A model generated the notes under the pieces. It was not told the DNA's origin and made no database searches. It saw only the letters and a program-made list of their open reading frames with translations. From assembly GCA_949358305.1 (NCBI GenBank), contig OX442319.1, positions 7,254,001-7,318,000 on the forward strand: a DNA stretch of 64,000 nt, given 5' to 3'. A program made the translations under genes and the position numbers. The DNA comes from Strigamia acuminata. Lineage: Eukaryota > Arthropoda > Chilopoda > Geophilomorpha > Linotaeniidae. Numbering within the stretch: position 1 is the stretch's first letter; every line of letters begins with the position of its first letter. Of the stretch, positions 1 through 64,000 are shown in pieces.

Positions 1-3000
1 ATGAGATCAAAAGTCTATTCTCCCAAATCATCGGTTAAATGTTTCTAAAACTTACATTGGAGCCTTCTACTAAGGTTTAAACACTATTTCTGAACATTCA
101 GAGACATTGGTCTTGTGGTGTTTGTGCTAAGTCAACTATGATGAGATCAAAAGTCTATTCTCCCAAATCATCGGTTGAATGTTTCTAAAACTTACATTGG
201 AGCCTTCTACTAAGGTTTAAACACTATTTCTGAACATTCAGAGACATTGGTCTTGTGGTGTTTGTGCTAAGTCAACTGTGATGAGATCAAAAGTTTATTC
301 TCCCAAATCATTCGTGGGATGTTTCTAAAACTTACATTGGAGCCTTCTACTAAGGTTTAAACACTATTTCTGAACATTCAGAGACATTGGTCTTGTGGTG
401 TTTGTGCTAAGTCAACTGTGATGAGATCAAAAGTCTATTCTCCCAAATCATCGGTTAAATGTTATAAAACTTACATTGGAGCCTTCTACTAAGGTTTAAA
501 CACTATTTCTGAACATTCAGAGACATTGGTCTTGTGGTGTTTGTGCTAAGTCAACTGTGATGAGATCAAAAGTCTATTCTCCCAAATCATCGGTTAAATG
601 TTTCTAAAACTTACATTGGAGCCTTCTACTAAGGTTTAAACACTATTTCTGAACATTCAGAGACATTGGACTTGTGGTGTTTGTGCTAAGTAACTGTGAT
701 GAGATCAAAAGTCTATTCTCCCAAATCATTGCTTGGATGTTGCTAAAACTTACATTGAAGGCTTCTACTAAGGTTTAAACACTATTTCTGAACATTCAGA
801 GACATTGGTCTTGTGGTGTTTGTGCTAAGTCAACTGTGATGAGATCAAAGTCTATTCTTCCAAATCATCGGTTGGATGTTTCTAAAACTTACATTGGAGC
901 CTTCTACTAAGGTTTAAACACTATTTCTGAACATTCAGAGACATTGGTCTTGTGGTGTTTGTGCTAAGTCAACTGCGATGTGAAATGAGCTCAAAATTTT
1001 TTTCTTCAAAATTTAATGCTTGGGTGTTGCTAAAACTTATATTGAAGGCTTCTACTAAGGTTTAAACACTATTTCTGAACATACAGAGACATTGGACTTG
1101 TGGTGTTTGTGCTAAGTAACTGTGATGAGATCAAAAGTCTATTCTCCCAAATCATTGCTTGGATGTTGCTAAAACTTACATTGAAGGCTTCTACTAAGGT
1201 TTAAACACTATTTCTGAACATTCAGAGACATTGGTCTTGTGGTGTTTGTGCTAAGTCAACTGTGATGAGATCAAAAGTCTATTCTCCCAAATCATCGGTT
1301 GGATGTTTCTAAAACTTACATTGGAGCCTTCTACTAAGGTTTAAACACTATTTCTGAACATTCAGAGACATTGGTCTTATGGTGTTTGTGCTAAGTCAAC
1401 TATGATGAGATCAAAAGTCTATTCTCCCAAATCATCGGTTGAATGTTTCTAAAACTTACATTGGAGCCTTCTACTAAGGTTTAAACACTATTTCTGAACA
1501 TTCAGAGACATTGGTCTTGTGGTGTTTGTGCTAAGTCAACTGTGATGAGATCAAAAGTCTATTCTCCCAAATCATCGGTTAAATGTTTCTAAAACTTACA
1601 TTGGAGCCTTCTACTAAGGTTTAAACACTATTTCTGAACATTCAGAGACATTGGTCTTGTGGTGTTTGTGCTAAGTCAACTGTGATGAGATCAAAAGTCT
1701 ATTCTCCCAAATCATCGGTTAAATGTTTCTAAAACTTACATTGGAGCCTTCTACTAAGGTTTAAACACTATTTCTGAACATTCAGAGACATTGGACTTGT
1801 GGTGTTTGTGCTAAGTCAACTGCGATGTGAAATGAGCTCAAAATTTTTTTCTTCAAAATTTAATGCTTGGGTGTTGCTAAAACTTATATTGAAGGCTTCT
1901 ACTAAGGTTTAAACACTATTTCTGAACATACAGAGACATTGGACTTGTGGTGTTTGTGCTAAGTAACTGTGATGAGATCAAAAGTCTATTCTCCCAAATC
2001 ATTGCTTGGATGTTGCTAAAACTTACATTGAAGGCTTCTACTAAGGTTTAAACACTATTTCTGAACATTCAGAGACATTGGTCTTGTGGTGTTTGTGCTA
2101 AGTCAACTGTGATGAGATCAAAGTCTATTCTTCCAAATCATCGGTTGGATGTTTCTAAAACTTACATTGGAGCCTTCTACTAAGGTTTAAACACTATTTC
2201 TGAACATTCAGAGACATTGGTCTTGTGGTGTTTGTGCTAAGTCAACTGCGATGTGAAATGAGCTCAAAATTTTTTTCTTCAAAATTTAATGCTTGGGTGT
2301 TGCTAAAACTTATATTGAAGGCTTCTACTAAGGTTTAAACACTATTTCTGAACATACAGAGACATTGGACTTGTGGTGTTTGTGCTAAGTAACTGTGATG
2401 AGATCAAAAGTCTATTCTCCCAAATCATTGCTTGGATGTTGCTAAAACTTACATTGAAGGCTTCTACTAAGGTTTAAACACTATTTCTGAACATTCAGAG
2501 ACATTGGTCTTGTGGTGTTTGTGCTAAGTCAACTGTGATGAGATCAAAAGTCTATTCTCCCAAATCATCGGTTGGATGTTTCTAAAACTTACATTGGAGC
2601 CTTCTACTAAGGTTTAAACACTATTTCTGAACATTCAGAGACATTGGTCTTATGGTGTTTGTGCTAAGTCAACTATGATGAGATCAAAAGTCTATTCTCC
2701 CAAATCATCGGTTGAATGTTTCTAAAACTTACATTGGAGCCTTCTACTAAGGTTTAAACACTATTTCTGAACATTCAGAGACATTGGTCTTGTGGTGTTT
2801 GTGCTAAGTCAACTGTGATGAGATCAAAAGTCTATTCTCCCAAATCATCGGTTAAATGTTTCTAAAACTTACATTGGAGCCTTCTACTAAGGTTTAAACA
2901 CTATTTCTGAACATTCAGAGACATTGGTCTTGTGGTGTTTGTGCTAAGTCAACTGTGATGAGATCAAAAGTCTATTCTCCCAAATCATCGGTTGGATGTT

Positions 3001-6000
3001 TCTAAAACTTACATTGGAGCCTTCTACTAAGGTTTAAACACTATTTCTGAACATTCAGAGACATTGGACTTGTGGTGTTTGTGCTAAGTCAACTGCGATG
3101 TGAAATGAGCTCAAAATTTTTTTTTCAAAATTTATTGCTTGGGTGTTGCTAAAACTTAGATTGAAGGCTTCTACTAAGGTTTAAACACTATTTCTGAACA
3201 TTCAGAGACATTGGTCTTGTGGTGTTTGTGCTAAGTCAACTGCGATGTGAAATGAGCTCAAAATTTTTTTCTTCAAAATTTAATGCTTGGGTGTTGCTAA
3301 AACTTATATTGAAGGCTTCTACTAAGGTTTAAACACTATTTCTGAACATTCAGAGACATTAGACTTGTGGTGTTTGTGCTAAGTCAACTGTGATGAGATC
3401 AAAAGTTTATTCTCCCAAATCATTCGTTGGATGTTTCTAAAACTTACATTGGAGCCTTCTACTAAGGTTTAAACACTATTTCTGAACATTCAGAGACATT
3501 GGTCTTGTGGTGTTTGTGCTAAGTCAACTGTGATGAGATCAAAAGTCTATTCTCCCAAATCATCGGTTAAATGTTATAAAACTTACATTGGAGCCTTCTA
3601 CTAAGGTTTAAACACTATTTCTGAACATTCAGAGACATTGGTCTTGTGGTGTTTGTGCTAAGTCAACTGTGATGAGATCAAAAGTCTATTCTCCCAAATC
3701 ATCGGTTAAATGTTTCTAAAACTTACATTGGAGCCTTCTACTAAGGTTTAAACACTATTTCTGAACATTCAGAGACATTGGACTTGTGGTGTTTGTGCTA
3801 AGTAACTGTGATGAGATCAAAAGTCTATTCTCCCAAATCATTGCTTGGATGTTGCTAAAACTTACATTGAAGGCTTCTACTAAGGTTTAAACACTATTTC
3901 TGAACATTCAGAGACATTGGTCTTGTGGTGTTTGTGCTAAGTCAACTGTGATGAGATCAAAGTCTATTCTCCCAAATCATCGGTTGGATGTTTCTAAAAC
4001 TTACATTGGAGCCTTCTACTAAGGTTTAAACACTATTTCTGAACATTCAGAGACATTGGTCTTATGGTGTTTGTGCTAAGTCAACTATGATGAGATCAAA
4101 AGTCTATTCTCCCAAATCATCGGTTAAATGTTTCTAAAACTTACATTGGAGCCTTCTACTAAGGTTTAAACACTATTTCTGAACATTCAGAGACATTGGT
4201 CTTGTGGTGTTTGTGCTAAGTCAACTGTGATGAGATCAAAAGTCTATTCTCCCAAATCATCGGTTGGATGTTTCTAAAACTTACATTGGAGCCTTCTACT
4301 AAGGTTTAAACACTATTTCTGAACATTCAGAGACATTGGTCTTATGGTGTTTGTGCTAAGTCAACTATGATGAGATCAAAAGTCTATTCTCCCAAATCAT
4401 CGGTTGAATGTTTCTAAAACTTACATTGGAGCCTTCTACTAAGGTTTAAACACTATTTCTGAACATTCAGAGACATTGGTCTTGTGGTGTTTGTGCTAAG
4501 TCAACTGTGATGAGATCAAAAGTCTATTCTCCCAAATCATCGGTTGGATGTTTCTAAAACTTACATTGGAGCCTTCTACTAAGGTTTAAACACTATTTCT
4601 GAACATTCAGAGACATTGGACTTGTGGTGTTTGTGCTAAGTCAACTGCGATGTGAAATGAGCTCAAAATTTTTTTTCTCAAAATTTATTGCTTGGGTGTT
4701 GCTAAAACTTAGATTGAAGGCTTCTACTAAGGTTTAAACACTATTTCTGAACATTCAGAGACATTGGTCTTGTGGTGTTTGTGCTAAGTCAACTGCGATG
4801 TGAAATGAGCTCAAAATTTTTTTCTTCAAAATTTAATGCTTGGGTGTTGCTAAAACTTATATTGAAGGCTTCTACTAAGGTTTAAACACTATTTCTGAAC
4901 ATTCAGAGACATTAGACTTGTGGTGTTTGTGCTAAGTCAACTGTGATGAGATCAAAAGTTTATTCTCCCAAATCATTCGTTGGATGTTTCTAAAACTTAC
5001 ATTGGAGCCTTCTACTAAGGTTTAAACACTATTTCTGAACATTCAGAGACATTGGTCTTGTGGTGTTTGTGCTAAGTCAACTGTGATGAGATCAAAAGTC
5101 TATTCTCCCAAATCATCGGTTAAATGTTATAAAACTTACATTGGAGCCTTCTACTAAGGTTTAAACACTATTTCTGAACATTCAGAGACATTGGTCTTGT
5201 GGTGTTTGTGCTAAGTCAACTGTGATGAGATCAAAAGTCTATTCTCCCAAATCATCGGTTAAATGTTTCTAAAACTTACATTGGAGCCTTCTACTAAGGT
5301 TTAAACACTATTTCTGAACATTCAGAGACATTGGACTTGTGGTGTTTGTGCTAAGTCAACTGCGATGTGAAATGAGCTCAAAATTTTTTTTCTCAAAATT
5401 TATTGCTTGGGTGTTGCTAAAACTTAGATTGAAGGCTTCTACTAAGGTTTAAACACTATTTCTGAACATTCAGAGACATTGGTCTTGTGGTGTTTGTGCT
5501 AAGTCAACTGCGATGTGAAATGAGCTCAAAATTTTTTTCTTCAAAATTTAATGCTTGGGTGTTGCTAAAACTTATATTGAAGGCTTCTACTAAGGTTTAA
5601 ACACTATTTCTGAACATTCAGAGACATTAGACTTGTGGTGTTTGTGCTAAGTCAACTGTGATGAGATCAAAAGTTTATTCTCCCAAATCATTCGTTGGAT
5701 GTTTCTAAAACTTACATTGGAGCCTTCTACTAAGGTTTAAACACTATTTCTGAACATTCAGAAACATTGGTCTTGTGGTGTTTGTGCTAAGTCAACTGTG
5801 ATGAGATCAAAAGTCTATTCTCCCAAATCATCGGTTAAATGTTATAAAACTTACATTGGAGCCTTCTACTAAGGTTTAAACACTATTTCTGAACATTCAG
5901 AGACATTGGTCTTGTGGTGTTTGTGCTAAGTCAACTGTGATGAGATCAAAAGTCTATTCTCCCAAATCATCGGTTAAATGTTTCTAAAACTTACATTGGA

Positions 6001-6621
6001 GCCTTCTACTAAGGTTTAAACACTATTTCTGAACATTCAGAGACATTGGACTTGTGGTGTTTGTGCTAAGTAACTGTGATGAGATCAAAAGTCTATTCTC
6101 CCAAATCATTGCTTGGATGTTGCTAAAACTTACATTGAAGGCTTCTACTAAGGTTTAAACACTATTTCTGAACATTCAGAGACATTGGTCTTGTGGTGTT
6201 TGTGCTAAGTCAACTGTGATGAGATCAAAGTCTATTCTCCCAAATCATCGGTTGGATGTTTCTAAAACTTACATTGGAGCCTTCTACTAAGGTTTAAACA
6301 CTATTTCTGAACATTCAGAGACATTGGTCTTGTGGTGTTTGTGCTAAGTCAACTGTGATGAGATCAAAAGTCTATTCTCCCAAATCATCGGTTGAATGTT
6401 TCTAAAACTTACATTGGAGCCTTCTACTAAGGTTTAAACACTATTTCTGAACATTCAGAGACATTGGTCTTGTGGTGTTTGTGCTAAGTCAACTGTGATG
6501 AGATCAAAAGTCTATTCTCCCAAATCATCGGTTGGATGTTTCTAAAACTTACATTGGAGCCTTCTACTAAGGTTTAAACACTATTTCTGAACATTCAGAG
6601 ACATTGGTCTTGTGGTGTTTG
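1..6621. repeat. Satellite array 1, ~140-bp monomers
   Basis: Uninterrupted head-to-tail tandem repeat with a period of about 140 bp; the first monomer is 1-140 and the second starts at 141. Two main classes alternate. Class A begins ATGAGATCAAAAGTCTATTC. Class B begins GATGTGAAATGAGCTCAAAA followed by a run of T. The second half of the monomer (from CTACTAAGG through GTTTAAAC to GTGCTAAGT) is almost invariant in both classes, while the first half varies. No open reading frame above about 60 codons exists on either strand, so it is non-coding. The array is cut at 6621 by the BEL insertion. High identity over kilobases indicates recent homogenisation by unequal exchange. Confidence 0.97.
6618..6621. 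other. Target site duplication of BEL-1, left copy (TTTG)
   Basis: TTTG lies immediately before the LTR start and is repeated at 16045-16048 immediately after the element. In uninterrupted monomers the site reads GTGGTGTTTGTGCTAAG, with a single TTTG. A 4-bp duplication is within the usual range for BEL/Pao integrases. Confidence 0.9.
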
Positions 6622-6950
6622 TGTTGCAAGACAGCGTAGAAATTGTTGTGCTATTTTATTGTCAATATTTTTACCATTTACTTTGAGTTGATTAAAATCT
6701 TTAAGTGTTTTAATTTCCTTTGCCTAATTGGTATTTTTCACTTTTCAGATTTTTTTATTGCTTATTAAAATGTTTTGACTTGATTTTTATTCATACTTTT
6801 CAATATTCAGTAATGTTTATGCTTTGTATTGATTTCAAATATCTTATTCCGTGCATTTATTGACTTATTCACTTGTTTTTTGAGAGTTTGTGTTGATTCC
6901 GAACTGTTTTGGTGCAAATTTCGTTACCTAGCATACAATTGCGATGCTAG

Positions 6951-6958
6951 TGACGTCA
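6951..6958 (+). promoter_or_regulatory. CRE-like palindrome TGACGTCA in BEL-1 LTR
   Basis: A perfect TGACGTCA, the consensus site of CREB/ATF bZIP factors, in the U3 part of the LTR. An identical copy is at 14811-14818 in the 3' LTR. Its position upstream of the other motifs and of the poly(A) signal fits a promoter or enhancer site. Function is inferred from the consensus only. Confidence 0.45.
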
Positions 6959-7321
6959 TATTTCTGTTTCCCGTAAAGTTACGGTTCCGTCTTCTAACCT
7001 TTTGTTTGGTACTTTTCTAATCATTTGGAATTTTATTAAACATTCGTTTCTACTAATTAAAACATGCTCTTTCTATCTAGATGCATCAAAACTGCTTTGG
7101 AAGTTCCGTTTGATTGGTTTGAACGTTCGTTTCCGTCTGCCATAAAAGCGCAGCCGGGAATGTTCGTTTGGCCGATAAATTCGTATTTATTCAATCTGTG
7201 TATTTTATTCCGATGTTTTGTGAAGAGAATTGATAATTATTCTTATAATTTAATCGATACTTTATTGATTATATACATTTTAGTGTTTTTACATTCATTT
7301 TTCGTGTAGTTTTGCCGCCGA

Positions 7322-7390
7322 TGTTATGTTCGCCGGACGCCATGTTTGATCCAACACCTTTGTTATGTTCGCCGGTCGCCATGTTTGTCC
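7322..7390 (+). promoter_or_regulatory. Direct repeat carrying two YY1-like sites
   Basis: Two near-identical copies of about 30 bp (7322-7352 and 7361-7390), each containing CGCCGG(A/T)CGCCATGTTTG. The CGCCATGTT cores at 7338-7346 and 7377-7385 match the YY1 consensus (reverse of AANATGGCG). The repeat is also present in the 3' LTR. YY1 sites just downstream of a start site are common in retroelement promoters, so this may mark the transcription start region. Confidence 0.45.
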
Positions 7391-7743
7391 CAAGCGACGA
7401 TTACACAATGTAACCGTTATTTTTGTATTTTATATCACATAATTTGCATTTACTATTACATTGCGTTATTATTCAGTATGTATTCTTTGATAATTTTGTG
7501 CTTTTGTACCGATCGAAATTCAAATGTGATCGTTATGTAATTTTCCTGGCCTGTGATTGGCTATCGTCAATCCTTTCTTTCCGAGATCGGTTTATTGCTA
7601 ATATCTCATTGTTTAACGTGTTTTTTGACATTGTTGTGATTAGCTTTTTTGTTCACCGCATTCTTGTGGTCATTTCAATGTATTTCAATGTATTTTTAGT
7701 GCATTTTTAAGCAAATGCCAACTTTGCCGTGATCTTGTTTCCT

Positions 7744-7761
7744 CCGTTACCATGGTAACGG
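7744..7761. promoter_or_regulatory. 18-bp palindrome containing a perfect RFX X-box
   Basis: CCGTTACCATGGTAACGG is its own reverse complement. The inner GTTACCATGGTAAC (7746-7759) fits the RFX X-box consensus GTTRCCATGGYAAC without mismatch. The same site is at 15604-15621 in the 3' LTR. RFX factors drive ciliary and testis genes in animals, so this could direct expression there. Binding is inferred from the motif alone. Confidence 0.5.
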
Positions 7762-7982
7762 AATCTTTCGTGTATCTGTATTTCGCCGCTATCGGCCTGG
7801 CGCGTGCCATATTCGGTACTGCGCATGTGCGGTTCTCTAAGAACCAATCTAATTGCTGTAATTTCTTCAGTTATTAACCAACCTTTGAATAAATGTGTTG
7901 TGTTTTATTAGCTCTTGTTTTAGGTTTATTTTCAAACACATTCAATGTGTAGTGAGTAGTTTAAAAATTCTCAGGCCAACTT

Positions 7983-8945
7983 ATGTTTCCGCCACCTATT
8001 GGATACTTGGTGCAGGTGTTCTCCACATTGTTCCAGCGGTACAACAATGCCATTTGTTGCGGATTTATTGCTCTCCAGTGCGATTTTCGTACTAGCCACG
8101 CCATACGACCTTGGGCGAGCTCAAGTGTCTTGAATTTGGATACGCATCGCCATTCCTTTCTATCTGTCTTGTTGACCTGCAACACAGATACGAAGCTTTT
8201 GGTTGCCGTGACCAGGATTCCGTCTGCAATTCGTGAGTTTTTCCAGTGCATCATCAATACGTTTGAAAAAGTGTTTGGTGCGACGGAGGAACAATACGTT
8301 CGTGTTTCGTCACCCATGTCAAGAGTCAACGTTCAACGTGACAGAAGTTACGACGGGGACTTCTTTGGCGGCGAAAACGAACAAAAGTGTGCATGCAGTT
8401 GGAGTTCAAGGTCACAACACTGGATAACACAACGCGTCGTGTTGGAAAGCGGATTCGCCCCTGGAATAATTGCATTTTACAGTGTTTTGCCTTATGAAAT
8501 TGAAATTTTGGAGATTTTGGTTATTAAGGGGAACTGTATCAAGTGTCTTTATGGGATTTTGGTAGTTGCATTTGTTGGTTTTCGGGAAAATTTCGATAAA
8601 GTGTCTATTTTACAACTTTTGAAGTGTTTTTTCATTGCATGCTTAGTTCTCCACTATAACCGCCATAAGCGGGGGAGATTAGATTTATTTCGAGTAAAAC
8701 TGACTAGTTTCAAGTTGAATAAGCTGTCAGTAGAGTCAAAATTTAATGATAGGAGTTATTGGCGTGTTTTGTTGCAAAACAAACCGTCAATTGTTTTCAA
8801 AAGAGTTTATTGGCGTGCTTTGTTGCTAAACGAACCGTCAATTATTTTCAAACTGTGCAGGGTAATTGTGTCACGTTTTATTTACGTACGCATTACCGCT
8901 CAAATTTTTGGTCATCCTCGATTGGCCAAACATTTGATATTCTAA
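7983..8945 (+). CDS. Candidate leader ORF of BEL-1, 320 codons, function unknown
   Basis: An ATG-initiated frame runs open for 320 codons from U5 of the 5' LTR, across the primer binding site, into the leader, ending 235 bp before gag. An open frame this long is unlikely by chance in AT-rich DNA. The product matches no family I recognise. It has hydrophobic stretches near residues 160-180 and 190-225, basic segments, and near its C-terminus a 17-residue tandem duplication (YWRVLLQNKPSIVFKRV and a variant) from a 51-bp in-frame repeat. The 3' LTR copy of this start is only 75 codons long. It may be an upstream accessory protein, part of a spliced product, or fortuitous. Confidence 0.3.
   Translation: MFPPPIGYLVQVFSTLFQRYNNAICCGFIALQCDFRTSHAIRPWASSSVLNLDTHRHSFLSVLLTCNTDTKLLVAVTRIPSAIREFFQCIINTFEKVFGATEEQYVRVSSPMSRVNVQRDRSYDGDFFGGENEQKCACSWSSRSQHWITQRVVLESGFAPGIIAFYSVLPYEIEILEILVIKGNCIKCLYGILVVAFVGFRENFDKVSILQLLKCFFIACLVLHYNRHKRGRLDLFRVKLTSFKLNKLSVESKFNDRSYWRVLLQNKPSIVFKRVYWRALLLNEPSIIFKLCRVIVSRFIYVRITAQIFGHPRLAKHLIF
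8200..8220 (+). other. Primer binding site of BEL-1, tRNA-His-like
   Basis: TGGTTGCCGTGACCAGGATTC begins with TGG, the complement of tRNA CCA-3'. As I recall invertebrate tRNA-His 3' ends, the rest is complementary to that tRNA except for one extra T after TGG. It lies 15 nt after the LTR end (8184), farther than the few bases usual in LTR elements. The tRNA assignment needs comparison with host tRNA genes. Confidence 0.6.
8756..8857 (+). repeat. 51-bp imperfect tandem duplication in BEL-1 leader
   Basis: Two copies starting TTATTGGCGTG (8756-8806 and 8807-8857) with several substitutions. The period is a multiple of three and lies inside the 320-codon leader frame. The divergence between copies is greater than between the two LTRs, so the duplication predates this insertion. 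Confidence 0.75.
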
Positions 8946-8966
8946 AATTCTCACGTGTCACCAAGG

Positions 8967-9104
8967 ACCGTGAAAATTGAGTGCTTTTTGGGGGATAAAA
9001 TAAAAACGTTTATTCTCTTTAAAGTTAAAACAAAAACCGTGAAAATTGAGAAATTTTTGGGGGATAAAATTACAAGGTTTATTCTCTTAAAAATTAAAAC
9101 AAAG
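8967..9104 (+). repeat. 69-bp imperfect tandem duplication in BEL-1 leader
   Basis: Two copies starting ACCGTGAAAATTGAG (8967-9035 and 9036-9104), both containing TTTTTGGGGGATAAAAT and GTTTATTCTCTT. It lies between the leader ORF and gag. The role is unknown; repeated leader blocks could be packaging or structural RNA elements. Confidence 0.75.
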
Positions 9105-9121
9105 TTGAATTGTCATGCCCG

Positions 9122-9150
9122 TTTTTATCTGTTCTTTCCAAATTTCACAG
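9122..9150 (+). promoter_or_regulatory. Candidate 3' splice acceptor just upstream of gag
   Basis: A pyrimidine-rich stretch ends in AAATTTCACAG at 9150, a good animal 3' splice site 30 nt before the Gag start. A possible donor is GCAG|GTGTTC near 8016 in U5. Splicing between them would remove the primer site and most of the leader ORF and give a short gag leader. No transcript evidence is available here. Confidence 0.35.
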
Positions 9151-9180
9151 CCGAATTTTTTGTGAGAGAGGACAGAGAAA

Positions 9181-12100
9181 ATGGCGGAACCTACAATGAG
9201 AGATCTTCTAACTGAAGATCAAATCAAAGTGCAACAACAACGTTGGGAATCGCAAGTCACTGCAATGAATCATCTGTTGTCTATATCGGAGAAGACAGCA
9301 GATCCAGGAGAACTGGAAGCGCTGGTGCAAACTGCGAACCCAAAAGAAACGAGAATAGTTGGTGCTTTGAATGATCTACAGGAATATTCGGACCACGGCT
9401 ATTATCTAGAATGCATTGACAAGCTTGAGACTATGCAAGCAAGAGTGGATCTTCTTCGCACGAGATACGAAATTTCAAAGCGATCACTTCCAACTTTGGG
9501 AGGAAGATTAAATACGTCGACAAGCTCAAACCAGAATACAACCTTGAACGCGACAGCAACGTTTAGAAAAAATTCGAAGCTGCCCAAACTGGATTCCGTA
9601 AAATTTGACGGAGATATTTTGAAGTATAGAACATTCAAAAGTAACTTCGAGACCTCCGTACACAAGGATCCAGACCTGAGTAACATTGAAAAACTCCAGT
9701 ATTTACAAACTATGTGTACTGGAGAAGCGGCAATTCTCATCTCAACTTTTCCCCTGATCGAGGAATCCTACGACCTTGCAAGAGAAGAACTCGAAAGACA
9801 TTTTGGTGATGAGGATGCCCAACAAACTGCGTTAATAAAATCAATTCGAGAATTAAAAGCTGTTTCAAGTGTATATCCAACTAAAGCGATAAAAACAAAT
9901 TTGACAAAGATTTCTGCGACTATTAGACTTTTAGAGCAACTTAAAATTCCTATTCAGACTTCCGGAGCCTTCTTATTGCCAGACATAATTAGCAAGTTTC
10001 CAACTTCAATGGCATTAAGATTTTACCAGGTTCACGGAATTCAAAATAAGAACATTGTTACGTTGCTCAATTTCTTTGTGAATGAAGTTGCGATGGCCGA
10101 ACGAACTGAAAGCGTTTCTGAAAAATCGAAAAAAGACAAGAATGAAAAATCTGAAGTGGAGAAACCGAAAGTGAAAGGTTCAATGACCACGTGCGCAGCT
10201 ACTCAAGACGCCAAGCAGTCTACTAGTGCCAAAACAAAGAGTGAACCGAAATCTGAAAGCAAGAATACGCCTTTCAAGACAAACAAGTGCATTTTTTGTG
10301 AAGATGAACATTTAAACGGCGCTTGTAAAAAGGATTTCGAAATTAACGCGAAAATCGAAATAGTTAAGAAAAACCGACTGTGTTTTAATTGTTTCAGAAC
10401 TGGGCATAGAGTGGGAGACTGCAAGGTCAAATTTTCTTGTAAACATTGTGGTGGGCGACACCATTCCACAATATGCAAAAAATCCGAGGTGAAGAATTCA
10501 ACGAACGCTGCGGAGAAGCCGAAGGAGCCACAAGTAACAACACATGTTTCATGCGCGATCTCGACGACTCTACAACTAATGATCTTCACTGCGGACCTCA
10601 AGACCAAATCAGGAGGAACTCACAGCATTCGTGGAATGATCGACCCGGGAAGCCATCGATCGTTCATTACAAAAGAATTTGTTGAAAGACTGAAACTGAA
10701 AAAATGCGGCAGTGTCTCTGCCACCACACAGAGATTCAACGACTCGTCTCCAGCAGCCACGGACTATGATGTGTTTAATGTCACATTGCAAAGTAAAAAT
10801 GACACTCAAGATTTGAAACTTTCAATGCTTTCTGTGGAAAATTTGCCACGAGTGCAGGGCATTCTTAACTCATCAATAATAGACAAGGTGAAGAAGTTAA
10901 ACCTTGAACTTGCTGAAGACCTACCAGCTAAGACTTCTCAAATCGACGTGCTTTTAGGAGTCGACGTGTGGTGGAAGGTCGTTAAGGACGGCAAGAAAAA
11001 AGTAAACGCAGATCTTGGATTAATAAATACAATTTTTGGTTGGGTCTTGTCCGGAGCGGCGGGGAACACCAATTTATTCGAAGATGAGGAAGAATTGACA
11101 ACATGTTGCAACACATGCGACTTAGACATCCAAGAAAAATTGGACAAACTGTGGAACATGGAAGCAATCGGAATAAATGCGGGAGAAAAAGAATCCGACT
11201 TTATTCGCGATCGATTCGAATCAACTACGAAGCGTCTAGACGATGGACGTTATGAAGTCATGCTGCCATTCAACGGACAGGAAGTCGACTTGGAGTCCAA
11301 TTGGGAATTGGCCATGAATCAACTGGCCAACACGCTCAAAAGAATAGATGCCAACGAGGACTACAAAAAACGTTACGACGAGTCCATGTGGCAGTATATT
11401 CACGAAAATCACGCGGAGGAAGTCCCAAAAGAAGAGCGTTTTCTGAAGAAAGGAACATACAATATACCTCACCATCCTGTAATCAAAGAGGATCGAGACA
11501 CGACGAAATTTCGAGTAGTGTTCAACGCGTCTTCATCCAAGAAGGGGAAACTTTCCCTCAATGACTGTTTATTTCCGGGACCCTCCCTTAATCCAGACTT
11601 AATACTCGTTATTGTGAGATTCCGTCTCTATTGTATTCCAATAATAGCAGACATTAAGCAAGCGTTTCTCCAGGTTATGATCAACCCAACTCAAACAAAC
11701 TTTTTACGTTTTTTGTGGGTCGCTCGTGACTATTTCAAAGAGCCATACTCATGGCAAAATTTGTGGAATAATCTAATGGTTCTGCGAATGATTGTCGTGC
11801 CATTTGGCGTCATTTCTTCTCCATTCCTCTTGTGTGCGACGATTAGGAAACAAGCGAAACAATTTGAAGAAACTCATGCAAAAGAAGTCGACGCACTCGA
11901 TGATGGAATCTTCATGGATGATTTGACGTCAGGAGGAGATTTTACAGCCGACACAACATCACATTGCGAGAAACTGAAAATGATATTAGACGACGGAAAG
12001 CTTCCCCTCGTGAAGTGGGCGACCTCAAGCAAGGACGTCTTCAACAATTTGAAAAAAGAAGGTTTTCATATGCGAGGAGAGGAGTTTTCGGACTTAGGAA

Positions 12101-14421
12101 TTATAAAAATGCTTGGAATATTGTGGAACACGGCAGAAGATGTCATGATGTTTAACATTCCGACAATTGAAAAAATTCCGAATACGAAGCGAGAAGTTGT
12201 TTCATTAATGGCTTCCATATTCGATCCAATGGGACTCATTGCTCCTGTTGTGCTTCAAATGAAACTGCTAGTTCAAGCAATCTGGATTAGAACAAAAAAC
12301 TGGGATGAAAAGATTCTTGACTCAGAGAAAAAAGAAGTCGAAGAATGGAGTCAAGACATACAAAAATTGAAAGAATTGAAAGTACAACGTTGGCTGCAGA
12401 CTTATGCCGGTCAAGACATCACTTTAGAAGTTTTCTGTGACGCAAGCACAAAGGCATTTGGCTGTTCAATTTTTGTCGTCAATCTGGAGGGCAAAAGAAC
12501 TTTATTGTTGAGTAAATGTCGTATTGCGCCGACGAAAAAAGTGACTCTTCCTCGACTTGAATTAACTGCAGCAGTGGTAGGAGTGCGAATGACCAAGTAC
12601 CTGTTAAAAAACTTTCTTCCCGGTTACCCGGTCACTGAAGTGCGATACTACTCGGACTCCACCATAACTCTAGCCTGGATAAATTCGGACAAGAACGTAT
12701 GGAAGCCATACGTCTCAAACCGTGTTCAAGAAATTATTTCTTCCACCAAACCCGAACAATGGTCTCACGTACCAACGGAATTTAACCCAGCAGATTTATT
12801 GACTCGACCACATAACTCAAAAACATTGATGCAAAATAAACTTTGGTGGTTTGGAGTTGATGTCTCAAAACTAGAAAAAACAGAAATTATACAAGAGATT
12901 CTTCCAGAAGAGGAACGAAAAATTGTAGTGATGACTATTCAAGTTAAGGAAAGTTTTATTGGACAATTTTTCAAACGTTTCCGGAATTACAACAAACTTT
13001 TGAGAGTTTTTTCGTATATTTTGCGATGGAAAAACAAACTTTTGCGCGGTGAGCCTCTCTCGCCACTCGAGTTAGAGGACAACCAATTGAAGATCCTGCA
13101 ATTTTCCCAGAAACTACATTTTTCTGAGGAGATTGATGATGTGAAAAACAAAAGAAAACTGTCTAAACATTCCACCCTACGCAATTTCGAGCTCTTCATT
13201 GACGAGGACGGATTACTTCGACTTCGTAGCCGCTTGAAAAAATCTTTATTGACATTTGATGAAGTGTATCCAATTATTTTGCATTATGATAGTTGGATAA
13301 CAAGACTGTTAATTAAAAAAGTGCATTTGGAGTTGCTTCACGGTGACATAAGCGAAACTTTGTATCACCTACGCGAACAATTTTGGATTATAAGAGGACG
13401 AAGAACTATACAAACAGTTATTCGAGAATGTGAGATTTGCCGACGAGGAAAACTTGCACGCAACAACCCTTCAACGGGTGACCTTCCTGCTGAACGTGTG
13501 ACACCAGCGGCGCCATTTCAAAACACCGGAGTTGACCACTTGGGTCCCATTTATGTCGGCAGCAACAAGAAAGAAAAGAAAAAAGTATATATCTTGCTTT
13601 TTACTTGTATGGTGACCCGTTCCATACATTTAGAAGTATCAGAGGACCTTTCTGTGCCAAAGTTTTTGCTTGCAATGAGAAGATTTGGGGCACGCTATGG
13701 ATACCCCGGGAAGATTTTCTCTGACAACAGTAAGACGTTTGAGCGCGGAAGCCTCGAATTACAATCGTGGGGAAAACTCATCGGTCAAAAAGACGTGAAA
13801 ACATTCCTATCTGAAAAAAGGGTGCTCTGGACATTCATCCCACCGCTGTCTCCATGGATGGGCGGAGCGTGGGAGCGTCTAGTCCGCTCTGTTAAAGATA
13901 AACTTCGAAAGACATTGTTGCGCAGCACCGTAGACTTAGAAACTCTCCAAACTTTGGCTCTGGAAATTAGTTCAGTGCTAAATTCACGACCTTTATCTTA
14001 TGTCCCCGACAGTGTTGATGGTGGTAGAATTTTGGCACCTGAAAACTTCTTAACAGGAGGTATGCCTAAATACCTAATAAACAAACAATTGAGTGCAATT
14101 AAAAAATCCGATTTGAGAAAACTGGAAATTAAACGACGCCAATTTATTTGGGAGTTCTGGAAAATTTGGAAAAAGAGTTACCTCATGCAATTGAGGAATT
14201 TTTATGAATCCAAAGGTGATAAGTTCTTCAAAAACCCTAAAGTAGACCAAATAGTGCTTCTAGAAAAAATGGGTACTAACCCATATTTTTGGCCACTTGC
14301 CAGGATAAAAGAAATTTTTCCCGGTGAGGATGGTCAAATCCGTGTGATAAAAGTTGTGCTACCCGATGGACGTGAGTTGAAAAGGTCAGTCAAGCATGTG
14401 AGAGCCCTAGAACTTGAGTGA
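9181..14421 (+). CDS. BEL/Pao Gag-Pol polyprotein, intact, 1746 aa
   Basis: Encodes all proteins for particle formation, reverse transcription and integration. Gag: a DUF1759-like region near 135-215 with DLSNIEKLQYLQTMCTGEA, then zinc knuckles at 401-414 (CFNCFRTGHRVGDC) and 420-432. Protease, A17 type: DPGS with Asp488 and the flap-like IDVLLGVDVWW near 588-598. RT: IADIKQAFLQV with Asp824 and the catalytic FMDD at 911-914. RNase H: FCDAST (Asp1087), LPRLELTAAV (Glu1127), YYSDST (Asp1159). Integrase: zinc-binding H1382, H1387, C1417, C1420; core Asp1452, Asp1515 and Glu1565 in GGAWERLV. There is no frameshift between gag and pol and no stop. Start choice: AAAATGG is a good initiation context preceded by the leader. 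No envelope follows. Confidence 0.97.
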   Translation: MAEPTMRDLLTEDQIKVQQQRWESQVTAMNHLLSISEKTADPGELEALVQTANPKETRIVGALNDLQEYSDHGYYLECIDKLETMQARVDLLRTRYEISKRSLPTLGGRLNTSTSSNQNTTLNATATFRKNSKLPKLDSVKFDGDILKYRTFKSNFETSVHKDPDLSNIEKLQYLQTMCTGEAAILISTFPLIEESYDLAREELERHFGDEDAQQTALIKSIRELKAVSSVYPTKAIKTNLTKISATIRLLEQLKIPIQTSGAFLLPDIISKFPTSMALRFYQVHGIQNKNIVTLLNFFVNEVAMAERTESVSEKSKKDKNEKSEVEKPKVKGSMTTCAATQDAKQSTSAKTKSEPKSESKNTPFKTNKCIFCEDEHLNGACKKDFEINAKIEIVKKNRLCFNCFRTGHRVGDCKVKFSCKHCGGRHHSTICKKSEVKNSTNAAEKPKEPQVTTHVSCAISTTLQLMIFTADLKTKSGGTHSIRGMIDPGSHRSFITKEFVERLKLKKCGSVSATTQRFNDSSPAATDYDVFNVTLQSKNDTQDLKLSMLSVENLPRVQGILNSSIIDKVKKLNLELAEDLPAKTSQIDVLLGVDVWWKVVKDGKKKVNADLGLINTIFGWVLSGAAGNTNLFEDEEELTTCCNTCDLDIQEKLDKLWNMEAIGINAGEKESDFIRDRFESTTKRLDDGRYEVMLPFNGQEVDLESNWELAMNQLANTLKRIDANEDYKKRYDESMWQYIHENHAEEVPKEERFLKKGTYNIPHHPVIKEDRDTTKFRVVFNASSSKKGKLSLNDCLFPGPSLNPDLILVIVRFRLYCIPIIADIKQAFLQVMINPTQTNFLRFLWVARDYFKEPYSWQNLWNNLMVLRMIVVPFGVISSPFLLCATIRKQAKQFEETHAKEVDALDDGIFMDDLTSGGDFTADTTSHCEKLKMILDDGKLPLVKWATSSKDVFNNLKKEGFHMRGEEFSDLGIIKMLGILWNTAEDVMMFNIPTIEKIPNTKREVVSLMASIFDPMGLIAPVVLQMKLLVQAIWIRTKNWDEKILDSEKKEVEEWSQDIQKLKELKVQRWLQTYAGQDITLEVFCDASTKAFGCSIFVVNLEGKRTLLLSKCRIAPTKKVTLPRLELTAAVVGVRMTKYLLKNFLPGYPVTEVRYYSDSTITLAWINSDKNVWKPYVSNRVQEIISSTKPEQWSHVPTEFNPADLLTRPHNSKTLMQNKLWWFGVDVSKLEKTEIIQEILPEEERKIVVMTIQVKESFIGQFFKRFRNYNKLLRVFSYILRWKNKLLRGEPLSPLELEDNQLKILQFSQKLHFSEEIDDVKNKRKLSKHSTLRNFELFIDEDGLLRLRSRLKKSLLTFDEVYPIILHYDSWITRLLIKKVHLELLHGDISETLYHLREQFWIIRGRRTIQTVIRECEICRRGKLARNNPSTGDLPAERVTPAAPFQNTGVDHLGPIYVGSNKKEKKKVYILLFTCMVTRSIHLEVSEDLSVPKFLLAMRRFGARYGYPGKIFSDNSKTFERGSLELQSWGKLIGQKDVKTFLSEKRVLWTFIPPLSPWMGGAWERLVRSVKDKLRKTLLRSTVDLETLQTLALEISSVLNSRPLSYVPDSVDGGRILAPENFLTGGMPKYLINKQLSAIKKSDLRKLEIKRRQFIWEFWKIWKKSYLMQLRNFYESKGDKFFKNPKVDQIVLLEKMGTNPYFWPLARIKEIFPGEDGQIRVIKVVLPDGRELKRSVKHVRALELE

Positions 14422-14481
14422 TTTTTCTTTTGTGATTTTTTTGCGTGGTTCTCCATCTCTGTCCTCTCGCCGGCAATTCGC
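14422..14481 (+). other. 3' UTR of BEL-1 with pyrimidine tract and CGCCGGCAAT before the 3' LTR
   Basis: The 60 bp between stop codon and 3' LTR hold a pyrimidine-rich tract (TCTCTGTCCTCTC, 14456-14468) and CGCCGGCAAT (14468-14477) 4 nt before the LTR. The polypurine tract normally found here for plus-strand priming is absent. The kinase-bearing element has the same motif at the same place. Confidence 0.7.
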
Positions 14482-16044
14482 TGTTGCAAGACAGCGTAGA
14501 AATTGTTGTGCTATTTTATTGTCAATATTTTTACCATTTACTTTGAGTTGATTAAAATCTTTAAGTGTTTTAATTTCCTTTGCCTAATTGGTATTTTTCA
14601 CTTTTCAGATTTTTTTATTGCTTATTAAAATGTTTTGACTTGATTTTTATTCATACTTTTCAATATTCAGTAATGTTTATGCTTTGTATTGATTTCAAAT
14701 ATCTTATTCCGTGCATTTATTGACTTATTCACTTGTTTTTTGAGAGTTTGTGTTGATTCCGAACTGTTTTGGTGCAAATTTCGTTACCTAGCATACAATT
14801 GCGATGCTAGTGACGTCATATTTCTGTTTCCCGTAAAGTTACGGTTCCGTCTTCTAACCTTTTGTTTGGTACTTTTCTAATCATTTGGAATTTTATTAAA
14901 CATTCGTTTCTACTAATTAAAACATGCTCTTTCTATCTAGATGCATCAAAACTGCTTTGGAAGTTCCGTTTGATTGGTTTGAACGTTCGTTTCCGTCTGC
15001 CATAAAAGCGCAGCCGGGAATGTTCGTTTGGCCGATAAATTCGTATTTATTCAATCTGTGTATTTTATTCCGATGTTTTGTGAAGAGAATTGATAATTAT
15101 TCTTATAATTTAATCGATACTTTATTGATTATATACATTTTAGTGTTTTTACATTCATTTTTCGTGTAGTTTTGCCGCCGATGTTATGTTCGCCGGACGC
15201 CATGTTTGATCCAACACCTTTGTTATGTTCGCCGGTCGCCATGTTTGTCCCAAGCGACGATTACACAATGTAACCGTTATTTTTGTATTTTATATCACAT
15301 AATTTGCATTTACTATTACATTGCGTTATTATTCAGTATGTATTCTTTGATAATTTTGTGCTTTTGTACCGATCGAAATTCAAATGTGATCGTTATGTAA
15401 TTTTCCTGGCCTGTGATTGGCTATCGTCAATCCTTTCTTTCCGAGATCGGTTTATTGCTAATATCTCATTGTTTAACGTGTTTTTTGACATTGTTGTGAT
15501 TAGCTTTTTTGTTCACCGCATTCTTGTGGTCATTTCAATGTATTTCAATGTATTTTTAGTGCATTTTTAAGCAAATGCCAACTTTGCCGTGATCTTGTTT
15601 CCTCCGTTACCATGGTAACGGAATCTTTCGTGTATCTGTATTTCGCCGCTATCGGCCTGGCGCGTGCCATATTCGGTACTGCGCATGTGCGGTTCTCTAA
15701 GAACCAATCTAATTGCTGTAATTTCTTCAGTTATTAACCAACCTTTGAATAAATGTGTTGTGTTTTATTAGCTCTTGTTTTAGGTTTATTTTCAAACACA
15801 TTCAATGTGTAGTGAGTAGTTTAAAAATTCTCAGGCCAACTTATGTTTCCGCCACCTATTGGATACTTGGTGCAGGTGTTCTCCACATTGTTCCAGCGGT
15901 ACAACAATGCCATTTGTTGCGGATTTATTGCTCTCCAGTGCGATTTTCGTACTAGCCACGCCATACGACCTTGGGCGAGCTCAAGTGTCTTAAATTTGGA
16001 TACGCATCGCCATTCCTTTCTATCTGTCTTGTTGACCTGCAACA
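14482..16044 (+). repeat. 3' LTR of BEL-1
   Basis: 1563 bp, differing from the 5' LTR at one noticed position (15992 A against 8132 G). It ends GACCTGCAACA, followed by the duplicated TTTG and resumed satellite. It repeats the CRE (14811-14818), YY1-like (15198-15206, 15237-15245) and X-box (15604-15621) sites. Confidence 0.95.
15748..15753 (+). terminator. Poly(A) signal AATAAA in BEL-1 3' LTR
   Basis: AATAAA followed directly by the GT-rich TGTGTTGTGTTTTATT, the normal arrangement of a metazoan cleavage and polyadenylation signal. The equivalent 5' LTR site is 7888-7893. It puts the R/U5 boundary shortly downstream, leaving roughly 270 bp of U5 before the LTR end. Confidence 0.6.
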
Positions 16045-19000
16045 TTTGTGCTAAGTCAACTGCGATGTGAAATAAGCTCAAAATTTTTTTTTCAAAGTTT
16101 ATTGCTTGGGTGTTGCTAAAACTTACATTGAAGGCTTCTACTAAGGTTTAAACACTATTTCTAAACATTCAGAGACATTGGTCTTGTGGTGTTTGTGCTA
16201 AGTCAACTGTGATGAGATCAAAAGTCTATTCTACCAAATCATCGGTTGGATGTTTCTAAAACTTACATTGGAGCCTTCTACTAAGGTTTAAACACTATTT
16301 CTGAACATTCAGAGACATTGGACTTGTGGTGTTTGTGCTAAGTCAACTGCGATGTGAAATGAGCTCAAAATTTTTTTTTCAAAATTTATTGCTTAGGTGT
16401 TGCTAAAACTTATATTGAAGGCTTCTACTAAGGTTTAAACACTATTTCTGAACATTCAGAGACATTGGTCTTGTGGTGTTTGTGCTAAGTCAACTACGAT
16501 GTGAAATGAGCTCAAAATTTTTTTTTCAAAATTTAATGCTTGGGTGTTGCTAAAACTTATATTGAAGGCTTCTACTAAGGTTTAAACACTATTTCTGAAC
16601 ATTCAGAGACATTGGACTTGTGGTGTTTGTGCTAAGTCAACTGTGATGAGATCAAAAGTTTATTCTCCCAAATCATTCGTTGGATGTTTCTAAAACTTAC
16701 ATTGGAGCCTTCTACTAAGGTTTAAACACTATTTCTGAACATTCAGAGACATTGGTCTTGTGGTGTTTGTGCTAAGTCAACTGTGATGAGATCAAAAGTC
16801 TATTCTTCCAAATCATTGGTTGGATGTTTCTAAAACTTACATTGGAGCCTTCTACTAAGGTTTAAACACTATTTCTGAACATTCAGAGACATTGGTCTTG
16901 TGGTGTTTGTGCTAAGTCAACTGTGATGAGATCAAAAGTCTATTCTCCCAAATCATCGGTTGGATGTTTCTAAAACTTACATTGGAGCCTTCTACTAAGG
17001 TTTAAACACTATTTCTGAACATTCAGAGACATTGGTCTTATGGTGTTTGTGCTAAGTCAACTATGATGAGATCAAAAGTCTATTCTCCCAAATCATCGGT
17101 TGAATGTTTCTAAAACTTACATTGGAGCCTTCTACTAAGGTTTAAACACTATTTCTGAACATTCAGAGACATTGGTCTTGTGGTGTTTGTGCTAAGTCAA
17201 CTGTGATGAGATCAAAAGTCTATTCTCCCAAATCATCGGTTGGATGTTTCTAAAACTTACATTGGAGCCTTCTACTAAGGTTTAAACACTATTTCTGAAC
17301 ATTCAGAGACATTGGACTTGTGGTGTTTGTGCTAAGTCAACTGCGATGTGAAATGAGCTCAAAATTTTTTTTTCAAAATTTATTGCTTAGGTGTTGCTAA
17401 AACTTATATTGAAGGCTTCTACTAAGGTTTAAACACTATTTCTGAACATTCAGAGACATTGGTCTTGTGGTGTTTGTGCTAAGTCAACTGCGATGTAAAA
17501 TGAGCTCAAAATTTTTTTTTCAAAATTTAATGCTTGGGTGTTGCTAAAACTTATATTGAAGGCTTCTACTAAGGTTTAAACACTATTTCTGAACATTCAG
17601 AGACATTAGACTTGTGGTGTTTGTGCTAAGTCAACTGTGATGAGATCAAAAGTTTATTCTCCCAAATCATTCGTGGGATGTTTCTAAAACTTACATTGGA
17701 GCCTTCTACTAAGGTTTAAACACTATTTCTGAACATTCAGAGACATTGGTCTTGTGGTGTTTGTGCTAAGTCAACTGTGATGAGATCAAAAGTCTATTCT
17801 CCCAAATCATCGGTTAAATGTTATAAAACTTACATTGGAGCCTTCTACTAAGGTTTAAACACTATTTCTGAACATTCAGAGACATTGGTCTTGTGGTGTT
17901 TGTGCTAAGTCAACTGTGATGAGATCAAAAGTCTATTCTCCCAAATCATCGGTTAAATGTTTCTAAAACTTACATTGGAGCCTTCTACTAAGGTTTAAAC
18001 ACTATTTCTGAACATTCAGAGACATTGGACTTGTGGTGTTTGTGCTAAGTAACTGTGATGAGATCAAAAGTCTATTCTCCCAAATCATTGCTTGGATGTT
18101 GCTAAAACTTACATTGAAGGCTTCTACTAAGGTTTAAACACTATTTCTGAACATTCAGAGACATTGGTCTTGTGGTGTTTGTGCTAAGTCAACTGTGATG
18201 AGATCAAAGTCTATTCTCCCAAATCATCGGTTGGATGTTTCTAAAACTTACATTGGAGCCTTCTACTAAGGTTTAAACACTATTTCTGAACATTCAGAGA
18301 CATTGGTCTTATGGTGTTTGTGCTAAGTCAACTATGATGAGATCAAAAGTCTATTCTCCCAAATCATCGGTTGAATGTTTCTAAAACTTACATTGGAGCC
18401 TTCTACTAAGGTTTAAACACTATTTCTGAACATTCAGAGACATTGGTCTTGTGGTGTTTGTGCTAAGTCAACTGTGATGAGATCAAAAGTCTATTCTCCC
18501 AAATCATCGGTTGGATGTTTCTAAAACTTACATTGGAGCCTTCTACTAAGGTTTAAACACTATTTCTGAACATTCAGAGACATTGGTCTTGTGGTGTTTG
18601 TGCTAAGTCAACTGCGATGTGAAATAAGCTCAAAATTTTTTTTTCAAAGTTTATTGCTTGGGTGTTGCTAAAACTTACATTGAAGGCTTCTACTAAGGTT
18701 TAAACACTATTTCTAAACATTCAGAGACATTGGTCTTGTGGTGTTTGTGCTAAGTCAACTGTGATGAGATCAAAAGTCTATTCTCCCAAATCATCGGTTG
18801 GATGTTTCTAAAACTTACATTGGAGCCTTCTACTAAGGTTTAAACACTATTTCTGAACATTCAGAGACATTGGACTTGTGGTGTTTGTGCTAAGTCAACT
18901 GCGATGTCAAATGAGCTCAAAATTTTTTTTTCAAAATTTATTGCTTAGGTGTTGCTAAAACTTATATTGAAGGCTTCTACTAAGGTTTAAACACTATTTC

Positions 19001-22000
19001 TGAACATTCAGAGACATTGGTCTTGTGGTGTTTGTGCTAAGTCAACTGTGATGAGATCAAAAGTCTATTCTCCCAAATCATCGGTTAAATGTTATAAAAC
19101 TTACATTGGAGCCTTCTACTAAGGTTTAAACACTATTTCTGAACATTCAGAGACATTGGTCTTGTGGTGTTTGTGCTAAGTCAACTGTGATGAGATCAAA
19201 AGTCTATTCTCCCAAATCATCGGTTAAATGTTTCTAAAACTTACATTGGAGCCTTCTACTAAGGTTTAAACACTATTTCTGAACATTCAGAGACATTGGA
19301 CTTGTGGTGTTTGTGCTAAGTAACTGTGATGAGATCAAAAGTCTATTCTCCCAAATCATTGCTTGGATGTTGCTAAAACTTACATTGAAGGCTTCTACTA
19401 AGGTTTAAACACTATTTCTGAACATTCAGAGACATTGGTCTTGTGGTGTTTGTGCTAAGTCAACTGTGATGAGATCAAAGTCTATTCTCCCAAATCATCG
19501 GTTGGATGTTTCTAAAACTTACATTGGAGCCTTCTACTAAGGTTTAAACACTATTTCTGAACATTCAGAGACATTGGTCTTATGGTGTTTGTGCTAAGTC
19601 AACTATGATGAGATCAAAAGTCTATTCTCCCAAATCATCGGTTGAATGTTTCTAAAACTTACATTGGAGCCTTCTACTAAGGTTTAAACACTATTTCTGA
19701 ACATTCAGAGACATTGGTCTTGTGGTGTTTGTGCTAAGTCAACTGTGATGAGATCAAAAGTCTATTCTCCCAAATCATCGGTTGGATGTTTCTAAAACTT
19801 ACATTGGAGCCTTCTACTAAGGTTTAAACACTATTTCTGAACATTCAGAGACATTGGTCTTGTGGTGTTTGTGCTAAGTCAACTGCGATGTGAAATAAGC
19901 TCAAAATTTTTTTTTCAAAGTTTATTGCTTGGGTGTTGCTAAAACTTACATTGAAGGCTTCTACTAAGGTTTAAACACTATTTCTAAACATTCAGAGACA
20001 TTGGTCTTGTGGTGTTTGTGCTAAGTCAACTGTGATGAGATCAAAAGTCTATTCTCCCAAATCATCGGTTGGATGTTTCTAAAACTTACATTGGAGCCTT
20101 CTACTAAGGTTTAAACACTATTTCTGAACATTCAGAGACATTGGACTTGTGGTGTTTGTGCTAAGTCAACTGCGATGTCAAATGAGCTCAAAATTTTTTT
20201 TTCAAAATTTATTGCTTAGGTGTTGCTAAAACTTATATTGAAGGCTTCTACTAAGGTTTAAACACTATTTCTGAACATTCAGAGACATTGGTCTTGTGGT
20301 GTTTGTGCTAAGTCAACTGTGATGAGATCAAAAGTCTATTCTCCCAAATCATCGGTTAAATGTTATAAAACTTACATTGGAGCCTTCTACTAAGGTTTAA
20401 ACACTATTTCTGAACATTCAGAGACATTGGTCTTGTGGTGTTTGTGCTAAGTCAACTGTGATGAGATCAAAAGTCTATTCTCCCAAATCATCGGTTAAAT
20501 GTTTCTAAAACTTACATTGGAGCCTTCTACTAAGGTTTAAACACTATTTCTGAACATTCAGAGACATTGGACTTGTGGTGTTTGTGCTAAGTAACTGTGA
20601 TGAGATCAAAAGTCTATTCTCCCAAATCATTGCTTGGATGTTGCTAAAACTTACATTGAAGGCTTCTACTAAGGTTTAAACACTATTTCTGAACATTCAG
20701 AGACATTGGTCTTGTGGTGTTTGTGCTAAGTCAACTGTGATGAGATCAAAGTCTATTCTCCCAAATCATCGGTTGGATGTTTCTAAAACTTACATTGGAG
20801 CCTTCTACTAAGGTTTAAACACTATTTCTGAACATTCAGAGACATTGGTCTTATGGTGTTTGTGCTAAGTCAACTATGATGAGATCAAAAGTCTATTCTC
20901 CCAAATCATCGGTTGAATGTTTCTAAAACTTACATTGGAGCCTTCTACTAAGGTTTAAACACTATTTCTGAACATTCAGAGACATTGGTCTTGTGGTGTT
21001 TGTGCTAAGTCAACTGTGATGAGATCAAAAGTCTATTCTCCCAAATCATCGGTTGGATGTTTCTAAAACTTACATTGGAGCCTTCTACTAAGGTTTAAAC
21101 ACTATTTCTGAACATTCAGAGACATTGGTCTTGTGGTGTTTGTGCTAAGTCAACTGCGATGTGAAATAAGCTCAAAATTTTTTTTTCAAAGTTTATTGCT
21201 TGGGTGTTGCTAAAACTTACATTGAAGGCTTCTACTAAGGTTTAAACACTATTTCTAAACATTCAGAGACATTGGTCTTGTGGTGTTTGTGCTAAGTCAA
21301 CTGTGATGAGATCAAAAGTCTATTCTCCCAAATCATCGGTTGGATGTTTCTAAAACTTACATTGGAGCCTTCTACTAAGGTTTAAACACTATTTCTGAAC
21401 ATTCAGAGACATTGGACTTGTGGTGTTTGTGCTAAGTCAACTGCGATGTCAAATGAACTCAAAATTTTTTTTTCAAAATTTATTGCTTAGGTGTTGCTAA
21501 AACTTATATTGAAGGCTTCTACTAAGGTTTAAACACTATTTCTGAACATTCAGAGACATTGGTCTTGTGGTGTTTGTGCTAAGTCAACTGTGATGAGATC
21601 AAAAGTTTATTCTCCCAAATCATTCGTGGGATGTTTCTAAAACTTACATTGGAGCCTTCTACTAAGGTTTAAACACTATTTCTGAACATTCAGAGACATT
21701 GGTCTTGTGGTGTTTGTGCTAAGTCAACTGTGATGAGATCAAAAGTCTATTCTCCCAAATCATCGGTTAAATGTTATAAAACTTACATTGGAGCCTTCTA
21801 CTAAGGTTTAAACACTATTTCTGAACATTCAGAGACATTGGTCTTGTGGTGTTTGTGCTAAGTCAACTGTGATGAGATCAAAAGTCTATTCTCCCAAATC
21901 ATCGGTTAAATGTTTCTAAAACTTACATTGGAGCCTTCTACTAAGGTTTAAACACTATTTCTGAACATTCAGAGACATTGGACTTGTGGTGTTTGTGCTA

Positions 22001-25000
22001 AGTAACTGTGATGAGATCAAAGTCTATTCTCCCAAATCATCGGTTGGATGTTTCTAAAACTTACATTGGAGCCTTCTACTAAGGTTTAAACACTATTTCT
22101 GAACATTCAGAGACATTGGTCTTATGGTGTTTGTGCTAAGTCAACTGTGATGAGATCAAAAGTCTATTCTCCCAAATCATCGGTTGGATGTTTCTAAAAC
22201 TTACATTGGAGCCTTCTACTAAGGTTTAAACACTATTTCTGAACATTCAGAGACATTGGTCTTGTGGTGTTTGTGCTAAGTCAACTGCGATGTGAAATAA
22301 GCTCAAAATTTTTTTTTCAAAGTTTATTGCTTGGGTGTTGCTAAAACTTACATTGAAGGCTTCTACTAAGGTTTAAACACTATTTCTAAACATTCAGAGA
22401 CATTGGTCTTGTGGTGTTTGTGCTAAGTCAACTGTGATGAGATCAAAAGTCTATTCTCCCAAATCATCGGTTGGATGTTTCTAAAACTTACATTGGAGCC
22501 TTCTACTAAGGTTTAAACACTATTTCTGAACATTCAGAGACATTGGACTTGTGGTGTTTGTGCTAAGTCAACTACGATGTGAAATGAGCTCAAAATTTTT
22601 TTTTCAAAATTTAATGCTTGGGTGTTGCTAAAACTTATATTGAAGGCTTCTACTAAGGTTTAAACACTATTTCTGAACATTCAGAGACATTGGACTTGTG
22701 GTGTTTGTGCTAAGTCAACTGTGATGAGATCAAAAGTTTATTCTCCCAAATCATTCGTTGGATGTTTCTAAAACTTACATTGGAGCCTTCTACTAAGGTT
22801 TAAACACTATTTCTGAACATTCAGAGACATTGGTCTTGTGGTGTTTGTGCTAAGTCAACTGCGATGTGAAATAAGCTCAAAATTTTTTTTTCAAAGTTTA
22901 TTGCTTGGGTGTTGCTAAAACTTACATTGAAGGCTTCTACTAAGGTTTAAACACTATTTCTAAACATTCAGAGACATTGGTCTTGTGGTGTTTGTGCTAA
23001 GTCAACTGTGATGAGATCAAAAGTCTATTCTCCCAAATCATCGGTTGGATGTTTCTAAAACTTACATTGGAGCCTTCTACTAAGGTTTAAACACTATTTC
23101 TGAACATTCAGAGACATTGGACTTGTGGTGTTTGTGCTAAGTCAACTGCGATGTCAAATGAGCTCAAAATTTTTTTTTCAAAATTTATTGCTTAGGTGTT
23201 GCTAAAACTTATATTGAAGGCTTCTACTAAGGTTTAAACACTATTTCTGAACATTCAGAGACATTGGTCTTGTGGTGTTTGTGCTAAGTCAACTGTGATG
23301 AGATCAAAAGTCTATTCTCCCAAATCATCGGTTAAATGTTATAAAACTTACATTGGAGCCTTCTACTAAGGTTTAAACACTATTTCTGAACATTCAGAGA
23401 CATTGGTCTTGTGGTGTTTGTGCTAAGTCAACTGTGATGAGATCAAAAGTCTATTCTCCCAAATCATCGGTTAAATGTTTCTAAAACTTACATTGGAGCC
23501 TTCTACTAAGGTTTAAACACTATTTCTGAACATTCAGAGACATTGGACTTGTGGTGTTTGTGCTAAGTAACTGTGATGAGATCAAAAGTCTATTCTCCCA
23601 AATCATTGCTTGGATGTTGCTAAAACTTACATTGAAGGCTTCTACTAAGGTTTAAACACTATTTCTGAACATTCAGAGACATTGGTCTTGTGGTGTTTGT
23701 GCTAAGTCAACTGTGATGAGATCAAAGTCTATTCTCCCAAATCATCGGTTGGATGTTTCTAAAACTTACATTGGAGCCTTCTACTAAGGTTTAAACACTA
23801 TTTCTGAACATTCAGAGACATTGGTCTTATGGTGTTTGTGCTAAGTCAACTATGATGAGATCAAAAGTCTATTCTCCCAAATCATCGGTTGAATGTTTCT
23901 AAAACTTACATTGGAGCCTTCTACTAAGGTTTAAACACTATTTCTGAACATTCAGAGACATTGGTCTTGTGGTGTTTGTGCTAAGTCAACTGTGATGAGA
24001 TCAAAAGTCTATTCTCCCAAATCATCGGTTGGATGTTTCTAAAACTTACATTGGAGCCTTCTACTAAGGTTTAAACACTATTTCTGAACATTCAGAGACA
24101 TTGGTCTTGTGGTGTTTGTGCTAAGTCAACTGCGATGTGAAATAAGCTCAAAATTTTTTTTTCAAAGTTTATTGCTTGGGTGTTGCTAAAACTTACATTG
24201 AAGGCTTCTACTAAGGTTTAAACACTATTTCTAAACATTCAGAGACATTGGTCTTGTGGTGTTTGTGCTAAGTCAACTGTGATGAGATCAAAAGTCTATT
24301 CTCCCAAATCATCGGTTGGATGTTTCTAAAACTTACATTGGAGCCTTCTACTAAGGTTTAAACACTATTTCTGAACATTCAGAGACATTGGACTTGTGGT
24401 GTTTGTGCTAAGTCAACTGCGATGTCAAATGAACTCAAAATTTTTTTTTCAAAATTTATTGCTTAGGTGTTGCTAAAACTTATATTGAAGGCTTCTACTA
24501 AGGTTTAAACACTATTTCTGAACATTCAGAGACATTGGTCTTGTGGTGTTTGTGCTAAGTCAACTGTGATGAGATCAAAAGTTTATTCTCCCAAATCATT
24601 CGTGGGATGTTTCTAAAACTTACATTGGAGCCTTCTACTAAGGTTTAAACACTATTTCTGAACATTCAGAGACATTGGTCTTGTGGTGTTTGTGCTAAGT
24701 CAACTGTGATGAGATCAAAAGTCTATTCTCCCAAATCATCGGTTAAATGTTATAAAACTTACATTGGAGCCTTCTACTAAGGTTTAAACACTATTTCTGA
24801 ACATTCAGAGACATTGGTCTTGTGGTGTTTGTGCTAAGTCAACTGTGATGAGATCAAAAGTCTATTCTCCCAAATCATCGGTTAAATGTTTCTAAAACTT
24901 ACATTGGAGCCTTCTACTAAGGTTTAAACACTATTTCTGAACATTCAGAGACATTGGACTTGTGGTGTTTGTGCTAAGTAACTGTGATGAGATCAAAGTC

Positions 25001-26957
25001 TATTCTCCCAAATCATCGGTTGGATGTTTCTAAAACTTACATTGGAGCCTTCTACTAAGGTTTAAACACTATTTCTGAACATTCAGAGACATTGGTCTTA
25101 TGGTGTTTGTGCTAAGTCAACTGTGATGAGATCAAAAGTCTATTCTCCCAAATCATCGGTTGGATGTTTCTAAAACTTACATTGGAGCCTTCTACTAAGG
25201 TTTAAACACTATTTCTGAACATTCAGAGACATTGGTCTTGTGGTGTTTGTGCTAAGTCAACTGCGATGTGAAATAAGCTCAAAATTTTTTTTTCAAAGTT
25301 TATTGCTTGGGTGTTGCTAAAACTTACATTGAAGGCTTCTACTAAGGTTTAAACACTATTTCTAAACATTCAGAGACATTGGTCTTGTGGTGTTTGTGCT
25401 AAGTCAACTGTGATGAGATCAAAAGTCTATTCTCCCAAATCATCGGTTGGATGTTTCTAAAACTTACATTGGAGCCTTCTACTAAGGTTTAAACACTATT
25501 TCTGAACATTCAGAGACATTGGACTTGTGGTGTTTGTGCTAAGTCAACTACGATGTGAAATGAGCTCAAAATTTTTTTTTCAAAATTTAATGCTTGGGTG
25601 TTGCTAAAACTTATATTGAAGGCTTCTACTAAGGTTTAAACACTATTTCTGAACATTCAGAGACATTGGACTTGTGGTGTTTGTGCTAAGTCAACTGTGA
25701 TGAGATCAAAAGTTTATTCTCCCAAATCATTCGTTGGATGTTTCTAAAACTTACATTGGAGCCTTCTACTAAGGTTTAAACACTATTTCTGAACATTCAG
25801 AGACATTGGTCTTGTGGTGTTTGTGCTAAGTCAACTGTGATGAGATCAAAAGTCTATTCTCCCAAATCATCGGTTAAATGTTATAAAACTTACATTGGAG
25901 CCTTCTACTAAGGTTTAAACACTATTTCTGAACATTCAGAGACATTGGTCTTGTGGTGTTTGTGCTAAGTCAACTGTGATGAGATCAAAAGTCTATTCTC
26001 CCAAATCATCGGTTGGATGTTTCTAAAACTTACATTGGAGCCTTCTACTAAGGTTTAAACACTATTTCTGAACATTCAGAGACATTGGTCTTGTGGTGTT
26101 TGTGCTAAGTCAACTGTGATGAGATCAAAAGTCTATTCTCCTAAATCATTGGTTGGATGTTTCTAAAACTTACATTGGAGCCTTCTACTCAGGTTTAAAC
26201 ACTATTTCTGAACATTCAGAGACATTGGTCTTGTGGTGTTTGTGCTAAGTCAACTGCGATGTGAAATAAGCTCAAAATTTTTTTCTTCAAAATTTAATGC
26301 TTGGGTGTTGCTAAAACTTATATTGAAGGCTTCTACTAAGGTTTAAACACTATTTCTGAACATACAGAGACATTGGACTTGTGGTGTTTGTGCTAAGTAA
26401 CTGTGATGAGATCAAAAGTCTATTCTCCCAAATCATTGCTTGGATGTTGCTAAAACTTACATTGAAGGCTTCTACTAAGGTTTAAACACTATTTCTGAAC
26501 ATTCAGAGACATTGGTCTTGTGGTGTTTGTGCTAAGTCAACTGTGATGAGATCAAAAGTCTATTCTCCCAAATCATCGGTTGGATGTTTCTAAAACTTAC
26601 ATTGGAGCCTTCTACTAAGGTTTAAACACTATTTCTGAACATTCAGAGACATTGGTCTTATGGTGTTTGTGCTAAGTCAACTATGATGAGATCAAAAGTC
26701 TATTCTCCCAAATCATCGGTTGAATGTTTCTAAAACTTACATTGGAGCCTTCTACTAAGGTTTAAACACTATTTCTGAACATTCAGAGACATTGGTCTTG
26801 TGGTGTTTGTGCTAAGTCAACTGTGATGAGATCAAAAGTCTATTCTCCCAAATCATCGGTTGGATGTTTCTAAAACTTACATTGGAGCCTTCTACTAAGG
26901 TTTAAACACTATTTCTGAACATTCAGAGACATTGGACTTGTGGTGTTTGTGCTAAGT
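16045..26957. repeat. Satellite array 2 with higher-order repeats
   Basis: About 10.9 kb of the same satellite. The rare variant GTGAAATAAGCTC marks higher-order units: it occurs at about 18621, 19892, 21162, 22293, 22868, 24139 and 25270. The spacings 1271, 1270, 1131, 575, 1271 and 1131 equal 9, 9, 8, 4, 9 and 8 monomers. The same markers show a 2977-bp super-period (21162 to 24139, 22293 to 25270). Non-coding throughout. It ends at the kinase element's 3' LTR, whose duplicated AAGT is 26954-26957. Confidence 0.95.
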
Positions 26958-28315
26958 TGTTTCTGGCAAGGTCGCAGGCGACAACCAGGCCAGAAGGAGG
27001 GGCGGCAATACTTGACTGCTGCTTGGCACAAATTGATACACAGAAGTTGGCCAAAGACTTGAAGAAATGCAAACACTGGACTTGAACTTGCTGCTTCACA
27101 TGATGATCTGCCACTGGTGAGTTCAAGGAGGAGGAAGGAGGATTTTTCTACTCACTGCACATTGCTTTCTGGTTGTATAGAGAAATGAGACTTGGAGAGA
27201 AATAAAAAGCAACCATTTTATTCTCTAAATTCTTAACAAGACTACTACAATTGAATCACGAGGATATTACAAAGAAGTCACACTTTAACAATAATAAGAA
27301 ACAACAAGTGTAACTATCTCCACATTGTATAAGGACACTTGCACTTAAAGTTACAGAGGTCTCTAAGTGCTTGTAAAGAGAAATAAGTACTGCTGGCACA
27401 ACAAAACTACCGTAGAAGTTAATAGTTGAAAACACATAAGCCTAACAGCAAGTATTTGACATTAAATGCAAAAGTATACATTAACAACAGTCTCTAACCA
27501 CAATGCTCGTTGAGAACTAAATTATTCACTCTAAAACACACTGAACAACTCATAAAATAGAGAAAAGAATAAGTAAAGACATTTTAGACCAATGAGCTGG
27601 CAACTTTACAGTAAGTGCAGAAGTTAAGTTATAAATCAACACAGATAAATCTTAAACTTAACACTTTTACATTGCATAATAATTAAGTGATTAATTATTA
27701 ATCAGAACCCACAAAAACTCTTTGGGATTAAACATTTTCTCCTCTCTTTACAGATACAAGTAGACCACTCCCACAGTAATGGCCGACAATGTAAACAGAG
27801 ATCACTTGCAGGAAGATAGAAAGGCTTGAAATTAGCTCACTAGACAGGCTACACACAATCTAAGTTAACAAAACGCTTAATTGGTTAGTAATATACAGAA
27901 AACAAACAGAAATTGATTGAAACAGCTTAAAACTGATAATAACATACATTTCTCATTCTAGTACCCTTTTGCTGTCTGAGAGCATCATTACACCTTGTCA
28001 CTACATTGACAATAGTGGACTGGAAACAGGAAAACACTTGGAAACATCAAAACATGCATAACACAGGTAAACAAGATAGAAAATAAATTCTAAGTGGATA
28101 AATAACTAATGTAAAAACTCTTTTCTTCCCAGATTTATCCGGTCAGATCAACCAGTACTGAGAAATTCACTCAAACTAACTCAAAGAAGACTTATATTCA
28201 AATAAGTGTCTAATTAAATTCCCAATCTAAGATAAATATTAAAAACCCTTTTTAATAATTCCAGATGACTAATTTTTAAGACGTTTAGCAGCTTTCCTTT
28301 ATGTTGCTAGCAACA
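26958..28315 (-). repeat. 3' LTR of TK-BEL copy 1
   Basis: 1358 bp. In element orientation it begins with the palindrome TGTTGCTAGCAACA and ends CCAGAAACA. It matches 32189-33546 throughout as far as I compared. Its transcript-sense 3' part holds a poly(A) signal (27217-27222) and a small repeated ORF (MNSPVADHHVKQQ...) that also occurs in the other two LTR copies and has no known domain. Confidence 0.93.
27217..27222 (-). terminator. Poly(A) signal AATAAA in TK-BEL 3' LTR
   Basis: TTTATT on the + strand reads AATAAA on the element's sense strand, near the 3' part of the LTR where the R/U5 boundary is expected. Sense sequence downstream is T-rich (TTGCTTTTTATTTC). Confidence 0.5.
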
Positions 28316-28318
28316 TAG

Positions 28319-28328
28319 ATTGCCGGCG
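28319..28328 (-). other. CGCCGGCAAT motif preceding the TK-BEL 3' LTR
   Basis: In sense orientation the sequence reads CTTTCTTTTCGCCGGCAATCTA and then the LTR. The 10-mer is the same as in BEL-1 (14468-14477), 3 nt from the LTR, again after a pyrimidine tract and without a polypurine tract. The LTRs of the two families are otherwise unlike, so the match is probably functional or inherited from the common ancestor. Confidence 0.65.
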
Positions 28329-28350
28329 AAAAGAAAGTGCGAACAACCCA

Positions 28351-31300
28351 TCATTTAGTTCGATTACTTCTGGTCTTTGATGATAATATTTGGGAGACCT
28401 CTTTCACCTTTTCGTATTCCACTCTGGGTGGCATGATTCTTTGACGGATCAAATTTGGTATCCACGGAGGTATTCTTCGGTTGACAATCATACAACTAAG
28501 TCGAATAATTCCGTTGATGATTTTCCTTTTCGTCTCTAGGGACTTCATGGGCTTTGAGAAACATACTCGACAGGTTGGTTTGTATTTGTCGATCCCTCCT
28601 ATCATCTTGACTCGGGTTTCGTGCGAAATTCGTCTTGAAAATTCAGCTTTATCTCCGCAAAAATAACATTTTGCTTGTAGTTTCACAACAGACTCGGCTA
28701 GTGGAACTAACTCGGATATCTGATCAAATGGCTTCCTCTTGAAGTCGACGTCTAATGCGGCGACTATTACCTTTTTCTTTTGCTCAGCCATTTCATTTGA
28801 AAAAGTAAAAATGTCGGGAAAAAACTGTCCTTCGTCAATTCCGATTGTCTTCACTAATTTCGTTTTTTCCACAGCATTGGTTAGGCTACTGGTCGCGATT
28901 GCTTCTCGTCGATGACCGTCGTGGGTCACGACTTCGGTTTTACTGTAACGATCGTCATTGGAGTGTTTAATTAGCAGGGACGACGTCTTCTCTTCCTTTT
29001 CTAAAAGCTTCAATAACTTGGTCGTTTTCCCCGCATACATTGGACCAATGATGAGATGAATTCCCTTTTGATTGGTTGACAAATCAATTTTCTTTTTCCA
29101 GAAATTCAGAATCACGTTTCCACTCCATCTCACGATTGCACACAATTTGGGTAAACTGGGCACTTGGTTTGTAAGTAATTCGACGTTCTTTCTCCCTGAC
29201 TCTAACTGATTTCGCCCTCGTAATTCCGGCTTCATGTCCGAGCTTGGAGTTCTGTTGACCAATCCTCCATCCTTGAACGACTTTTTCGTTTTTTGGAGGG
29301 TGGTGTCCAGTTCCTCTTTCTCCAGACCACTGGAGAGGCTCGCGGCAAAACAAGAAGGTGTGACGTCTGTCTGTTTATTCACACCGGGTTCGCCATTCAT
29401 GTTGGGCAGTGATTTCGGAATTAATTGGACTATTTTGTTTTCGTCATTTTCAGGTTGATTTGAGATCACTTCTTCTTTGGACTCGACCGCCATGCAAGAA
29501 ATGTTGCACGCTGCCATGTTTTCTTCAAGCGGGTTGTTTGGTTTCAGTCGACCGTTTAGAATCCACCCAAAAATTGTCTCCATTAATCCCAACTCGTCGT
29601 TGATTTTTCGGCTTCCACCTTGACAAATCTTCCACCATGCGTTGCTTCCTAATAAGACGTCAATGTCTTCCGATTCTGACGGATGTATCTCAGCCATCTC
29701 AAGTCCGAGTGATTGGACTTGCTTTATGGCTTCTGCTCCAATTATCCCTTTGACTTTCGGGAGTGTGTCGGTTTCTAATGCAAGGATTGATGTCTTTTTT
29801 GTTCCGTGTCTTGATTGTAGTTCGAATCTAAAGACATCATGTGTCGTCGGAACTGGCTTTTTGTTGAGCAGACACTGTGTCATCGTGTGTAGTGTCTCGA
29901 TCTTTTGCATCCGGAATTTATTTACTAGTCTCTTCGTGACGTAGGAGCGATGGCTTCCTGGATCTAGTAATCCGCGGACGGGGTACATGTCTCCATTTTT
30001 CTTCACAAAAAGAGCAGTGAAGACCATCAGTTGAATCTCCACCGACTCGGTAAGCGATACATTAGTAGACACGTTTTCTTCTTTTGGTGTAATCGCTTTT
30101 TCTTTGTTGTTTTTGTTGCAGATCGATGTGTGATGTCTTCCACCACACAAGCGACAACAAAACTTCACGGTACATTCTTTGGCTGTGTGGTTATATCTCA
30201 AGCAGTTGAAACAAAGTCGTTTCTTCTTCACTATTTCGATCCTCGCTGGTACATCGAGATCCGCATCACAATTTGCGTGTGCGTGATCACCATCACAATA
30301 AGCGCAGGCGGGTTTGCGGTTTGGATTTGACTTGGAATTCATACTCAATTTTCCATTCTCGGAAGTCACGAATGAGGACATGGTTCCAGTTGGTCTTTCT
30401 CTTGTTTCCTTTGAAGTTTTCTCAAATTTTTCTGACTTCTTCAGATGAGCGCGCTTAAGGAGAACGCTTTCTTCCGACAATTCAGCCAGTTGTATCTCGG
30501 TTGCTACGAAGTCCAGAAAAACGTTAACATCATCAACTTTTCCTTGATGCTTTCGGTAAAAACGTTGGGAGATCTCCGGTGGAAATTTTCTAAGTAGTTC
30601 TGGAATAAGGTACGTTCCAGTAGTGTCAACTGACACAGACAGTTGCGCCATGGTCCGGACAGCAGATGCCAATGACGTGAATAGAGCTTTGAGTGGCTCG
30701 ATTGGGTAGAGATCGAAAACGGGTTTCGACTCCCTAATCATCTTTGAAATAGCATTTCTCTGCGTGTTTTCAGAACCGAATAGACTCTCCAATGTGTTTT
30801 TCGCTAATGGGTAGGCGTCATCAGTTATTGGGTACGACTTGATTGCGGATTCTGCAGCCCCAGTGCAGCATGACCTCAGATATATAAGCTTTTCCACGTT
30901 CGAAAGCTCCGTGTTCTGATCAACTGCTGATTCGAATAAATTCGCAAAACCTCTATATTCAGTTGCATCGCCACTAAATTTGGCAATGTCGGTTTTCGGC
31001 AATCTCGTGTTTCTCCTAGATGAAGCGGACGTCTGGTTTAAACTGGAATTCTGTCCCGGATGGGAACCAAATTGCCCTGCCATTTTTCCAGACACTTTTG
31101 CTCTTTGCTTCAATAAATTTACTCTGGTTCTAATGTCTTCAATTCGTTGAAGCCCCGCTAAATAGTCCTCTCTTTTTGACTCGTCTTTAAGAGCTTTCAA
31201 TTCGTCGGCGAGATCACTCAATTGCTGGTCAACCGTTATTTGCATGGCTTCCAGCTCTCCTCCGTCTAGAATGTTGACTGAAGATCCCAGCAGATCCTCG

Positions 31301-31368
31301 GCTCCTTGAGCCTTTGCTTTCCAAATGACCTCCTTTTCCTCGAGATCAGCAGCGGATAATGTAGCCAT
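28351..31368 (-). CDS. Gag-protease-thymidine kinase fusion polyprotein, 1005 aa
   Basis: Residue numbers are from the ATG at 31368 (the frame is open upstream, but the codon 9 bp earlier is GTG). Gag: DUF1759-like region near 125-215 (ELSNVEKLIYLRSCCTGAA). Zinc knuckles: 386-399 (CFNCLRYNHTAKEC) and 405-417. Protease: DPGS with Asp469, flap-like IDVLLGSNAWWK near 568-579. Linker of unknown function about 630-765. Thymidine kinase, TK1 type, about 770-940: P-loop GPMYAGKTT (775-783), IDEGQFFPD (844-852) with catalytic-type Glu846, AALDVDFKRKPF from about 870, VPLAESVVKL, and a zinc site with CYFC (901-904) and CRVC (933-936). A basic tail of about 65 residues follows. TK1 enzymes phosphorylate thymidine to dTMP. 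All core motifs are intact and no intron is visible, so capture as cDNA is likely. Confidence 0.93.
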   Translation of the reverse strand: MATLSAADLEEKEVIWKAKAQGAEDLLGSSVNILDGGELEAMQITVDQQLSDLADELKALKDESKREDYLAGLQRIEDIRTRVNLLKQRAKVSGKMAGQFGSHPGQNSSLNQTSASSRRNTRLPKTDIAKFSGDATEYRGFANLFESAVDQNTELSNVEKLIYLRSCCTGAAESAIKSYPITDDAYPLAKNTLESLFGSENTQRNAISKMIRESKPVFDLYPIEPLKALFTSLASAVRTMAQLSVSVDTTGTYLIPELLRKFPPEISQRFYRKHQGKVDDVNVFLDFVATEIQLAELSEESVLLKRAHLKKSEKFEKTSKETRERPTGTMSSFVTSENGKLSMNSKSNPNRKPACAYCDGDHAHANCDADLDVPARIEIVKKKRLCFNCLRYNHTAKECTVKFCCRLCGGRHHTSICNKNNKEKAITPKEENVSTNVSLTESVEIQLMVFTALFVKKNGDMYPVRGLLDPGSHRSYVTKRLVNKFRMQKIETLHTMTQCLLNKKPVPTTHDVFRFELQSRHGTKKTSILALETDTLPKVKGIIGAEAIKQVQSLGLEMAEIHPSESEDIDVLLGSNAWWKICQGGSRKINDELGLMETIFGWILNGRLKPNNPLEENMAACNISCMAVESKEEVISNQPENDENKIVQLIPKSLPNMNGEPGVNKQTDVTPSCFAASLSSGLEKEELDTTLQKTKKSFKDGGLVNRTPSSDMKPELRGRNQLESGRKNVELLTNQVPSLPKLCAIVRWSGNVILNFWKKKIDLSTNQKGIHLIIGPMYAGKTTKLLKLLEKEEKTSSLLIKHSNDDRYSKTEVVTHDGHRREAIATSSLTNAVEKTKLVKTIGIDEGQFFPDIFTFSNEMAEQKKKVIVAALDVDFKRKPFDQISELVPLAESVVKLQAKCYFCGDKAEFSRRISHETRVKMIGGIDKYKPTCRVCFSKPMKSLETKRKIINGIIRLSCMIVNRRIPPWIPNLIRQRIMPPRVEYEKVKEVSQILSSKTRSNRTK

Positions 31369-32188
31369 AATCCTCACCGAGAAATGAAGAATTCAAAGAT
31401 CAGTTCAGGATTCAAACTCAACTTAACTGACTAAATTGGTTAACAAGAAATTGTCTAATTCTTTTACACTCTAGGATTTACTGAACACACAAAAGCAGGA
31501 TGGATATCCACAAGCTGTTAACAGGATTGAAACACACGGGATGTTAACAGGATTGGCAAATTAACCCCCAAAATTCAATAATTAAAGGTAATTGACAATT
31601 CTCTTATTTTCACAATTGAGTTTCTGACTAGATACTCGTTTTAAATTGGGATACCAACACTAAAGCTTGGTATTATTCACTAATTCACTGGATATTCTCT
31701 AAATTCCACAAACTGGAATCGAGAATTTATTCAAACTGTTAAGACTTAAACTTCTTCTCCCCCCAACTACACCAGTTTCTAATCAAAAACTCCTTTGAAA
31801 TGATTACAGCAGCAAATTCGGATATTATTCTATTTAAATAATAATTCTTAATAATTATTTCTTCAAATCTTCTTGTAGGATGTATATTGCGTTGTGTTTG
31901 GAATTGATTGTCGTGCAGGATCGCTCGTACTCTCGAAGCCTTGCTTGATCCAAGTTGAAAAACATCTTGACCATCTTGACAATTTGAGAATCCAACTTGA
32001 AAAACCCACTTTTTTGCCTGTGAAAGGCGGACGAGAGCATACACTTCACTGTAGTGGCACAACTTCAATGGCACTTTACACATAAAAGCTTTGCACAGCT
32101 TGAGAACAAAACCCACTGATGAATTTTGCAGCACACATGAAGGTCCACTGAGATAACTGGAAGAAATCCTGGGTTCACGGTACCAAAT
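31369..32188 (-). other. 5' leader of TK-BEL copy 1
   Basis: 820 bp between the 5' LTR and the Gag start. Apart from the primer site at its upstream end I see no gene. Short AT-rich ORFs overlap it (one of 177 codons runs in from the LTR at 31739-32272), without recognisable domains. It shows no clear similarity to the BEL-1 leader. Confidence 0.7.
32167..32185 (-). other. Primer binding site of TK-BEL, tRNA-His-like
   Basis: In sense orientation TGGTACCGTGAACCCAGGA starts 3 nt after the LTR end. It resembles the BEL-1 site (TGGTTGCCGTGACCAGGA), differing by one base and a 2-nt insertion relative to a tRNA-His 3' end complement. The tRNA assignment is from memory. Confidence 0.5.
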
Positions 32189-33546
32189 TGTTTCTGGCAA
32201 GGTCGCAGGCGACAACCAGGCCAGAAGGAGGGGCGGCAATACTTGACTGCTGCTTGGCACAAATTGATACACAGAAGTTGGCCAAAGACTTGAAGAAATG
32301 CAAACACTGGACTTGAACTTGCTGCTTCACATGATGATCTGCCACTGGTGAGTTCAAGGAGGAGGAAGGAGGATTTTTCTACTCACTGCACATTGCTTTC
32401 TGGTTGTATAGAGAAATGAGACTTGGAGAGAAATAAAAAGCAACCATTTTATTCTCTAAATTCTTAACAAGACTACTACAATTGAATCACGAGGATATTA
32501 CAAAGAAGTCACACTTTAACAATAATAAGAAACAACAAGTGTAACTATCTCCACATTGTATAAGGACACTTGCACTTAAAGTTACAGAGGTCTCTAAGTG
32601 CTTGTAAAGAGAAATAAGTACTGCTGGCACAACAAAACTACCGTAGAAGTTAATAGTTGAAAACACATAAGCCTAACAGCAAGTATTTGACATTAAATGC
32701 AAAAGTATACATTAACAACAGTCTCTAACCACAATGCTCGTTGAGAACTAAATTATTCACTCTAAAACACACTGAACAACTCATAAAATAGAGAAAAGAA
32801 TAAGTAAAGACATTTTAGACCAATGAGCTGGCAACTTTACAGTAAGTGCAGAAGTTAAGTTATAAATCAACACAGATAAATCTTAAACTTAACACTTTTA
32901 CATTGCATAATAATTAAGTGATTAATTATTAATCAGAACCCACAAAAACTCTTTGGGATTAAACATTTTCTCCTCTCTTTACAGATACAAGTAGACCACT
33001 CCCACAGTAATGGCCGACAATGTAAACAGAGATCACTTGCAGGAAGATAGAAAGGCTTGAAATTAGCTCACTAGACAGGCTACACACAATCTAAGTTAAC
33101 AAAACGCTTAATTGGTTAGTAATATACAGAAAACAAACAGAAATTGATTGAAACAGCTTAAAACTGATAATAACATACATTTCTCATTCTAGTACCCTTT
33201 TGCTGTCTGAGAGCATCATTACACCTTGTCACTACATTGACAATAGTGGACTGGAAACAGGAAAACACTTGGAAACATCAAAACATGCATAACACAGGTA
33301 AACAAGATAGAAAATAAATTCTAAGTGGATAAATAACTAATGTAAAAACTCTTTTCTTCCCAGATTTATCCGGTCAGATCAACCAGTACTGAGAAATTCA
33401 CTCAAACTAACTCAAAGAAGACTTATATTCAAATAAGTGTCTAATTAAATTCCCAATCTAAGATAAATATTAAAAACCCTTTTTAATAATTCCAGATGAC
33501 TAATTTTTAAGACGTTTAGCAGCTTTCCTTTATGTTGCTAGCAACA
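32189..33546 (-). repeat. 5' LTR of TK-BEL copy 1
   Basis: 1358 bp, the same length and, as far as compared, the same sequence as 26958-28315. It begins in element sense with TGTTGCTAGCAACA at 33546. Identity of the pair indicates a very recent insertion. Confidence 0.93.
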
Positions 33547-35248
33547 AAGTCAACTGCGATGTGAAATGAGCTCAAAATTTTTTTTTCAAAATTTATTGTT
33601 TAGGTGTTGCTAAAACTTATATTGAAGGCTTCTACTAAGGTTTAAACACTATTTCTGAACATTCAGAGACATTGGTCTTGTGGTGTTTGTGCTAAGTCAA
33701 CTGCGATGTGAAATGAGCTCAAAATTTTTTTTTCAAAGTTTATTGCTTGGGTGTTGCTAAAACTTACATTGAAGGCTTCTACTAAGGTTTAAACACTATT
33801 TCTAAACATTCAGAGACATTGGTCTTGTGGTGTTTGTGCTAAGTCAACTGTGATGAGATCAAAAGTCTATTCTCCCAAATCATCGGTTGGATGTTTCTAA
33901 AACTTACATTGGAGCCTTCTACTAAGGTTTAAACACTATTTCTGAACATTCAGAGACATTGGACTTGTGGTGTTTGTGCTAAGTCAACTACGATGTGAAA
34001 TGAGCTCAAAATTTTTTTTTCAAAATTTAATGCTTGGGTGTTGCTAAAACTTATATTGAAGGCTTCTACTAAGGTTTAAACACTATTTCTGAACATTCAG
34101 AGACATTGGACTTGTGGTGTTTGTGCTAAGTCAACTGTGATGAGATCAAAAGTTTATTCTCCCAAATCATTCGTTGGATGTTTCTAAAACTTACATTGGA
34201 GCCTTCTACTAAGGTTTAAACACTATTTCTGAACATTCAGAGACATTGGTCTTGTGGTGTTTGTGCTAAGTCAACTGTGATGAGATCAAAAGTCTATTCT
34301 CCCAAATCATCGGTTAAATGTTATAAAACTTACATTGGAGCCTTCTACTAAGGTTTAAACACTATTTCTGAACATTCAGAGACATTGGTCTTGTGGTGTT
34401 TGTGCTAAGTCAACTGTGATGAGATCAAAAGTCTATTCTCCCAAATCATCGGTTGGATGTTTCTAAAACTTACATTGGAGCCTTCTACTAAGGTTTAAAC
34501 ACTATTTCTGAACATTCAGAGACATTGGTCTTGTGGTGTTTGTGCTAAGTCAACTGTGATGAGATCAAAAGTCTATTCTCCTAAATCATTGGTTGGATGT
34601 TTCTAAAACTTACATTGGAGCCTTCTACTAAGGTTTAAACACTATTTCTGAACATTCAGAGACATTGGTCTTGTGGTGTTTGTGCTAAGTCAACTGCGAT
34701 GTGAAATGAGCTCAAAATTTTTTTTTCAAAATTTAATGCTTGGGTGTTGCTAAAACTTATATTGAAAGCTTCTACTAAGGTTTAAACACTATTTCTGAAC
34801 ATTCAGAGACATTAGACTTGTGGTGTTTGTGCTAAGTCAACTGTGATGAGATCAAAAGTTTATTCTCCCAAATCATTCGTGGGATGTTTCTAAAACTTAC
34901 ATTGGAGCCTTCTACTAAGGTTTAAACACTATTTCTGAACATTCAGAGACATTGGTCTTGTGGTGTTTGTGCTAAGTCAACTGTGATGAGATCAAAAGTC
35001 TATTCTCCCAAATCATCGGTTAAATGTTATAAAACTTACATTGGAGCCTTCTACTAAGGTTTAAACACTATTTCTGAACATTCAGAGACATTGGTCTTGT
35101 GGTGTTTGTGCTAAGTCAACTGTGATGAGATCAAAAGTCTATTCTCCCAAATCATCGGTTAAATGTTTCTAAAACTTACATTGGAGCCTTCTACTAAGGT
35201 TTAAACACTATTTCTGAACATTCAGAGACATTGGACTTGTGGTGTTTG
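33547..35248. repeat. Satellite array 3
   Basis: About 1.7 kb (12 monomers) of the same satellite between the TK element and the solo LTR. It begins with the duplicated AAGT and ends with TTTG (35245-35248). It includes class B monomers with the ATTGTTTAGGTG variant that is common in array 4 but that I did not see in array 1. Confidence 0.95.
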
Positions 35249-36995
35249 TGTTGCGAGCAGATACGCAACAAAATAATATTCAGAAAAGGGAGAGAAACTT
35301 TGGTTCATTTGCATGATTCGAGTTACCATTCGTGGAATGTTTACCTTGTGAGTTGTCGGGGTTAGCTGAATCGTTTCGGTCATTTCGTTTCTTTAAAAGT
35401 CTCAATTTCTCGAAGAGTTCGCAACGTTAGAATTGAGAGGTGAGCGTGTCGCGCCATCTTGTGTTAAGTTCGGGCATCGGGTTTATCTACAAAGGAAAAG
35501 TCAAGGTTTTTAATTTCGGTTCCGGTTAGTTTGAATAGTTTTCGAGAACTTATCTGACACGGTACAGGCAGGCATTGGGTCGCTGATTGAAGGCGATAAC
35601 GGCGAGGATGGGTTTCAAAGCGAAAAGCGAAGTCGTTGTTGATTATCGAGCGGTTTGGTCTGGTCGGAGCGCACTCGGAAAGATGTTGTTTTGAAGCTGT
35701 AGATTTAAATATATTAGGTCAGAAACTTTTTAGTCGATTAAATAAATAGCTTTGGATGTGGTTTACCGCAGAATTAGATCCGATGAGTCGGCGTGGGGCA
35801 GAGGAGAAGTTCCGTTGGTCACCAAGGAGCGTTGGTCGGTTAGATCCGCCATTAGGAGACAGTTGGTGCAACGAGCCTCGTTATCGACCGAGATTCATGT
35901 TGATTTAGTAAAAAGATTCTTTCGTGTTCGGTTCTTGTTATGAGAGTTTATTGAGATTTAGAATTATTTGGTTGCTTATTTATTCGTTGATTTTGGTTCC
36001 GATTTAGATTCACGGGATAAAATAGAGGTCACGTGATTTCACAGAGTTTTTGTCATTTCGTTCAGGTTCGGGTTTTGGGAAACACTCGGATATCTTCAAA
36101 TTTAGTTCGGGTGATGAGAATATAGTTCCGTGGCACCCAAATGAATAATTGCAGGAACACATCGAACAATTAGAATTGTTATTGAGTTTTTATTCGTAAT
36201 TAAAAGCGTAATCGTGTGTGTGTGGCCGAGGTTTTCTTGAGGCTTAATTTTACGGCGATTGCATACAATGCCGCCTCGCGGCAAAGTTGCGCATTTTCGG
36301 GTTTTATAGATTCTCCTCTGTGTTCGTTGAGAATGTTAATTGCGGGTTTTTTGAGGTTTACACCTCACTCTAATTTATGTTACTGTCTTTAAATATTCTT
36401 TGAGTTCAGATGTGTTTATTGGCAGTGTATCTTCAATGTTAGATTAGGTTTTAAGTTTAAGTCTTAGGTCTCAACGGCTGTTGTGATCTTGAAGTACGGA
36501 AGCCTGTAGGAGACAGTGTTGGTTGAGATATTATCCCTTTATTGTGTCAATAATGCGCTCGTGTCTTTTTCTATTGTAATAAAAGGCTGTGACACGAGCT
36601 AAGCGATTGTACAAGTAGTTATAGTTTTGATTTGAACGATTAAACATCGTTTTATTTTTGTTCGCAAATAAGAACGAGTGTTTCTTTTCGTTTTCACACG
36701 AGCGCGAGATTCGAATCTACGCCATCTTTGATTTGCGAAAGACGATATTGATATTCGAGCCCGAATATCCGCCAACCGTCATGTTTAGAGCAAAAGCCAG
36801 GTTCTCGAGTTTCGGTCGACATGGAGAGGACAATGAGGGCCAAGTCAGAAAACATGAGATGCGTTATCAGATGTCAGAATGGTTTCAATCGAGTCGAGTA
36901 GTTAAAAGTGCTGTGCGAAGATTTGATCGCTCGAATGTTTATTACGAGGTGCGTGAGTTGCCGGTTCTTGCAGCAATCACTGCTTGCTGGCAACA
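35249..36995 (+). mobile_element. Probable solo LTR of a third BEL-like family
   Basis: A 1747-bp non-satellite insertion flanked by the 4-bp duplication TTTG (35245-35248 and 36996-36999). It starts TGTTGCGAGCA and ends TGCTGGCAACA, inverted termini like those of the two BEL elements here. There is no internal region, no repeat of its own ends and no long ORF (the 115-codon frame at its end is not recognisable), which fits LTR-LTR recombination of a full element. AATAAA at 36578-36583 followed by GGCTGTGACAC, and CGCCATCTT (YY1-like) at 35452-35460 and 36720-36728, suggest + orientation. Alternatives are a non-autonomous short element. Its sequence is unlike the LTRs of the other two families. 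Confidence 0.7.
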
Positions 36996-39900
36996 TTTGT
37001 GCTAAGTAACTGTGATGAGATCAAAAGTCTATTCTCCCAAATCATTGCTTGGATGTTGCTAAAACTTACATTGAAGGCTTCTACTAAGGTTTAAACACTA
37101 TTTCTGAACATTCAGAGACATTGGTCTTGTGGTGTTTGTGCTAAGTCAACTGTGATGAGATCAAAGTCTATTCTCCCAAATCATCGGTTGGATGTTTCTA
37201 AAACTTACATTGGAGCCTTCTACTAAGGTTTAAACACTATTTCTGAACATTCAGAGACATTGGTCTTATGGTGTTTGTGCTAAGTCAACTGTGATGAGAT
37301 CAAAAGTCTATTCTCCCAAATCATCGGTTGGATGTTTCTAAAACTTACATTGGAGCCTTCTACTAAGGTTTAAACACTATTTCTGAACATTCAGAGACAT
37401 TGGTCTTGTGGTGTTTGTGCTAAGTCAACTGCGATGTGAAATAAGCTCAAAATTTTTTTTTCAAAGTTTATTGCTTGGGTGTTGCTAAAACTTACATTGA
37501 AGGCTTCTACTAAGGTTTAAACACTATTTCTAAACATTCAGAGACATTGGTCTTGTGGTGTTTGTGCTAAGTCAACTGTGATGAGATCAAAAGTCTATTC
37601 TCCCAAATCATCGGTTGGATGTTTCTAAAACTTACATTGGAGCCTTCTACTAAGGTTTAAACACTATTTCTGAACATTCAGAGACATTGGACTTGTGGTG
37701 TTTGTGCTAAGTCAACTACGATGTGAAATGAGCTCAAAATTTTTTTTTCAAAATTTAATGCTTGGGTGTTGCTAAAACTTATATTGAAGGCTTCTACTAA
37801 GGTTTAAACACTATTTCTGAACATTCAGAGACATTGGACTTGTGGTGTTTGTGCTAAGTCAACTGTGATGAGATCAAAAGTTTATTCTCCCAAATCATTC
37901 GTTGGATGTTTCTAAAACTTACATTGGAGCCTTCTACTAAGGTTTAAACACTATTTCTGAACATTCAGAGACATTGGTCTTGTGGTGTTTGTGCTAAGTC
38001 AACTGTGATGAGATCAAAAGTCTATTCTCCCAAATCATCGGTTAAATGTTATAAAACTTACATTGGAGCCTTCTACTAAGGTTTAAACACTATTTCTGAA
38101 CATTCAGAGACATTGGTCTTGTGGTGTTTGTGCTAAGTCAACTGTGATGAGATCAAAAGTCTATTCTCCCAAATCATCGGTTGGATGTTTCTAAAACTTA
38201 CATTGGAGCCTTCTACTAAGGTTTAAACACTATTTCTGAACATTCAGAGACATTGGTCTTGTGGTGTTTGTGCTAAGTCAACTGTGATGAGATCAAAAGT
38301 CTATTCTCCTAAATCATTGGTTGGATGTTTCTAAAACTTACATTGGAGCCTTCTACTAAGGTTTAAACACTATTTCTGAACATTCAGAGACATTGGTCTT
38401 GTGGTGTTTGTGCTAAGTCAACTGCGATGTGAAATGAGCTCAAAATTTTTTTCTTCAAAATTTAATGCTTGGGTGTTGCTAAAACTTATATTGAAGGCTT
38501 CTACTAAGGTTTAAACACTATTTCTGAACATACAGAGACATTGGACTTGTGGTGTTTGTGCTAAGTAACTGTGATGAGATCAAAAGTCTATTCTCCCAAA
38601 TCATTGCTTGGATGTTGCTAAAACTTACATTGAAGGCTTCTACTAAGGTTTAAACACTATTTCTGAACATTCAGAGACATTGGTCTTGTGGTGTTTGTGC
38701 TAAGTCAACTGTGATGAGATCAAAAGTCTATTCTCCCAAATCATCGGTTGGATGTTTCTAAAACTTACATTGGAGCCTTCTACTAAGGTTTAAACACTAT
38801 TTCTGAACATTCAGAGACATTGGTCTTATGGTGTTTGTGCTAAGTCAACTATGATGAGATCAAAAGTCTATTCTCCCAAATCATCGGTTGAATGTTTCTA
38901 AAACTTACATTGGAGCCTTCTACTAAGGTTTAAACACTATTTCTGAACATTCAGAGACATTGGTCTTGTGGTGTTTGTGCTAAGTCAACTGTGATGAGAT
39001 CAAAAGTCTATTCTCCCAAATCATCGGTTGGATGTTTCTAAAACTTACATTGGAGCCTTCTACTAAGGTTTAAACACTATTTCTGAACATTCAGAGACAT
39101 TGGACTTGTGGTGTTTGTGCTAAGTCAACTGCGATGTGAAATGAGCTCAAAATTTTTTTTTCAAAATTTATTGTTTAGGTGTTGCTAAAACTTATATTGA
39201 AGGCTTCTACTAAGGTTTAAACACTATTTCTGAACATTCAGAGACATTGGACTTGTGGTGTTTGTGCTAAGTCAACTGTGATGAGATCAAAAGTTTATTC
39301 TCCCAAATCATTCGTTGGATGTTTCTAAAACTTACATTGGAGCCTTCTACTAAGGTTTAAACACTATTTCTGAACATTCAGAGACATTGGTCTTGTGGTG
39401 TTTGTGCTAAGTCAACTGTGATGAGATCAAAAGTCTATTCTCCCAAATCATCGGTTAAATGTTATAAAACTTACATTGGAGCCTTCTACTAAGGTTTAAA
39501 CACTATTTCTGAACATTCAGAGACATTGGTCTTGTGGTGTTTGTGCTAAGTCAACTGTGATGAGATCAAAAGTCTATTCTCCCAAATCATCGGTTGGATG
39601 TTTCTAAAACTTACATTGGAGCCTTCTACTAAGGTTTAAACACTATTTCTGAACATTCAGAGACATTGGTCTTGTGGTGTTTGTGCTAAGTCAACTGTGA
39701 TGAGATCAAAAGTCTATTCTCCTAAATCATTGGTTGGATGTTTCTAAAACTTACATTGGAGCCTTCTACTAAGGTTTAAACACTATTTCTGAACATTCAG
39801 AGACATTGGTCTTGTGGTGTTTGTGCTAAGTCAACTGCGATGTGAAATGAGCTCAAAATTTTTTTCTTCAAAATTTAATGCTTGGGTGTTGCTAAAACTT

Positions 39901-40119
39901 ATATTGAAGGCTTCTACTAAGGTTTAAACACTATTTCTGAACATACAGAGACATTGGACTTGTGGTGTTTGTGCTAAGTAACTGTGATGAGATCAAAAGT
40001 CTATTCTCCCAAATCATTGCTTGGATGTTGCTAAAACTTACATTGAAGGCTTCTACTAAGGTTTAAACACTATTTCTGAACATTCAGAGACATTGGTCTT
40101 GTGGTGTTTGTGCTAAGTC

Positions 40120-43100
40120 AACTGTGATGAGATCAAAAGTCTATTCTCCCAAATCATCGGTTGGATGTTTCTAAAACTTACATTGGAGCCTTCTACTAAG
40201 GTTTAAACACTATTTCTGAACATTCAGAGACATTGGTCTTATGGTGTTTGTGCTAAGTCAACTATGATGAGATCAAAAGTCTATTCTCCCAAATCATCGG
40301 TTGAATGTTTCTAAAACTTACATTGGAGCCTTCTACTAAGGTTTAAACACTATTTCTGAACATTCAGAGACATTGGTCTTGTGGTGTTTGTGCTAAGTCA
40401 ACTGTGATGAGATCAAAAGTCTATTCTCCCAAATCATCGGTTGGATGTTTCTAAAACTTACATTGGAGCCTTCTACTAAGGTTTAAACACTATTTCTGAA
40501 CATTCAGAGACATTGGACTTGTGGTGTTTGTGCTAAGTCAACTGCGATGTGAAATGAGCTCAAAATTTTTTTTTCAAAATTTATTGTTTAGGTGTTGCTA
40601 AAACTTATATTGAAGGCTTCTACTAAGGTTTAAACACTATTTCTGAACATTCAGAGACATTGGTCTTGTGGTGTTTGTGCTAAGTCAACTGTGATGAGAT
40701 CAAAAGTCTATTCTCCCAAATCATCGGTTGGATGTTTCTAAAACTTACATTGGAGCCTTCTACTAAGGTTTAAACACTATTTCTGAACATTCAGAGACAT
40801 TGGACTTGTGGTGTTTGTGCTAAGTCAACTACGATGTGAAATGAGCTCAAAATTTTTTTTTCAAAATTTAATGCTTGGGTGTTGCTAAAACTTATATTGA
40901 AGGCTTCTACTAAGGTTTAAACACTATTTCTGAACATTCAGAGACATTGGACTTGTGGTGTTTGTGCTAAGTCAACTGTGATGAGATCAAAAGTTTATTC
41001 TCCCAAATCATTCGTTGGATGTTTCTAAAACTTACATTGGAGCCTTCTACTAAGGTTTAAACACTATTTCTGAACATTCAGAGACATTGGTCTTGTGGTG
41101 TTTGTGCTAAGTCAACTGTGATGAGATCAAAAGTCTATTCTCCCAAATCATCGGTTAAATGTTATAAAACTTACATTGGAGCCTTCTACTAAGGTTTAAA
41201 CACTATTTCTGAACATTCAGAGACATTGGTCTTGTGGTGTTTGTGCTAAGTCAACTGTGATGAGATCAAAAGTCTATTCTCCCAAATCATCGGTTGGATG
41301 TTTCTAAAACTTACATTGGAGCCTTCTACTAAGGTTTAAACACTATTTCTGAACATTCAGAGACATTGGTCTTGTGGTGTTTGTGCTAAGTCAACTGTGA
41401 TGAGATCAAAAGTCTATTCTCCTAAATCATTGGTTGGATGTTTCTAAAACTTACATTGGAGCCTTCTACTAAGGTTTAAACACTATTTCTGAACATTCAG
41501 AGACATTGGTCTTGTGGTGTTTGTGCTAAGTCAACTGCGATGTGAAATGAGCTCAAAATTTTTTTCTTCAAAATTTAATGCTTGGGTGTTGCTAAAACTT
41601 ATATTGAAGGCTTCTACTAAGGTTTAAACACTATTTCTGAACATACAGAGACATTGGACTTGTGGTGTTTGTGCTAAGTCAACTGTGATGAGATCAAAAG
41701 TTTATTCTCCCAAATCATTCGTTGGATGTTTCTAAAACTTACATTGGAGCCTTCTACTAAGGTTTAAACACTATTTCTGAACATTCAGAGACATTGGTCT
41801 TGTGGTGTTTGTGCTAAGTCAACTGTGATGAGATCAAAAGTCTATTCTCCCAAATCATCGGTTAAATGTTATAAAACTTACATTGGAGCCTTCTACTAAG
41901 GTTTAAACACTATTTCTGAACATTCAGAGTCATTGGTCTTGTGGTGTTTGTGCTAAGTCAACTGTGATGAGATCAAAAGTCTATTCTCCCAAATCATCGG
42001 TTGGATGTTTCTAAAACTTACATTGGAGCCTTCTACTAAGGTTTAAACACTATTTCTGAACATTCAGAGACATTGGTCTTGTAGTGTTTGTGCTAAGTCA
42101 ACTGTGATGAGATCAAAAGTCTATTCTCCTAAATCATTGGTTGGATGTTTCTAAAACTTACATTGGAGCCTTCTACTAAGGTTTAAACACTATTTCTGAA
42201 CATTCAGAGACATTGGTCTTGTGGTGTTTGTGCTAAGTCAACTGCGATGTGAAATGAGCTCAAAATTTTTTTCTTCAAAATTTAATGCTTGGGTGTTGCT
42301 AAAACTTATATTGAAGGCTTCTACTAAGGTTTAAACACTATTTCTGAACATACAGAGACATTGGACTTGTGGTGTTTGTGCTAAGTAACTGTGATGAGAT
42401 CAAAAGTCTATTCTCCCAAATCATTGCTTGGATGTTGCTAAAACTTACATTGAAGGCTTCTACTAAGGTTTAAACACTATTTCTGACTATTCAGAGACAT
42501 TGGTCTTGTGGTGTTTGTGCTAAGTCAACTGTGATGAGATCAAAAGTCTATTCTCCCAAATCATCGGTTGGATGTTTCTAAAACTTACATTGGAGCCTTC
42601 TACTAAGGTTTAAACACTATTTCTGAACATTCAGAGACATTGGTCTTATGGTGTTTGTGCTAAGTCAACTATGATGAGATCAAAAGTCTATTCTCCCAAA
42701 TCATCGGTTGAATGTTTCTAAAACTTACATTGAGCCTTCTACTAAGGTTTAAACACTATTTCTGAACATTCAGAGACATTGGTCTTGTGGTGTTTGTGCT
42801 AAGTCAACTGTGATGAGATCAAAAGTCTATTCTCCCAAATCATCGGTTGGATGTTTCTAAAACTTACATTGGAGCCTTCTACTAAGGTTTAAACACTATT
42901 TCTGAACATTCAGAGACATTGGACTTGTGGTGTTTGTGCTAAGTCAACTGCGATGTGAAATGAGCTCAAAATTTTTTTTTCAAAATTTATTGTTTAGGTG
43001 TTGCTAAAACTTATATTGAAGGCTTCTACTAAGGTTTAAACACTATTTCTGAACATTCAGAGACATTGGTCTTGTGGTGTTTGTGCTAAGTCAACTGCGA

Positions 43101-46100
43101 TGTGAAATGAGCTCAAAATTTTTTTTTCAAAATTTAATGCTTGGGTGTTGCTAAAACTTATATTGAAGGCTTCTACTAAGGTTTAAACACTATTTCTGAA
43201 CATTCAGAGACATTAGACTTGTGGTGTTTGTGCTAAGTCAACTGTGATGAGATCAAAAGTTTATTCTCCCAAATCATTCGTGGGATGTTTCTAAAACTTA
43301 CATTGGAGCCTTCTACTAAGGTTTAAACACTATTTCTGAACATTCAGAGACATTGGTCTTGTGGTGTTTGTGCTAAGTCAACTGTGATGAGATCAAAAGT
43401 CTATTCTCCCAAGTCATCGGTTAAATGTTATAAAACTTACATTGGAGCCTTCTACTAAGGTTTAAACACTATTTCTGAACATTCAGAGACATTGGTCTTG
43501 TGGTGTTTGTGCTAAGTCAACTGTGATGAGATCAAAAGTCTATTCTCCCAAATCATCGGTTGGATGTTTCTAAAACTTACATTGGAGCCTTCTACTAAGG
43601 TTTAAACACTATTTCTGAACATTCAGAGACATTGGTCTTATGGTGTTTGTGCTAAGTCAACTATGATGAGATCAAAAGTCTATTCTCCCAAATCATCGGT
43701 TGAATGTTTCTAAAACTTACATTGGAGCCTTCTACTAAGGTTTAAACACTATTTCTGAACATTCAGAGACATTGGTCTTGTGGTGTTTGTGCTAAGTCAA
43801 CTGTGATGAGATCAAAAGTCTATTCTCCCAAATCATCGGTTGGATGTTTCTAAAACTTACATTGGAGCCTTCTACTAAGGTTTAAACACTATTTCTGAAC
43901 ATTCAGAGACATTGGACTTGTGGTGTTTGTGCTAAGTCAACTGCGATGTGAAATGAGCTCAAAATTTTTTTTTCAAAATTTATTGTTTAGGTGTTGCTAA
44001 AACTTATATTGAAGGCTTCTACTAAGGTTTAAACACTATTTCTGAACATTCAGAGACATTGGTCTTGTGGTGTTTGTGCTAAGTCAACTGTGATGAGATC
44101 AAAAGTCTATTCTCCCAAATCATCGGTTGGATGTTTCTAAAACTTACATTGGAGCCTTCTACTAAGGTTTAAACACTATTTCTGAACATTCAGAGACATT
44201 GGACTTGTGGTGTTTGTGCTAAGTCAACTACGATGTGAAATGAGCTCAAAATTTTTTTTTCAAAATTTAATGCTTGGGTGTTGCTAAAACTTATATTGAA
44301 GGCTTCTACTAAGGTTTAAACACTATTTCTGAACATTCAGAGACATTGGACTTGTGGTGTTTGTGCTAAGTCAACTGTGATGAGATCAAAAGTTTATTCT
44401 CCCAAATCATTCGTTGGATGTTTCTAAAACTTACATTGGAGCCTTCTACTAAGGTTTAAACACTATTTCTGAACATTCAGAGACATTGGTCTTGTGGTGT
44501 TTGTGCTAAGTCAACTGTGATGAGATCAAAAGTCTATTCTCCCAAATCATCGGTTAAATGTTATAAAACTTACATTGGAGCCTTCTACTAAGGTTTAAAC
44601 ACTATTTCTGAACATTCAGAGACATTGGTCTTGTGGTGTTTGTGCTAAGTCAACTGTGATGAGATCAAAAGTCTATTCTCCCAAATCATCGGTTGGATGT
44701 TTCTAAAACTTACATTGGAGCCTTCTACTAAGGTTTAAACACTATTTCTGAACATTCAGAGACATTGGTCTTGTGGTGTTTGTGCTAAGTCAACTGTGAT
44801 GAGATCAAAAGTCTATTCTCCTAAATCATTGGTTGGATGTTTCTAAAACTTACATTGGAGCCTTCTACTAAGGTTTAAACACTATTTCTGAACATTCAGA
44901 GACATTGGTCTTGTGGTGTTTGTGCTAAGTCAACTGCGATGTGAAATGAGCTCAAAATTTTTTTCTTCAAAATTTAATGCTTGGGTGTTGCTAAAACTTA
45001 TATTGAAGGCTTCTACTAAGGTTTAAACACTATTTCTGAACATACAGAGACATTGGACTTGTGGTGTTTGTGCTAAGTCAACTGTGATGAGATCAAAAGT
45101 TTATTCTCCCAAATCATTCGTTGGATGTTTCTAAAACTTACATTGGAGCCTTCTACTAAGGTTTAAACACTATTTCTGAACATTCAGAGACATTGGTCTT
45201 GTGGTGTTTGTGCTAAGTCAACTGTGATGAGATCAAAAGTCTATTCTCCCAAATCATCGGTTAAATGTTATAAAACTTACATTGGAGCCTTCTACTAAGG
45301 TTTAAACACTATTTCTGAACATTCAGAGTCATTGGTCTTGTGGTGTTTGTGCTAAGTCAACTGTGATGAGATCAAAAGTCTATTCTCCCAAATCATCGGT
45401 TGGATGTTTCTAAAACTTACATTGGAGCCTTCTACTAAGGTTTAAACACTATTTCTGAACATTCAGAGACATTGGTCTTGTAGTGTTTGTGCTAAGTCAA
45501 CTGTGATGAGATCAAAAGTCTATTCTCCTAAATCATTGGTTGGATGTTTCTAAAACTTACATTGGAGCCTTCTACTAAGGTTTAAACACTATTTCTGAAC
45601 ATTCAGAGACATTGGTCTTGTGGTGTTTGTGCTAAGTCAACTGCGATGTGAAATGAGCTCAAAATTTTTTTCTTCAAAATTTAATGCTTGGGTGTTGCTA
45701 AAACTTATATTGAAGGCTTCTACTAAGGTTTAAACACTATTTCTGAACATACAGAGACATTGGACTTGTGGTGTTTGTGCTAAGTAACTGTGATGAGATC
45801 AAAAGTCTATTCTCCCAAATCATTGCTTGGATGTTGCTAAAACTTACATTGAAGGCTTCTACTAAGGTTTAAACACTATTTCTGACTATTCAGAGACATT
45901 GGTCTTGTGGTGTTTGTGCTAAGTCAACTGTGATGAGATCAAAAGTCTATTCTCCCAAATCATCGGTTGGATGTTTCTAAAACTTACATTGGAGCCTTCT
46001 ACTAAGGTTTAAACACTATTTCTGAACATTCAGAGACATTGGTCTTATGGTGTTTGTGCTAAGTCAACTATGATGAGATCAAAAGTCTATTCTCCCAAAT

Positions 46101-46954
46101 CATCGGTTGAATGTTTCTAAAACTTACATTGAGCCTTCTACTAAGGTTTAAACACTATTTCTGAACATTCAGAGACATTGGTCTTGTGGTGTTTGTGCTA
46201 AGTCAACTGTGATGAGATCAAAAGTCTATTCTCCCAAATCATCGGTTGGATGTTTCTAAAACTTACATTGGAGCCTTCTACTAAGGTTTAAACACTATTT
46301 CTGAACATTCAGAGACATTGGACTTGTGGTGTTTGTGCTAAGTCAACTGCGATGTGAAATGAGCTCAAAATTTTTTTTTCAAAATTTATTGTTTAGGTGT
46401 TGCTAAAACTTATATTGAAGGCTTCTACTAAGGTTTAAACACTATTTCTGAACATTCAGAGACATTGGTCTTGTGGTGTTTGTGCTAAGTCAACTGCGAT
46501 GTGAAATGAGCTCAAAATTTTTTTTTCAAAATTTAATGCTTGGGTGTTGCTAAAACTTATATTGAAGGCTTCTACTAAGGTTTAAACACTATTTCTGAAC
46601 ATTCAGAGACATTAGACTTGTGGTGTTTGTGCTAAGTCAACTGTGATGAGATCAAAAGTTTATTCTCCCAAATCATTCGTGGGATGTTTCTAAAACTTAC
46701 ATTGGAGCCTTCTACTAAGGTTTAAACACTATTTCTGAACATTCAGAGACATTGGTCTTGTGGTGTTTGTGCTAAGTCAACTGTGATGAGATCAAAAGTC
46801 TATTCTCCCAAGTCATCGGTTAAATGTTATAAAACTTACATTGGAGCCTTCTACTAAGGTTTAAACACTATTTCTGAACATTCAGAGACATTGGTCTTGT
46901 GGTGTTTGTGCTAAGTCAACTGTGATGAGATCAAAAGTCTATTCTCCCAAATCA
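40120..46954. repeat. 3399-bp higher-order repeat, two tandem copies
   Basis: Positions 40261/43660, 40582/43981, 40831/44230, 41930/45329, 42082/45481 and 43412/46811 carry the same diagnostic variants at a spacing of 3399. Correspondence breaks down before about 40120/43519 and after about 43555/46954 (GGTTGGATG against GGTTAAATG). The outer limits are approximate. Confidence 0.75.
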
Positions 46955-49900
46955 TCGGTTAAATGTTTCTAAAACTTACATTGGAGCCTTCTACTAAGGT
47001 TTAAACACTATGTCTGAACATTCAGAGACATTGGACTTGTGGTGTTTGTGCTAAGTAACTGTGATGAGATCAAAAGTCTATTCTCCCAAATCATTGCTTG
47101 GATGTTGCTAAAACTTACATTGAAGGCTTCTACTAAGGTTTAAACACTATTTCTGAACATTCAGAGACATTGGTCTTGTGGTGTTTGTGCTAAGTCAACT
47201 GTGATGAGATCAAAGTCTATTCTCCCAAATCATCGGTTGGATGTTTCTAAAACTTACATTGGAGCCTTCTACTAAGGTTTAAACACTATTTCTGAACATT
47301 CAGAGACATTGGTCTTATGGTGTTTGTGCTAAGTCAACTATGATGAGATCAAAAGTCTATTCTCCCAAATCATCGGTTGAATGTTTCTAAAACTTACATT
47401 GAGCCTTCTACTAAGGTTTAAACACTATTTCTGAACATTCAGAGACATTGGTCTTGTGGTGTTTGTGCTAAGTCAACTGTGATGAGATCAAAAGTCTATT
47501 CTCCCAAATCATCGGTTGGATGTTTCTAAAACTTACATTGGAGCCTTCTACTAAGGTTTAAACACTATTTCTGAACATTCAGAGACATTGGACTTGTGGT
47601 GTTTGTGCTAAGTCAACTGCGATGTGAAATGAGCTCAAAATTTTTTTTTCAAAATTTATTGTTTAGGTGTTGCTAAAACTTATATTGAAGGCTTCTACTA
47701 AGGTTTAAACACTATTTCTGAACATTCAGAGACATTGGTCTTGTGGTGTTTGTGCTAAGTCAACTGCGATGTGAAATGAGCTCAAAATTTTTTTTTCAAA
47801 ATTTAATGCTTGGGTGTTGCTAAAACTTATATTGAAGGCTTCTACTAAGGTTTAAACACTATTTCTGAACATTCAGAGACATTAGACTTGTGGTGTTTGT
47901 GCTAAGTCAACTGTGATGAGATCAAAAGTTTATTCTCCCAAATCATTCGTGGGATGTTTCTAAAACTTACATTGGAGCCTTCTACTAAGGTTTAAACACT
48001 ATTTCTGAACATTCAGAGACATTGGTCTTGTGGTGTTTGTGCTAAGTCAACTGTGATGAGATCAAAAGTCTATTCTCCCAAATCATCGGTTAAATGTTAT
48101 AAAACTTACATTGGAGCCTTCTACTAAGGTTTAAACACTATTTCTGAACATTCAGAGACATTGGTCTTGTGGTGTTTGTGCTAAGTCAACTGTGATGAGA
48201 TCAAAAGTCTATTCTCCCAAATCATCGGTTAAATGTTTCTAAAACTTACATTGGAGCCTTCTACTAAGGTTTAAACACTATTTCTGAACATTCAGAGACA
48301 TTGGACTTGTGGTGTTTGTGCTAAGTAACTGTGATGAGATCAAAAGTCTATTCTCCCAAATCATTGCTTGGATGTTGCTAAAACTTACATTGAAGGCTTC
48401 TACTAAGGTTTAAACACTATTTCTGAACATTCAGAGACATTGGTCTTGTGGTGTTTGTGCTAAGTCAACTGTGATGAGATCAAAGTCTATTCTCCCAAAT
48501 CATCGGTTGGATGTTTCTAAAATTTACATTGGAGCCTTCTACTAAGGTTTAAACACTATTTCTGAACATTCAGAGACATTGGTCTTATGGTGTTTGTGCT
48601 AAGTCAACTGTGATGAGATCAAAAGTCTATTCTCCCAAATCATCGGTTGGATGTTTCTAAAACTTACATTGGAGCCTTCTACTAAGGTTTAAACACTATT
48701 TCTGAACATTCAGAGACATTGGACTTGTGGTGTTTGTGCTAAGTCAACTACGATGTGAAATGAGCTCAAAATTTTTTTTTCAAAATTTAATGCTTGGGTG
48801 TTGCTAAAACTTATATTGAAGGCTTCTACTAAGGTTTAAACACTATTTCTGAACATTCAGAGACATTGGACTTGTGGTGTTTGTGCTAAGTCAACTGTGA
48901 TGAGATCAAAAGTTTATTCTCCCAAATCATTCGTTGGATGTTTCTAAAACTTACATTGGAGCCTTCTACTAAGGTTTAAACACTATTTCTGAACATTCAG
49001 AGACATTGGTCTTGTGGTGTTTGTGCTAAGTCAACTGTGATGAGATCAAAAGTCTATTCTCCCAAATCATCGGTTAAATGTTATAAAACTTACATTGGAG
49101 CCTTCTACTAAGGTTTAAACACTATTTCTGAACATTCAGAGACATTGGTCTTGTGGTGTTTGTGCTAAGTCAACTGTGATGAGATCAAAAGTCTATTCTC
49201 CCAAATCATCGGTTGGATGTTTCTAAAACTTACATTGGAGCCTTCTACTAAGGTTTAAACACTATTTCTGAACATTCAGAGACATTGGTCTTGTGGTGTT
49301 TGTGCTAAGTCAACTGTGATGAGATCAAAAGTCTATTCTCCTAAATCATTGGTTGGATGTTTCTAAAACTTACATTGGAGCCTTCTACTAAGGTTTAAAC
49401 ACTATTTCTGAACATTCAGAGACATTGGTCTTGTGGTGTTTGTGCTAAGTCAACTGCGATGTGAAATGAGCTCAAAATTTTTTTCTTCAAAATTTAATGC
49501 TTGGGTGTTGCTAAAACTTATATTGAAGGCTTCTACTAAGGTTTAAACACTATTTCTGAACATACAGAGACATTGGACTTGTGGTGTTTGTGCTAAGTAA
49601 CTGTGATGAGATCAAAAGTCTATTCTCCCAAATCATTGCTTGGATGTTGCTAAAACTTACATTGAAGGCTTCTACTAAGGTTTAAACACTATTTCTGACT
49701 ATTCAGAGACATTGGTCTTGTGGTGTTTGTGCTAAGTCAACTGTGATGAGATCAAAAGTCTATTCTCCCAAATCATCGGTTGGATGTTTCTAAAACTTAC
49801 ATTGGAGCCTTCTACTAAGGTTTAAACACTATTTCTGAACATTCAGAGACATTGGACTTGTGGTGTTTGTGCTAAGTCAACTGCGATGTGAAATGAGCTC

Positions 49901-52900
49901 AAAATTTTTTTTTCAAAATTTATTGTTTAGGTGTTGCTAAAACTTATATTGAAGGCTTCTACTAAGGTTTAAACACTATTTCTGAACATTCAGAGACATT
50001 GGTCTTGTGGTGTTTGTGCTAAGTCAACTGCGATGTGAAATGAGCTCAAAATTTTTTTTTCAAAATTTAATGCTTGGGTGTTGCTAAAACTTATATTGAA
50101 GGCTTCTACTAAGGTTTAAACACTATTTCTGAACATTCAGAGACATTAGACTTGTGGTGTTTGTGCTAAGTCAACTGTGATGAGATCAAAAGTTTATTCT
50201 CCCAAATCATCGGTTGGATGTTTCTAAAACTTACATTGGAGCCTTCTACTAAGGTTTAAACACTATTTCTGAACATTCAGAGACATTGGACTTGTGGTGT
50301 TTGTGCTAAGTCAACTGCGATGTGAAATGAGCTCAAAATTTTTTTTTCAAAATTTATTGTTTAGGTGTTGCTAAAACTTATATTGAAGGCTTCTACTAAG
50401 GTTTAAACACTATTTCTGAACATTCAGAGACATTGGTCTTGTGGTGTTTGTGCTAAGTCAACTGTGATGAGATCAAAAGTCTATTCTCCCAAATCATCGG
50501 TTGGATGTTTCTAAAACTTACATTGGAGCCTTCTACTAAGGTTTAAACACTATTTCTGAACATTCAGAGACATTGGACTTGTGGTGTTTGTGCTAAGTCA
50601 ACTACGATGTGAAATGAGCTCAAAATTTTTTTTTCAAAATTTAATGCTTGGGTGTTGCTAAAACTTATATTGAAGGCTTCTACTAAGGTTTAAACACTAT
50701 TTCTGAACATTCAGAGACATTGGACTTGTGGTGTTTGTGCTAAGTCAACTGTGATGAGATCAAAAGTTTATTCTCCCAAATCATTCGTTGGATGTTTCTA
50801 AAACTTACATTGGAGCCTTCTACTAAGGTTTAAACACTATTTCTGAACATTCAGAGACATTGGTCTTGTGGTGTTTGTGCTAAGTCAACTGTGATGAGAT
50901 CAAAAGTCTATTCTCCCAAATCATCGGTTAAATGTTATAAAACTTACATTGGAGCCTTCTACTAAGGTTTAAACACTATTTCTGAACATTCAGAGACATT
51001 GGTCTTGTGGTGTTTGTGCTAAGTCAACTGTGATGAGATCAAAAGTCTATTCTCCCAAATCATCGGTTGGATGTTTCTAAAACTTACATTGGAGCCTTCT
51101 ACTAAGGTTTAAACACTATTTCTGAACATTCAGAGACATTGGTCTTGTGGTGTTTGTGCTAAGTCAACTGTGATGAGATCAAAAGTCTATTCTCCTAAAT
51201 CATTGGTTGGATGTTTCTAAAACTTACATTGGAGCCTTCTACTAAGGTTTAAACACTATTTCTGAACATTCAGAGACATTGGTCTTGTGGTGTTTGTGCT
51301 AAGTCAACTGCGATGTGAAATGAGCTCAAAATTTTTTTCTTCAAAATTTAATGCTTGGGTGTTGCTAAAACTTATATTGAAGGCTTCTACTAAGGTTTAA
51401 ACACTATTTCTGAACATACAGAGACATTGGACTTGTGGTGTTTGTGCTAAGTCAACTGTGATGAGATCAAAAGTTTATTCTCCCAAATCATTCGTTGGAT
51501 GTTTCTAAAACTTACATTGGAGCCTTCTACTAAGGTTTAAACACTATTTCTGAACATTCAGAGACATTGGTCTTGTGGTGTTTGTGCTAAGTCAACTGTG
51601 ATGAGATCAAAAGTCTATTCTCCCAAATCATCGGTTAAATGTTATAAAACTTACATTGGAGCCTTCTACTAAGGTTTAAACACTATTTCTGAACATTCAG
51701 AGTCATTGGTCTTGTGGTGTTTGTGCTAAGTCAACTGTGATGAGATCAAAAGTCTATTCTCCCAAATCATCGGTTGGATGTTTCTAAAACTTACATTGGA
51801 GCCTTCTACTAAGGTTTAAACACTATTTCTGAACATTCAGAGACATTGGTCTTGTAGTGTTTGTGCTAAGTCAACTGTGATGAGATCAAAAGTCTATTCT
51901 CCTAAATCATTGGTTGGATGTTTCTAAAACTTACATTGGAGCCTTCTACTAAGGTTTAAACACTATTTCTGAACATTCAGAGACATTGGTCTTGTGGTGT
52001 TTGTGCTAAGTCAACTGCGATGTGAAATGAGCTCAAAATTTTTTTCTTCAAAATTTAATGCTTGGGTGTTGCTAAAACTTATATTGAAGGCTTCTACTAA
52101 GGTTTAAACACTATTTCTGAACATACAGAGACATTGGACTTGTGGTGTTTGTGCTAAGTAACTGTGATGAGATCAAAAGTCTATTCTCCCAAATCATTGC
52201 TTGGATGTTGCTAAAACTTACATTGAAGGCTTCTACTAAGGTTTAAACACTATTTCTGACTATTCAGAGACATTGGTCTTGTGGTGTTTGTGCTAAGTCA
52301 ACTGTGATGAGATCAAAAGTCTATTCTCCCAAATCATCGGTTGGATGTTTCTAAAACTTACATTGGAGCCTTCTACTAAGGTTTAAACACTATTTCTGAA
52401 CATTCAGAGACATTGGTCTTATGGTGTTTGTGCTAAGTCAACTATGATGAGATCAAAAGTCTATTCTCCCAAATCATCGGTTGAATGTTTCTAAAACTTA
52501 CATTGAGCCTTCTACTAAGGTTTAAACACTATTTCTGAACATTCAGAGACATTGGTCTTGTGGTGTTTGTGCTAAGTCAACTGTGATGAGATCAAAAGTC
52601 TATTCTCCCAAATCATCGGTTGGATGTTTCTAAAACTTACATTGGAGCCTTCTACTAAGGTTTAAACACTATTTCTGAACATTCAGAGACATTGGACTTG
52701 TGGTGTTTGTGCTAAGTCAACTGCGATGTGAAATGAGCTCAAAATTTTTTTTTCAAAATTTATTGTTTAGGTGTTGCTAAAACTTATATTGAAGGCTTCT
52801 ACTAAGGTTTAAACACTATTTCTGAACATTCAGAGACATTGGTCTTGTGGTGTTTGTGCTAAGTCAACTGCGATGTGAAATGAGCTCAAAATTTTTTTTT

Positions 52901-55900
52901 CAAAATTTAATGCTTGGGTGTTGCTAAAACTTATATTGAAGGCTTCTACTAAGGTTTAAACACTATTTCTGAACATTCAGAGACATTAGACTTGTGGTGT
53001 TTGTGCTAAGTCAACTGTGATGAGATCAAAAGTTTATTCTCCCAAATCATTCGTGGGATGTTTCTAAAACTTACATTGGAGCCTTCTACTAAGGTTTAAA
53101 CACTATTTCTGAACATTCAGAGACATTGGTCTTGTGGTGTTTGTGCTAAGTCAACTGTGATGAGATCAAAAGTCTATTCTCCCAAGTCATCGGTTAAATG
53201 TTATAAAACTTACATTGGAGCCTTCTACTAAGGTTTAAACACTATTTCTGAACATTCAGAGACATTGGTCTTGTGGTGTTTGTGCTAAGTCAACTGTGAT
53301 GAGATCAAAAGTCTATTCTCCCAAATCATCGGTTAAATGTTTCTAAAACTTACATTGGAGCCTTCTACTAAGGTTTAAACACTATGTCTGAACATTCAGA
53401 GACATTGGACTTGTGGTGTTTGTGCTAAGTAACTGTGATGAGATCAAAAGTCTATTCTCCCAAATCATTGCTTGGATGTTGCTAAAACTTACATTGAAGG
53501 CTTCTACTAAGGTTTAAACACTATTTCTGAACATTCAGAGACATTGGTCTTGTGGTGTTTGTGCTAAGTCAACTGTGATGAGATCAAAGTCTATTCTCCC
53601 AAATCATCGGTTGGATGTTTCTAAAACTTACATTGGAGCCTTCTACTAAGGTTTAAACACTATTTCTGAACATTCAGAGACATTGGTCTTATGGTGTTTG
53701 TGCTAAGTCAACTATGATGAGATCAAAAGTCTATTCTCCCAAATCATCGGTTGAATGTTTCTAAAACTTACATTGAGCCTTCTACTAAGGTTTAAACACT
53801 ATTTCTGAACATTCAGAGACATTGGTCTTGTGGTGTTTGTGCTAAGTCAACTGTGATGAGATCAAAAGTCTATTCTCCCAAATCATCGGTTGGATGTTTC
53901 TAAAACTTACATTGGAGCCTTCTACTAAGGTTTAAACACTATTTCTGAACATTCAGAGACATTGGACTTGTGGTGTTTGTGCTAAGTCAACTGCGATGTG
54001 AAATGAGCTCAAAATTTTTTTTTCAAAATTTATTGTTTAGGTGTTGCTAAAACTTATATTGAAGGCTTCTACTAAGGTTTAAACACTATTTCTGAACATT
54101 CAGAGACATTGGTCTTGTGGTGTTTGTGCTAAGTCAACTGCGATGTGAAATGAGCTCAAAATTTTTTTTTCAAAATTTAATGCTTGGGTGTTGCTAAAAC
54201 TTATATTGAAGGCTTCTACTAAGGTTTAAACACTATTTCTGAACATTCAGAGACATTAGACTTGTGGTGTTTGTGCTAAGTCAACTGTGATGAGATCAAA
54301 AGTTTATTCTCCCAAATCATTCGTGGGATGTTTCTAAAACTTACATTGGAGCCTTCTACTAAGGTTTAAACACTATTTCTGAACATTCAGAGACATTGGT
54401 CTTGTGGTGTTTGTGCTAAGTCAACTGTGATGAGATCAAAAGTCTATTCTCCCAAATCATCGGTTAAATGTTATAAAACTTACATTGGAGCCTTCTACTA
54501 AGGTTTAAACACTATTTCTGAACATTCAGAGACATTGGTCTTGTGGTGTTTGTGCTAAGTCAACTGTGATGAGATCAAAAGTCTATTCTCCCAAATCATC
54601 GGTTAAATGTTTCTAAAACTTACATTGGAGCCTTCTACTAAGGTTTAAACACTATTTCTGAACATTCAGAGACATTGGACTTGTGGTGTTTGTGCTAAGT
54701 AACTGTGATGAGATCAAAAGTCTATTCTCCCAAATCATTGCTTGGATGTTGCTAAAACTTACATTGAAGGCTTCTACTAAGGTTTAAACACTATTTCTGA
54801 ACATTCAGAGACATTGGTCTTGTGGTGTTTGTGCTAAGTCAACTGTGATGAGATCAAAGTCTATTCTCCCAAATCATCGGTTGGATGTTTCTAAAATTTA
54901 CATTGGAGCCTTCTACTAAGGTTTAAACACTATTTCTGAACATTCAGAGACATTGGTCTTATGGTGTTTGTGCTAAGTCAACTGTGATGAGATCAAAAGT
55001 CTATTCTCCCAAATCATCGGTTGGATGTTTCTAAAACTTACATTGGAGCCTTCTACTAAGGTTTAAACACTATTTCTGAACATTCAGAGACATTGGACTT
55101 GTGGTGTTTGTGCTAAGTCAACTACGATGTGAAATGAGCTCAAAATTTTTTTTTCAAAATTTAATGCTTGGGTGTTGCTAAAACTTATATTGAAGGCTTC
55201 TACTAAGGTTTAAACACTATTTCTGAACATTCAGAGACATTGGACTTGTGGTGTTTGTGCTAAGTCAACTGTGATGAGATCAAAAGTTTATTCTCCCAAA
55301 TCATTCGTTGGATGTTTCTAAAACTTACATTGGAGCCTTCTACTAAGGTTTAAACACTATTTCTGAACATTCAGAGACATTGGTCTTGTGGTGTTTGTGC
55401 TAAGTCAACTGTGATGAGATCAAAAGTCTATTCTCCCAAATCATCGGTTAAATGTTATAAAACTTACATTGGAGCCTTCTACTAAGGTTTAAACACTATT
55501 TCTGAACATTCAGAGACATTGGTCTTGTGGTGTTTGTGCTAAGTCAACTGTGATGAGATCAAAAGTCTATTCTCCCAAATCATCGGTTGGATGTTTCTAA
55601 AACTTACATTGGAGCCTTCTACTAAGGTTTAAACACTATTTCTGAACATTCAGAGACATTGGTCTTGTGGTGTTTGTGCTAAGTCAACTGTGATGAGATC
55701 AAAAGTCTATTCTCCTAAATCATTGGTTGGATGTTTCTAAAACTTACATTGGAGCCTTCTACTAAGGTTTAAACACTATTTCTGAACATTCAGAGACATT
55801 GGTCTTGTGGTGTTTGTGCTAAGTCAACTGCGATGTGAAATGAGCTCAAAATTTTTTTCTTCAAAATTTAATGCTTGGGTGTTGCTAAAACTTATATTGA

Positions 55901-56568
55901 AGGCTTCTACTAAGGTTTAAACACTATTTCTGAACATACAGAGACATTGGACTTGTGGTGTTTGTGCTAAGTAACTGTGATGAGATCAAAAGTCTATTCT
56001 CCCAAATCATTGCTTGGATGTTGCTAAAACTTACATTGAAGGCTTCTACTAAGGTTTAAACACTATTTCTGACTATTCAGAGACATTGGTCTTGTGGTGT
56101 TTGTGCTAAGTCAACTGTGATGAGATCAAAAGTCTATTCTCCCAAATCATCGGTTGGATGTTTCTAAAACTTACATTGGAGCCTTCTACTAAGGTTTAAA
56201 CACTATTTCTGAACATTCAGAGACATTGGACTTGTGGTGTTTGTGCTAAGTCAACTGCGATGTGAAATGAGCTCAAAATTTTTTTTTCAAAATTTATTGT
56301 TTAGGTGTTGCTAAAACTTATATTGAAGGCTTCTACTAAGGTTTAAACACTATTTCTGAACATTCAGAGACATTGGTCTTGTGGTGTTTGTGCTAAGTCA
56401 ACTGCGATGTGAAATGAGCTCAAAATTTTTTTTTCAAAATTTAATGCTTGGGTGTTGCTAAAACTTATATTGAAGGCTTCTACTAAGGTTTAAACACTAT
56501 TTCTGAACATTCAGAGACATTAGACTTGTGGTGTTTGTGCTAAGTCAACTGTGATGAGATCAAAAGTT
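43821..56568. repeat. 6374-bp higher-order repeat, two tandem copies
   Basis: Copy 1 is about 43821-50194 and copy 2 about 50195-56568. Every rare marker I followed in copy 1 (43981, 44230, 45329, 45481, 46811, 47011, 48521, 48750) recurs exactly 6374 bp later. The junction is a hybrid monomer near 50164-50304. The absence of noticed differences implies a very recent duplication. Confidence 0.8.
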
Positions 56569-59500
56569 TATTCTCCCAAATCATTCGTGGGATGTTTCTA
56601 AAACTTACATTGGAGCCTTCTACTAAGGTTTAAACACTATTTCTGAACATTCAGAGACATTGGTCTTGTGGTGTTTGTGCTAAGTCAACTGTGATGAGAT
56701 CAAAAGTCTATTCTCCCAAATCATCGGTTAAATGTTATAAAACTTACATTGGAGCCTTCTACTAAGGTTTAAACACTATTTCTGAACATTCAGAGACATT
56801 GGTCTTGTGGTGTTTGTGCTAAGTCAACTGTGATGAGATCAAAAGTCTATTCTCCCAAATCATCGGTTAAATGTTTCTAAAACTTACATTGGAGCCTTCT
56901 ACTAAGGTTTAAACACTATTTCTGACTATTCAGAGACATTGGTCTTGTGGTGTTTGTGCTAAGTCAACTGTGATGAGATCAAAAGTCTATTCTCCCAAAT
57001 CATCGGTTGGATGTTTCTAAAACTTACATTGGAGCCTTCTACTAAGGTTTAAACACTATTTCTGAACATTCAGAGACATTGGACTTGTGGTGTTTGTGCT
57101 AAGTCAACTGCGATGTGAAATGAGCTCAAAATTTTTTTTTCAAAATTTATTGTTTAGGTGTTGCTAAAACTTATATTGAAGGCTTCTACTAAGGTTTAAA
57201 CACTATTTCTGAACATTCAGAGACATTGGTCTTGTGGTGTTTGTGCTAAGTCAACTGCGATGTGAAATGAGCTCAAAATTTTTTTTTCAAAATTTAATGC
57301 TTGGGTGTTGCTAAAACTTATATTGAAGGCTTCTACTAAGGTTTAAACACTATTTCTGAACATTCAGAGACATTAGACTTGTGGTGTTTGTGCTAAGTCA
57401 ACTGTGATGAGATCAAAAGTTTATTCTCCCAAATCATTCGTGGGATGTTTCTAAAACTTACATTGGAGCCTTCTACTAAGGTTTAAACACTATTTCTGAA
57501 CATTCAGAGACATTGGTCTTGTGGTGTTTGTGCTAAGTCAACTGTGATGAGATCAAAAGTCTATTCTCCCAAATCATCGGTTAAATGTTATAAAACTTAC
57601 ATTGGAGCCTTCTACTAAGGTTTAAACACTATTTCTGAACATTCAGAGACATTGGTCTTGTGGTGTTTGTGCTAAGTCAACTGTGATGAGATCAAAAGTC
57701 TATTCTCCCAAATCATCGGTTAAATGTTTCTAAAACTTACATTGGAGCCTTCTACTAAGGTTTAAACACTATTTCTGAACATTCAGAGACATTGGACTTG
57801 TGGTGTTTGTGCTAAGTAACTGTGATGAGATCAAAAGTCTATTCTCCCAAATCATTGCTTGGATGTTGCTAAAACTTACATTGAAGGCTTCTACTAAGGT
57901 TTAAACACTATTTCTGAACATTCAGAGACATTGGTCTTGTGGTGTTTGTGCTAAGTCAACTGTGATGAGATCAAAGTCTATTCTCCCAAATCATCGGTTG
58001 GATGTTTCTAAAACTTACATTGGAGCCTTCTACTAAGGTTTAAACACTATTTCTGAACATTCAGAGACATTGGTCTTATGGTGTTTGTGCTAAGTCAACT
58101 ATGATGAGATCAAAAGTCTATTCTCCCAAATCATCGGTTGAATGTTTCTAAAACTTACATTGAGCCTTCTACTAAGGTTTAAACACTATTTCTGAACATT
58201 CAGAGACATTGGTCTTGTGGTGTTTGTGCTAAGTCAACTGTGATGAGATCAAAAGTCTATTCTCCCAAATCATCGGTTGGATGTTTCTAAAACTTACATT
58301 GGAGCCTTCTACTAAGGTTTAAACACTATTTCTGAACATTCAGAGACATTGGACTTGTGGTGTTTGTGCTAAGTCAACTGCGATGTGAAATGAGCTCAAA
58401 ATTTTTTTTTCAAAATTTATTGTTTAGGTGTTGCTAAAACTTATATTGAAGGCTTCTACTAAGGTTTAAACACTATTTCTGAACATTCAGAGACATTGGT
58501 CTTGTGGTGTTTGTGCTAAGTCAACTGCGATGTGAAATGAGCTCAAAATTTTTTTTTCAAAATTTAATGCTTGGGTGTTGCTAAAACTTATATTGAAGGC
58601 TTCTACTAAGGTTTAAACACTATTTCTGAACATTCAGAGACATTAGACTTGTGGTGTTTGTGCTAAGTCAACTGTGATGAGATCAAAAGTTTATTCTCCC
58701 AAATCATTCGTGGGATGTTTCTAAAACTTACATTGGAGCCTTCTACTAAGGTTTAAACACTATTTCTGAACATTCAGAGACATTGGTCTTGTGGTGTTTG
58801 TGCTAAGTCAACTGTGATGAGATCAAAAGTCTATTCTCCCAAATCATCGGTTAAATGTTATAAAACTTACATTGGAGCCTTCTACTAAGGTTTAAACACT
58901 ATTTCTGAACATTCAGAGACATTGGTCTTGTGGTGTTTGTGCTAAGTCAACTGTGATGAGATCAAAAGTCTATTCTCCCAAATCATCGGTTAAATGTTTC
59001 TAAAACTTACATTGGAGCCTTCTACTAAGGTTTAAACACTATTTCTGAACATTCAGAGACATTGGACTTGTGGTGTTTGTGCTAAGTAACTGTGATGAGA
59101 TCAAAAGTCTATTCTCCCAAATCATTGCTTGGATGTTGCTAAAACTTACATTGAAGGCTTCTACTAAGGTTTAAACACTATTTCTGAACATTCAGAGACA
59201 TTGGTCTTGTGGTGTTTGTGCTAAGTCAACTGTGATGAGATCAAAGTCTATTCTCCCAAATCATCGGTTGGATGTTTCTAAAACTTACATTGGAGCCTTC
59301 TACTAAGGTTTAAACACTATTTCTGAACATTCAGAGACATTGGTCTTATGGTGTTTGTGCTAAGTCAACTGTGATGAGATCAAAAGTCTATTCTCCCAAA
59401 TCATCGGTTGGATGTTTCTAAAACTTACATTGGAGCCTTCTACTAAGGTTTAAACACTATTTCTGAACATTCAGAGACATTGGACTTGTGGTGTTTGTGC

Positions 59501-61193
59501 TAAGTCAACTACGATGTGAAATGAGCTCAAAATTTTTTTTTCAAAATTTAATGCTTGGGTGTTGCTAAAACTTATATTGAAGGCTTCTACTAAGGTTTAA
59601 ACACTATTTCTGAACATTCAGAGACATTGGACTTGTGGTGTTTGTGCTAAGTCAACTGTGATGAGATCAAAAGTTTATTCTCCCAAATCATTCGTTGGAT
59701 GTTTCTAAAACTTACATTGGAGCCTTCTACTAAGGTTTAAACACTATTTCTGAACATTCAGAGACATTGGTCTTGTGGTGTTTGTGCTAAGTCAACTGTG
59801 ATGAGATCAAAAGTCTATTCTCCCAAATCATCGGTTAAATGTTATAAAACTTACATTGGAGCCTTCTACTAAGGTTTAAACACTATTTCTGAACATTCAG
59901 AGACATTGGTCTTGTGGTGTTTGTGCTAAGTCAACTGTGATGAGATCAAAAGTCTATTCTCCCAAATCATCGGTTGGATGTTTCTAAAACTTACATTGGA
60001 GCCTTCTACTAAGGTTTAAACACTATTTCTGAACATTCAGAGACATTGGTCTTGTGGTGTTTGTGCTAAGTCAACTGTGATGAGATCAAAAGTCTATTCT
60101 CCTAAATCATTGGTTGGATGTTTCTAAAACTTACATTGGAGCCTTCTACTAAGGTTTAAACACTATTTCTGAACATTCAGAGACATTGGTCTTGTGGTGT
60201 TTGTGCTAAGTCAACTGCGATGTGAAATGAGCTCAAAATTTTTTTCTTCAAAATTTAATGCTTGGGTGTTGCTAAAACTTATATTGAAGGCTTCTACTAA
60301 GGTTTAAACACTATTTCTGAACATACAGAGACATTGGACTTGTGGTGTTTGTGCTAAGTAACTGTGATGAGATCAAAAGTCTATTCTCCCAAATCATTGC
60401 TTGGATGTTGCTAAAACTTACATTGAAGGCTTCTACTAAGGTTTAAACACTATTTCTGAACATTCAGAGACATTGGTCTTGTGGTGTTTGTGCTAAGTCA
60501 ACTGTGATGAGATCAAAAGTCTATTCTCCCAAATCATCGGTTGGATGTTTCTAAAACTTACATTGGAGCCTTCTACTAAGGTTTAAACACTATTTCTGAA
60601 CATTCAGAGACATTGGTCTTATGGTGTTTGTGCTAAGTCAACTATGATGAGATCAAAAGTCTATTCTCCCAAATCATCGGTTGAATGTTTCTAAAACTTA
60701 CATTGGAGCCTTCTACTAAGGTTTAAACACTATTTCTGAACATTCAGAGACATTGGTCTTGTGGTGTTTGTGCTAAGTCAACTGTGATGAGATCAAAAGT
60801 CTATTCTCCCAAATCATCGGTTGGATGTTTCTAAAACTTACATTGGAGCCTTCTACTAAGGTTTAAACACTATTTCTGAACATTCAGAGACATTGGACTT
60901 GTGGTGTTTGTGCTAAGTCAACTGCGATGTGAAATGAGCTCAAAATTTTTTTTTCAAAATTTATTGTTTAGGTGTTGCTAAAACTTATATTGAAGGCTTC
61001 TACTAAGGTTTAAACACTATTTCTGAACATTCAGAGACATTGGTCTTGTGGTGTTTGTGCTAAGTCAACTGCGATGTGAAATGAGCTCAAAATTTTTTTT
61101 TCAAAGTTTATTGCTTGGGTGTTGCTAAAACTTACATTGAAGGCTTCTACTAAGGTTTAAACACTATTTCTAAACATTCAGAGACATTGGTCT

Positions 61194-62550
61194 TGTTTCT
61201 GGCAAGGTCGCAGGCGACAACCAGGCCAGAAGGAGGGGCGGCAATACTTGACTGCTGCTTGGCACAAATTGATACACAGAAGTTGGCCAAAGACTTGAAG
61301 AAATGCAAACACTGGACTTGCACTTGCTGCTTCACATGATGATCTGCCACTGGTGAGTTCAAGGAGGAGGAAGGAGGATTTTTCTACTCACTGCACATTG
61401 CTTTCTGGTTGTATAGAGAAATGAGACTTGGAGAGAAATAAAAAGCAACCATTTTATTCTCTAAATTCTTAACAACACTACTACAATTGAATCACGAGGA
61501 TTTTACAAAGAAGTCACACTTTAACAATAATAAGAAACAACAAGTGTAACTATCTCCACATTGTATAAGGACACTTGCACTTAAAGTTACAGAGGTCTCT
61601 AAGTGCTTGTAAAGAGAAATAAGTACTGCTGGCACAACAAAACTACCGTAGAAGTTAATAGTTGAAAACACATAAGCCTAACAGCAAGTATTTGGCATTA
61701 AATGCAAAAGTATACATTAACAACAGTCTCTAAACACAATGCTCATTGAGAACTAAATTATTCACTCTAAAACACACTGAACAACTCATAAAATAGAGAA
61801 AAGAATAAGTAAAGACATTTTAGACCAATGAGCTGGCAACTTTACAGTAAGTGCAGAAGTTAAGTTATAAATCAACACAGATAAATCTCAAACTTAACAC
61901 TTTTACATTGCATAATAATTAAGTGATTAATTATTAATCAGAACCCACAAAAACTCTTTGGGATTAAACATTATCTCCTCTCTTTACAGATACAAGTAGA
62001 CCACTCCCACAGTAATGGCCGACAATGTAAACAGAGATCACTTGCAGGAGGATAAAAAGGCTTGAAATTAGCTCACTAGACAGGCTACACACAATCTAAG
62101 TTAACAAAACGCTTAATTGGTTAGTAATATACAGAAAACTCACAGAAATTGATTGAAACAGCTTAAAACTGATAATAACATACATTTCTCATTCTAGTAC
62201 ACTTTTGCTGTCTGAAAGCATCATTACACCTTGTCACTACATTGACAGTAGTGGACTGGAAACAGGAAAACACTTGGAAACATCAAAACATGCATAACAC
62301 AGGTAAACAAGATAGAAAATAAATTCTAAGTGGAAAAATAACTAATGTAAAACTCTTTTCTTCCCAGATTTATCCGGTCAGATCAACCAGTACTGAGAAA
62401 TTCACTCAAACTAACTCAAAGAAGACTTATATTCAGATAAGTGTCTAATTAAATTCCCAATCTAAGATAAATATTAAAAACTCTTTTTAATAATTCCAGA
62501 TGACTAATTTTTAAGACGTTTAGAAGCTTTCCTTTATGTTGCTAGCAACA
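61194..62550 (-). repeat. 3' LTR of TK-BEL copy 2
   Basis: 1357 bp. Compared with copy 1 it shows substitutions such as GATTTTAC for GATATTAC and GGAGGATAAAAAGG for GGAAGATAGAAAGG, plus a missing A in the run near 62348. Divergence by eye is about 1.3 percent. It keeps the terminal palindrome at 62537-62550. Confidence 0.92.
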
Positions 62551-62553
62551 TAG

Positions 62554-62563
62554 ATTGCCGGCG
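62554..62563 (-). other. CGCCGGCAAT motif preceding the TK-BEL copy 2 LTR
   Basis: Identical in sequence and 3-nt spacing to copy 1 (28319-28328), again after a pyrimidine tract in sense orientation. Confidence 0.6.
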
Positions 62564-62585
62564 AAAAGAAAGTGCGAACAACCCA

Positions 62586-64000
62586 TCATTTAGTTTGATT
62601 ACTTCTGGTCTTTGATGATAATATTTGGGAGACCTCTTTCACCTTTTCGTATTCCACTCTGGGTGGCATGATTCTTTGACGGATCAAATTTGGTATCCAC
62701 GGAGGTATTCTTCGGTTGACAATCATACAACTAAGTCGAATAATTCCGTTGATGATTTTCCTTTTCGTCTCTAGGGACTTCATGGGCTTTGAGAAACATA
62801 CTCGACAGGTTGGTTTGTATTTGTCGATCCCTCCTATCATCTTGACTCTGGTTTCGTGCGAAATTCGTCTTGAAAATTCAGCTTTATCTCCGCAAAAATA
62901 ACATTTTGCTTGTAGTTTCACAACAGACTCGGCTAGTGGAACTAACTCGGATATCTGATCAAATGGCTTCCTCTTGAAGTCGACGTCTAATGCGGCGACT
63001 ATTACCTTTTTCTTTTGCTCAGCCATTTCATTTGAAAAAGTAAAAATGTCGGGAAAAAACTGTCCTTCGTCAATTCCGATTGTCTTCACTAATTTCGTTT
63101 TTTCCACAGCATTGGTTAGGCTACTGGTCGCGATTGCTTCTCGTCGATGACCGTCGTGGGTCACGACTTCGGTTTTACTGTAACGATCGTCATTGGAGTG
63201 TTTAATTAGCAGGGACGACGTCTTCTCTTCCTTTTCTAAAAGCTTCAATAACTTGGTCGTTTTCCCCGCATACATTGGACCAATGATGAGATGAATTCCC
63301 TTTTGATTGGTTGACAAATCAATTTTCTTTTTCCAGAAATTCAGAATCACGTTTCCACTCCATCTCACGATTGCACACAATTTGGGTAAACTGGGCACTT
63401 GGTTTGTAAGTAATTCGACGTTCTTTCTCCCTGACTCTAACTGATTTCGCCCTCGTAATTCCGGCTTCATGTCCGAGCTTGGAGTTCTGTTGACCAATCC
63501 TCCATCCTTGAACGACTTTTTCGTTTTTTGGAGGGTGGTGTCCAGTTCCTCTTTCTCCAGACCACTGGAGAGGCTCGCGGCAAAACAAGAAGGTGTGACG
63601 TCTGTCTGTTTATTCACACCGGGTTCGCCATTCATGTTGGGCAGTGATTTCGGAATTAATTGGACTATTTTGTTTTCGTCATTTTCAGGTTGATTTGAGA
63701 TCACTTCTTCTTTGGACTCGACCGCCATGCAAGAAATGTTGCACGCTGCCATGTTTTCTTCAAGCGGGTTGTTTGGTTTCAGTCGACCGTTTAGAATCCA
63801 CCCAAAAATTGTCTCCATTAATCCCAACTCGTCGTTGATTTTTCGGCTTCCACCTTGACAAATCTTCCACCATGCGTTGCTTCCTAATAAGACGTCAATG
63901 TCTTCCGATTCTGACGGATGTATCTCAGCCATCTCAAGTCCGAGTGATTGGACCTGCTTTATGGCTTCTGCTCCAATTATCCCTTTGACTTTCGGGAGCG
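62586..64000 (-). CDS. Gag-protease-thymidine kinase polyprotein, C-terminal part, cut by window end
   Basis: Open frame from the window edge to the stop at 62586-62588. It covers the protease C-terminal part (IDVLLGSNAWWK), the linker, the whole TK1-type kinase and the basic tail. The last 448 residues differ from copy 1 only near the C-terminus (SNQTK for SNRTK). Kinase motifs GPMYAGKTT, IDEGQFFPD, AALDVDFKRKPF, CYFC and CRVC are all kept. Four base differences were noticed over the shared ~1.4 kb, three silent. The Gag part and start codon lie outside the window; the ATG at 63932 is internal and not a start. Confidence 0.93.
   Translation of the reverse strand, partial: LPKVKGIIGAEAIKQVQSLGLEMAEIHPSESEDIDVLLGSNAWWKICQGGSRKINDELGLMETIFGWILNGRLKPNNPLEENMAACNISCMAVESKEEVISNQPENDENKIVQLIPKSLPNMNGEPGVNKQTDVTPSCFAASLSSGLEKEELDTTLQKTKKSFKDGGLVNRTPSSDMKPELRGRNQLESGRKNVELLTNQVPSLPKLCAIVRWSGNVILNFWKKKIDLSTNQKGIHLIIGPMYAGKTTKLLKLLEKEEKTSSLLIKHSNDDRYSKTEVVTHDGHRREAIATSSLTNAVEKTKLVKTIGIDEGQFFPDIFTFSNEMAEQKKKVIVAALDVDFKRKPFDQISELVPLAESVVKLQAKCYFCGDKAEFSRRISHETRVKMIGGIDKYKPTCRVCFSKPMKSLETKRKIINGIIRLSCMIVNRRIPPWIPNLIRQRIMPPRVEYEKVKEVSQILSSKTRSNQTK

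What the first reader, a model, noticed from the sequence alone, without database searches (positions are those of the whole stretch)
28351..31368. An LTR retrotransposon polyprotein ending in a cellular-type thymidine kinase
Seen directly: one uninterrupted frame joins BEL-like Gag, zinc knuckles and A17-type protease to a TK1 domain with P-loop GPMYAGKTT, IDEGQFFPD, LDVDFKRKPF, VPLAESVVKL and two Cys pairs. It lies between two 1358-bp LTRs with a 4-bp target duplication. Known: TK1 makes dTMP, and DNA viruses carry TK while some retroviruses carry dUTPase to improve nucleotide supply. Inference: the element captured a host TK1 cDNA to raise dTTP during reverse transcription, with release by the protease. 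I know of no described retrotransposon with a thymidine kinase.
Basis: partly seen in the sequence, partly recalled or inferred. Interest (0 to 1): 0.95.

Follow-up and report, generated by a model that had tools for sequence, protein, structure and literature searches.

The report
Retrotransposon carrying a thymidine kinase
A family of jumping DNA elements in an animal genome carries a thymidine kinase, an enzyme that makes a DNA building block, in the place where its own copying enzymes should be; selection has kept it there while the elements spread to dozens of places.

Summary
An open frame of 1005 aa (28351-31368, minus strand) joins BEL/Pao-type Gag, zinc knuckles and a protease region to a complete TK1-type thymidine kinase, between identical 1358-bp LTRs with a 4-bp target duplication. 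The element must borrow those enzymes.

It is no assembly artefact. At least 51 places carry this Gag-protease and 31 a second family at 57% identity; 76 of these 82 keep the full frame. Ten of ten copies with both junctions read have different 4-5 bp duplications. TK and Gag diverged equally between the families, and TK is under purifying selection (dN/dS 0.11-0.19).

Capture of the host's own TK1 is not shown. The host gene has introns and groups with animal TK1s; the element TKs group with three other intronless, repeated TK lineages of this genome. Enzyme activity and function are inferred. The paper searches made list no earlier report of a TK in a retroelement.

The parts
26958..28315 (-). 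3' LTR (coding sense) of the TK element, 1358 bp
   Evidence: Identical to the other LTR over 1358 of 1358 bases, TG...CA
28351..31368 (-). Gag-protease-TK frame, 1005 aa
28558..29061 (-). TK1-type thymidine kinase domain (PF00265)
   Evidence: 184.2 bits over model positions 3-176 of 176; coordinates
29452..30051 (-). Protease region, limits approximate
   Evidence: 59% identical to family B, 37% to the complete BEL element; DPGS motif
30553..30978 (-). Gag DUF1759 domain
   Evidence: 64.0 bits
32189..33546 (-). 5' LTR (coding sense), 1358 bp
26954..26957 (.). Target duplication, left copy
   Evidence: AAGT on the + strand, same on both sides
33547..33550 (.). Target duplication, right copy
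61194..64000 (-). Second copy of the same element, cut by the window end
   Evidence: 99.2% identical over 2764 bases; frame ends at 62586
6622..16044 (+). Complete BEL/Pao element (1746-aa frame at 9181-14421), closest Gag relative sampled and helper candidate
   Evidence: LTRs of 1563 bp with 1 mismatch, target duplication TTTG; Pfam domains

Best explanation
A non-autonomous BEL/Pao LTR retrotransposon in which pol (RT, RNase H, integrase) is replaced by a TK1-type thymidine kinase, giving one Gag-protease-TK polyprotein. Shown: the architecture; many copies; moves with target duplications; two diverged families sharing the fusion; purifying selection on TK. Inferred: the element builds its own Gag particles; RT and integrase come in trans from complete BEL elements such as the one at 6622-16044; TK, present in each Gag chain and perhaps freed by the protease, phosphorylates thymidine so that dTTP does not limit reverse transcription, for instance outside S phase.
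For: Frame, LTRs, duplication. 51 + 31 places, 76 of 82 with the full frame (lower bounds). Ten of ten readable A copies with different 4-5 bp duplications. LTR pairs identical in the window copy and in four further copies. A-B identity: Gag 55-59%, protease 59%, TK 55%, linker 30%. TK dN/dS 0.15-0.16, 0.19 and 0.11-0.12 against linker 0.67, 1.24 and 0.47 for A-A2, A-A3 and B-B3. Catalytic motifs and zinc cysteines in invariant columns of 27 TKs; model pLDDT 89.8, top solved matches human TK1. Complete BEL elements are plentiful.
Against: No activity, RNA or particle data. No helper proven: the closest complete Gag of eleven compared is only 36-38% identical. Protease weak in Pfam. One old copy, L067, gives TK dN/dS 1.45 (its frame leaves the TK sequence near the end), and B-B2 has no synonymous and two replacement changes in TK, too few to judge. 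Family A has Ser at the place of human Thr163, so thymidine may not be its best substrate.
Confidence: 0.6

Rival explanations
1. TK is a passenger or a structural part: it is kept because a folded, TK1-like multimer at the end of Gag helps assembly, not for making dTMP.
For: TK is part of every Gag chain, and the C-terminal tail after TK is conserved too (52% A-B). TK1 forming tetramers is recalled.
Against: P-loop, DEGQFF and zinc cysteines all kept; selection as strong as on a working enzyme.
Confidence: 0.15
2. A pool of intronless TKs (lineages A-E) is shared among several kinds of repeats in this genome, and the BEL families are two of the carriers; the benefit may fall on the helper or on cells that carry the repeats.
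For: A-E form one clade with 99/95 and 99/93 support, apart from host TK1. D and E lie in repeats over 10 kb long and are constrained as well (dN/dS 0.12).
Against: Long branches may attract (warned). What C, D and E are is unknown: no Pfam match at E 0.001 in 48 neighbouring frames.
Confidence: 0.2
3. Direct capture of the host TK1 messenger by a BEL element, followed by fast evolution.
For: The TK is intronless and of animal TK1 type; A+B with host TK1 as one clade is not rejected (p-AU 0.109).
Against: Host TK1 sits among animal TK1s, 71% identical to that of Lingula, and the element TKs do not join it; all element TKs with host TK1 gives p-AU 0.042.
Confidence: 0.25
4. Assembly or annotation artefact.
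For: None found.
Against: 82 places, two families, different target duplications.
Confidence: 0.01

Closest known systems
BEL/Pao LTR retrotransposons (Belpaoviridae)
   Same: Gag DUF1759, zinc knuckles, protease region, LTRs TG...CA, 4-5 bp duplications
   Different: No RT, RNase H or integrase; TK in their place; LTRs of 1358 bp exceed the 0.2-1.2 kb of the ICTV profile (PMC8742986, whole text)
TK1-type (type II) thymidine kinases of animals and poxviruses
   Same: Full domain, motifs and predicted fold
   Different: 41-53% identity to the 120 best listed relatives, separate clade, fused behind Gag-protease
LTR retrotransposons and retroviruses with dUTPase
   Same: An extra enzyme of nucleotide supply inside an LTR element (PMC5408684 and PMC2864245, passages read)
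   Different: dUTPase is added to pol there; here TK stands instead of pol
Host-gene capture by retroviruses (gag-oncogene viruses, recalled; crocodilian ERVs with KIT-ligand or nectin3, PMC4299795, passages read)
   Same: Cellular-type gene in an LTR element, often at the cost of viral domains
   Different: Metabolic enzyme; fusion kept through deep divergence of two families; source not shown to be the host
Non-autonomous LTR elements that keep gag only (plant TR-GAG type, recalled)
   Same: Own Gag, pol borrowed
   Different: Protease region and a captured enzyme kept

Membership tests
BEL/Pao (Belpaoviridae) | Gag with BEL-type domain and zinc knuckles | tested here: met
   DUF1759 64.0 bits; knuckles
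BEL/Pao (Belpaoviridae) | Aspartic protease | tested here: inconclusive
   DPGS and colinear identity; Pfam none or below cut-off
BEL/Pao (Belpaoviridae) | RT, RNase H and integrase in Pol | tested here: not met
   No pol domain in the A or B frames; 35 bases between stop and 3' LTR
BEL/Pao (Belpaoviridae) | LTRs, target duplication and 4.2-10 kb length | tested here: met
   6589 bp, identical LTRs, 4 bp; LTR length is above the 1.2 kb of the profile
BEL/Pao (Belpaoviridae) | tRNA primer site and polypurine tract | tested here: inconclusive
   TGGTACCGTGA close after the 5' LTR, tRNA not identified; no purine tract seen before the 3' LTR
TK1-type thymidine kinase | PF00265 domain, P-loop, DEGQFF, four zinc cysteines | tested here: met
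TK1-type thymidine kinase | TK1 fold | tested here: met
   Predicted model, pLDDT 89.8; top matches human TK1
TK1-type thymidine kinase | Phosphorylation of thymidine | not testable with these tools
   Needs an enzyme assay
Host-gene transduction of gag-oncogene type | Pol lost, intronless cellular-type gene fused to Gag | tested here: met
Host-gene transduction of gag-oncogene type | Derived from the host's own gene | tested here: inconclusive
   p-AU 0.109 (A+B with host TK1) and 0.042 (all element TKs with host TK1)
Host-gene transduction of gag-oncogene type | Moved by a helper's enzymes | not testable with these tools
   Helper inferred from missing pol and plentiful complete elements

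The most novel reading that the evidence does not exclude
One old intronless TK lineage was taken up by several kinds of repeated DNA in this genome, and in one of them it replaced pol, giving a satellite retrotransposon that brings DNA precursors while borrowing reverse transcriptase and integrase from its helpers. dTTP supply would then be a selected trait of a selfish element, perhaps traded with its helper.
Probability: 0.27. Interest if true: 0.92.

Novelty: new variant of a known kind. Interest (0 to 1): 0.82.

Why it matters
If the kinase is active, supply of DNA precursors is a limiting and selectable step for a retrotransposon in an animal, a point otherwise argued from viral TKs and retroviral dUTPases (recalled). 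An element in which a precursor-making enzyme has displaced the polymerase would be a new type of satellite: one that brings substrate, not copying enzymes. It is also a natural case of a cellular-type gene kept by selection inside an LTR element through deep divergence.

Tried and rejected
Assembly artefact: rejected by 82 places, two diverged families and different target duplications. Of the 8 copies whose junctions were fetched, 1 had its 5' junction outside the fetched stretch and was dropped from the count.

Viral source: a scan of IMG/VR gave 8 loci at 29-35% identity. I gave 4 of the 8 to the tree; all sit on very long branches. A+B with three poxvirus TKs as one clade: p-AU 0.035. No close viral relative in what was searched.

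The fusion elsewhere: among proteins of fusion length in a collection of 5.8 billion, 3 of 738 candidates hold a TK like this one and none has a listed BEL domain. For the Gag-protease part, 27 proteins were found (7997 candidates scored), at most 28% identical; none of the 27 has a listed TK domain. Candidates depend on shared words, and annotation often drops transposons, so this is weak evidence of absence.

An autonomous TK element: none of the roughly 92 BEL-type TK places scored has a frame over 1022 aa. The 1118- and 1999-aa frames there belong to lineage D, beside stretches open in many frames.

Neighbours of C, D and E: ten frames gave only matches below cut-off; 48 frames of L014, L020 and L025 gave none at E 0.001; no Rfam family in window, L014, L020, L025; no tRNA in six loci.

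Host species: not identified. COX1 lies on contig C157. A guess of a bryozoan was held against abstracts; the five bryozoan genomes seen there do not match 237.5 Mb with a 15,068-base mitochondrial contig.

Full report
What is there. The frame at 28351-31368 on the minus strand runs from ATG to stop and encodes 1005 residues. Pfam finds DUF1759, the BEL-type Gag domain, at 64.0 bits and thymidine kinase PF00265 at 184.2 bits over model positions 3-176 of 176. Between them lie three CCHC-like knuckles, a DPGS motif at residue 469 and a poorly conserved linker. The LTRs at 26958-28315 and 32189-33546 are identical over all 1358 bases, with a 4-bp duplication; the element is 6589 bp long. It sits in an array of a satellite with copies about 138-147 bp apart.

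What is missing. The same window holds a complete BEL element (6622-16044, 1746-aa frame). Pfam finds in it DUF1759, Peptidase_A17 at residues 1002-1160, Integrase_H2C2, DUF5641 and a just sub-threshold DUF1758; no RT model scored at E 0.01. The TK frame aligns with it through Gag and protease, 36% over residues 17-626, and there the homology ends. TK follows, after a linker. The A and B frames given to Pfam show no pol domain, and 35 bases lie between stop and 3' LTR. By anatomy the element cannot copy or insert itself with its own enzymes.

A family, not an accident. A Gag-protease query scores 82 places out of 1296 candidates: 51 at 97-100% identity (family A) and 31 at 57% (family B). The full frame (1009 or 1013 aa; 995 or 1002 aa) is kept in 47 of 51 and 29 of 31. 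PF00265 is over cut-off at 150 of 150 scored places out of 205 candidates. By frame length these are 92 BEL-type, 5 of lineage C, 13 of D and 40 of E; of C, D and E I read 2, 9 and 4 copies. LTR pairs of two more A and two more B copies are identical too.

It moves. For eight more A copies I fetched both junctions. Seven could be read; with the window copy, L011 and L012 that makes ten. All ten have a duplication of 4 or 5 bp, each different; five flanks are satellite and five are not. Repeated integration gives this pattern; copying of one site in segments does not.

TK is old in the element and selected. Between A and B the Gag parts are 55-59% identical, the protease region 59%, TK 55%, the tail after TK 52% and the linker 30%. 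The simplest reading is that the fusion predates the split and that TK has been held as firmly as Gag. Within families TK dN/dS is 0.15-0.16 (A-A2), 0.19 (A-A3) and 0.11-0.12 (B-B3, dS about 1), while the linker gives 0.67, 1.24 and 0.47; the copy L065 gives 0.13 over the 54 TK codons it keeps open. Against this, B-B2 has no synonymous and two replacement changes in TK, too few to judge, and the old copy L067 gives 1.45, its frame leaving the TK sequence near the end.

The kinase. AlphaFold gives mean pLDDT 89.8; the first matches among solved structures are human TK1, TM-score 0.94 by target length, rmsd 1.6. GPM..GK, DEGQFF and four cysteines are among the invariant columns of 27 TKs. Family A has Ser at the place of human Thr163; PDB entry 2wvj is titled as showing that this change shifts human TK1 from thymidine towards AZT. 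Family B keeps Thr. Substrate taste may differ between the families.

Where TK came from. The host has its own TK1 on contig C9, split by introns. In two trees it falls among animal TK1s, nearest Lingula (71% identity), while A-E form one clade with 99/95 and 99/93 support. All element TKs held with host TK1 give p-AU 0.042, A+B with host TK1 0.109, A+B with poxvirus TKs 0.035. Branches are long and the bootstrap had not settled, so I do not claim the source; host capture is possible but not shown. No IMG/VR TK was closer than 35%.

Mechanism. Most likely the element makes Gag particles that carry TK in each chain, and reverse transcriptase and integrase come from complete BEL elements. These are plentiful: of 150 scored Peptidase_A17 places (1068 candidates), 137 lie in frames over 1000 aa. 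The family of the complete element of this window has at least 40 copies at 99-100% identity (40 of 383 candidates scored), on C1, C5, C8, C9, C11 and C13 among others, where A or B copies lie too, by eye and without a test. Of eleven complete elements whose Gag side I compared, it is the closest (36-38% against 22-30%); most families were not compared. TK would raise dTTP for copying in cells where host TK1 is low; that TK1 is tied to S phase is recalled. Shown: architecture, spread, selection. Inferred: particles, borrowed enzymes, protease release, dTTP supply.

Known or new. dUTPase in LTR retrotransposons is known from bdelloid rotifers (PMC5408684) and fungi (PMC2864245), and host genes in endogenous retroviruses from crocodilians (PMC4299795); I read passages of these. 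Gag-oncogene viruses without pol are recalled. The ICTV profile of Belpaoviridae (PMC8742986, whole text) names gag, pol and env. The main text of a BEL/Pao survey (PMC3118150) gave no match for 'kinase'. Searches for thymidine kinase together with LTR retrotransposon (30 papers), gag and capture terms (3), nucleotide metabolism and TE terms (0), BEL/Pao terms (16, none holding thymidine kinase), retroelement terms (0) and Repbase (13) listed none that is about a TK inside an element, as far as listings and abstract starts show. The library holds open-licence papers only, so this is not proof. I call it a new variant of a known kind: a non-autonomous LTR element with a captured enzyme, where the enzyme and its place instead of pol are new.

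Noticed in passing
G000: lineage E, e.g. L023-L026; lineage D, e.g. L016-L022, L027, L028; lineage C, L014, L015: Three further intronless, repeated TK lineages outside the BEL elements (40, 13 and 5 places by frame length). D and E lie in repeats over 10 kb long; TK is the only well conserved coding stretch between D and E, with dN/dS 0.12.
   Followed up: partly
window satellite array; L011, L012, L057; 6618-6621: Four satellite insertions of element A and that of the complete BEL element fall, by eye, within one 28-base stretch of the roughly 140-bp satellite unit, which hints at a preferred target.
   Followed up: partly
28316-28335, 14462-14481 and L009:5383-5402: Elements A, B and the complete BEL element share a GGCAAT-containing stretch just before the 3' LTR where a polypurine tract is expected; none is evident.
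   Followed up: no
L009, L010, L013: Family B has LTRs of two lengths (965 and about 725 bp) on nearly identical frames; in L010 the element lies in a direct repeat of over 4.5 kb, as if two copies shared an LTR.
   Followed up: no
28351-28540, minus strand: A tail of about 40-60 residues after TK is conserved between A and B (52%) and resembles no Pfam family.
   Followed up: no
G000: The genome holds many complete BEL/Pao frames of about 1700-1800 aa in several length classes with repeated equal scores, so BEL activity looks high and recent.
   Followed up: no
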